Shown here: positions 1 through 29,707 of the stretch, one piece after another
Numbering within the stretch: the stretch's first letter is position 1
Layout of the letters: every line of letters starts with the position of its first letter
Virus record (IMG/VR): IMGVR_UViG_3300037558_000912
Coordinates: 1 to 29,707 of that record
Reading direction: 5' to 3' (one strand)
Length of the DNA stretch: 29,707 bases
DNA from: a virus
Notes under the pieces: generated by a model
What the model saw: the letters and a program-made list of their open reading frames with translations, nothing else
Database searches by the model: none
What the model was told of the DNA's origin: nothing
Made by a program: the position numbers and the translations under genes

Positions 1-1
1 A

Positions 2-29
2 ATTATAACAGGATATCCTGATATGTCAA
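2..29 (-). promoter_or_regulatory. consensus sigma70 promoter with palindromic operator in the spacer
   Basis: On the minus strand a perfect -35 box TTGACA (24-29) is followed after 16 bases by a perfect -10 box TATAAT (2-7). The spacer holds a perfect 12-base palindrome CAGGATATCCTG (9-20), one base from the -10 box, where a bound repressor would block RNA polymerase. Transcription would run out of the left edge of the window. The promoter at 29532-29561 has the same layout. The boxes are read directly; regulation by a repressor is inferred. Confidence 0.75.
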
Positions 30-102
30 CCGGATCCACCGTGAATATCCTGGCCCAATCTGGCCTTAAGGTGGCCTACGGTGTGATGACGCAGGATGTA
101 GT
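30..102. other. non-coding stretch between left promoter and plus-strand ORF
   Basis: No open frame with a ribosome binding site was seen here on either strand. It would be the 5' side of the small plus-strand ORF at 103, but no convincing plus-strand promoter was found in it. Confidence 0.4.
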
Positions 103-258
103 ATGGTTGACAATGACTGGCACAAGGGCCTCCTAACCCTGTGTATAGCCGCGGGTATGCTACTCTTTTATAGTGTCATACGGTGTGTATCGTGCTGTCG
201 TTTGATGTGTAATGTAGCACAAAGTCTGCAGGAATGTTTAACCAATTGTGTGTTCTAG
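103..258 (+). CDS. possible small cysteine-rich membrane peptide (51 aa)
   Basis: This is the only plus-strand ORF that looks real. It starts at ATG 103 with AGGA at 93-96, six bases upstream, a good Shine-Dalgarno position. The peptide has a hydrophobic stretch (about residues 10-26, GLLTLCIAAGMLLFYSV) that could cross the membrane once, followed by a cysteine-rich tail with motifs such as RCVSCCRLMC. It converges on the minus-strand gene at 255, and the two stop codons overlap. No family is recognised. A single membrane segment in a phage peptide could fit a holin, spanin component or superinfection protein, but nothing in the sequence decides. A chance ORF remains possible given its length. 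Confidence 0.4.
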   Translation: MVDNDWHKGLLTLCIAAGMLLFYSVIRCVSCCRLMCNVAQSLQECLTNCVF

Positions 259-479
259 TTCAATCGTGGCTGGTTGCCCTGTGGTAGGTTCTCTATCAGT
301 TCCAACACCTGTGGCCTTGTGTAGCCCTGCATCTCTAGGCTCACCACTGCGTATTGCATTGCCAGTGTGGCTATCAGGAAAGCATCTCCCTGCACTCCGC
401 TGATCTGTTCCTGCATCTCCCGTCTTATGCGTTGGTATTCCCGGGCGAATTCATCCAGTTTCTTTTTGTCTCTTGTCAT
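255..479 (-). CDS. hypothetical protein, helical (74 aa)
   Basis: The protein is charged and probably helical. The first half, TRDKKKLDEFAREYQRIRRE, is Lys/Arg/Glu-rich; the middle is a more hydrophobic helix (AFLIATLAMQYAVVSLEM); the end reads YTRPQVLELIENLPQGNQPRLN. No domain is recognised. ATG 479 was chosen because the upstream in-frame ATG at 497 adds only MCYYYT. Neither start has a Shine-Dalgarno sequence. The bases just before ATG 479 contain TATTATACT, which could be a -10 box serving a leaderless message, but no good -35 box was found. The gene stands alone between the plus-strand ORF at 103 and the gene at 584. Confidence 0.6.
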   Translation of the reverse strand: MTRDKKKLDEFAREYQRIRREMQEQISGVQGDAFLIATLAMQYAVVSLEMQGYTRPQVLELIENLPQGNQPRLN

Positions 480-583
480 AGTATAATAGTAGCACATAAA
501 GGCGGATCAGTCTACCTGTTTGGTAAATCAACCTCACGCCCGTTGCTGTGCAATCTCTGGGTCATACAACTCACAGTCGAGAT

Positions 584-907
584 CTACTCTGCTTTCAACA
601 GTTGCCAGACCAATTCTTTCTCTAGCCACTTGGGTTTGTTCCGGCCTTCTGCCAACCACAGCAGGAACTGGCGTGTCGCCATCCATTGATCCACATCCAT
701 GTAGACCTCTGGTATCTGTGGTGCTGGTTCGTAGCCCTCTTGATCTATGTCCACTATGCCATCAACGAACCTGTGTATGTTGTGTCTGGCCTGCTTGATG
801 AACTCCTCCCAGCGATCATAGTTGTTGCTCTCGCGGATGATGTTGCGCCTGACCCGTTCCAACACCTGTGGATGATTCTGCCGGTTGTGTTCAATGAATT
901 CTGACAT
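584..907 (-). CDS. hypothetical protein (107 aa)
   Basis: This is a soluble, mainly helical protein of mixed charge and no recognised family. It starts MSEFIEHNRQNHPQVLERVR, has a central NYDRWEEFIKQARHNIHRF segment and an acidic stretch near VDIDQEGYEPAPQIPEVYMD, and ends with a Trp/Leu-rich helix (WLAEGRNKPKWLEKELVW). A longer version from GTG 940 is open. ATG 907 is preferred because the 908-960 interval folds as an RNA hairpin. Neither start has a clear ribosome binding site. A likely promoter lies at 1048-1076, which would give a leader of about 130 bases containing the 916-960 hairpin. The setting, among regulatory DNA and other small genes, suggests an early or accessory gene. Confidence 0.6.
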   Translation of the reverse strand: MSEFIEHNRQNHPQVLERVRRNIIRESNNYDRWEEFIKQARHNIHRFVDGIVDIDQEGYEPAPQIPEVYMDVDQWMATRQFLLWLAEGRNKPKWLEKELVWQLLKAE

Positions 908-915
908 GGTTTGTA

Positions 916-960
916 AAGGGGACCGCACGCCAATGGCCACACTGTTGTGATGGTCCCCTT
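916..960 (-). promoter_or_regulatory. leader hairpin just upstream of the gene at 584-907
   Basis: AAGGGGACC (916-924) and GGTCCCCTT (952-960) are perfect 9-base inverted repeats with a 27-base loop. In the minus-strand RNA the stem ends eight bases before ATG 907, which has no Shine-Dalgarno sequence. It could control translation or stability of that message. Only a short U tract follows, so it is a poor intrinsic terminator. Confidence 0.5.
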
Positions 961-1047
961 GCTTATAAGTGCATCCAGCGGATCTTTAGAGCACGCCTGG
1001 ATCCGGGATATTGGAATAGATCCTGACTAACCGTTGGACGCATTTGT

Positions 1048-1076
1048 ATTTAAACACATCTAGATCTGGAAGTCAA
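1048..1076 (-). promoter_or_regulatory. probable sigma70 promoter for the gene at 584-907
   Basis: On the minus strand TTGACT (1071-1076, one mismatch to consensus) is followed after 17 bases by TTAAAT (1048-1053, four of six matches). It sits immediately downstream of the terminator at 1078-1138, as expected for a new transcription unit. The spacer contains the palindrome ATCTAGAT. It is weaker than the promoters at 2-29 and 1430-1458. Confidence 0.45.
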
Positions 1077-1077
1077 G

Positions 1078-1138
1078 AAAAAAGTGCTGGGTGGGGATCT
1101 TAATGTATGGCAATAGATTTAGATAGGAACCACCCAGC
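1078..1138 (-). terminator. Rho-independent terminator, long loop
   Basis: On the minus strand GCTGGGTGG (1130-1138) pairs perfectly with CCACCCAGC (1086-1094). Two bases later comes TTTTTT (1078-1083). The 35-base loop is long for an intrinsic terminator. It follows the gene at 1223-1423 and lies directly before the next promoter, which supports the assignment. Confidence 0.6.
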
Positions 1139-1222
1139 GAAGGGGTAGGATGCCTGTCAGAAAGATAGCACCCCAGCCTCTGTCCCTCTCGTTTTGCAAG
1201 GAGTAGGACAAAACTATTTAAC
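1139..1222. other. 3' non-coding region of the small zinc-binding gene
   Basis: No ORF was seen. GGGGT and ACCCC segments on the minus strand could form a weak second hairpin ahead of the terminator at 1078-1138. Confidence 0.4.
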
Positions 1223-1423
1223 CTATAGAACTGCGTCTACGTCAATTCCTTGTGGCGGCGACATCACTTCAGCGAGTTCCCAATGTTGGTCACGACTGAG
1301 CCATTTGATGAATCCGTGATCCTGACATCTCAGGCACGAGTAGTGACACGAATTGGATGTTTCTTGTAGAAACAATTCACAATGATCATTGCATTTCTTC
1401 AAAAATTTTAATTGATTTGACAT
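1223..1423 (-). CDS. small Cys/His-rich protein, possible zinc ribbon (66 aa)
   Basis: The protein carries clustered metal-ligand residues: C11, H14 and C15, then C26, H27, C30, C33 and H36, in the context SCHYSCLRCQDHG. This is followed by FIKWLSRDQHWEL. Spacing of the CxxxC and CxxC pairs suggests one structural zinc site, so a small nucleic-acid-binding or regulatory protein is plausible. No named family was recognised. The start at ATG 1423 is set by the perfect promoter just upstream (1430-1458): a start site seven bases past the -10 box would fall on the A of the ATG, giving a leaderless message, and no Shine-Dalgarno sequence is present. An open frame continues upstream to 1480, but it would run through the promoter. 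A 12-base inverted repeat flanking the -10 box overlaps the start codon, so the gene may be autoregulated. Confidence 0.65.
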   Translation of the reverse strand: MSNQLKFLKKCNDHCELFLQETSNSCHYSCLRCQDHGFIKWLSRDQHWELAEVMSPPQGIDVDAVL

Positions 1424-1458
1424 CACACAATTATATTTGATTCCATGTGAGATGTCAA
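1417..1458. promoter_or_regulatory. 12-base inverted repeat operator around the -10 box
   Basis: On the minus strand TTGACATCTCAC (1447-1458) and GTGTGATGTCAA (1417-1428) are inverted repeats with one mismatch in 12, separated by 18 bases. One arm overlaps the -35 box and the other the start codon of the zinc-ribbon-like gene. The centre-to-centre distance is about 30 bases, close to three helical turns, which suits a dimer or a pair of dimers. Binding would block polymerase. The repeats are seen; the binding protein is unknown. Confidence 0.55.
1430..1458 (-). promoter_or_regulatory. perfect consensus sigma70 promoter, leaderless
   Basis: On the minus strand TTGACA (1453-1458), a 17-base spacer and TATAAT (1430-1435) match the consensus at every position. 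The expected start is at about 1423, the first base of the downstream ATG. Confidence 0.85.
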
Positions 1459-1803
1459 GAAATACGAAGTGCGGAAGCACTGAGTTCGTCGTCTATGACG
1501 ACGATTACATCGTCCTAAAGGACTCGTAAAGTTTTCTCTTCAATGGACTAATTTATTCTTGTCTAACATTCAGATTACCAGAACGCGGAAATTTTGAGAG
1601 TGGTTTGTCGGTCTGATTCGTGTCCCTGGCCTCTCTGCCTCACACACAAAATCACCTAACTGGCTTGTTGGTTAAAACGCCTTAAGGTTTTATAGTGTGC
1701 TACTAGAACGGTGCGTTCTTTACACCCCACAGTTTCTGAGATAACTGCCAAAACTTTTTGCCTTTGCTGAGTTGTCTATTGCCTAAAAAATGCCTACATC
1801 ACA
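1459..1803. ncRNA. non-coding region, candidate structured RNA on the minus strand
   Basis: No ORF with a ribosome binding site was found here on either strand. On the minus strand the interval is bounded by a promoter (1804-1833) and ends in a chain of hairpins: GTCC/GGAC (1512-1523), TCGTCGT/ACGACGA (1486-1504) and AGTGC/GCACT with a 4-base loop (1468-1481). AGAACG-GTG-CGTTCT (1705-1719) makes another. The hairpins, the promoter and the absence of coding suggest a transcript of roughly 330 bases. A D-arm-like string near 1660 was examined, but no tRNA could be built. Confidence 0.35.
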
Positions 1804-1833
1804 AGTATATAGTGTTATGCTACCAGATGTCAA
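1804..1833 (-). promoter_or_regulatory. sigma70 promoter into the non-coding region
   Basis: On the minus strand TTGACA (1828-1833) is followed after 18 bases by TATACT (1804-1809, five of six). The sequence TTGACATCT is shared with the promoter at 1453-1458. The first ATG downstream is followed directly by a stop codon, so the transcript is not expected to encode protein near its 5' end. Confidence 0.6.
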
Positions 1834-1866
1834 GACTTTTTGATATACAGGCGTCTGTGTTGGATT

Positions 1867-1931
1867 AAACGCCATTCTATTGGCGGTTTAGATGGTAAGG
1901 TTTGGTTGGTAAGGTTTGGTCTGGACCAGAC
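1867..1931. repeat. hairpin, tandem 14-base repeat and palindrome
   Basis: AAACGCCA (1867-1874) pairs with TGGCGGTTT (1881-1889), leaving one bulged G. It is followed by two exact tandem copies of TGGTAAGGTTTGGT (1893-1906 and 1907-1920) and then the palindrome GTCTGGACCAGAC (1919-1931), which ends in the stop codon of the gene at 1931. No U tract follows on the minus strand, so this is not a classic terminator. It could be a protein-binding or structural site. Confidence 0.55.
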
Positions 1932-2188
1932 TACTTGGGTGGTTTCCTCAACCGATTGATCTCTGTCTTGATGAAGTAGTCACTGCTGTAGGCATCCAAT
2001 CTGTTGTGTTCTTTGCGTGTGAATCTTGGTGGCAGTTTGACCACTTCGCTCACTGTCTTTTTGTGTAGGATGAAGGTGCAGGTGTGTCTGTCACCAGAGC
2101 ATTTGAGACTCAGTCCCTTGCCACGCGGTGACATGTCCCTACATCGCCAATAGCCGTATTTGTCTAATCGCTCTTTGAAGTTTTGCAC
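1931..2188 (-). CDS. hypothetical basic protein (85 aa)
   Basis: The protein is basic, with the core RLDKYGYWRCRDMSPRG, then LSLKCSGDRHTC and a charged C-terminus ending EINRLRKPPK. Three cysteines and two histidines are present, but their spacing does not match a zinc finger known to me. The start is GTG 2188, supported by GAGGT seven bases upstream; an internal ATG would remove the first 18 residues. It follows the fibre gene at 2212 by 23 bases and is the last gene of the tail transcript before the non-coding region. No function is assigned. Confidence 0.65.
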   Translation of the reverse strand: MQNFKERLDKYGYWRCRDMSPRGKGLSLKCSGDRHTCTFILHKKTVSEVVKLPPRFTRKEHNRLDAYSSDYFIKTEINRLRKPPK

Positions 2189-2211
2189 TCACTGACCTCG
2201 TCACAGGAATC

Positions 2212-2646
2212 CTATGAACTTGGCACTTCAGAATTGTCTGAAAAATATCTCCAGACACCACCAGCATAATACACCGGTGTGTCCACGGTTGAATCTCCGT
2301 CTGATGCTATCGCAACCATGCCGTCTGCTAGATCTGATCTGGCATACAGGGCTGATCTTGATTGTGGGTTCATCTGTAGCACCGAATTGATGTTGACCGT
2401 TCCTGTGTTTGGTGTCAACGTCAAATCTGTTGAACTGCTACTGATTATGGTGTCAGGCAGTTGTGCGTTCGAAATCTTTGAACTGGCGTCTATGCCAGCA
2501 ACACCTGATGCCTGATTACGACCATTGATGATGTTCTTGATCTCATCAAGGGCTGTCTTTAAATTTGGTCTAGCACTGGCAGGATTGTCCGTGCCTGCGT
2601 CCAGGTTTGAAGTGTCTATGTTTGAATCATTTGTTGGCCAAGCCAT
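2212..2646 (-). CDS. short tail fibre / distal tail protein (144 aa)
   Basis: The N-terminus, MAWPTNDSNIDTSNLDAG and then a tDNPASARP segment, resembles that of the fibre protein at 21988-22542 (a WP near the start, then tD.P..ARP and a helix ending in II). This suggests a shared attachment segment. The middle, SGVAGIDASSKISNAQLPD, is typical of phage tail fibres and collagen-like tail tip proteins. The C-terminus (VYYAGGVWRYFSDNSEVPSS) resembles the short caps that end marine phage fibres. AGGAG lies just upstream of ATG 2646. It is the second gene after the gpJ-like protein, where side-fibre or tip accessory genes usually lie. Receptor binding is inferred from context. Confidence 0.7.
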   Translation of the reverse strand: MAWPTNDSNIDTSNLDAGTDNPASARPNLKTALDEIKNIINGRNQASGVAGIDASSKISNAQLPDTIISSSSTDLTLTPNTGTVNINSVLQMNPQSRSALYARSDLADGMVAIASDGDSTVDTPVYYAGGVWRYFSDNSEVPSS

Positions 2647-2675
2647 TGTTTGTTTCTCCTATTGTGTATATTTAA

Positions 2676-3548
2676 CTATTCTAGATTGCCATCGCTTGTT
2701 ATTGCCACCTCAGGCAGTCCTTTGACAATGAAGTCAAATGTGCCGTTGGTGTCCGTGGCGTTGTTGGGCAAATATACCTGTATTGTAAAATTGTCAGTTG
2801 ATTTGGACACACATCTGGCCAATGGCACAGAAGTGATTGATCCTGTTGACACACTGCTGGTGTCACCAACGAAATAGCCGGTGTTCACATAACCGCTGGC
2901 CACATACAATGACACAGAACCACTAGATCCTGTCACCACCGTGTCAGTGATTTCTGTCCTTGGTGTTATGCCAACGAACTGTATGTCCGTGAATGTGTTG
3001 CTGGTTGGCACCACCCTAGTGGTCGTGCTACCATCATCCACTGTGGCTGTGTTGAAACTTTCTATGACCTCTTCGTTCAAGGTTGTGTTGAGGTCAATGT
3101 TGATGCCAGATATGCCCTGTGGTGCTGTGTTGACACCTGAATTTATGGTTATGGTGACCCTGTAATATCTCTTGGCCCCCAGTGAGGTGAATGTTGGACT
3201 TGACGTCCTTGTCAATGTCACTGATGTGGCCGAACTCATGTCACTGTTGTCCGAACCTTCGATCAGTATCGTTGGAATGTCCTCGTTGCTTGAGTCCAAG
3301 GTTATGGATTCTTCCAGACTGCCATCCTTGGCAGTTGACAGTTGTATGTTTGGCACGATCTTGGCGCTCCGACCGAAGTCGACTATCGCGGAAGTGAATG
3401 CCACTGTTGTGCTTGATGAAAGATTCTTATACCAAGTGGTGTATGAGTCCCAAGTCTGGTATGGCGATGAACCTAGGTTGGCCCAAGTCAAGGTGTCCTT
3501 AGGCAGATACACCTGTTGTCCCACATCAAAAAATCCTGTTCCGGCCAT
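2676..3548 (-). CDS. distal tail / fibre protein following gpJ-like gene (290 aa)
   Basis: This is a beta-rich Ser/Thr/Val protein with no catalytic motif. The first 60 residues are aromatic (VYLPKDTLTWANLG, YQTWDSYTTWYKNL). A central part (about 95-150) reads like a beta-sandwich, with ILIEGSDNSDMSSATSV and KRYYRVTITINS. The C-terminal half has LYVASGYVNTGYFVGD and FTIQVYLPNNATDTNGTFDFIV. ATG 3548 has AGGAGA upstream. It begins nine bases after the gpJ-like gene, so it probably belongs to the tail tip or central fibre. No named family was recognised. Confidence 0.7.
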   Translation of the reverse strand: MAGTGFFDVGQQVYLPKDTLTWANLGSSPYQTWDSYTTWYKNLSSSTTVAFTSAIVDFGRSAKIVPNIQLSTAKDGSLEESITLDSSNEDIPTILIEGSDNSDMSSATSVTLTRTSSPTFTSLGAKRYYRVTITINSGVNTAPQGISGINIDLNTTLNEEVIESFNTATVDDGSTTTRVVPTSNTFTDIQFVGITPRTEITDTVVTGSSGSVSLYVASGYVNTGYFVGDTSSVSTGSITSVPLARCVSKSTDNFTIQVYLPNNATDTNGTFDFIVKGLPEVAITSDGNLE

Positions 3549-3556
3549 CTATTCTC

Positions 3557-5665
3557 CTAAGGGTTCAAATTAACATTGGTTGATGAAACTGTCTTCAAGG
3601 TCGAGCCTGACGTTGTCAAAGACACAAACATTGGATCAGGAGTTATGGTCGCCGCCGCGGATCTGTTGCCCTGATTGTTTATAGCAAACACACTGACTTT
3701 GTGTGCCTTGGATCCCCTTAGATCAAACTCCATGAATTTGAATATGATATCTCCACTGGCATTGGTTGCAACGGTGCTTGCCAGTTGCGTGAAGAACCTT
3801 GTGTCTGACACAGGATCACCCACACGCAGAACCGCAATCTGGTATGACACTATGTTGGTGTCAGCGGATGGTGTGAATGTTAGACTGCCCAATTGATGTT
3901 TGAAACCTACGACGGCAAACCTCAGTGATAGGTTGACTGAATTTGCTGTGTATTGTAGATTTGTTGCCGGGGACACAGCCGCCAAAGGGTTTGGCAGATT
4001 TATAACTGGTCTCGTGGCCGCGATTGACTTGGCCGCAATGGCATAATTTGTAGGTTGATGTTCAACAGCACCGATCATTATATCTCCACCGGCGTCTATC
4101 TTCATCTCAACGATTCTGAAAACACCACTCAATCCAATATGTTCGTTGGCGATGTTTATGAGGTCTCCAACACCTGTGTTAGATGTTGCCAATGTTGTGC
4201 CGAACTGCACATATTTTGAAGTCCTAGATCTTTTCGTGAACACCTCGCCATACTGTAGAGCCTGTTCTCTGCTGGTCACTGTTGGTAGAACTATCTCTTT
4301 CTGTAATCTCTTGCCGTCGTCCTCGGCCAGCATCGCCACGTCAATGGCACTGCCCTCTTCAGGAAAAACCACTTGGTTGGGTTGATATGAAACATTGTCA
4401 TCTGCACCTGGATCGACGAAGGTCACAACACATCTGTTTATTTTTGCGTTCTTGTGTTCTCCCTCTAGACTCATGCCTCCGACTATGTGATCGTTAGTGA
4501 TGCTGAACACTGTTGCGGGATTGGCCGGTGTTGCTGTGATGTCTGTGTTATCACCACCGTGTTCTATCTGTAATTTGTATTTGCCCTGTTGGTATGGCAT
4601 GATACCTCTGAAACCCATCAGCAGGATCTTGCAATTGGCAAGGATGCTGTTAGCCGTGTTGATCACGGAATTTGAAGTGAATGCTTTGCCTGTTGTTGAA
4701 CTGGTGTATGTCACCGTCTGGTCACACAGGTCCGCCGCTGACTTGAAACTGGCGAAATCAAATGCGTCGTTGGCCAGTCCTTTTCCGTATCGGTCGGATC
4801 TCATGTAGTCGAGTAGGACTGACACAGGGTTGTCGTCGAACACCTCTGTCTCGTTTGCATACAATGTTGAATGACTGCCACTCAGTGTTGTGGCATCCAA
4901 TATCTTCTTGCCCTGTAGCACTAATTTTATGTTTGGTATGCCGCCGGTGTAAGGATTGTTGTTGGCATCGTCCTGGTCCTTGATCTCTTTCCATTCGAAC
5001 CTACAGGCGATATGACAGAGTCCTGACAGTCTGTGTAGATTGGTCCAACCTGGAGCACCACCTGAACTGTCTATGTCTGAGAACACGCCTGAACCATCAC
5101 TGGCACTGGATTGATTATCTCTGCCGTCAAAGAATTGAACTTTCATCCTGTCCTTGAAATCTCCTGTTGATGGTTCGGCCACGACTCCGTGTGCATACGA
5201 AGTAAGTGTGACTTCTGCGTCATCAACTAATAATTTTGTGAAACCATTGCACTGTCCTTCTGCCAACACCATGTCGACATAAAGGTATTTGTTGTTTGTT
5301 CCATTTGTGGATACGAAAACACGAGTGCCTCCGACCATTCTAGTCCCATACACCACAGGAATGTGTTCAATGGCCGACTGTTTGTTCAGCATCACTCCTT
5401 GTATGTCTGATACCTGGTCTGTGCCTATTCCAAAGTCTGGTGTGTCAATGTCAAATCCGAAAGGTGAAGTGATGGCAGACACAAGTCCGCTGAACACCTT
5501 GCCCACACCTCTGACAATGCTCTTGAAGACTTTTGCTATTGGTTTGAATATTTTCTTGATAGGATTACCTCCACCACAATTGGCTATTGGCCCAGAGTAT
5601 TCATATGAATCCTCTTCTATGATGTTGTCATCTTTGTCTAAGACTATCTTGTTGTAGATCTTCAT
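3557..5665 (-). CDS. gpJ-like tail tip / host specificity protein (702 aa)
   Basis: Position, size and sequence fit a lambda gpJ-type central tip protein, which closes the tail tube and contacts the host receptor. The N-terminus (MKIYNKIVLDKDDNIIEEDS...GPIANCGGG) is followed by an amphipathic, basic helix (about residues 36-68, IKKIFKPIAKVFKSIVRGVG) that could touch the membrane. Residues of about 100-200 carry the hub-like segment IPVVYGTRMVGGTRVFVSTN and a long run of beta strands. A fibronectin-like part is likely after about 590. It is shorter than lambda gpJ (over 1100 aa), so receptor binding may be shared with the downstream fibre genes. It overlaps the acetyltransferase gene at 5662 by four bases (ATGA). 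Confidence 0.8.
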   Translation of the reverse strand: MKIYNKIVLDKDDNIIEEDSYEYSGPIANCGGGNPIKKIFKPIAKVFKSIVRGVGKVFSGLVSAITSPFGFDIDTPDFGIGTDQVSDIQGVMLNKQSAIEHIPVVYGTRMVGGTRVFVSTNGTNNKYLYVDMVLAEGQCNGFTKLLVDDAEVTLTSYAHGVVAEPSTGDFKDRMKVQFFDGRDNQSSASDGSGVFSDIDSSGGAPGWTNLHRLSGLCHIACRFEWKEIKDQDDANNNPYTGGIPNIKLVLQGKKILDATTLSGSHSTLYANETEVFDDNPVSVLLDYMRSDRYGKGLANDAFDFASFKSAADLCDQTVTYTSSTTGKAFTSNSVINTANSILANCKILLMGFRGIMPYQQGKYKLQIEHGGDNTDITATPANPATVFSITNDHIVGGMSLEGEHKNAKINRCVVTFVDPGADDNVSYQPNQVVFPEEGSAIDVAMLAEDDGKRLQKEIVLPTVTSREQALQYGEVFTKRSRTSKYVQFGTTLATSNTGVGDLINIANEHIGLSGVFRIVEMKIDAGGDIMIGAVEHQPTNYAIAAKSIAATRPVINLPNPLAAVSPATNLQYTANSVNLSLRFAVVGFKHQLGSLTFTPSADTNIVSYQIAVLRVGDPVSDTRFFTQLASTVATNASGDIIFKFMEFDLRGSKAHKVSVFAINNQGNRSAAATITPDPMFVSLTTSGSTLKTVSSTNVNLNP

Positions 5666-6117
5666 GCTATGACTGGTTTCCTATAATAATCTATGTGATG
5701 TTCGTATCCTAATCTTTCATAGAACCTCTGCATCTGTTTGTTGTTCTTGCCAAATCCATAACCTATATAAACTTCGCAGGCACCTTTCTCTTTGGCCCAT
5801 TTGTAAACGGCCTTGTATAATTTTATGCCTAGAGAACCTGTCCTGTATTGAGGCTTCACATAGAAGAAGATATCTTGCACATAGGTTTCGTATGAGAAAT
5901 CATACTGATTCAATCCACAGGCAGTGCCTCCTATGATTTCACCTTCCTGTTCCGCCACCAACACACAGAAATCAGGATTGCCTATGCTGTTGAGATAATA
6001 ATTCTTAACACGCTCAATGTCAAAGTGTAGATGACTCCACAGGCTTTCGGCGTGTTGCTGTTTGGCCATTTCACAGCATTGTTTTAGGTCTTTCCTAATG
6101 AATGGTCTAATGGTCAC
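5662..6117 (-). CDS. GNAT-family N-acetyltransferase (151 aa)
   Basis: The whole GNAT fold can be followed. Strand beta-4 (VQDIFFYV, 80-87) is followed by the acetyl-CoA pyrophosphate loop QYRTGSLGIKL (90-100, a clear Q/RxxGxG/A motif) and helix YKAVYKWAKEKGA; later come the ACEVYIGYGFG strand and FYERLGYE (132-139). Such enzymes transfer acetyl from acetyl-CoA to an amine. The substrate cannot be read from sequence; the tail location raises the idea of modifying a tail protein or a host surface sugar. The gene overlaps its neighbours at both ends and is co-transcribed with the tail tip genes. It sits where lambda has gpK and gpI. Confidence 0.88.
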   Translation of the reverse strand: MTIRPFIRKDLKQCCEMAKQQHAESLWSHLHFDIERVKNYYLNSIGNPDFCVLVAEQEGEIIGGTACGLNQYDFSYETYVQDIFFYVKPQYRTGSLGIKLYKAVYKWAKEKGACEVYIGYGFGKNNKQMQRFYERLGYEHHIDYYRKPVIA

Positions 6118-6571
6118 TTACCTTCTCCCAGTTTATGTCTATCTCGTCAAATCCGTTCTTGATCAGGAATGACATTCTATCTTGTTTGTTGTTGAACAAG
6201 TATGAATTCGAACTTGTTCTTATGTGTCTGATTCCATTTTCACTACAGAACGCATATATGGTGTCTAATAACAATTGGTAGTATGCCTCGTGTCTGTGGT
6301 CTGTGTCCATGTGTATGAGATCTATGTGGCATTTCTTTTTTGTGTTCCATGGAAACTGATCTATCTGTGCCACTGCGAATCCTACCAATAGAGCGTCCTT
6401 GAATAGACCAAATGCTAGATTGGTCTCCAGTGATAGAATGTTTTTAACCTGTATGTTGAAATTGGTCTTTTCAAAATCTCTATCTACCCAACCTCTTTCG
6501 ACCACTGCCCTGTATGCCAAGTCTAAAACCTGTGCGATGTCTTTTTTGTCCAATACTCTTACTATGTTCAT
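6107..6571 (-). CDS. second GNAT-like acetyltransferase, degenerate CoA loop (154 aa)
   Basis: The architecture follows GNAT enzymes: MNIVRVLDKKDIAQVLDLAY at the start, LVGFAVAQI as a central strand, then HIDLIHMDTDHRHEAYYQLLLDTIYAFC, where strand beta-4 and the CoA-binding helix belong, and FLIKNGFDEID near the end. The usual RxxGxG/A loop is replaced by DHRHEAYYQ, so CoA binding may be weak or lost. ATG 6571 was chosen over an in-frame ATG at 6586 because GGGGGA lies at good spacing before it and its first base overlaps the previous stop (TAATG). It overlaps the next acetyltransferase by 11 bases. The two may act together or derive from one duplication. Confidence 0.75.
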   Translation of the reverse strand: MNIVRVLDKKDIAQVLDLAYRAVVERGWVDRDFEKTNFNIQVKNILSLETNLAFGLFKDALLVGFAVAQIDQFPWNTKKKCHIDLIHMDTDHRHEAYYQLLLDTIYAFCSENGIRHIRTSSNSYLFNNKQDRMSFLIKNGFDEIDINWEKVSDH

Positions 6572-7152
6572 TATGCTTTCCCCCATCTGATGTCTTTTAC
6601 TAATTCCGGTGCGAACTCCATGCCCTGATCGTTTGCGAAATGCACCTGTTGTGATGCTGGGTTGGTTTTCCTGCCATTTGTTCTTTCAAAGTCAGCGAAC
6701 TGTGACGCACACGATATCGTGACCGTTGCTGTTTCGTTTGACTCTCTGATTGAATATCCTGTGACCTTGCCATCAAACACTAGATACACATCATCTGTGC
6801 CGAATGAATAATCACTGCCTAGTATCGCCCTATAGATCACCACTCTCTTGTTGATGTAATCATTGTTGGTCAACAAAGCGATTGTTGTGGTATCCACCGC
6901 GGTGAATTCCATGTCTATCTCCGCTATCCTAAGGTCTGTTGTCTCTACGATGTTTCCATAACTTAGGAATTGACCTTGTGCTAGATATGTTTGTGCTCCT
7001 GCGTCAGGTGCCGTCGCACTGTCAAATGAGATGTTGATGTTTGTTGTTGTAAGGTATTGTGTTGTTGATAATTGTAGTTCAATGAGATCAGCAACAAATA
7101 CTGAACTGCCTGCCAACTTTGTCTGAGTCGCGGACGCTATGCTTCTTGCCAT
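6571..7152 (-). CDS. gpL-like minor tail / tail hub protein (193 aa)
   Basis: The protein begins with a short Ser/Ala-rich segment, then LIELQLSTTQYLTTTNINI and a series of beta strands. It ends with CASQFADFERTNGRKTNPASQ and DQGMEFAPELVKDIRWG. The FERxxGRxTNxxSQ...DxGMEF ending is characteristic of tail hub proteins at the lambda gpL position (DUF2163/gpL-like). These proteins sit between the distal tube end and the gpJ-type tip. Lambda gpL carries an iron-sulfur cluster in its C-terminal domain; here only one cysteine is seen, so no cluster is expected. The gene follows the gpM-position gene by two bases. Confidence 0.75.
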   Translation of the reverse strand: MARSIASATQTKLAGSSVFVADLIELQLSTTQYLTTTNINISFDSATAPDAGAQTYLAQGQFLSYGNIVETTDLRIAEIDMEFTAVDTTTIALLTNNDYINKRVVIYRAILGSDYSFGTDDVYLVFDGKVTGYSIRESNETATVTISCASQFADFERTNGRKTNPASQQVHFANDQGMEFAPELVKDIRWGKA

Positions 7153-7154
7153 CT

Positions 7155-7739
7155 TTATATCTCCTCATTCAAAATTATTTCATACTTGTAGGATCCGTCA
7201 GTCTGTGTAATGAATCTGAGTTCATCCTTGTCCATATAAACTTTCACAGGAACATTATCATATGTCACTGTGGTAGAACTTGTTATGCCCGTGGTCAAAG
7301 GTGGATAGAAACTGATTGCGTCATTGGTGCCGCTGATAGTTTTGTCCGCTACGACCATGTATACCTTGTCGTGATTTGAAAACTTGATTAGGTCACCTTT
7401 CAACAGTGTGCCTGATCCGCCATCTGTCTGGCAAGCACTCTGTCCTGCCGCCACTGTGGCATCATTTGTAAGTGTGCCTGTGGCCGTGCCTCTTGCACTG
7501 CCGATCTCTGGTGGAACTATCGTGAATGCGATGGCCTGTCCATCAAGTTGAACTAGGAAACTGTAATCGGACATGAACTCCGCCCTCGTCATTCCTGGTG
7601 ATTGTAATTTGAAACTCCAATGCTGTGCGCCTGTCTTGATCCTCTGCACTTTGCCGGACACAGATGTCGTCACCCTGCTGGTGGTGTTGCTCTGCCAGTC
7701 AAGTGCCTTGTATCCTTTGTTTGGTGTGAATAGTGCCAT
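7155..7739 (-). CDS. gpM-position minor tail protein (194 aa)
   Basis: The protein is beta-rich and starts MALFTPNKGYKALDWQSNTT. A central part (about 75-150) contains a Gly/Thr/Ala loop region, and it ends VKVYMDKDELRFITQTDG...YEIILNEE. It lies between the tape measure gene and the gpL-like gene, which is the lambda gpM position, where the protein caps the tape measure at the distal tube end. The sequence pattern (an SFKLQSPGM segment and a DELRFI-type C-terminal strand) suits a distal tail protein, but the family is assigned mainly from position. Its ATG overlaps the tape measure stop as TAATG. Confidence 0.7.
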   Translation of the reverse strand: MALFTPNKGYKALDWQSNTTSRVTTSVSGKVQRIKTGAQHWSFKLQSPGMTRAEFMSDYSFLVQLDGQAIAFTIVPPEIGSARGTATGTLTNDATVAAGQSACQTDGGSGTLLKGDLIKFSNHDKVYMVVADKTISGTNDAISFYPPLTTGITSSTTVTYDNVPVKVYMDKDELRFITQTDGSYKYEIILNEEI

Positions 7740-9568
7740 TATGCTGTTAGACTCCTTTTGCCTCTTTCAGCGAGACCCCTGTTGATCAAACCTATGATCA
7801 AGTCTTGCCTTGTTGTTAGTAATGAATCGAAATCTGTTGCGTCGAGTGTGTTGATGTTGAATGTGACATTGACGTTGTCACCACCACCGCCACCAAAGCC
7901 GCTGTCTGCTATGCCAACGTCGCTGTTTGGTATGATTGTGCCTGAATTGTTTGGGACGAATATCTCTGGTCCCCTTTCACCAACAATGTATGATTGATTG
8001 CCGGCCACTGGACCACCTGCGGCCCTGAAACCACCAAATAGACTCGTGCCTCCTGTAAGGAATGCCAACACTGTCCTTAATGCTATCTCTGTTTTCAATT
8101 CGCTGTTTAATTTTTTCTGTGTGTTGACTTGATTCCTTAGAAATCTTTCTAATGGTTCTAACACGAAAATTGTTATTCCAAGATTTATAAAGCCTTGTAT
8201 CAATGCCTTCAATGTTGAATTCACAATCTCTCCGAGTGCATCTTTCAAGGACTTGCTACCCATGATGACATCAGTCAATGCACTTGATGCCGTATCTCTG
8301 AATGCTGTCATGCCGGAAGTCACTGCTGTGATCTTGCCCTCTAATGGTGTGAATCCTTCTCCTATAGTTCTTTGTAGTGCCTGCAGTATCACATCGTTGT
8401 CTATGTTGTCTTTGACCGCGTCGCTATACTTGCCTAGACTCCTGTCTGCGTTGAATGCCAACCTGTCCATCTCTTTGCCAACATCATCTACCATGTCTGG
8501 CACGATTGAATTGCCAACTACCGTGTTAGCGATGTTTTTGAAGCCGCCAATGATACTGTCTTTGACTCCGGACATCTTACTGCCTATGCCCTTCTTCATG
8601 CTCTCGAATGTGTTGACTACATCATTCTTGAAATCCTTCACTGACTGGACTGTTTCTTTGACTGTGCCAACGAAATCTTTGAAGAAGTCTATGACATTGC
8701 CAATTGCCTTGAGGACAAGATTCAATCCAGATATTAATGCCTTCAAGGCAAAGCCTGTAAGTTCTCCCAATGCTGATATAGTTTCTCTGTTCTCATTGAC
8801 CAAGGCAGTGAATCCACCAACCGCATCTTTCAATGCTGGTGATATGCCCTGTCCGAATTCGTCTGCCACACCTTGTAGTGCGATCTTGGCGTTTGAAAAT
8901 TCTGTTGATAGGTTGCCTACCAATTTCTGCGTGGCACCACCGAATCTCTCGTTGATACCTTCTGCGAATGCTTTTGTTATCTCTGCGGCACCCTCTGCCG
9001 TCTTACCATACTCTGATATCTCTGCCCTTGTCAATCCAAGTTTCTCTTCTAGGATAGCCAATACCGGGATACCTCTGTCTCCCAACCTCTGTATCTCTTC
9101 CAGACCCAAACCACCTGATACTGTTCTGGAGAACAAATCAGTGACTGCCTCCAATGATCCTATTTGGTCATTGGTCACCGCCGCCGCGTCTGTGAATGTG
9201 GTCAGTAGTTCTTTGGTTGGCTCTATGCCCGCCGATTTCAATTTGATGAATGTCTTTGTCAGGTCATCAACGCCAAACTGTGTCTGTGTTGCGAACTCAC
9301 TGATGAATCTGAATGCCTCAGCACCTTCTTCGGTGCTACCTGTGACCGAACTTAGAGTGGTCCTTAGGTCTTCAAATTCTTTCGTGGTGTTGACAATGAA
9401 TGATCCAATCCTGACCGCTCCAAAGGCCGCCAAACCAGCCGCGGCACCTTTCAGCACCGTGCTCAGTTTCAAACCAGAACCTGACATCCTGGTCAATTGA
9501 CTATTGATTGACCCTAACGCCTGTTGGTTCTTGACCGCTATGTTGATTAAAAGATCAGTCTTAGCCAT
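7739..9568 (-). CDS. tail tape measure protein (609 aa)
   Basis: This is the longest tail-core gene. Residues about 1-60 contain a helical start and a hydrophobic stretch (VLKGAAAGLAAFGAVRIG). The phage tape-measure core follows (TKEFEDLRTTLSSVTGS, about 65-82, then long amphipathic helices to about 320). Hydrophobic segments recur around ALKALISGLNLVLKAIGNVI and LKALIQGFINLGITIFVL. The C-terminus has the common tape measure ending AAGGPVAGNQSYIVGERGPE followed by IFVPN. Tape measure length sets tail length; at about 1.5 angstroms per residue, 609 residues predict a tail near 90 nm. It follows the G/GT chaperone genes with a TAATG overlap. No muramidase or peptidase motif was seen. Confidence 0.92.
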   Translation of the reverse strand: MAKTDLLINIAVKNQQALGSINSQLTRMSGSGLKLSTVLKGAAAGLAAFGAVRIGSFIVNTTKEFEDLRTTLSSVTGSTEEGAEAFRFISEFATQTQFGVDDLTKTFIKLKSAGIEPTKELLTTFTDAAAVTNDQIGSLEAVTDLFSRTVSGGLGLEEIQRLGDRGIPVLAILEEKLGLTRAEISEYGKTAEGAAEITKAFAEGINERFGGATQKLVGNLSTEFSNAKIALQGVADEFGQGISPALKDAVGGFTALVNENRETISALGELTGFALKALISGLNLVLKAIGNVIDFFKDFVGTVKETVQSVKDFKNDVVNTFESMKKGIGSKMSGVKDSIIGGFKNIANTVVGNSIVPDMVDDVGKEMDRLAFNADRSLGKYSDAVKDNIDNDVILQALQRTIGEGFTPLEGKITAVTSGMTAFRDTASSALTDVIMGSKSLKDALGEIVNSTLKALIQGFINLGITIFVLEPLERFLRNQVNTQKKLNSELKTEIALRTVLAFLTGGTSLFGGFRAAGGPVAGNQSYIVGERGPEIFVPNNSGTIIPNSDVGIADSGFGGGGGDNVNVTFNINTLDATDFDSLLTTRQDLIIGLINRGLAERGKRSLTA

Positions 9569-10097
9569 TATCTTCTTTTAGCCTTCATCTGTTGTTTCTG
9601 TTGCTTCATAGTCTTCGTTTGTTCCTTGTCCTCATACATCAGATAACCTGCCCACATGTCCATCTCCAGTGTTGTCATTTGTAATATTTCTTCGACGGAC
9701 TTCTTCAGCCTGTCTGCGAGCATCATTACAAACCTTAACTCAACACTGGTTGCTATTCCTTTGCGACGGAAGCCTGTTGAGCAGTAAGTTTAGCATTGTT
9801 GATTGCGGTAGCCACCTTGACCACTGTCATTGGGTCTGCTTCGTTCATCAACTTTATCTTGTCAGTGTCTAAGAACAATCTAACACCATCTTTGTTTCTG
9901 GCCTTCGTCACTATGCTCTCGACCAATGCTTCTACTGTCTTGCCTTCTGCTTGAAGTTGCAGTATCTTGCTTTCGTCTTTGAGCGGGTAAGTGCTCCTGA
10001 AGTAGATGTCTGTTTCCCATTCATCTACATGGTATTTGATTAATTCACCACCGATCGCTGTCTGATAGTGTTTTGCTATTTTTTCTGTTATTGACAT
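9568..10097 (-). CDS. tail assembly chaperone fusion G-T made by -1 frameshift (176 aa)
   Basis: The upstream frame (9753-10097) encodes the G-like part. About 63 codons of open frame continue in the -1 frame from GGA after the Lys codon 9759-9761 to a TAA at 9568-9570. That extension has no ribosome binding site of its own and reads GIATSVELRFVMMLADRLKK at first, then a helix with EMDMWAGYLMYEDKEQ and a Lys/Gln-rich end, as in other phage T parts. Slippage at A-AAG (9759-9762), two codons before the G stop, would give the fusion. In the -1 frame the nearest upstream stop lies at codon 100-101 of G, so the shift must happen in a window of about 12 codons. Position between tail tube and tape measure is the usual place for G/GT. 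Confidence 0.8.
9753..10097 (-). CDS. tail assembly chaperone, G-like (114 aa)
   Basis: This is the unshifted product: MSITEKIAKHYQTAIGGELI, a central YFRSTYPLKDESKILQLQAE segment, then helices ending TAQQASVAKE. Phage G proteins bind the tape measure during assembly and are absent from virions. It is normally in large excess over the fused GT product. The start overlaps the previous stop (TAATG at 10097). The gene sits just before the tape measure gene, as in lambda and its relatives. Confidence 0.8.
   Translation of the reverse strand: MSITEKIAKHYQTAIGGELIKYHVDEWETDIYFRSTYPLKDESKILQLQAEGKTVEALVESIVTKARNKDGVRLFLDTDKIKLMNEADPMTVVKVATAINNAKLTAQQASVAKE
9759..9762 (-). promoter_or_regulatory. 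slippery site A-AAG for -1 frameshift
   Basis: In the G frame the codons are GCA AAG GAA TAG. A tRNA-Lys on AAG can re-pair with AAA one base back. A-AAG is a known shifty tetramer in Escherichia coli. No perfect X-XXY-YYZ heptamer is present in the allowed window, so this is the best candidate. Confidence 0.6.
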
Positions 10098-10402
10098 TAT
10101 TTGATTCTCCTATTTCTATATTTGTCTTTAACCTCTAAAAGGGCGGGTCTTGTCATCCCTTTAGGTGCTTGGTTTGAATAGCCTGTGTCTAAACGACCTA
10201 TGTATGGTTGTGGATTGGCCACAGCATATTTGGATTTTGATTTTTGTTTCAACTTCCAACTTCGTTTAGCAAGACCAGATCTCACTGGTGTCAATCTCTT
10301 CACTTCCGTGAAGAAATCCTTGGCTATTGAGCGAACCGTTTGATCGATTGATTTCTGAAGATCAGCGGTTGCTTTTTTCGTCTTAAAAAGGACTGATAAC
10401 AT
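10097..10402 (-). CDS. HK97 gp10-like neck / tail completion protein (101 aa)
   Basis: The protein has the classic pattern of this family: a helical N-terminus (TKKATADLQKSIDQTVRSIA), then the conserved LTPVRSGLAKRSWKLKQK, and YIGRLDTGYSNQAPKGMTRP before a basic C-terminus. The RSG-L-SW and RLDxGxSxQAPxGM motifs define HK97 gp10-like proteins, which help join head and tail. The length is close to the family norm. It is coupled to the tail tube gene before it and the chaperone gene after it by TAATG overlaps, which is slightly unusual, since this protein usually precedes the tail terminator gene. Confidence 0.82.
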   Translation of the reverse strand: MLSVLFKTKKATADLQKSIDQTVRSIAKDFFTEVKRLTPVRSGLAKRSWKLKQKSKSKYAVANPQPYIGRLDTGYSNQAPKGMTRPALLEVKDKYRNRRIK

Positions 10403-10839
10403 TACAAATTAGTTTTTGTTAATGCACCTGAACCTTGGAATGTGACAGAAGCCTCAACCATGCCGTCGTGATTGGCAGTGATTGAATGACCTGTGATTAT
10501 CACAGTTCCTGCTAGTTTGATACCTGTTGTCTCACCAGATGGATACAATTCAATTAATGAAGTTGTAGCACCTGAGTTGACGGCATCAAACAAGTTGATG
10601 TTTCCTGAACCTGCGGCTGTATCATCTCTAAAAAAGATGTCCATGCTTCCAGAAAATTGTCTTAAACCTGGGATATAAGTTCTCGCCCCACTTCCCATCA
10701 CTGTAGATTCAATGGCGTCAAGTTCTTGATCGATCGTGAAAGATCTAACTGATGCCACACCTACTACAGAAGATGAAGAGTTGTCCGTAAACTTTATAAC
10801 GCCTGATTCACCTGTGTAGGTTGTTTCGTTAGTCGCCAT
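10402..10839 (-). CDS. major tail tube protein (145 aa)
   Basis: The protein is beta-rich: SGVIKFTDNSSSSVVGVASV, then RSFTIDQELDAIESTVMGSG, then RQFSGSMDIFFRDDTAAGSG, with a C-terminal HDGMVEASVTFQGSGALT. The IxxELDxIExTxMGSG...RQFSGSM pattern is typical of phage tail tube proteins with a lambda gpV-like fold, which stack as hexameric rings around the tape measure. Length fits the short tail tube group, with no C-terminal Ig domain. It lies between a short hypothetical gene and the gp10-like gene. It overlaps the preceding gene by 11 bases. Confidence 0.88.
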   Translation of the reverse strand: MATNETTYTGESGVIKFTDNSSSSVVGVASVRSFTIDQELDAIESTVMGSGARTYIPGLRQFSGSMDIFFRDDTAAGSGNINLFDAVNSGATTSLIELYPSGETTGIKLAGTVIITGHSITANHDGMVEASVTFQGSGALTKTNL

Positions 10840-11047
10840 TGTTTATCTCCTCAATGTGTTGATCCTTGACCTCTAAAGGATCGGCTTTTATTACTTCAAC
10901 ATCCTTGACCTTGAGTTTGTATTTTCTCTTTGGTTTCGGTGTTGATGTGTCAGATGGTTCAAAGGTCCAACCATCATCCAAATGTGCCTTGGCATCCATG
11001 CCCCGCACCATCTTGAATTTCTCTTCTTTATACATTTTTACAGACAT
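10829..11047 (-). CDS. small hypothetical protein in the tail module (72 aa)
   Basis: This is a short, charged protein: MSVKMYKEEKFKMVRGMDAK, a GWTFEPSDTSTPKPKRKYK stretch and an acidic C-terminus, KDQHIEEINNGD. It looks like a disordered linker with basic and acidic ends rather than a globular domain. It is flanked by the tail terminator gene (TAATG at 11047) and the tail tube gene (11-base overlap), so it is almost certainly translated with them. It may be a small tail-tube accessory protein; no family was recognised. Confidence 0.7.
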   Translation of the reverse strand: MSVKMYKEEKFKMVRGMDAKAHLDDGWTFEPSDTSTPKPKRKYKLKVKDVEVIKADPLEVKDQHIEEINNGD

Positions 11048-11484
11048 TATAAAACTCCTTTTTTATATGTGTAGATTACATTCACAGTGACAATCACTTC
11101 ACCCAACGGTAGTTCTCTGTCAATGACTTCAATGTTTGAAATTGTTGTTTTGACATTGTGGATGTTTGCCTGTGCCAATGTAATATCTCTGTCTCTTGAT
11201 TTTTCTAAGGTTTCGGAAATGCCTTCTATGACTTCATTCCTCAATGAGTCGATCTGTGTGCCTCTGACATAACATCTACATTGTATTGATAGATTGCCCT
11301 GTCTTAGGTCTGTTGCCAGGTCTTCCCTGTCTTCGTTCTGTGTCACAACCAGTATCGCAGGAAATTGTGTGATGGCAAGTTTCTGCACATCAAACTTGTC
11401 TCTGGACACATGGGCCACAGAAGGATCTGTCATGTTCTCCAGTTGATCAACTATGTTCTTTGTGATGTTTTCTCTTGCTGACAT
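11047..11484 (-). CDS. tail terminator protein, gpU-like (145 aa)
   Basis: The protein follows the usual alpha/beta pattern: helix MSARENITKNIVDQLEN, strand AITQFPAILVVTQNEDRE, strand GNLSIQCRCYVRG, a helix (SLRNEVIEGISETLEK) and C-terminal strands ELPLGEVIVTVNVIYTYKKG. That matches phage tail terminators (lambda gpU type), which cap the head-proximal end of the tail tube and connect it to the head. Position between the connector gene and the tube gene supports this. It is TAATG-coupled on both sides. Confidence 0.75.
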   Translation of the reverse strand: MSARENITKNIVDQLENMTDPSVAHVSRDKFDVQKLAITQFPAILVVTQNEDREDLATDLRQGNLSIQCRCYVRGTQIDSLRNEVIEGISETLEKSRDRDITLAQANIHNVKTTISNIEVIDRELPLGEVIVTVNVIYTYKKGVL

Positions 11485-11933
11485 TATCTAATTAAACGCC
11501 CCATATGAAATGATTGTTTTTCAGCATCCGTGAATGTTCCTGAACTGTCAAGATCGTAATGGACGCCGTCTCTTAAAATAAGATCAAATTCTTCTTCAAA
11601 TCTTGACTTGTAGTAATTCATCTTATTTGTGAAAGCATCACCATCAGGATCAAAAGTAGATAGTCTCGGATAGATGTAATATGCCAACACATGATACACG
11701 GCCGCTCTCACGAACTGATTAGCATTTAACTTGCTGTTTGTAAGTTTGTGATTACCGCCAACGGCACTGATGTCGTTGGTTCCGTATTGTTGTGTGGGCC
11801 ACCATTTTATATTGAGTAGTCTAATTATGTCGTCGAATGTCTTTTCGTGTAGGTCTGAAAAGTCCTGTATTCCGTATTTGTGAATATCAGGTTCATATTC
11901 TTTGATGTTGTTGTCTGTTGCGAATGTCGCCAT
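11484..11933 (-). CDS. head-tail connector / adaptor protein (149 aa)
   Basis: The sequence is helical: MATFATDNNIKEYEPDIHKY, then SDLHEKTFDDIIRLLNIKWW, LNANQFVRAAVYHVLAYYIY, and MNYYKSRFEEEFDLIL near the end. The order of helices, with AAVYHVLAYYIYPRL central and YKSRFEEEFDLIL following, is that of phage head completion adaptors (HK97 gp6/SPP1 gp15 type), which form a ring below the portal. It is the first tail-side gene after the head block. AAGGA lies upstream of the ATG at 11933. Confidence 0.7.
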   Translation of the reverse strand: MATFATDNNIKEYEPDIHKYGIQDFSDLHEKTFDDIIRLLNIKWWPTQQYGTNDISAVGGNHKLTNSKLNANQFVRAAVYHVLAYYIYPRLSTFDPDGDAFTNKMNYYKSRFEEEFDLILRDGVHYDLDSSGTFTDAEKQSFHMGRLIR

Positions 11934-11952
11934 CTTAAAGTCCTTCTTTAAT

Positions 11953-11985
11953 GTATTACTATCAAGTCCTGCTTGATGTTATTAT
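11953..11985. other. gap hairpin after the glycosyltransferase-like gene
   Basis: ATCAAG (11961-11966) and CTTGAT (11972-11977 on the plus strand read GCTTGAT) form a 6-base stem with a 5-base loop. No U run follows on the minus strand. An AATAAATA box (11983-11990) overlaps the stop codon of the preceding gene and may be a promoter element for the connector and tail genes. Confidence 0.35.
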
Positions 11986-12525
11986 TTATTGTAGTTTTTC
12001 TAAGAATTGTTTTATTGTTATAACAGGTATCGTGACATCAGGCTTACCATCGTTTACAACGAATATGTTGTTGTCTGTGTTGTTCATGTAGTATAGATGC
12101 TTGATGCAATGATTGGTGTGTTTCAATGGTTTGGCCTTGCCGCGTATATCACCATAATCATAAACCGTGTGATTGGTTATGCCCCAATCACAGCCTAGCA
12201 CATAGATGTTTTCATTTTTGCGATCTGTTAGGTTGTGTGCCAATTGTATTGCCAGTATTCCTGAATTTTGTGCGTCAACCTTGAAGTTGCTCTGTATTGG
12301 TTCGACACGGTTCCATTTGTTTGGCTTGGCGTAGTAGTTCCTGGTCCAATATTTCACGTCAGGTTGCTGTTCTAACCTTTTCATCATTGGTTGATCGAAG
12401 CAACACACATGATCCACCTGCCTGTCGTTGAGGATGTAATTGCAACCTACCTCGATGTTCTGTCTTGGTAATGTTTTTATTGTTGTTTGTCTTGATGGGC
12501 CGTTGAGCCAAACTATTGTTGCCAT
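11986..12525 (-). CDS. DUF115/GT42-like putative glycosyltransferase (179 aa)
   Basis: The N-terminus has strand IVWLNGPS with N8-G9-P10-S11, resembling the nucleotide-binding G/NGPS loop of GT42 sialyltransferases and DUF115/MptE-like proteins. Later come NSGILAIQLA (87-96) and IYVLGCDWG (107-115), the same order as the SG-AIALGxxxIYLxGxDF segment of that superfamily. A metal or catalytic histidine pair (TNHTVYDYG, HTNHC) follows. At 179 residues it is shorter than most characterised members. It lies alone between the capsid gene terminator and the connector gene, lacks a Shine-Dalgarno sequence, and could modify capsid or cell surface glycans. The superfamily match is from recognised motifs only; function is inferred. 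Confidence 0.5.
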   Translation of the reverse strand: MATIVWLNGPSRQTTIKTLPRQNIEVGCNYILNDRQVDHVCCFDQPMMKRLEQQPDVKYWTRNYYAKPNKWNRVEPIQSNFKVDAQNSGILAIQLAHNLTDRKNENIYVLGCDWGITNHTVYDYGDIRGKAKPLKHTNHCIKHLYYMNNTDNNIFVVNDGKPDVTIPVITIKQFLEKLQ

Positions 12526-12541
12526 ACTGTTATTTAAAGAT

Positions 12542-12575
12542 AAAAAAAAGGCCCCATATTCCTACAGGGCCTTTT
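12542..12575 (-). terminator. Rho-independent terminator after the major capsid gene
   Basis: On the minus strand AAAAGGCCC (12567-12575) pairs with GGGCCTTTT (12546-12554) around a 12-base loop. Eight T residues follow on the minus strand (12542-12549, partly within the stem). It lies 28 bases after the capsid stop codon and fits a terminator that sets capsid mRNA level. Confidence 0.88.
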
Positions 12576-12602
12576 AACATATGAGCGAGGATTATCTCCT
12601 TA

Positions 12603-13463
12603 CTATGATATAGTCGCGTCCGTTGGCACTTTGATACCGTATGTGTCATGTAATTCACTCACGCCATATGTGGCAGTGCAAATTACCTCAGTCGCTCTGG
12701 CACTTTCGTCCCGTTGAGTTCTGATTTGGATATCATTACCGATTGCTAAACCTAAGGCGTCTCTTGCGAATACACCGTTCACGCAAGATGTAGCCGAGTC
12801 AGCCACAACATTTGAAGATTCAAAGATATCGATACCTGCGATTCTTCCCACATAACCTTCAGTCATTGCTTCGTTTACAACGCCTGTGTTTCCTTGTGGA
12901 ACGAATGTAGATGTCATTACTTTCTTCATGTTGAAGATTGACGCCGGGTTGAACACACCGAAGTATGGTCCTGGCACGCCTGCATTTTTAAGTTTTGCCG
13001 CCGCCGCAAATAAGTGAGCCGCTGTCATCTCTGATTGAGTGTCAGTTGCTGAACCTAGTGCGAAAGTTGAGAAGCCTGAGAATAGAGCAGTTAAGTCCTG
13101 GTCCATTTTCTTAGCAACAGCCTCACCGAACAATTTACCTAAATCAGCGATCACATTTGAACTTGAAAAGTTAAGAGACAAGTCCGAAACATTTGTTCCG
13201 ATACCTGCTTCTGCTAATGTGATATCTTTTTTAGAAGTAGAAATTGCACCTAGTGTGATGTCGTCTGCTTCTGTTAATGCCGCCGCTGTTTGCGCCGGGT
13301 AGATTGGAACCTGTAAAACTTTTCCTGCGTTTCTTGGCACAGTGAAGTTTTTTACAAGGTTTCTCATTACTGATCTTTCTGATGCAACGAACATCGCCTC
13401 TTGGACGATGGGTGCTAAAAGATCATCTAATGTTGAAGTTAATGATTTGATTTCTCCAGCCAT
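12603..13463 (-). CDS. major capsid protein, HK97 fold (286 aa)
   Basis: The sequence has the expected parts of an HK97-fold capsid subunit. An N-terminal helix (SLTSTLDDLLAPIVQEAMFV) is followed by the E-loop region (VLQVPIYPAQTAAALTEADD, then the ITLGAISTSKKDITLAEAG strand). The A- and P-domains come next (a long helix around SSNVIADLGKLFGEAVAKKM, then AAHLFAAAAKLKNAGVPGPY) and the C-terminal strands end GVSELHDTYGIKVPTDA. There is no N-terminal delta domain and no protease in the operon, so the scaffold is probably separate and the shell is not proteolysed, as in P22-like systems. A strong AGGAG precedes the ATG, and a terminator follows the stop. Confidence 0.88.
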   Translation of the reverse strand: MAGEIKSLTSTLDDLLAPIVQEAMFVASERSVMRNLVKNFTVPRNAGKVLQVPIYPAQTAAALTEADDITLGAISTSKKDITLAEAGIGTNVSDLSLNFSSSNVIADLGKLFGEAVAKKMDQDLTALFSGFSTFALGSATDTQSEMTAAHLFAAAAKLKNAGVPGPYFGVFNPASIFNMKKVMTSTFVPQGNTGVVNEAMTEGYVGRIAGIDIFESSNVVADSATSCVNGVFARDALGLAIGNDIQIRTQRDESARATEVICTATYGVSELHDTYGIKVPTDATIS

Positions 13464-13493
13464 TATTCTTCTCCTTTTTTTTAGTTGTTAATA

Positions 13494-14204
13494 TTACCTT
13501 ATGCCTTGTTTCTTACGATACTCGGCGTAAAGTTTTCTGTGTTCTGGATTTGTCATGTCCAGTTTAGCGATATCAACATCTAGAGGAGCATCAGTTTGTG
13601 TGTTAGATTTACTACCGCCACCTGCTGGTCCGGCCTGGACGAAATGAGGATTGCTCTTTAAGAACTCTTCTACTAATCCATCTACAGACAAGGCTTCACC
13701 TGTGTCAGAGTATCTTGTTTGTCCAGTCTTAGAATCGACTACTTCTACATCACCGGCTTCTGACATTCTAACTTGTTCTCTCACAAGTCTCACGACTTGT
13801 TCAGGACTGATCGCTCTCTTTGTTGAAGCACTATTCAATAACGCTCCATCAACTTTGATCTTTGTCAGTTCACCTGTGAGTGAAGTAATCCTAGCATTGG
13901 CTTTCTCAGCCTGTTGCTGTAAGATCTTTTCAAACTCACCTTTCCTCTTTTGCTCGGCCATTGTGGCCTGTTCTTCTTTAGCAACTAAGGATTGATACTT
14001 CTCAACATCCACACCGTCAAACTTTCTTAACACCTTTGATTCTTCAGTCTTTCGAACTTTAGAAGCAATGGCATCAACTTGTTCTTGGGTATAGGTTTTA
14101 GGTTCTGTTGATACCTCTTCCTGCGATGGCGTGTTTTTTATGACTTCCGGTTGAACAGCAGTGTTTTCAACTTTAGTGTCTATCAATGATTCTTCTTGTG
14201 TCAT
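13494..14204 (-). CDS. capsid scaffolding protein (236 aa)
   Basis: This is a typical scaffold: acidic, low in aromatic residues and helical. The N-terminal part (about 1-35) is acidic and disordered, then KTYTQEQVDAIASKVRKTEE gives the common YTQEQVDAI motif of phage scaffolds (DUF4355-like). A coiled coil runs to about 115 (EQKRKGEFEKILQQQAEKAN). The C-terminus is basic and helical (HRKLYAEYRKKQGIR), as expected for the coat-binding end. ATG 14204 was chosen over GTG 14210 because AGGAG lies nine bases before the ATG but only three before the GTG. It lies directly before the capsid gene. Confidence 0.85.
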   Translation of the reverse strand: MTQEESLIDTKVENTAVQPEVIKNTPSQEEVSTEPKTYTQEQVDAIASKVRKTEESKVLRKFDGVDVEKYQSLVAKEEQATMAEQKRKGEFEKILQQQAEKANARITSLTGELTKIKVDGALLNSASTKRAISPEQVVRLVREQVRMSEAGDVEVVDSKTGQTRYSDTGEALSVDGLVEEFLKSNPHFVQAGPAGGGSKSNTQTDAPLDVDIAKLDMTNPEHRKLYAEYRKKQGIR

Positions 14205-14529
14205 CGTCACTTTCTCCTTTTTTGTTTAGGTCTGATCTGACCTCATTGTGTTTATATTTACCGCTCATACGACCATCTTTGTAGTTAAAAGGATTTATAG
14301 GTTCCTTCCCCACATTCTGTGATGGAGCATAGAGCGACAGCAATTCAAGTCCAAGGGCGTGTGCCACTGACTTGATATTAACAAGAGCCTTCCTTGCCCT
14401 AGTGGCAAATCTCATTGAAGGGTTCTTCATTAATTTCTCTTGATTGGAGAAATACTCCAAACATAATTTCTTAAATTGTTCGTGCCTTGCTGATTCGACC
14501 GGCTGTCTGTATAATCTTCTTTTGACCAT
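14173..14529 (-). CDS. hypothetical basic protein in the head module (118 aa)
   Basis: The protein is basic and largely helical: MVKRRLYRQPVESARHEQFK at the N-terminus, then RFATRARKALVNIKSVAHAL (a probable amphipathic helix) and a hydrophilic tail, KYKHNEVRSDLNKKGESDDD. Its C-terminus overlaps the scaffold gene by 32 bases. A TAGGT box lies before ATG 14529, and the stop of the preceding gene is six bases upstream, consistent with translation in series. No family was recognised. Small basic proteins in this place can be DNA-binding or scaffold-associated factors. Confidence 0.65.
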   Translation of the reverse strand: MVKRRLYRQPVESARHEQFKKLCLEYFSNQEKLMKNPSMRFATRARKALVNIKSVAHALGLELLSLYAPSQNVGKEPINPFNYKDGRMSGKYKHNEVRSDLNKKGESDDDTRRIIDRH

Positions 14530-14535
14530 TGTGAC

Positions 14536-14799
14536 CTATCTCCAGGCCTTCAGGCTCCAGTATGCTGGTGAAAGGTTCTTCTGTCCTTTGACCGCTTTCA
14601 GTATTGGTGTGAATCTTGCGATGAAACTTTTCTTTCTCGCAGGTATGTTTTTCTTGATGCTCATACCCTTCTGTCCAAACCTCACTATGTTCACTTTGCC
14701 TGTGGATCTGTTTCTGACATACACGCCACTCTTTTTAGAAGCGGTTGGTGTCCTGAATGGTTTGTTGAGTGTGACCGTCCTGCCTTGATATTTTGCCAT
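14536..14799 (-). CDS. small basic phage protein with SIKKNIPARKKSF motif (87 aa)
   Basis: The protein is basic, with KYQGRTVTLNKPFRT at the start, a short beta stretch (VYVRNRSTGKVNIVRFGQKG), then the motif SIKKNIPARKKSFIARF and an ending LSPAYWSLKAWR. That motif and ending (SIKK-PARRKSFRARH ... ARYWSxKxW) recur in marine tailed phages in head modules; their function is not established. ATG 14799 was chosen because AGGAG, overlapping the speD-like stop codon, lies just upstream. The frame is open a further 26 codons upstream but would overlap the speD-like gene. Confidence 0.7.
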   Translation of the reverse strand: MAKYQGRTVTLNKPFRTPTASKKSGVYVRNRSTGKVNIVRFGQKGMSIKKNIPARKKSFIARFTPILKAVKGQKNLSPAYWSLKAWR

Positions 14800-14807
14800 T
14801 GTGTCTC

Positions 14808-15272
14808 CTACTTGTAGATGAAAGGATCTCTCTTCCTTAATTTTTCTATTTGATTGTAGTATTTGTTGTCCCACCAACTCAGTTCGTTGTCATCTATGTT
14901 CTTGAATCCGTTGTTCCTGTCCATGAACTTGTAATCTAGTTTTTCTATGTCAAACTGTGCCAACCACATGAATATGTTCTTGATGGCGAATGGTTTACAC
15001 GAATACACATCCAGTTGTATCAAGCCTGTCTTCCAACTGTGGAATGTGATTGAACTTGTATCAATTATGGCCACCGAACTGTATCCTTCATTGCCTTCTT
15101 TGTCTGACCATTCAGTGTGTGGTCCTGAAAGGATGTTCATGTCAATTTTTTTGATCAGACTTTTCATCTCATCATCTAGTTTCTGTCTGTCCTTGAACAG
15201 AGGTGGAGCATTGACTTCCGCTCTTACTATCAGGTGTTTGTGATCTAGTGTTGGTGTCATTGGGCTATCCAT
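14808..15272 (-). CDS. speD: S-adenosylmethionine decarboxylase-like proenzyme (154 aa)
   Basis: The core aligns with SpeD enzymes. DTSSITFHSW (71-80) matches the cleavage segment xESHISIHTW, placing the pyruvoyl-forming serine at S73, and H78 matches the catalytic His. LDVYSCK (87-93) matches the LDVFTCG strand with the catalytic Cys at C92. The conserved Glu before the serine is Thr72, and the loop between is one residue shorter. SpeD enzymes self-cleave and decarboxylate S-adenosylmethionine, giving the aminopropyl donor for spermidine. Polyamine supply for DNA packaging is a plausible phage role. Start: ATG 15272 has AGGA five bases upstream; ATG 15260 overlaps the previous stop (ATGA) and is an alternative. 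Confidence 0.8.
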   Translation of the reverse strand: MDSPMTPTLDHKHLIVRAEVNAPPLFKDRQKLDDEMKSLIKKIDMNILSGPHTEWSDKEGNEGYSSVAIIDTSSITFHSWKTGLIQLDVYSCKPFAIKNIFMWLAQFDIEKLDYKFMDRNNGFKNIDDNELSWWDNKYYNQIEKLRKRDPFIYK

Positions 15273-15622
15273 ACATTTCCTATTCGTTGTCTTGCTTTAT
15301 TTAAGGTCTGTTGATCCTGCTGTATTAGAACCGGCACAGGTGTTGAATGTTTTTTGTGTATGGGGTGTGAATACAACCATTCCTCATTTTTGGTCCAAGT
15401 GTTCAATCTATAATGTATGTTGCAGAGTGTCCTGCTACTGGCGTTGGGGTGTATCCATACCCTGGCCACATAATCGCCCAGTGGCACGATGTTGTGTTCG
15501 CCACGCCACCTTCGTATGTCAATCTTCTGTTTGAGCCAGTATGCCTTGCTCCAAGGACACACCGACCTTATAGAAGCGAAGTATTCTAACCAATTAACCT
15601 CTTCGTTTTTTCTTGCCACCAC
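15257..15622 (-). CDS. hypothetical protein upstream of speD-like gene (121 aa)
   Basis: The protein is rich in Trp, Arg and Tyr. It contains WLEYFASIRSVCPWSKAYWL, then IRRWRGEHNIVPLGDYVARVW and WTKNEEWLYSHPIHKKH. No family was recognised. The start is uncertain: GTG 15622 and GTG 15619 are both possible, with only a weak AAGAA upstream. It overlaps the small basic ORF at 15594 by 29 bases and the speD-like gene by 16 bases. It is likely co-expressed with the head genes. Confidence 0.6.
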   Translation of the reverse strand: MVARKNEEVNWLEYFASIRSVCPWSKAYWLKQKIDIRRWRGEHNIVPLGDYVARVWIHPNASSRTLCNIHYRLNTWTKNEEWLYSHPIHKKHSTPVPVLIQQDQQTLNKARQRIGNVWIAQ

Positions 15623-15668
15623 GAGATTTCTTGCCCATTCTTTTTGGTGCAGTGTAGGGACTACTCAT
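15594..15668 (-). CDS. possible very short basic peptide (24 aa)
   Basis: The ORF starts at ATG 15666-15668 and reads MSSPYTAPKRMGKKSRGGKK then KRRG, with eleven Lys or Arg residues in 24. GGAGG abuts the ATG with no spacing; GGAAG seven bases further upstream is a better-spaced alternative. It lies in the gap between the gene at 15673 and the next one at 15622. Charge and position suggest a real DNA- or capsid-binding peptide, but a chance ORF is possible. Confidence 0.3.
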   Translation of the reverse strand: MSSPYTAPKRMGKKSRGGKKKRRG

Positions 15669-15672
15669 CCTC

Positions 15673-15858
15673 CTACTTCCGCTTTTTGCTTTTTTGGCCA
15701 TTTGCTGGTCCTCCTATGTTTAATTTGTTTGCCCACCATCCGACCCAATCCTTAAAAAAGCATTTCACCTTTCGAGAAGACTTTCGTCTCAACTGCTCTA
15801 GAAGTTTTTCAATCTTGTAGATTCTTGTTTTTAAGGAATTAGTCTTGCTGGGTTTCAT
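15673..15858 (-). CDS. small basic protein after the portal gene (61 aa)
   Basis: The protein is very basic: MKPSKTNSLKTRIYKIEKLL, then EQLRRKSSRKVKCFFKDWVG, WWANKL and a Lys/Arg-rich end, QKSKKRK. A short coiled-coil helix precedes an amphipathic CFFKDWVGWWANKL segment. ATG 15858 is preferred over ATG 15906 because AGGA lies at workable spacing and the overlap with the portal gene is then only 20 bases. No family was recognised. It lies directly downstream of the portal gene. Confidence 0.6.
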   Translation of the reverse strand: MKPSKTNSLKTRIYKIEKLLEQLRRKSSRKVKCFFKDWVGWWANKLNIGGPANGQKSKKRK

Positions 15859-17398
15859 TGCCAAAGTATCCTGCCATCTCTGGATGAAGTTGTTTGATCT
15901 GTTCATCCGTATAACCCTGTTCTACCATCTCTCTTAGATGTTTGACCATGTCATCTACATTGGCCATCGGTGGATGGTCTGTTGTAGTGTTTAATGGTTG
16001 TGGGTTGGTCATATCTGCTAACTCGTCTTCGTCTTTTGCAAGTATTTCTTTGGTTTTGTTGTCTATGATTTGTTTCACATCAGGCGAGGCATTCATTGAA
16101 TCTCTCTGTGTAGCCGCCGCTTTCTGTAATAGGTCCATGTCTAGGTTCTTGTCTCTGATATGGAATGCCATTGGGTATTTGACTGATCCTGTCCAAGGTT
16201 GTCCTTGCCACAGGCTGAACATTCTCCAAATTTGTTCTTCTGCTAATTCTAGGTTCTTGGCTTTTTCACATAGTTTCGCGTCAAGCAAGATGAACTCCGA
16301 TTGCATTGCCACGCCTGACATCTGTCTTGTCTCTATGGCCCTGATGGCGCCTAGGTGTGCCTGTCTGTCTATGTTTTGGATTGTCGCTTCTATCGTTTTC
16401 AGTATGGCATCTAGGTTAGAGCCATTTGGTTGTAGAAGATAGGGACGAGTCTCTGTCGTCACTGTGTCACTCATTGTTATGATCGCACCTGCACCTGCAC
16501 TGGCTTCTGTCTCTCTGTCTTTGACCAGTGTTGGGTGGTTGGTCAATCTAATAAGTTGTTCTGCTTCTGAATAAAGTGAGAACAAGAAGTTCTGGTTGTC
16601 TGCTATGTCGCCTATGTCTGAAACTCCTATGCCTCTGATTGGGGACCTGTTTGCATAACACCATACCGCTGGTATGACACCCAATGGGTTTGGTTTTGAT
16701 TCAACTAGTTCTAATGGTTTTTCTTTCTTTGAATCATATGATTCAAGATATATCATGTCCTTGGTCCAAGTCCTTACATGGTAAGCCGCTGACTTCCTGT
16801 TTGTTCTTATGTCCTGTTCTAGGAATTTGACATATTGTAATTCGTAATGGCCTGATGGTAGTCTATCCCAATGCCAATCTATTATGTTTTCTGGTGTGTA
16901 TAGTGTGGCATATGGTCTGATGCCTTGTTCTAGTTCTTCTGCCCTTGTGCCAACAGTGGTCTCTGGACGATCGATTAAAATGCAACAGTGTCCATAGATT
17001 GAACTCGTGATGTTGACGTCTCGCATGAATGATTGCCAACTCCTGCCTTCCATGTCAGCATCTTTCAAGAAGTTCTCTACCTCAGGCGATCCTGCGAGGT
17101 TGCCCAGTTCTCTCTTTGGCTCGTTCCTGTATAGGAAACTGTTGTAGATGTGTATAATACTTTTAACATGGTTGTCTAATGGTGTCTGTCTTAGTCTTGC
17201 TACGAAATCGCCTTCTGTCTCATACACATACCTTGTCAGGTATTTGCCCATCTTGTATTGCACACCACCTAGGTATGATCTCATCAAGTATTGCCATCTA
17301 GGAATGTATGCTGAATATTCGCTGTGAACAGGAAGTCCTTCTGTGTGGTAATTCTGATCCTCTGGACTTTGGTTTAATAGATAATCTTGGTTTGCCAT
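15839..17398 (-). CDS. portal protein (519 aa)
   Basis: The protein has the size and organisation of phage portals close to DUF4055. The N-terminal part (MRSYLGGVQYKMGKYLTRYV) precedes a stem-like region, FVARLRQTPLDNHVKSIIHI, and then IYGHCCILIDRPETT (about 136-150). The segment NPLGVIPAVWCYANRSPIRG leads into a long helix with FLFSLYSEAEQLIRLTNHPT, both common in portals. The C-terminus is acidic and Gln-rich (YTDEQIKQLHPEMAGYFGNE). Portals form the 12-fold ring at one capsid vertex, through which the terminase pumps DNA. The ribosome binding site AGGAG lies in the last codons of the terminase gene, so the two are coupled. Confidence 0.85.
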   Translation of the reverse strand: MANQDYLLNQSPEDQNYHTEGLPVHSEYSAYIPRWQYLMRSYLGGVQYKMGKYLTRYVYETEGDFVARLRQTPLDNHVKSIIHIYNSFLYRNEPKRELGNLAGSPEVENFLKDADMEGRSWQSFMRDVNITSSIYGHCCILIDRPETTVGTRAEELEQGIRPYATLYTPENIIDWHWDRLPSGHYELQYVKFLEQDIRTNRKSAAYHVRTWTKDMIYLESYDSKKEKPLELVESKPNPLGVIPAVWCYANRSPIRGIGVSDIGDIADNQNFLFSLYSEAEQLIRLTNHPTLVKDRETEASAGAGAIITMSDTVTTETRPYLLQPNGSNLDAILKTIEATIQNIDRQAHLGAIRAIETRQMSGVAMQSEFILLDAKLCEKAKNLELAEEQIWRMFSLWQGQPWTGSVKYPMAFHIRDKNLDMDLLQKAAATQRDSMNASPDVKQIIDNKTKEILAKDEDELADMTNPQPLNTTTDHPPMANVDDMVKHLREMVEQGYTDEQIKQLHPEMAGYFGNETQQD

Positions 17399-17402
17399 TG
17401 TG

Positions 17403-18641
17403 TTATGCTCCTGTTCTTACCGTAAATCTTTGCGGTGCTGTTGTTGTAAAGTCTCGTGTGACAGGGTATAAGAATGAAATCAAATATCCTAATGCGTCGT
17501 TCATATGGTCTAATCCTTGTGACTTGTCTGGCAACGAAGTTCCTTCTTTATAACATTGTTTGCTAATACTATTTAACATATTCTTGGTTCGAGGGTGGAA
17601 GATAACGCTTCGTATGCCTGCTGACGAACATAGTTTAGAATTCACTGAATTGATCCTGTCTCTGACCGCCATGTGTCTGGTAGGCACCTTGCACACGAAT
17701 CCGGCATTCTGTAAAATTGAAAGATCGGTCTTGCCACCCGCTGATGTCCTTCTCTGTCTTGAAGCAGGATCTGGATACACCACTATCTTCTTGTTCTTGT
17801 ATCTGTTGTGTATCTCTTCTACCATCTCTTGTGTGTTTGAACTCCATATCATTATCTCATCAATAACATACACTATATTGTCCTTGATGTATGTGACCAC
17901 TGCACTCATTGGATCAAGGTTGAAGTCCATTCCAATGTGTAGTGTTGTCACATCACTTGGCACTTCAAAATGTTTGACATTGTGTTCTATGCTGTGTGAA
18001 TAATATATGATGCCTGAAAATGTTTCCCAGGTGCTTTCGTATTCTTGTCTGAATGTCTTGGCATCGAGATCCTTCTTTGCTTGATCGATCTCGGTCTGAT
18101 CAACCCAACCACCTTGCAGTGTGGTGTATAGCCAACTTGACCATTCTTGTTCTGTTTGATCTTGTCCCTTCTGATACAGGTCGTGGAACCAGTTCATGCC
18201 TTTTGGTGTGCCACAGAATACTGCCCTACCTTTGGTGTCTGACAGTGTGGGCCTAAGGACTTGGGTGAATGCACTCTCTGAAATATCTGCACACTCATCC
18301 ATCACCAATAGGTCTATACCAACACCCCTCAATGAGTCTGGGTTGTCAGCACCCCTCAGACAGATCCTCGATCCGTTCTTTAGGAATATTGTTAGTTCTG
18401 CTTCGTTGATCTTCTTGATCCATTTAAGGTCTTGTAAAATTTGTTTGACTTTGACCCATGCGATTTGTTTTGCTTGACGGTAAGATGGTGCCACATACCA
18501 ACAAACCCTGCCGGGTATCCTTGCGACATAACATAGTTCTCTAATTGCTAGTGTGGTTTTGCCAAATCGTCTGCCAGTGACTAAGACCTTGAATCTGCTT
18601 GTATCCTTAGCCACTACCTGTTGTGGTTCAGATAGTTTCAT
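17403..18641 (-). CDS. terL: terminase large subunit (412 aa)
   Basis: Both catalytic parts are visible. The ATPase has Walker A GRRFGKTT (23-30), Walker B DLLVMDE (110-116, catalytic Glu116) and the coupling motif FCGTPKG (142-148). The RNase H-like nuclease has GMDFN (Asp239), a VIDE segment (261-262), YPDPAS (Asp291) and LDHMNDALGY (Asp378, Asp382). TerL translocates DNA into the prohead with ATP and cuts the concatemer. The length is typical, perhaps slightly short. It follows TerS by nine bases and precedes the portal gene, the standard order. Confidence 0.96.
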   Translation of the reverse strand: MKLSEPQQVVAKDTSRFKVLVTGRRFGKTTLAIRELCYVARIPGRVCWYVAPSYRQAKQIAWVKVKQILQDLKWIKKINEAELTIFLKNGSRICLRGADNPDSLRGVGIDLLVMDECADISESAFTQVLRPTLSDTKGRAVFCGTPKGMNWFHDLYQKGQDQTEQEWSSWLYTTLQGGWVDQTEIDQAKKDLDAKTFRQEYESTWETFSGIIYYSHSIEHNVKHFEVPSDVTTLHIGMDFNLDPMSAVVTYIKDNIVYVIDEIMIWSSNTQEMVEEIHNRYKNKKIVVYPDPASRQRRTSAGGKTDLSILQNAGFVCKVPTRHMAVRDRINSVNSKLCSSAGIRSVIFHPRTKNMLNSISKQCYKEGTSLPDKSQGLDHMNDALGYLISFLYPVTRDFTTTAPQRFTVRTGA

Positions 18642-18650
18642 TAGTAGTAA

Positions 18651-18956
18651 TTATTCTTCCCAAGGAAGTGGTGCTGTATTTTCTTGATCTGTTGGTGTGT
18701 CTTTTTGATCTAGGTATTGTTTGCCCATCCAGATCAGCATTCGGACATCGCCCTGTAATGCTTTCTCCATCTGTGCTCTTCTCAATGATTTTTTACCTTC
18801 TGATCTGCCTTTGTCTATGATGCCTGAATATCTTTTCTCCAGTGTCGTCACAGAAGTGCCTACCACGTCTGCTATCTCTTTGAGTGTGCAGTGCATGGTT
18901 GCCAACTTGAATATCAAGTCTCTGTCTAGTTTGTAGTGTTTAGGTGCGTCAGCCAT
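18651..18956 (-). CDS. terS: terminase small subunit (101 aa)
   Basis: A helix-turn-helix is clear in the N-terminal half: FKLATMHCTLKEIADVVGTS, then VTTLEKRYSGIIDKGRSEGK. The following SLRRAQMEKALQGDVRMLIW and MGKQYLDQKD helices match the oligomerising core of small terminases, which recognise the packaging site and present DNA to TerL. The C-terminus (NTAPLPWEE) is acidic, as expected for contact with TerL. It is TAATG-coupled to the upstream adaptor gene and directly precedes TerL. Confidence 0.88.
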   Translation of the reverse strand: MADAPKHYKLDRDLIFKLATMHCTLKEIADVVGTSVTTLEKRYSGIIDKGRSEGKKSLRRAQMEKALQGDVRMLIWMGKQYLDQKDTPTDQENTAPLPWEE

Positions 18957-19300
18957 TATAGATGTTTGTCCGTTATTGCAATTCTAAATCTCCTGACGTC
19001 AGTGTCACCGTTTGATGTCACTATGGTCACGTCAACATTGTAGATGTTGTCGGCACTGCCTCCGTTGAGTCTAATGTTCACAAGTGCGTTTGCTACTACA
19101 ACATCAGTTGATGGATTTGTTGGTAAGGCCAATGGTGATGAATCACCTGATATGGTCTCTATGGCAACAGACGCCGATGATATGGCATCACCCGTGGTTA
19201 GGTAATCCGTAAAATCAACACCATACTTGATGTTGGCACCTGCGGCCTTTTCTATATATAGGCCGGTGTTATCTTTTTTGAATCCTGTTAAGTTAGCCAT
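18956..19300 (-). CDS. fibre-tail adaptor-like protein (114 aa)
   Basis: The protein is a small beta domain: IKYGVDFTDYLTTGDAISSA, then VNIRLNGGSADNIYNVDVTI and SNGDTDVRRFRIAI. The YGxDFxDYLxxGDxIxS...LxGGxxxxxYxVxxxxxTSxG pattern is that of phage fibre-tail adaptor proteins, which attach fibres or adhesins to the virion. In this window the gene lies between the VPxETR protein and the small terminase, at the end of the fibre region. It is TAATG-coupled on both sides. Confidence 0.72.
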   Translation of the reverse strand: MANLTGFKKDNTGLYIEKAAGANIKYGVDFTDYLTTGDAISSASVAIETISGDSSPLALPTNPSTDVVVANALVNIRLNGGSADNIYNVDVTIVTSNGDTDVRRFRIAITDKHL

Positions 19301-20637
19301 TATGTTTCACTCCTTACCCTTGGAACACTTGATCTGTTTGTATAAACAGGTTTGAATATTTTCCTAATTCTTGTTTCTTGTTCAACTTGTGCCATCCTTG
19401 TCTCCTGGTTAACTTTATTTAAGCGAGTTTCTTCTGGAACCACGAACTGTCGCGTTTCTGTCGGCACTAATATTGTTCTAAGTTCTTGTGGAACGATTAT
19501 ACAGTTCCAAGGATCTGCTGGTGATATCAGTCTTCCTTCACTTAATGTGCTGTATAGAGCAAATAATTCAGTTGGTTGTAGTTGTGCCGTGAAGTTTGCG
19601 TTTGTGCTTTGGCTGAACGCGGCCGTTATGCCTTGACCATATGCAAGGTCAAAGGTCACACTACCTACACCGCTGACAGTGGCCACTGCCACAGGATTGC
19701 CACTGCCTGATGCTCTGAAATATATTCCGTTTGTAGAAGAACTGAATGTGCCCATTGGCATCTGGAATGGATTGCCGCCTGATGAAACACCTCTGAACCT
19801 CTTGCCATCTGTTGATTGTGTTGCCGATGCCGTGACTTCTTTGGTTGGACCAAATGTCGCATTGCCATTGACACTTGATGAAGTTGTTGCTGTTGGACTC
19901 GCTGAATAACTTCTAATCCTGTTCATGGTGACATCTGGCACTGTGGCTGATGCGGCCATACTGCCTGATGCGAATGCCCTGTATCCACCTAATGCTTTTA
20001 GGACACTTGCGGCCCCTACCAACACTATTCTCTTCTCACCACCCCAACTGTCACCGAACCAGTCTGTCCATGCCCTGTCTATGACATCGCTTTCTTTGAA
20101 GTCTGCCCAGGTGTATTCAGATGTCCTTGGTGTGATGCTGGTGCCTGCCTCGATCAACTTACCTGCTAGTTGGATCTGTGTAATGAATGCGTTGAGTGTC
20201 AGGCTTTCACTGAATGCTTGGTATATGGCGTTTGTGCTGTTTGTGAAATTGCTGACTGCTGACAACGACCCTGTGAATGTTGCCACCGCGTTCTGTGTGG
20301 TCGTGGCTGATGCACTTGGATTGGTCTGTCCTGTTCTGATCCTGCCACCAAATGCTGACACAGAACTAGATGATGTAATTGTGGCGGAACCAAAGTCGAA
20401 CTTGACTCCAGCCGCTGATACCGTGAATGAACTTGTTAGTATTGCACTATTGACTTCTGTTGATCCTTCGCAAGATACACTGAAACTGCTCGTGAGTGTC
20501 TGTGCCTCGAAGGTGTAATTTAAGGCAGAGTAATCGTGCTCGACGAATTCGCCTGAACTTATCTGATAGTATGTTTCCGGAGTTGCATAGCCGCCTATGA
20601 CGAAGGCTTCTAAATCAACTAGACCTTTTATAGCCAT
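19300..20637 (-). CDS. virion structural protein with C-terminal VPxETR repeats (445 aa)
   Basis: The N-terminal half is rich in Ser, Thr and Ala with repeating beta-strand units such as LTSSFSVS, LTSSFTVSAAG and ITSSSSVSAFG. A central aromatic part (TWADFKESDVIDRAWTDWFG) is followed by VLVGAASVLKALGGYRAFAS. The C-terminus has five 9-residue units of form V-x-x-E-x-R-x-x-x (382-426): VPQELRTIL, VPTETRQFV, VPEETRLNK, VNQETRMAQ, VEQETRIRK. Similar VPxETR tails occur in marine phage structural proteins of unknown function. It probably forms a fibre shaft or decoration, with the tail as an attachment segment. GGGGGAG precedes the ATG. No enzymatic motif is seen. Confidence 0.7.
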   Translation of the reverse strand: MAIKGLVDLEAFVIGGYATPETYYQISSGEFVEHDYSALNYTFEAQTLTSSFSVSCEGSTEVNSAILTSSFTVSAAGVKFDFGSATITSSSSVSAFGGRIRTGQTNPSASATTTQNAVATFTGSLSAVSNFTNSTNAIYQAFSESLTLNAFITQIQLAGKLIEAGTSITPRTSEYTWADFKESDVIDRAWTDWFGDSWGGEKRIVLVGAASVLKALGGYRAFASGSMAASATVPDVTMNRIRSYSASPTATTSSSVNGNATFGPTKEVTASATQSTDGKRFRGVSSGGNPFQMPMGTFSSSTNGIYFRASGSGNPVAVATVSGVGSVTFDLAYGQGITAAFSQSTNANFTAQLQPTELFALYSTLSEGRLISPADPWNCIIVPQELRTILVPTETRQFVVPEETRLNKVNQETRMAQVEQETRIRKIFKPVYTNRSSVPRVRSET

Positions 20638-20655
20638 GAGGCTACTCCCCCTTTA

Positions 20656-21144
20656 TTATGCTAAGGAGATCGTCAAGTTTCCTGTTGATACTTGGAAAGT
20701 GTCTCCATTCAAGATCTCTTTGGCATTGTCAAGTTGTCCATAGAACAATACATTACCTAAAGATTCTGAAGAAGCGTCTGCTGTGTAATCCACATCCATG
20801 ACTGCGATACAAGTCACCGTTGATCCAGAACTTGCTGAATTTTGATAGTTTGCTGTCGCTGTTGTGAATGTTGCGTTTCCTGTTGTAGATATGCTACCAC
20901 CAGAAGCGTCTGTTCCGAAAGTCAATTGCTCTCTGGAATAACCTGCGTTGTTGATCTCATAGTGACCCCAGTTGCCTGTGCCTGACTTGGATTTTGTTCC
21001 TGCTTCAAGAGCCGCCAACACATCACTCGCCGTTCCACTGAATAGAGCAAGAAATACATTACCAGGATTTGCGTAGTCCGAAGACCCGCCTCTTAAAACA
21101 TGATCTAATAACTTATTTTCCAAGAAATTGGAAGATGCTGACAT
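20656..21144 (-). CDS. Gp80-like phage structural protein (162 aa)
   Basis: The start MSASSNFLENKLLDHVLRGG followed by YANPGNVFLALFSGTASDV is the well-known pattern FLENxLLxHVLRG...PxxVxLALF of Gp80-like phage proteins (mycobacteriophage Gp80 family). The rest is a beta-rich Ser/Thr domain with YSREQLTFG, then ESLGNVLFYGQLDNAKEILN, GDTFQVSTGNLTISLA. Those proteins are found near the tail fibre and packaging genes and are thought to be virion components, but their exact role is unknown. Strong AGGAG precedes the ATG. Confidence 0.75.
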   Translation of the reverse strand: MSASSNFLENKLLDHVLRGGSSDYANPGNVFLALFSGTASDVLAALEAGTKSKSGTGNWGHYEINNAGYSREQLTFGTDASGGSISTTGNATFTTATANYQNSASSGSTVTCIAVMDVDYTADASSESLGNVLFYGQLDNAKEILNGDTFQVSTGNLTISLA

Positions 21145-21217
21145 AATTGTTTTCTCCTTGTTTTTGTAATTTGTTATTACCTAAATATTTATTACAATAT
21201 CACTGCTAACCGTAAAT

Positions 21218-21988
21218 CTAACTCTGAAACAATTCAATCACCACATCACCATTATGTCCTGATCCACTGTTATCTATCTCATATGATAGAACCAGACCTT
21301 TGGCAGTGAAACCTGTTCCCCCGGCGGCAGTATCATTGTCGCCCGAGGCAACCACGAAATTCTGTGATAGTGTCAATGTGTCATTGTCCATTGCCTTATC
21401 TGCGCCTGTGCCGCTATCCACCGTGCTGAACTGGAAGATATGTTGAAAAGGTGCACTGTTGCTGGCCATCACATCAGACGATCTGTCGTGATTGGTCAAT
21501 TGAAAGAATTGTGAATTGGTCTGGAATGCAGTGGCACCTGAGGCATTAGCAACCCTGTCATATCTGAACTGGATGAATGGAGTTTGCGAAACAACATTGA
21601 CTGGATCGCTATCTGCATTGGTGGTTGAAAGTTTGGGTGCGAAAACCTGGAATGGATATGATGCTGATGGATGTGCTCCACCTGACAATGTGTTGAGCAG
21701 TGTCTTCCTTAATCTGATGGTGTAGGACCTGCCCTCAGTCAGAGGAACAACGATTGCGTTGTTGGCGCCACCTGTCATGCCACCTTCAAGGTCAGCGGTG
21801 CCACCGTTAAGTGCGGTGTAGGTGCCGTTGCCTTTGACTGTGTTGCCGGCTGTGTCTCCCGATACCGAGGCCGATGTGAAAAATTTGGGTTGGCTTGAAC
21901 CAACACCCTGTGGTGAATTAAATGTGATTGTGGTGACCTCCGGATTGAATGTCCTACCTGTGAAGAACCTCCTGCTACCGAAAGGCAT
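21218..21988 (-). CDS. MPFG-type adhesin-like protein, third cassette (256 aa)
   Basis: It starts MPFGSRRFFTGRTFNPEVTT. The first residues are a variant of MPLG, the start of the adhesin genes at 22837 and 25211. The body is beta-rich with many Ser, Thr and Asn, including IRLRKTLLNTLSGGAHPSAS and LVLSYEIDNSGSGHNGDVVI, which ends in ELFQS. It may be a jelly-roll-like ligand-binding domain, but no family is certain. The ATG overlaps the stop of the preceding fibre (TAATG), and AAGGG within the last codons of that fibre is its ribosome binding site, so the two are coupled. Role as an interchangeable tip on the shared fibre domain is inferred. Confidence 0.65.
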   Translation of the reverse strand: MPFGSRRFFTGRTFNPEVTTITFNSPQGVGSSQPKFFTSASVSGDTAGNTVKGNGTYTALNGGTADLEGGMTGGANNAIVVPLTEGRSYTIRLRKTLLNTLSGGAHPSASYPFQVFAPKLSTTNADSDPVNVVSQTPFIQFRYDRVANASGATAFQTNSQFFQLTNHDRSSDVMASNSAPFQHIFQFSTVDSGTGADKAMDNDTLTLSQNFVVASGDNDTAAGGTGFTAKGLVLSYEIDNSGSGHNGDVVIELFQS

Positions 21989-22542
21989 TATCTTATCCCT
22001 TGTGTGATAGAACCTATGTAGTCTGTGCCATCAAAGAACACTGATACGATGTCTATCTGTGATGATGATGTTGTCAGTGTTGGCGCACCGTTTGAGAATT
22101 TGACCAATGTGGATCCATCCGATGTGAATGTTGCTGTCTTGTCAGAGGCATTGACTTTGATTATCAACAGTGTTGACGTGCCTGCTGTCATGTTGGTGAA
22201 TGTGTATGTGGTGCTGTCGTTCAGTGTCATTGTATGCACTGGTGCCGCCGTGGCATCAACATTGACACTACCTGAAGTGGCAGATATCGCGTTGATGGTC
22301 TCCTTTGGAGTCTGGACCAGTTTTGTGAATTTTGTGTTTGAAGTGTTCTTCTCGAATTTGGCGTTTGAACTGTTGTAGACGAATATGTCTCCATCCGCTG
22401 GTGAACCACCATCGAAGAAATCAATGATGTCATTGACATTGGAGATGTTCTTGTTTATTTCCGGTCTCGCCAGTCTCGGTTTGTCCGTGTCACTGTCTGT
22501 GTGTGCTGTGGATCCTTTGTTGCCGCTTGGCCAAGTTGTCAT
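21988..22542 (-). CDS. short tail fibre with shared C-terminal domain, third cassette (184 aa)
   Basis: Residues 1-50 contain MTTWPSGNKGSTAHTDSDTD then KPRLARPEINKN, similar to the start of the fibre at 2212-2646. Residues about 95-184 are the same domain that closes the fibres at 23576 and 26122: VNVDATAAPVHTMTLNDSTT, then TLLIIKVNASDKTATFTSDG, ending SVFFDGTDYIGSITQGIR. The other two end NDGTSLLGN. It lacks the long shaft region of the other two. It is followed at once by its MPFG partner. Confidence 0.78.
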   Translation of the reverse strand: MTTWPSGNKGSTAHTDSDTDKPRLARPEINKNISNVNDIIDFFDGGSPADGDIFVYNSSNAKFEKNTSNTKFTKLVQTPKETINAISATSGSVNVDATAAPVHTMTLNDSTTYTFTNMTAGTSTLLIIKVNASDKTATFTSDGSTLVKFSNGAPTLTTSSSQIDIVSVFFDGTDYIGSITQGIR

Positions 22543-22569
22543 TTGTTATACTCCGTTCCTTGTTCCTAT

Positions 22570-22833
22570 TTAATCGCCCAGTTTGCCTTCGACATCTGCT
22601 TTTAGGTCCGCGTTCAATGTCAGATGACATTGTAGATCAGATATCAACCAATTCAGGAAGTCTGTGTTGGTGTCCGTTGTGGCGGCATCTATCTGTGCGT
22701 CAGTGTATGTCTCAGGACAACCTTTGAAATAGTTCCTGGCGAATGTCTGTGCGTCTGTGAAATTGTTGACCTGGTTCTTCCAGATCAAATATTTGCAAGT
22801 GTAAAGGTCGATGTCTTGTATGTTTTCTAGCAT
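22570..22833 (-). CDS. small helical protein in the fibre region (87 aa)
   Basis: The protein starts MLENIQDIDLYTCKYLIWKN and continues helical (FTDAQTFARNYFKGC, then TDFLNWLISDLQCHLTLNAD), with a charged end, KADVEGKLGD. GGAG lies eight bases before the ATG. It sits between the second and third fibre cassettes, four bases after the LamG-like gene. Its size and helical nature would fit a fibre assembly chaperone or a linker, but no family was recognised. Confidence 0.6.
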   Translation of the reverse strand: MLENIQDIDLYTCKYLIWKNQVNNFTDAQTFARNYFKGCPETYTDAQIDAATTDTNTDFLNWLISDLQCHLTLNADLKADVEGKLGD

Positions 22834-22836
22834 ATT

Positions 22837-23562
22837 CTATACTCCATAATTTCCCGTGAATGTTGCGTCATTGGTTAGGTCTGAATCAAAGTGCGTCAGG
22901 TTAAGTGTGTTGGAATCATCACTCAGTGCCGATGATGGTGGCGTATAACCGCTGGAGCCGTATCTGGCTATCTTGCTCATCCTGAAGGCATCTATCTGTC
23001 CCACGAAGTCATCACCGTAGTTGTCCATCACGCCTACTGTGAAGTTGACGCCTGACGCAGGTGCGTTTAAACCACCTGATATTCCTATCGTGTTTTGCAA
23101 GGTGCCATCTAGATGGATATAGACATTTGATCCGTCGTATGAGGCACTTATGTAATGGAATGTGTTTTGACTAATGTTGTTGCTTCCTTGTTGGCTTTGG
23201 CCTGACCCGCTACCGTTGGTGTGGTTGAAAAAATATTTATTGCCCGATCTTACACCCAAAGACCAACTCCTGTCTGCTGTGGGACCTGTCCAGTGTCCTG
23301 CCATGTGTGCATAGTTAGAGGCGCTGGTTTGCCTAAACCAGAATTCACAGGTCCATGGATTGGTGCCTGCCAACCTGACCCTGTCGTAGTCTAGTTCCAG
23401 ACCTTGGTTTGAACCATTGAAGTTGAATGAGCCTGCGCCAATCTTCTTGTTTGTTGTGTCGTTTGTTGGACTTGATCCGCCATTGATTGTGACGAAATCT
23501 ATTGTGCTGGCCGAGGCCACTTTTGTTTGTCCAAAAACTGCTTTTCCTAGACCTAATGGCAT
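22837..23562 (-). CDS. MPLG adhesin with LamG/concanavalin-like domain, second cassette (241 aa)
   Basis: It starts MPLGLGKAVFGQTKVASAST. From about residue 45 the protein reads as a LamG-type lectin fold: GSFNFNGSNQGLELDYDRVR, then WTCEFWFRQTSASNYAHMAG, then HYISASYDGSNVYIHLDGTL and IDAFRMSKIARYGSSGYTPP. The F-x-G-x-W-T-x-E-F-W-F and Y-DG-x-x-Y-x-D-G order is that of laminin G-like domains, which bind sugars or proteins. It follows the second long fibre by 13 bases with AGGAG upstream. It probably binds host surface glycans at the fibre tip; that is inference. Confidence 0.82.
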   Translation of the reverse strand: MPLGLGKAVFGQTKVASASTIDFVTINGGSSPTNDTTNKKIGAGSFNFNGSNQGLELDYDRVRLAGTNPWTCEFWFRQTSASNYAHMAGHWTGPTADRSWSLGVRSGNKYFFNHTNGSGSGQSQQGSNNISQNTFHYISASYDGSNVYIHLDGTLQNTIGISGGLNAPASGVNFTVGVMDNYGDDFVGQIDAFRMSKIARYGSSGYTPPSSALSDDSNTLNLTHFDSDLTNDATFTGNYGV

Positions 23563-23575
23563 CTATGCTCTCCTG

Positions 23576-25144
23576 TTATGCGTATGCTTTGGCACAATTA
23601 CCCAATAAACTGGTTCCGTCGTTGTAGATGGTGACCACGTCAATGGCACTGGCCGCTGTTGTGAGTGCTGTGTATCCTCCGGCGAATTTGACTGCGGTTG
23701 AGTCTGAACCTGTGAATGTGGCTGTCCTCGAACCTGTGCCATCCTGCCTGATTATCAGTGTCACTGTTTGACCTGTGCCTAAATCATTGATTGTGAATCC
23801 TGTGCTGTGTGCCAGTGTCACTGTGTGGACTGGTGCTAGGGAACATTCTACCGCTATCGTGGCGCTTGAAGTCAATGCGTTTTGTTTCTCTCTGTATTTG
23901 AATAGTGTTCCCACATTTGATTGTGCCGTGTCTGTGTCCGTGTCAATTAAAAATTTGTTTGTGGCCGACCCTGCTTGGTATCTATATGCAATTTCATTTG
24001 TGGTGTTCTCTGTGCCTGCTCCGTCGTGTGACGTGCCTTTGAAGTTATAACCAACTGCGTTTGTGACGTTGATGGTTTGTCCCGATCCGGCTTCGACGAA
24101 GTGTCTTGCTTCAACTCCAAGTAAATCAGTGACGTCCAATTGTGATTGGTTTCCAAAAATATATCCATTGAAGAAACCTGCCGTGGCATACTGCAACTTA
24201 CCTGCGTTGCTTGAGCCTGCAGTGTTGGTTATGTCCATTTCGCCAACCAAGCCTGCGAACACATCTGGTCTTGAGTTGTTTATTATGGCACCATTGGTGT
24301 CAACGTTCAAGATGTTGTATGAGTTCCGCCACCTGTTGTGGCTCTGTGAACTGTCTGTGCCGTTGGACTTGACCTGTGTTATTGTTGCGTTTGTGTATTT
24401 TCTCTCTGCACTTGAATCCTGTGCGTTGAAGTCAAACTCAGATCCCTGATCATACATCCTAATAACACCGTTCTGCCATCTTGCGTTTGAGTTGTATGCT
24501 GTGATGTCAGCATTACCTAGTTGGATGTAGCCTGTGCCGTTTGGTTCTATGCAAAGTTTGTCGTTTGATCTTGTTGTCTTGATTACATTGTCATCTATAG
24601 ATATCGCGTCATTGGCTATTGAAGTTGTTGCCGTGATGGCGCCCGTCACTGCAAGTGTAGAACCATCAAATGTTAAGTTGGCTTCACCATTAAGTGCATC
24701 TGTGCCTGTGGCCGTGACCACTCTGTTGTTTGAACCATTTGTTAAAAAGTCTGATACGTCTACTGATACAGCATCTGCCGCCACATCAATACCTGTGCCT
24801 GCTATAACATTGAGTGTGACATCTCCTGTTGTGCCTCCACCCGTCATACCTGCACCTGCCACCACTGATGTGATGTCTCCGCTGGCTGAACTATTGATGG
24901 TCACCGTGCCATCTGAATTTGTTGAAGTGGTTATTCCTGTTCCACCCTGTATGTATAATGAGTCACCAGCCTTGATGTCAATGGTTGCAGAGTCGTCTGC
25001 CACTACACCAATTGATTGATCTCTTAGATTGATTAAGTTTGAATCCAGTTCCGCGTGTGTGAGTGCCGCGTCCTTGGCTATGTTGTCTGATGTGACTGAA
25101 CTTGAAGTTGCTGTCCTTGTGACTAGTTTTGCTTTTGAAGCCAT
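23576..25144 (-). CDS. long tail fibre, second cassette (522 aa)
   Basis: The first 65 residues (MASKAKLVTRTATSSSVTSD, then HAELDSNLINLRDQSIGV) are homologous to the start of the fibre at 26122. After DSATIDIKAGDSLYIQG comes a Gly-Ser-Thr-rich shaft with GAGMTGGGTTGDVTLNVIAG and repeats around VSVDVSDFLTNGSNNRVVTA. The shaft then differs from that of the first fibre. The last 90 residues (SSATIAVECSLAPVHTVTLA ... TIYNDGTSLLGNCAKAYA) are the shared C-terminal domain. The 5' gap carries an AATAAATA box at 25168-25175 and AGGAG. It is coupled to the LamG-like partner 13 bases downstream. Confidence 0.82.
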   Translation of the reverse strand: MASKAKLVTRTATSSSVTSDNIAKDAALTHAELDSNLINLRDQSIGVVADDSATIDIKAGDSLYIQGGTGITTSTNSDGTVTINSSASGDITSVVAGAGMTGGGTTGDVTLNVIAGTGIDVAADAVSVDVSDFLTNGSNNRVVTATGTDALNGEANLTFDGSTLAVTGAITATTSIANDAISIDDNVIKTTRSNDKLCIEPNGTGYIQLGNADITAYNSNARWQNGVIRMYDQGSEFDFNAQDSSAERKYTNATITQVKSNGTDSSQSHNRWRNSYNILNVDTNGAIINNSRPDVFAGLVGEMDITNTAGSSNAGKLQYATAGFFNGYIFGNQSQLDVTDLLGVEARHFVEAGSGQTINVTNAVGYNFKGTSHDGAGTENTTNEIAYRYQAGSATNKFLIDTDTDTAQSNVGTLFKYREKQNALTSSATIAVECSLAPVHTVTLAHSTGFTINDLGTGQTVTLIIRQDGTGSRTATFTGSDSTAVKFAGGYTALTTAASAIDVVTIYNDGTSLLGNCAKAYA

Positions 25145-25210
25145 TTTTAGTATCTCCTAATAAAGATTATTTATTGTTTTATATTCGCCATAAAATATGC
25201 CGTCATTGAT
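25145..25210 (-). promoter_or_regulatory. gap with AATAAATA box, possible phage late promoter
   Basis: This gap between the first adhesin and the second fibre contains AATAAATA (25168-25175) on the minus strand, 23 bases before ATG 25144. It differs from the T4 late promoter box TATAAATA at one position. No good sigma70 -35 box was found. No terminator was found. Confidence 0.3.
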
Positions 25211-26122
25211 TTACGCCGTGTAAGATCCATCACCTGTGAATTTGATCACTGTTAAATCTCCATCTGTGGTTATTGTTGGTGATCCTGTTGTTGTGTTTGT
25301 GAAATTGCTGGTTGCCAATCTTATTATAACCACACCTGATCCACCAGATGATGCTGTGCCGCTGAGTGTTCCGCCACCTCCACCTCCTGTATTGGTGCCA
25401 CCATCTTGTGCTGTGCCTGATGTTCCGAATGTTGCATCACCGCCACCACCAGATCCGCCATCACCGCCACCTGACACATAAATTGAACCACCGCCACCAC
25501 CAGCATATGTGGTGCTTGATCCTGTTATTGAATTAGATATACCACTACCACCGTCTCCGTTATTGGGTCCGGTTCCTGTTGAACCGTCCGTGCCGGCTGT
25601 GCCAGCACCACCACCTCCACCACCGTTTTGGAATGTGCTGTTGGCTGACACTTTGGCAACACCTCCGCCGTTGCCGAAGAACTTGGCCGATCCTGCCCTC
25701 GAGGCACCATTGCCACTGCCACCGCCCGTGGTAGGACCAATTTGCGGCGCTGGATTGGTTGCGTTGTTGCTGAATAGGCCTCCTCCACCACCGGGTGCCA
25801 GTAGTGTGTCGAAACTTGTGCCTGTTATAGATGAACTGCCACCGCTGTTTCCATTTGAAGGACTGGAACTGACCGCGGAGCCACCTGCTCCCACCGTGAT
25901 GGTGTATGTGGTTCCCACATCAAACTCGGGTTTTGGCACACTATCGCCGTTGTCATCCGTGGTGACTTGGAATGTGCGATAGATTCCTCCACCGCCTCCT
26001 CCGCCACCGGCGTGTCCTAGGCCTCCACCACCACCGCCACCTACTACCAAAACATCTACATCGTATTCTGTCACTGCTGTGACCGTTTGGTGTTGTGATT
26101 GCCTATGGAGTCCCAATGGCAT
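25211..26122 (-). CDS. MPLG glycine-rich adhesin, first cassette (303 aa)
   Basis: It starts MPLGLHRQSQHQTVTAVTEY, followed by VDVLVVGGGGGGGLG and long glycine runs. Motifs such as TYTITVGAGGS, LAPGGGGG and SGGSGVVIIRLAT are those of the Gly_rich_2-type domain, found in phage tail-tip adhesins that fold as polyglycine-II sandwiches (gp38 of T-even phages such as S16). The end, GDLTVIKFTGDGSYTA, is also common in this group. It is TAATG-coupled to the long fibre and uses an AAGGA site in that fibre's last codons. Variable loops between glycine helices would define host range. Confidence 0.85.
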   Translation of the reverse strand: MPLGLHRQSQHQTVTAVTEYDVDVLVVGGGGGGGLGHAGGGGGGGGIYRTFQVTTDDNGDSVPKPEFDVGTTYTITVGAGGSAVSSSPSNGNSGGSSSITGTSFDTLLAPGGGGGLFSNNATNPAPQIGPTTGGGSGNGASRAGSAKFFGNGGGVAKVSANSTFQNGGGGGGAGTAGTDGSTGTGPNNGDGGSGISNSITGSSTTYAGGGGGSIYVSGGGDGGSGGGGDATFGTSGTAQDGGTNTGGGGGGTLSGTASSGGSGVVIIRLATSNFTNTTTGSPTITTDGDLTVIKFTGDGSYTA

Positions 26123-28317
26123 TATGAATAGTCCTTGCTGATGTTTCCCAGAAGGCTGGTGCCGTCATTGAATATTGATATGATGTCTATGTCGTTGGCA
26201 CCTGTTGAAAGTGTGTGTTGATTGCTTGGGAAAAGAACATTGGTGTATGCACCTGTCCTGCCGCCTGAGCCATCCTGTCTTATTATCACTGACACACTGC
26301 CTCCGGTTGGTAGGTTGTTGAATGTGAAAGTGGCGGCGTGTGCCAGAGTCACGGTGAACACACTGGCCAATGAACAGTCAACAGCAATTGATGACGCTGA
26401 TGTCAGTGCCTGTATGTCTTCCTTGTAGTTGGTGTTGAACCTTGCTGTGCCATCTAGGTCAATATCGCCTGTGCCTGATGGAGCCAATTTTAGATCTGAG
26501 TTTGAAGCATTTGCTGATATTGTGTTGTCCAATATAGCAACACCATCTAAATTCATTGCTGTGCTACCTGTCTCGCCTGTCATTGTGCCAAATAATCTTA
26601 TTGTGCCGGATGTGCCTGGATCTAAATCTACATGACGACCATTGGCATCATTTTGTAGAGTGATCCTTGCCTGTGCGGCACCACCACCATTGGCACTTAC
26701 TTCTAGTTGATGATCGCCGTTTGATGTTATGGCTCCATATGTTGATCCGTTTCCAACTTTTACATAAGTTGGAGTTGAACCATTAACACCTAGGATGATA
26801 TTTCCAGTTCCGCTTGGATCTAAAGTTATGTTTCCTGCACCTTGCGTCTGGATCGTGATGTTGTCGCCGCTGGTGGCAGTCTTGATTATCTTGTCTGTGC
26901 CATTGCCATTGTCGCCAACGATAAGGTTGTTTAGATTACTGTGTTTGGTGTCATTCCTCAGATAGATTTCATAGTGCGTGCCTGTTGTGCTTGTGCCTGC
27001 TGTGTCGAGGTCTATGCCAGTGAAATCGTTACCTACCGTGCCGTTGGTGTATTGGATGTGTAGACCCTGCACGTCGTTGGACACCGTCTGACCGTTCTGG
27101 ACGTTTTCGTATGCGATGACGTTGGCTATGTTGGCTGTTCCGCTTCCATAACTTTGGACTGTGTTCGTGATACCTTTCATGGTAGTGGCGGACAATGTCT
27201 GACCACTGGCAGTCACTAGACTGTTTGACACACTCAAACCTCCCGTATTTGTGACGGCTATGTCACCTTTGCTGTTGCCACCCTCGTCGTCACCTACCTG
27301 TGACCATATGGCGAAACCACCATGGTTTCCAACAGTGACCGCGTGGGCAGATGAATTGGTCGTTGATATGTCACGAGTCATCCTGGCACCCCTGCTACCG
27401 CTTGTGTTGGTTGAATCTAGACCGTTGTAGTCAACTGTTAGGTTGTTGACGTGTCTGTATCTTGCGTTGCTTGATGACGTGTCACTGCCAGTAAGTTTGA
27501 AATACATTGAATCGTATTTGTATCCTCTTGTGCCGTTGGTGTGTGAGTCCGCCACACCAAATATGTTTGGAAGTCCCGCACCTCTTGACAGTGTTGTTGA
27601 CGCACTCTCAAACAGGTTACCTTGGAAATCTGCTATGCCACCACGAGGTTGTATAAAGATACCACCGGTGCCGTTGGCACTGAGTTCCATGTCTGCGTTG
27701 GATGAACCTGTTGACATTTCGTTGCCTGAGAATGCGAAGTCACCGGTGTTGGCGTTTGCCGCACCTATTGTGATGGTCTTGGTTGCTCCAGTGCCTGTTG
27801 CGGCAACACCTGCACCAACGAAGTTGATTGTGGTGGCCGCCGTTGACAGTGATGAACCTTCATCCTGCACGGTGATCGCACTGCTTGAGTTGGCATCGAC
27901 ATATGTCTTGATTGCTTTGGCCGAAGCAAGTGTGTCATCTGAACCACTGACTGAACTTATGTCTGTGTCCAACACACCTGATTTTAGATTGGCCACATCT
28001 ATGTTTGAAAGTGAGTTACCTGTGCCATCGGCATCAAATGTCTTGTTCGTGAATGTTGTGGTTGAACTGCCTGTGACGCCCGCGGCTGTGACAGTGACTG
28101 TGTTGCCTGACACTGATGCACCAGAAAATGTTATGGTCTCTCCGGCCTCTATGTCTGTTGATGTTGAACCATCTGATATGGCTATTGTTTGGTCCCTTAG
28201 ATTGATGAAATTTGAATCCGCTTCCGCGTGTGACAGTTCTGAACCTTTGTTTAGGTTGTCTGAACTTACATTCGAACTGGTTCTTTCACGGGTGGTCAGT
28301 TTGGCTTTGGCTGGCAT
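26122..28317 (-). CDS. long tail fibre, first cassette (731 aa)
   Basis: The N-terminal 65 residues (MPAKAKLTTRERTSSNVSSD, HAEADSNFINLRDQTIAISD) match the second long fibre and probably attach it to the tail. The shaft includes ITFSGASVSGNTVTVTAAGV, a KTFDADGTGNSLSNIDVANL stretch common in marine phage fibres, and repeating Gly/Asn/Thr units. The end (about 640-731) is the shared C-terminal domain: ALTSASSIAVDCSLASVFTV ... SIFNDGTSLLGNISKDYS. AGGAG lies upstream of the ATG, and a TATAAATA box is at 28336-28343. No autocatalytic chaperone motif or glycosidase was seen. Confidence 0.82.
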   Translation of the reverse strand: MPAKAKLTTRERTSSNVSSDNLNKGSELSHAEADSNFINLRDQTIAISDGSTSTDIEAGETITFSGASVSGNTVTVTAAGVTGSSTTTFTNKTFDADGTGNSLSNIDVANLKSGVLDTDISSVSGSDDTLASAKAIKTYVDANSSSAITVQDEGSSLSTAATTINFVGAGVAATGTGATKTITIGAANANTGDFAFSGNEMSTGSSNADMELSANGTGGIFIQPRGGIADFQGNLFESASTTLSRGAGLPNIFGVADSHTNGTRGYKYDSMYFKLTGSDTSSSNARYRHVNNLTVDYNGLDSTNTSGSRGARMTRDISTTNSSAHAVTVGNHGGFAIWSQVGDDEGGNSKGDIAVTNTGGLSVSNSLVTASGQTLSATTMKGITNTVQSYGSGTANIANVIAYENVQNGQTVSNDVQGLHIQYTNGTVGNDFTGIDLDTAGTSTTGTHYEIYLRNDTKHSNLNNLIVGDNGNGTDKIIKTATSGDNITIQTQGAGNITLDPSGTGNIILGVNGSTPTYVKVGNGSTYGAITSNGDHQLEVSANGGGAAQARITLQNDANGRHVDLDPGTSGTIRLFGTMTGETGSTAMNLDGVAILDNTISANASNSDLKLAPSGTGDIDLDGTARFNTNYKEDIQALTSASSIAVDCSLASVFTVTLAHAATFTFNNLPTGGSVSVIIRQDGSGGRTGAYTNVLFPSNQHTLSTGANDIDIISIFNDGTSLLGNISKDYS

Positions 28318-28370
28318 TGTTTCTCCTAATAATAATATTTATATAGGTGTCCCATCACCTAAATCCGGGC
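28318..28370 (-). promoter_or_regulatory. gap with hairpin and TATAAATA late-promoter-like box
   Basis: On the minus strand a short hairpin AGGTG/CACCT with a 6-base loop (28346-28361) is followed by TATAAATA (28336-28343), the exact T4-type late promoter box. ATG 28317 lies 18 bases further. The hairpin lacks a U run, so a terminator is not supported. Confidence 0.4.
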
Positions 28371-28565
28371 CTATAATTTTGAGTAGTATGTGATCGTCTT
28401 GTTGTTCTCGTCACAACACACGATGCCATGATCCAACGACACCCGCCAACCCTCGATGGGATGGTAGAAACTCTCCATGCTTCGATACACTATGCCGGCC
28501 TTGGCGATGAAATCCACCGGATCAGTGGAGGCGTTGGTCTCTATGCCTGCGTGTATCTGTTTCAC
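28371..28565 (-). CDS. hypothetical protein (64 aa)
   Basis: The protein begins MKQIHAGIETNASTDPVDFI and contains VYRSMESFYHPIEGWRVSLD and HGIVCCDENNKTITYYS. The end has a beta-like pattern. The start is GTG 28565 (GTGA overlap with the previous stop), supported by CGGAGGAT eight bases upstream. No family was recognised. It is the last gene of the short accessory operon before the fibre genes. Confidence 0.6.
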   Translation of the reverse strand: MKQIHAGIETNASTDPVDFIAKAGIVYRSMESFYHPIEGWRVSLDHGIVCCDENNKTITYYSKL

Positions 28566-28909
28566 TGGCTGGGATCCTCCGGATCAAACAGTGTTGAGTA
28601 ATTGTTGTTGGTGCTTTTTGGTCTGTGTTTGGCCACGGTGTCCACATATGTGGGCCTGCTGTCCGCGTTCCAGAGTCCCTTGTCCCTCTTCTTCATCCGG
28701 ACGTTGTCCAGTATGGTGTGGTTGCCACGATTGTGTGTGATGATCTCCACCATCTCTACCCAATCCTGCCAGTTGTCATTCTTGGGATCTATGAAACAGT
28801 AGCCCTTGGCCAGTCTGCCAGTCTCGTCGGTGTGGAATCCATCTATGCGGATCACCTCTCCACCGTGCCTGCTGGTGATGACTGCGATTGATTCAACGGC
28901 CACCTGCAT
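28562..28909 (-). CDS. hypothetical protein (115 aa)
   Basis: The protein is mixed alpha/beta: MQVAVESIAVITSRHGGEVI, then GFHTDETGRLAKGYCFIDPK, NDNWQDWVEMVEIITHNRGN and a polar tail. It may be a small DNA-modification or immune-evasion factor, but no motif supports this. It is TAATG-coupled to the 59-aa gene upstream (ATG 28909, stop 28909-28911), and overlaps the next gene as GTGA. Confidence 0.6.
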   Translation of the reverse strand: MQVAVESIAVITSRHGGEVIRIDGFHTDETGRLAKGYCFIDPKNDNWQDWVEMVEIITHNRGNHTILDNVRMKKRDKGLWNADSRPTYVDTVAKHRPKSTNNNYSTLFDPEDPSQ

Positions 28910-29088
28910 TACAGCAACCCCCCGGACTCTTTCTTGAGATGTCGCTTGTATTCGGTGTTGTATTTCTTGGTCGACTGCCGTTGGTCCTGTCGGTTCCGTG
29001 CCCTCTTCTCCTGCTCGGTCTGTATCCGTGACTTCTCCTGCTCCCGTATCCAGTCACTGATGAATCTTGTGTGTGTCTGATTATCCAT
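28909..29088 (-). CDS. small helical charged protein (59 aa)
   Basis: The frame runs from ATG 29088 to TAA 28909-28911. It has a strong AGGAGG ten bases upstream, better than many of its neighbours. The peptide reads MDNQTHTRFISDWIREQEKS, then RIQTEQEKRARNRQDQRQST and a basic end, KKYNTEYKRHLKKESGG. It is a long, charged helix with no cysteine, tentatively a coiled coil. It overlaps the endonuclease-like gene by eight bases and is TAATG-coupled to the next gene. No family was recognised. Confidence 0.65.
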   Translation of the reverse strand: MDNQTHTRFISDWIREQEKSRIQTEQEKRARNRQDQRQSTKKYNTEYKRHLKKESGGLL

Positions 29089-29521
29089 TGCGTCTCTTCC
29101 TCCTGATTGGTTTGCCTCGGCTGTCCGTGAGCCTGGGCCTCTTCATGGCGTCACTGCGGTTCATGAGTTCCACATTGTCAATGTGCCAACCCTGTGAACG
29201 ATCACGCCTCACCAGATTGATGGAGTCCTTGCCCCGACCCCAGTCACCTGATGAACTCTTTAGTAGATCCAGATAGTCTTCCCACAGTATGGTCCATTCC
29301 TGGCACCAGTATCGTGCCTGGCATTTCATCCTCATATACCTGTAGTAGTGCCTACGGACCTCTGGATCGGGTCCGGTCTTCCAAGTGCCCTTGTTGAACT
29401 TCCAGAACTGATGTTGTGGGTTGTCGCGGATCCACTTGCTTTGCTTCTCCGATGCCTTCTGGCGCCTCTCCGGCGTCCATCCAGCCTCCAGTCCCGTCTT
29501 TCCTTTGTTCCAACTTGGCAT
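29081..29521 (-). CDS. HNH/NUMOD3-like endonuclease, putative homing type (146 aa)
   Basis: The N-terminus has the feel of a NUMOD3 DNA-binding motif (GKTG at 7-10, then WTPERRQKASEKQSKW at 15-30). The rest fits an HNH-like core: WTILWEDYLDLL, then SINLVRRDRSQGWHIDNVEL (100-119), matching the conserved (V/L)xRxDxxxGYxxxNVxxxS segment with the last Ser replaced. The canonical Cys pairs and first His are not evident, so cleavage activity is uncertain. It could be a self-splicing or intron-less homing gene. There is no Shine-Dalgarno sequence; the promoter at 29532-29561 starts it almost without a leader. Confidence 0.5.
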   Translation of the reverse strand: MPSWNKGKTGLEAGWTPERRQKASEKQSKWIRDNPQHQFWKFNKGTWKTGPDPEVRRHYYRYMRMKCQARYWCQEWTILWEDYLDLLKSSSGDWGRGKDSINLVRRDRSQGWHIDNVELMNRSDAMKRPRLTDSRGKPIRRKRRNG

Positions 29522-29531
29522 ATGTGTATTT

Positions 29532-29561
29532 ATTATAGCAGGAATCCCCTGGTTTGGTCAA
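29532..29561 (-). promoter_or_regulatory. near-consensus sigma70 promoter with CAGG/CCTG operator
   Basis: On the minus strand TTGACC (29556-29561) is followed after 18 bases by TATAAT (29532-29537). The spacer includes the inverted repeat CAGG-GGATT-CCTG (29539-29551), one base from the -10 box, as in the promoter at 2-29. The expected transcript starts about four bases before the ATG at 29521. Confidence 0.75.
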
Positions 29562-29569
29562 GGTTTTAT

Positions 29570-29610
29570 TTTGCGTTCCGCTTTTTTTTGCGTTAGCAAA
29601 TTTGCGTTAG
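29570..29610. repeat. three copies of TTTGCGTT
   Basis: TTTGCGTT occurs at 29570-29577, 29587-29594 and 29601-29608; the last two continue as TTTGCGTTAG. They lie between the short upstream ORF and the promoter at 29532. They may be binding sites or chance low-complexity repeats. No terminator is evident. Confidence 0.45.
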
Positions 29611-29702
29611 GCTGGTAGATATGGTTTGAGTTCCGCACAGGTCATCTCCCACATAATCCTGTCCATCTCCCAATCATTGTCACAATTGAAACTGCCTGAC
29701 AT
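29607..29702 (-). CDS. short ORF, possibly the end of a gene beyond the window (31 aa)
   Basis: The frame from ATG 29702 to TAA 29607 reads MSGSFNCDNDWEMDRIMWEM then TCAELKPYLPA. The frame is open to the right edge, so it may be the C-terminus of a longer gene. The peptide is acidic. No family was recognised. Confidence 0.4.
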   Translation of the reverse strand: MSGSFNCDNDWEMDRIMWEMTCAELKPYLPA

Positions 29703-29707
29703 CGTCC

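Follow-up and report, generated by a model that had tools for sequence, protein, structure and literature searches.

Described relatives of the phage gene

The protein AXH71538 of phage HTVC201P, named 'AdoMetDC' (S-adenosylmethionine, AdoMet, decarboxylase), is a pyruvoyl-dependent arginine decarboxylase, which decarboxylated arginine alone among ornithine, lysine and arginine and failed to restore spermidine in an E. coli delta-speD strain (PMC9992855). According to PMC10407285, this enzyme groups in one clade with the pyruvoyl-dependent ornithine decarboxylases (ODCs), SpeDC. The latter are described from phages LBP and UCP01-04 and from bacteria and archaea, and in the published SpeDC pattern the gene neighbours that of spermidine synthase, while the genome encodes another SpeD as well.

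The gene analysed here, speD in the following, lies in a 29,707-nucleotide stretch of viral DNA (the window). Its product resembles the HTVC201P protein in family, catalytic residues and marine phage origin, as well as in the Thr before the pyruvoyl serine ('TS') and the loss of the AdoMetDC Pro. However, the two are only 34% identical, the HTVC201P protein has no C-terminal extension, and its gene is located between exonuclease and ribonucleotide reductase genes, whereas the window gene is in the head block. The SpeD proteins of the Pelagibacter phages HTVC104P and HTVC115P share 43-47% identity and the same motif with the window protein, but are encoded one gene after the DNA polymerase. The likeness to SpeDC lies in the clade and in the genomic context; the pattern around the cellular relatives of the window gene is that of SpeDC. 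The SpeD of cyanophage S-RSM4 and its kin is also a phage-borne member of the class 1b family; unlike the window protein, it has the canonical 'ESH...HTWPE' motif and is distant in the tree, and in S-RSM4 its gene lies between g45 and g44.

The gene product, its catalytic residues and its fold

The open reading frame from 15272 to 14808 is a real gene (Table 1). Its product matched the Pfam family AdoMet_dc (PF02675; E 1.1e-10, 42.3 bits against a curated cut-off of 25) and phrog_3125, 'S-adenosylmethionine decarboxylase' (E 1.9e-12). In most SpeD pairs that could be measured, dN/dS was 0.05-0.17 (0.33 in one pair; synonymous sites were saturated in many others), which argues for strong purifying selection and for a gene far beyond chance. 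Because the relatives begin at a Met that aligns with M5 of the window protein, the true start is probably at 15260, where it overlaps the stop of the preceding 121-aa gene as ATGA; counted from M5, the residue numbers used here (S73, H78, C92 etc.) fall by 4. No defence-system model matched speD or three of its small neighbours.

Table 1. Features of the speD locus and the surrounding head block (positions in the window).
Feature	Position	Strand	Basis or remark
Terminase large subunit	17403..18641	-	phrog_2, E 3e-46
Portal protein	15839..17398	-	phrog_145, E 2e-60
Small gene after portal, 77 aa	15673..15906	-	kept in many relatives
Small gene directly upstream of speD, 121 aa	15257..15622	-	conserved in most close relatives
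SpeD-family (AdoMet_dc) pyruvoyl-enzyme gene	14808..15272	-	154-aa ORF; Pfam, PHROG, model
Codons T72-S73, predicted self-cleavage site (S73 to pyruvoyl)	15054..15059	-	alignment with T. maritima E62-S63
Codon H78, equivalent to T. maritima H68	15039..15041	-	invariant, n=124
Codon C92, equivalent to T. maritima C83	14997..14999	-	invariant, n=124
Basic protein of small size (87 aa when started at ATG)	14536..14799	-	phrog_7595
Small gene between speD and scaffold, 118 aa	14173..14529	-	conserved in most relatives
Head scaffolding protein	13494..14210	-	phrog_206, E 5e-14
Major capsid protein	12603..13463	-	PF25209, E 5e-9; phrog_544
Hairpin resembling a terminator (13 pairs and a following T run)	12546..12575	-	consensus match only; directly after capsid gene

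The window protein carries the motif AIID-T72-S73-SITF-H78-SWKTGLIQLDVYS-C92. In a profile alignment S73, H78 and C92 corresponded to S63, H68 and C83 of the T. maritima AdoMetDC, which PMC10407285 gives as processing and catalytic residues, and T72-S73 stood opposite E62-S63, with Thr in place of Glu62. The alignment thus agrees with the original prediction, which had noted the cleavage serine, the His and the Cys and also the absence of the Glu before the serine. Among 124 aligned proteins, collected from viral contigs, reference genomes and phage records, S73, H78, W80, D88 and C92 were invariant, and a search for homologues that had lost S73 or C92 yielded none. The pyruvoyl serine was preceded by Thr in 121 of these proteins and by Glu solely in the three canonical AdoMetDC references (two from cyanophages and one bacterial SpeD1). 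Since Thr is found in all 121 clade proteins and Glu in the AdoMetDC references only, the alignment indicates that the absent Glu is a mark of the clade and not a defect or loss of the window gene.

When the single window protein was compared with the PDB by phmmer, only a weak match was obtained (E 0.31); the alignment profile detected the Aquifex AdoMetDC at 3e-6. The AlphaFold2 model, built from an alignment of the window protein with the proteins of the fetched loci, had a mean pLDDT of 87.9 and a pTM of 0.80. Its best PDB matches in Foldseek were 1vr7 and 1tlu (T. maritima AdoMetDC, E 1.4e-6), followed by the Aquifex, potato and human AdoMetDCs, and its superposition on 1tlu gave Z 12.7 and an rmsd of 2.3 over 109 residues. 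As modelled, the window protein has the class 1b SpeD/AdoMetDC fold, the outcome expected when comparison of a predicted structure with AdoMetDC was first proposed. A C-terminal extension (SWWDNKYYN...DPFIYK; 14808-14920, minus strand) is specific to the window clade and absent from pelagiphage SpeD; it is partly helical in the model, at lower confidence.

Location among the head genes

The gene order on one strand is terminase, portal, two small genes, speD, two small genes, scaffold and major capsid, confirming the placement of speD between portal and scaffold that had been read from the sequence. From terminase to capsid the genes all point the same way with little space between them, and the capsid gene is followed by a hairpin of terminator type, so that their co-transcription is plausible; in this region 8 terminator-like sites were found against 5.4 expected. 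The promoter scan gave 13 sites against 13.9 in shuffled sequences, and no late promoter could be named. The phrog_7595 gene is downstream of speD in the window and in contigs L026 and L030, and upstream of it in L008. In phage HTVC111P a phrog_7595 gene was located upstream of the terminase (L017:3511-3771).

To follow the synteny, every locus was compared with the proteins of the window. In 25 contigs, with 21 distinct SpeD proteins, the portal gene was upstream and the scaffold gene downstream of speD on the same strand; some of the contigs counted may share a viral population, and L012-L015 are identical in SpeD protein. At least one of the two genes was in its proper place in 32 contigs, and on the wrong side in none. 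The syntenic contigs span all parts of a 20-row clade (support 100/93), and the synteny reaches down to about 46% SpeD identity to the window (L074). Placement within the head operon is a trait of the clade, and the conserved synteny that had been suggested as a check is present in related contigs. The related phages HTVC111P and DSL-LC06 have other small ORFs and no speD in the portal-scaffold slot; this slot is variable and may simply tolerate cargo.

Elsewhere, speD is found between exonuclease-region and ribonucleotide reductase genes in pelagiviruses, and in cyanophage S-TIM54 among hypothetical genes, adjoining a tail fibre gene. In the cases examined, including those of HTVC104P, HTVC115P and S-RSM4 described above, the speD genes of other phages are not part of the head block and for the most part sit with replication genes, so that the contrast drawn in the original prediction holds for them.

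The 121-aa gene, the phrog_7595 gene and speD also occur together in L031 and L032 (G015; two data sets). In L031 this cassette lies upstream of the gene for another, unrelated major head protein (phrog_3437), after which come tubular-type tail proteins (phrog_394 and phrog_376), and these tail families suggest a podovirus-like phage. The remainder of L031 (29.7 kb) has almost nothing in common with the window except a 29-residue tail match, and its speD shares 85% DNA identity with the speD of L026, which carries the head genes of the window. This implies that the cassette has probably moved between unrelated head modules, staying beside capsid genes.

Substrate and possible role

We consider it likely that speD encodes a self-processing pyruvoyl-dependent amino acid decarboxylase of the class 1b SpeD fold, which uses ornithine or arginine and is expressed late with the head block. 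The proenzyme would cut itself between T72 and S73, S73 would be converted into the pyruvoyl cofactor, and H78 and C92 would assist, as in T. maritima AdoMetDC. In the tree, 73 rows, including HTVC201P and the window, were split from the 3 AdoMetDC references with support 100/99. The characterised members of this clade, of which the missing Glu is a signature, decarboxylate ornithine or arginine. Membership of this SpeDC/HTVC201P-type clade suggests a neofunctionalised enzyme, the substrate of which would most likely be L-ornithine (yielding putrescine), or else L-arginine (yielding agmatine), and not AdoMet; putrescine or agmatine is thus the likelier product.

Ornithine is the favoured substrate, to which we would give somewhat less than an even chance, because the cellular relatives fit the SpeDC pattern and HTVC201P falls outside the larger group formed by the window clade and these relatives. 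In five small gammaproteobacterial genomes the homologue adjoins a spermidine synthase gene, and three of the five have a second, class 1a-like SpeD (two of the three were rechecked). In a deltaproteobacterial genome a window-type SpeD, a canonical SpeD and SpeE are encoded in a row. The cellular genomes with SpeD relatives may be incomplete. Agmatinase (arginase-family) and OKR-type decarboxylases gave no matches in the five gammaproteobacterial genomes, which are possibly incomplete, and each of these has one alanine-racemase-fold decarboxylase, possibly LysA. The four residues diagnostic of ODCs are Gln, Thr, Phe and Tyr (PMC10407285); the candidates in the window protein, by column counts, are Q86, T72, F95 and Y90, a mapping that is a guess. 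A tblastn search of the phage collection, made with two queries, did not bring up the assayed phage ODCs (LBP, UCP01-04; proteins ATV46410, QMP83838, CAB5221556, CAB4131572 and CAB4162964). The second SpeD of the small gammaproteobacterial genomes L158, L159 and L160, which accompanies the class 1b homologue, is divergent, and in L158 and L159 it scored 38-44 bits against TIGR03331, well under the cut-off.

A sub-case of the same reading, in which the enzyme is an L-arginine decarboxylase like that of HTVC201P and the agmatine is converted to putrescine by host enzymes, is possible and rather less probable than ornithine. Among pelagiphage enzymes, detailed assays exist for that of HTVC201P alone, which is specific for arginine among three amino acids, and SAR11 has the enzymes downstream of agmatine (PMC9992855); moreover, the head genes of the window are related to those of SAR11 phages. 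However, HTVC201P lies outside the group of the window clade and the cellular relatives with ODC context, in a tree with an unsure root and very long outgroup branches.

It is improbable that speD encodes a true AdoMet decarboxylase feeding a host spermidine synthase. The matching Pfam and PHROG families bear this name, the automatic annotations of the relatives imply the same, the fold and catalytic residues agree, and the five gammaproteobacterial relatives adjoin spermidine synthase. However, the protein scored only 28.9 bits against TIGR03330, the NCBIfam AdoMetDC equivalog, far below the cut-off of 75.65; Glu62 is replaced by Thr; the assayed clade member from HTVC201P is without AdoMetDC activity (PMC9992855); and a further SpeD, resembling class 1a, is encoded in some of the gammaproteobacterial genomes. 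In addition, the diagnostic Pro is lost. PMC10407285 reports one Pro that is fully conserved in true AdoMetDCs and not conserved in arginine decarboxylases. We take this to be the Pro in HTWPE; at this position, after 'HTW', the window protein has K81, and there is no W-P in the clade motifs listed. The scan of window proteins, which took in part of the small ORFs, revealed neither speE nor agmatinase. Thus, of the original description of a speD-like gene, the family and fold stand, and the AdoMetDC reading is not supported: the label 'speD' in that sense is probably wrong for the window gene. Still less probable is the relic of a proenzyme, or a protein with a structural or regulatory task in which the fold persists and decarboxylase activity has gone. 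In its favour, the window clade has Ser (S74) in place of the His that follows the pyruvoyl serine, and an extra C-terminal tail; but the catalytic residues are invariant (n=124) and purifying selection is strong. The change to S74, like the loss of the Glu from 'HTWPE', also counts against the preferred ornithine or arginine decarboxylase.

For the preferred ornithine or arginine decarboxylase, late expression is probable because the gene is inside the portal-scaffold-capsid block, and a late enzyme would provide diamine to the infected cell during DNA packaging. Packaged DNA is neutralised by polyamines, and the head-block placement fits such a role. Phage polyamine genes are usually viewed as general metabolic helpers. 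Polyamines aid phage replication, partly via translation (PMC9992855). In a phage with a compact genome, however, the linkage of genes says little about what they do. That this is a head-linked decarboxylase lineage, exchanged with capsid genes, whose diamine neutralises incoming DNA at packaging time, is a speculative and rather doubtful proposal; in this proposal, the clade-specific tail might even serve to anchor the enzyme on heads during assembly. Across its clade speD keeps to the capsid block, down to a protein identity of about 46%, and an unrelated phage also has it next to its capsid gene. The long-standing notion that polyamine supply is timed by phages to coincide with DNA packaging thereby becomes testable. 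For marine viromes this means that 'speD' labels often do not denote an AdoMet decarboxylase. The tail block of the window also contains two adjacent GNAT-type acetyltransferase genes (phrog_1249; 5662-6117 and 6107-6586, minus strand), one of which could in principle act on polyamines.

Follow-up and report, generated by a model that had tools for sequence, protein, structure and literature searches.

The window, meaning the whole stretch of DNA analyzed, was 29,707 nt in length (positions 1 to 29,707 of IMG/VR record IMGVR_UViG_3300037558_000912). Its source is a marine virus of bacteria and the record may be a fragment. Three fiber ORFs and their partner genes, reported in a first-pass annotation of the same DNA, were located at the positions given there, all on the minus strand (Table 1). 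The fibers are referred to here as carriers (F3, F2, and F1) and their partners as tips (M3, M2, and M1); socket and plug are working names taken from the model proposed below. A gene starting MP(L/F)G directly follows each of the three carriers. M3 and M1 each overlap their own carrier by one base, giving two TAATG-coupled pairs of the three as annotated, and M2 starts 13 bases past the F2 stop and is preceded by AGGAG. The 87-aa ORF was also missing from the first-pass annotation, and its matches were confined to copies of this virus and three contigs (L118/L218, L119/L222, and L120). The three tip bodies are unlike each other, as had been noted, with M3 being glycine-rich, M2 LamG-like, and M1 without a Pfam family. 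M1 had no PHROG match either. Its AF2 model was rich in predicted strands but poor (pLDDT 49) and was unusable.

Table 1. Carrier, tip, and neighboring features of the fiber locus (window positions).
Feature	Position	Strand	Basis or remark
Carrier fiber F3, 731 aa	26122..28317	-	C-terminal domain by HMM
F3 C-terminal socket domain, residues 637-730	26128..26409	-	HMM E 7.6e-35
F3 N-terminal module, common to F2	28123..28317	-	shuffle test
Tip M3, 303 aa, glycine-rich adhesin-like body	25211..26122	-	PF21722 Gly_rich_2 E 5.6e-23; TAATG overlap with F3
M3 putative plug, first 12 residues	26087..26122	-	sequence; co-variation; L083 match
Carrier fiber F2, 522 aa	23576..25144	-	C-terminal domain by HMM
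F2 C-terminal socket domain, residues 423-521	23582..23878	-	HMM E 3.7e-40
F2 N-terminal module, common to F3	24950..25144	-	shuffle test
Tip M2, 241 aa, LamG/concanavalin-like body	22837..23562	-	PF13385 Laminin_G_3 E 9.4e-18
M2 putative plug, first 12 residues	23527..23562	-	co-variation; L118 swap
87-aa ORF between M2 and F1	22570..22833	-	occurs with M2 body in other contigs
Carrier fiber F1, 184 aa, different N-terminal module	21988..22542	-	HMM
F1 C-terminal socket domain, residues 85-181	22000..22290	-	HMM E 6.7e-36; predicted XD1-like fold
Tip M1, 256 aa, unassigned body	21218..21988	-	TAATG overlap with F1
M1 putative plug, first 12 residues	21953..21988	-	co-variation
Separate fiber-type gene	20656-21144		PF23140 Gp80; inside the range of the first-pass annotation, absent from it

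The three carriers end in a common domain. Smith-Waterman scores of the C-terminal domains were 261 for F3/F2, 163 for F3/F1, and 190 for F2/F1, with shuffled means of 32-38 (sd 6-7) and 0/1000 shuffles reaching the score of any pair. Profile similarity among the three was also clear, and its absence, on which the first-pass annotation would have dropped the idea, was not borne out. The domain had been described as about 90 residues long; the sharing held, with a corrected length of about 95 residues, reaching nearly to the stop codon, about 9 residues past the motifs first quoted. The shared N-terminus of F3 and F2 was also recovered (score 192 against a shuffled mean of 50, sd 7.7; 0/1000 shuffles). 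The F1 N-terminus was unlike those of F3 and F2, with 198 and 425 of 1000 shuffles, respectively, reaching the score.

The AF2 model had block means of 70-89 across F1 residues 81-184. In a structure search the domain model matched eleven entries at Z 7.6-9.8, with the next row at 4.2. The eleven were nine phage fiber, spike, or baseplate chains together with StcE (4dny) and CpaA (6o38), both at Z 7.6. Residues 79-179 of TSP4 matched at Z 9.0, gp9 at 7.7, and gp10 at 7.6, where values below 8 can reflect a common arrangement. A Foldseek search of the model against the PDB gave nothing at E <= 0.001 (best 3.6e-3). The domain sequence had no phage match among PDB sequences, giving two weak fibronectin rows only, and its Pfam matches were weak and mixed, the best repeated one being PF25692 Phage_depo_C in 3/14. 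For the C-terminal domain the predicted fold is therefore that of XD1 as found in T4 gp9/gp10 and CBA120 TSP4. In the available text of one source XD1 is common to gp9, gp10, StcE, and CpaA, is trimeric in known cases, and in TSP4 and gp10 is interpreted as a spacer and not a docking face (PMC8825819). The StcE and CpaA domains of this fold bind glycans. XD1 is an internal spacer in TSP4 and gp9/gp10, whereas the modeled domain lies at the very C-terminus and would have a free distal face.

Related loci were gathered by searching with the carrier domain, with the terminase, or with M1-M3, at most 80 per scan, and included many short contigs. Searches for close matches to M1, M3, and M2 yielded only 4, 5, and 4 loci, respectively. 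The domain ended within 5 residues of the stop codon in 274 of 294 ORFs and within 20 residues in 293 of 294 (duplicates counted). Collapsing exact ends left 187 carriers. The next gene started at -16 to +15 nt in 154 of these 187, a spacing favored by the script, which preferred start codons near the carrier stop. The start M[PTSA][LIVF]P?G was found in 44 of 47 genes after a carrier compared to 10 of 1156 other genes; ten duplicate loci had been dropped for this count and some near-identical contigs remain. Of the 10 other genes with this start, seven were tips of the same type, either lying at a contig edge or missed in gene calling. The idea of the first-pass annotation would have been refuted if genes with such starts were common away from the domain. 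They were rare, as 74 of 84 distinct strict-plug genes directly follow a carrier, although this is no free survey because most of the loci had been collected by way of the domain, the terminase, or M1-M3. Of the remaining strict-plug genes five were at a contig edge and five had no called carrier, two of the latter resembling tips and three being unrelated. Across the entire set 55 of 179 had the literal MP(L/F)G start, which is a minority form outside the nearest lineage. All 21 loci that were anchored on the terminase and had 5 kb or more of upstream sequence contained a carrier. No carrier-tip fusion, which would have been strong support, was found among the 294 domain ORFs. Only in L104 (1/294) did the ORF continue for over 60 residues beyond the domain, and a separate gene follows there.

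Some carriers had no adjacent tip. Thirteen of the 187 were followed by another carrier. In 12 the next gene was more than 15 nt away, and eight of these next genes were a 141-144-aa fiber-like gene of MxWxxxxN type at 106-112 nt. Eight carriers, including those of Jinkies and f2b1, had no ORF after them, four of these eight being at a contig end. Unlike plugs were found on near-identical carriers (MHRIIRGRKQ in L165, MRPALWHRNN in L145/L160). In HTVC202P an unlike protein (MYAIVEDNN) without a Pfam match follows the domain gene. It was predicted that adjacent carriers without an intervening tip would have more alike sockets. Their mean socket identity was 0.62 (n = 13) compared to 0.44 (n = 15) (Mann-Whitney p 0.019), which is no more than suggestive, as identity was 0.30-0.44 for four of the 13 and 0.80 for one of the 15.

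Family scans covered 53 tips, comprising 52 of 56 cluster representatives and M2. Pfam assigned Gly_rich_2 to 14, Laminin_G_3 to five, and BNR, GLEYA, PA14, and fn3 to one each. Of the four representatives left out (L223, L214, L006, and L133), a later Pfam scan matched L214 to Gly_rich_2 and the other three to no family. Several comparisons placed a break in similarity close behind the tip start. M2 and the L118 tip were 33% identical over residues 1-15 and 81% from residue 16 to the end, a switch at 15/16, while F2 and the L118 carrier were 58% identical in their domains and 25% in their N-terminal 100 residues. The M3 plug was 92% identical in L083, where the carrier domain was 85% identical. 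In the second cassette of L019 the plug was 83% identical and the body 29%. L011 and L013 had identical plugs and bodies without a BLAST hit to each other. Lectin- and adhesin-like families thus occur among the tip bodies, and these bodies are exchanged.

Co-variation was analyzed in 153 pairs selected at -16 to +15 nt and at least 80 aa. Among body-unrelated comparisons carrier-domain similarity correlated with similarity of the first 15 tip residues (rho 0.42; 0/500 permutations), whereas two control segments gave rho 0.15 and 0.13. In a subset of 43 tips whose bodies were all unrelated to each other, rho was 0.425 for the plug and 0.080 for the control (0/1000 permutations). The effect was strongest at tip residues 2-11. 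Only the first ~11 tip residues follow the carrier domain. Using one pair per carrier-domain cluster (similarity <=0.7) the contrast shrank to rho 0.27 against 0.18, and in 87 body-related comparisons of this reduced set the plug tracked the carrier less than the control did (0.10 compared to 0.16). Mutual information between carrier columns and plug showed a small excess (0.146 compared to 0.112). Shared ancestry partly remains after permutation, the main guard being the within-protein controls and the body-unrelated subset.

These results bear on two other explanations. The downstream proteins could be tail-fiber assembly chaperones or transient caps, such as Pam3 gp25, T4 gp38, or Alteromonas V22 gp27, and not adhesins. 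Chaperone genes are often just downstream of a fiber, and Pam3 gp25 is described as embracing the distal fiber part in the accessible portions of two reports (PMC9608196, PMC10579305). M3 weakly matched phrog_863 "tail fiber assembly" (E 0.0017), 2 of 53 tips matched this family (best E 1.2e-08), and HTVC202P carries a non-adhesin-like gene in the tip position. However, the bodies are highly diverse with several lectin or adhesin families, M1 and M2 matched no chaperone family, M3 was matched far better by Gly_rich_2, and a chaperone would be expected to track its carrier beyond the first ~11 residues. A chaperone role is considered unlikely. Alternatively, the C-terminal domain itself could be the receptor binder, with the downstream genes encoding independent, operon-linked virion proteins. 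The fold matches to glycan-binding StcE and CpaA and the carriers without a tip fit this explanation, but co-variation of the domain and plug is seen even where the tip bodies are unrelated and the next gene is usually closely spaced, making it quite improbable.

The plug is basic and hydrophobic with few acidic residues, as in MPLGFAKSIL and MPFGSRRFFTG. Lysine or arginine occurred within residues 5-9 in 129 of 153 tips compared to 27 of 153 in a control segment, and an acidic residue within residues 2-12 in 14 tips compared to 86. Most plug residues were encoded by several synonymous codons (Pro by CCA 54, CCT 33, and CCG 5 times; Leu by five codons; Gly by four). Lysine at position 7 was AAA in 35 of 35. 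This uniformity, the one-base overlap in 68 of 153 pairs, and swap breakpoints lying just behind the plug would be expected if the common first residues were a landing site for recombination at the DNA level or reflected a constraint on translation initiation, with no protein function. Such an origin appears very improbable, as the other synonymous codons vary while the residue type stays, basic residues are enriched and acidic ones depleted, and 70 of 153 pairs have a 7-13 nt spacer with the same plug kind.

A broad or switchable host range had also been suggested for this locus. A search of 20600-28600 for inverted repeats of at least 18 nt found none, and the 39 distinct window proteins scanned with Pfam, PHROGs, or both, representing part of the window's ORFs, included no recombinase or reverse transcriptase. 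A switchable tail-fiber locus, whether inverting or DGR, is thus without support.

Separately encoded tips are already known in T2/S16 (gp38) and T5 (pb5) and have been proposed for Dhillonvirus. The gp38 gene lies directly after gp37, and here too an adhesin-type gene is directly downstream of a fiber gene. As far as the available text of two sources describes, gp38 is a separate adhesin that caps the distal fiber end and docks by its N-terminal part, like the tips proposed here, and the S16 adhesin is glycine-rich (PMC6851490, PMC12892980). M3 had no sequence match to an S16 gp38 chain at E <= 0.1, and M1 and M2 were not matched to the polyglycine sandwich body. The former source, in the same part, has gp38 docking via an alpha-helical attachment domain with three tryptophans (PMC6851490). 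In contrast, M1 and M3 have no tryptophan, those of M2 (70, 75, 91, and 100) are inside the LamG part, and the glycine-rich match of M3 begins at residue 11. Unlike T2/S16, the bodies belong to many families and there are several carrier/tip pairs per genome. A separate receptor binder on the end of a trimeric spike is established for T5 and modeled for others. This resembles the arrangement proposed here, although in those cases it is the central spike that acts as carrier, and the available text mentions no plug common to unrelated bodies (PMC12309495).

Phage DSL-LC06 (OR003941) has a cassette at the same place upstream of the terminase. A carrier with the same domain (9053-9892) is followed by a gene (9903-10667) starting MPLGATRLNF and matching Laminin_G_3 (E 1.1e-11). 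A third gene (10679-11242) has an F1-type start without the domain. There is one carrier/tip pair compared to three here, and all three genes are annotated as hypothetical. No description of this carrier-domain/tip pairing, and no publication under the name DSL-LC06, was found in the literature covered, which took in few subscription papers or bioRxiv preprints. With several pairs in one genome, the proposed plug-socket arrangement appears to be a new form of separately encoded fiber tip.

It is probable, from sequence comparison and modeling, that each cassette encodes a two-protein fiber in which the carrier socket holds a separately encoded adhesin via a short basic N-terminal plug. The N-terminal module of the carrier would anchor it to the virion and its end would form a trimeric beta-sandwich of the T4 gp9/gp10 XD1 fold, serving as the socket. 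The adhesin would be encoded by the directly downstream gene, often with a one-base overlap. Its first ~10-12 residues would dock in the distal face of the socket and the remainder would bind the cell surface. Recombination just behind the plug would exchange bodies while plug and socket co-vary. The tip-on-carrier model of the first-pass annotation gains indirect support from the co-variation, body swaps, and predicted fold, from which we infer the physical docking. Since several plug-socket pairs can occur in a single phage, three different tips would be mounted on this virus, one per carrier and presumably all in the same particle. More tentatively, this could be a widespread and previously unrecognized format, in which an XD1-fold trimer at the fiber end and a basic plug of ~10 residues accommodate adhesins with many different and unrelated folds, a single virion bearing several pairs that are mutually specific.

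Fast divergence of their bodies makes receptor-binding proteins difficult to recognize in uncultured marine phages. If the plug-socket model is true, a carrier-domain profile together with the next gene would point to the adhesin, as in the 153 pairs here, and adhesins would be findable across carriers and bodies without other similarity. It would also show how tips are exchanged between unlike fibers and give a concrete interface. Tip exchange may be the means by which such viruses alter their attachment targets.

The structural genes of the 29.7-kb virus record lie on the minus strand, where family scans identified terminase, portal, scaffold, major head protein, tape measure and J-like tail protein. 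By sequence search the closest terminase was that of Phage DSL-LC06 (52%), with those of Pelagibacter phages HTVC112P, 026P, 111P and 202P at 50-52%. In reading order the terminase is preceded by the pairs F3-M3, F2-M2 and F1-M1, each a carrier fibre gene (F) and its tip gene (M). The first-pass annotation had claimed three such pairs, and this was borne out by the ORFs, Pfam and alignment of the domains. The C-terminal domain shared by the carriers is termed the socket, the first 10-12 or so residues of the tip the plug and the remainder the body. Carrier and tip form a cassette. The N-terminus of a 144-aa fibre-like gene resembled that of F1, as if the two shared a virion-attachment module.

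Positions of the carriers and other features in the window
Position	Strand	Feature	Observation
26122-28317	-	Carrier F3	Tip M3 follows, Gly-rich body
23576-25144	-	Carrier F2	Tip M2 follows, LamG body
22570-22833		87-aa ORF behind M2	Also at related locus L118; among the loci compared, homologues only in contigs with an M2-like body
21988-22542	-	Carrier F1	Tip M1 follows, unassigned body
20656-21144		Gene directly after the cassettes	PF23140 (Podophage GP4 fiber I protein gp80), E 1.5e-20; genes of similar start at the corresponding position in DSL-LC06 (11327-11755) and L118 (5681-6199)
19300-20637		445-aa protein, C-terminal run of ETR repeats	No match in family scan; similar end in DSL-LC06 protein 11778-13124
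14808-15272		S-adenosylmethionine decarboxylase, among head genes	PF02675, E 1.1e-10
5662-6117, 6107-6586		Adjoining acetyltransferase-like genes, tail operon	phrog_1249, E 1.8e-32; sub-threshold Acetyltransf_1, E 0.0021; related phages have an annotated acyl- or acetyltransferase in the tail region
2212-2646		Fibre-like gene, 144 aa	N-terminus vs F1: score 67, shuffled 28.6, 0/1000

A socket profile seeded with the three window domains and iterated over the window plus 101 loci (102 sequences) found 72 domain ORFs, duplicates counted. A wider set with more loci and phage records comprised 296 sequences, and the final iteration gave 296 domain ORFs. Where the 3' end was complete, the domain ended at most 5 residues from the stop in 274/294 ORFs and at most 20 in 293/294. 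Terminase-anchored relatives (80 listed) were graded by upstream length. Carriers were present in 21/21 with at least 5 kb upstream, 23/25 at 4 kb and 27/43 at 3 kb. The exceptions at 4 kb, L090 and L092, each have a plug-type tip gene at their start, close to the edge of the contig.

A broad MP(L/F)G-like start was found in 44/47 post-carrier genes of the first set compared to 10/1156 others, and a strict MP[LF]G start in 20/47 compared to 2/1156. In the wider set 294 cases were collapsed to 187. The next gene lay at -16 to +15 nt in 154 of these, a second carrier came next in 13, another gene was farther off in 12 (eight being a fibre-like gene of 141-144 aa located 106-112 nt away) and no ORF followed in eight, four of them at a contig end. 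The strict start was seen in 55/179 and the broad pattern in 85/179; many remaining starts were of a similar basic-hydrophobic kind (MFGAARLNTLA, MFAARGGF, MPFASRGGF, MRPALWHRNN). Beyond the lineage, the downstream gene overlaps the carrier in the named phages Caulobacter S2B and Curtobacterium Kithara and Shrew. In Methylophilales MEP301 a short gene for the domain is directly followed by a 788-aa gene annotated SPRY, and in Jinkies and f2b1 the carrier lacks a neighbouring partner gene. L239 and L246 contain three tandem carriers with a tip (MPLGSKRF and MFLGSRKF, respectively) behind the last only. Two true-looking orphan tips were found. One, L226:1946-3190 (MPLGLAKWLFGG), is of plug type with weak Gly_rich_2 and follows an unrelated ORF.

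That the downstream genes encode independent proteins is less likely. Across 153 pairs, carrier-domain similarity correlated with that of tip residues 1-15 (rho 0.42; 10,755 body-unrelated comparisons, 0/500 permutations), compared to rho 0.15 for residues 26-40 and 0.13 for residues 46-60. Only the first residues of the tip track the carrier. Rho was 0.425 against 0.080 for the control when each body family was represented by one tip (43 tips), 0.407 against 0.153 when each carrier cluster at 0.9 was, and only 0.270 against 0.177 when the cluster level was 0.7 (0/1000 permutations each). In body-related comparisons the 0.9 set gave 0.395 for the plug and 0.312 for the control; the 0.7 set (n=87) gave 0.097 and 0.164, the opposite direction. 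Identity by position exceeded background at residues 2-11 and dropped close to it from roughly residue 12, apart from a slight increase at 16. K/R occurred within residues 5-9 in 129/153 tips compared to 27 in the control segment, and an acidic residue within 2-12 in 14/153 compared to 86. Pro, Leu and Gly of the plug each use several codons while Lys at position 7 is AAA only; a DNA-level cause for the shared residues is less likely.

Sequence comparison indicated that tip bodies are exchanged between loci. M2 and the L118 tip were 81% identical from residue 16 on and 33% before it, with carrier domains 58% and N-termini 25% identical. The 87-aa ORF behind M2 may move together with the M2-like body. 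Cassette 1 of L019 matched the window at 95% (carrier) and 99% (tip); in cassette 2 the first 100 carrier residues were 95%, domain 72%, plug 83% and body 29%. L083 matched F3-M3 at 85% (domain), 92% (plug) and 83% (body). The partner of its F1-type carrier (domain 65%) was less closely related (plug 50%, body 29%), and between the two cassettes lay a fibre-like ORF of 1011 codons in which no domain was called. In 40 comparisons carrier domains were more than 0.85 similar yet bodies were unrelated, some with identical plugs; one exception, L165, had a near-identical domain and an unlike plug.

The 153 tips formed 21 clusters by loose single-linkage and 56 by a strict criterion. Among 53 scanned tips (52 of the 56 strict-cluster representatives and M2), Gly_rich_2 was matched by 14 and Laminin_G_3 by five, with BNR, GLEYA, PA14, fn3 and others once each. 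One of the four representatives left out was also Gly_rich_2. Such families are expected of surface binders. Most representatives had no Pfam family pointing to surface binding at E 0.001. A chaperone role for the downstream proteins is less likely.

The AF2 model of F1 (24 sequences) had a mean pLDDT of 76 and scored highest in the C-terminal half, with block means of 70-89 for residues 81-184. Foldseek gave no solved-structure match at E <= 0.001, the best being the Pa223 capsid spike (E 3.6e-3). In BFVD 218 proteins matched at E <= 0.001; among the 50 listed, many were uncharacterised and the named ones were phage proteins, several called tail fibre. VIA-align gave Z 9.8 for the Pa223 spike, 9.0 for a Klebsiella phage KP1 baseplate chain and CBA120 TSP4 residues 79-179, 8.8 for a tailspike depolymerase, 7.7 for T4 gp9, 7.6 for T4 gp10, StcE and CpaA and 4.2 for the next row; Z below 8 may reflect a common arrangement. 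In PMC8825819 the XD1 domain of TSP4, common to gp9, gp10, CpaA and StcE, is treated as a spacer, with linkers that would obstruct a partner at the threefold axis. In the carriers described here, by contrast, almost nothing follows the domain, so its distal face would be free.

The cassette most likely encodes a fibre ending in a socket, together with a separate adhesin that a short plug holds in place. The plug would dock in the socket of a putatively trimeric carrier, placing at the fibre end a tip that would bind the receptor. Distal adhesins with a gene of their own are established in T2/S16 (PMC6851490, PMC12892980) and have been proposed in Dhillonvirus and its relatives (PMC12309495), and the carrier-tip system would work in like manner. 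It was not classed as gp38 because the window tips lack the attachment-domain feature of T2/S16 gp38. Each window tip has its own plug and lies beside its own carrier; this arrangement suggests that one particle bears three tips, putatively co-assembled.
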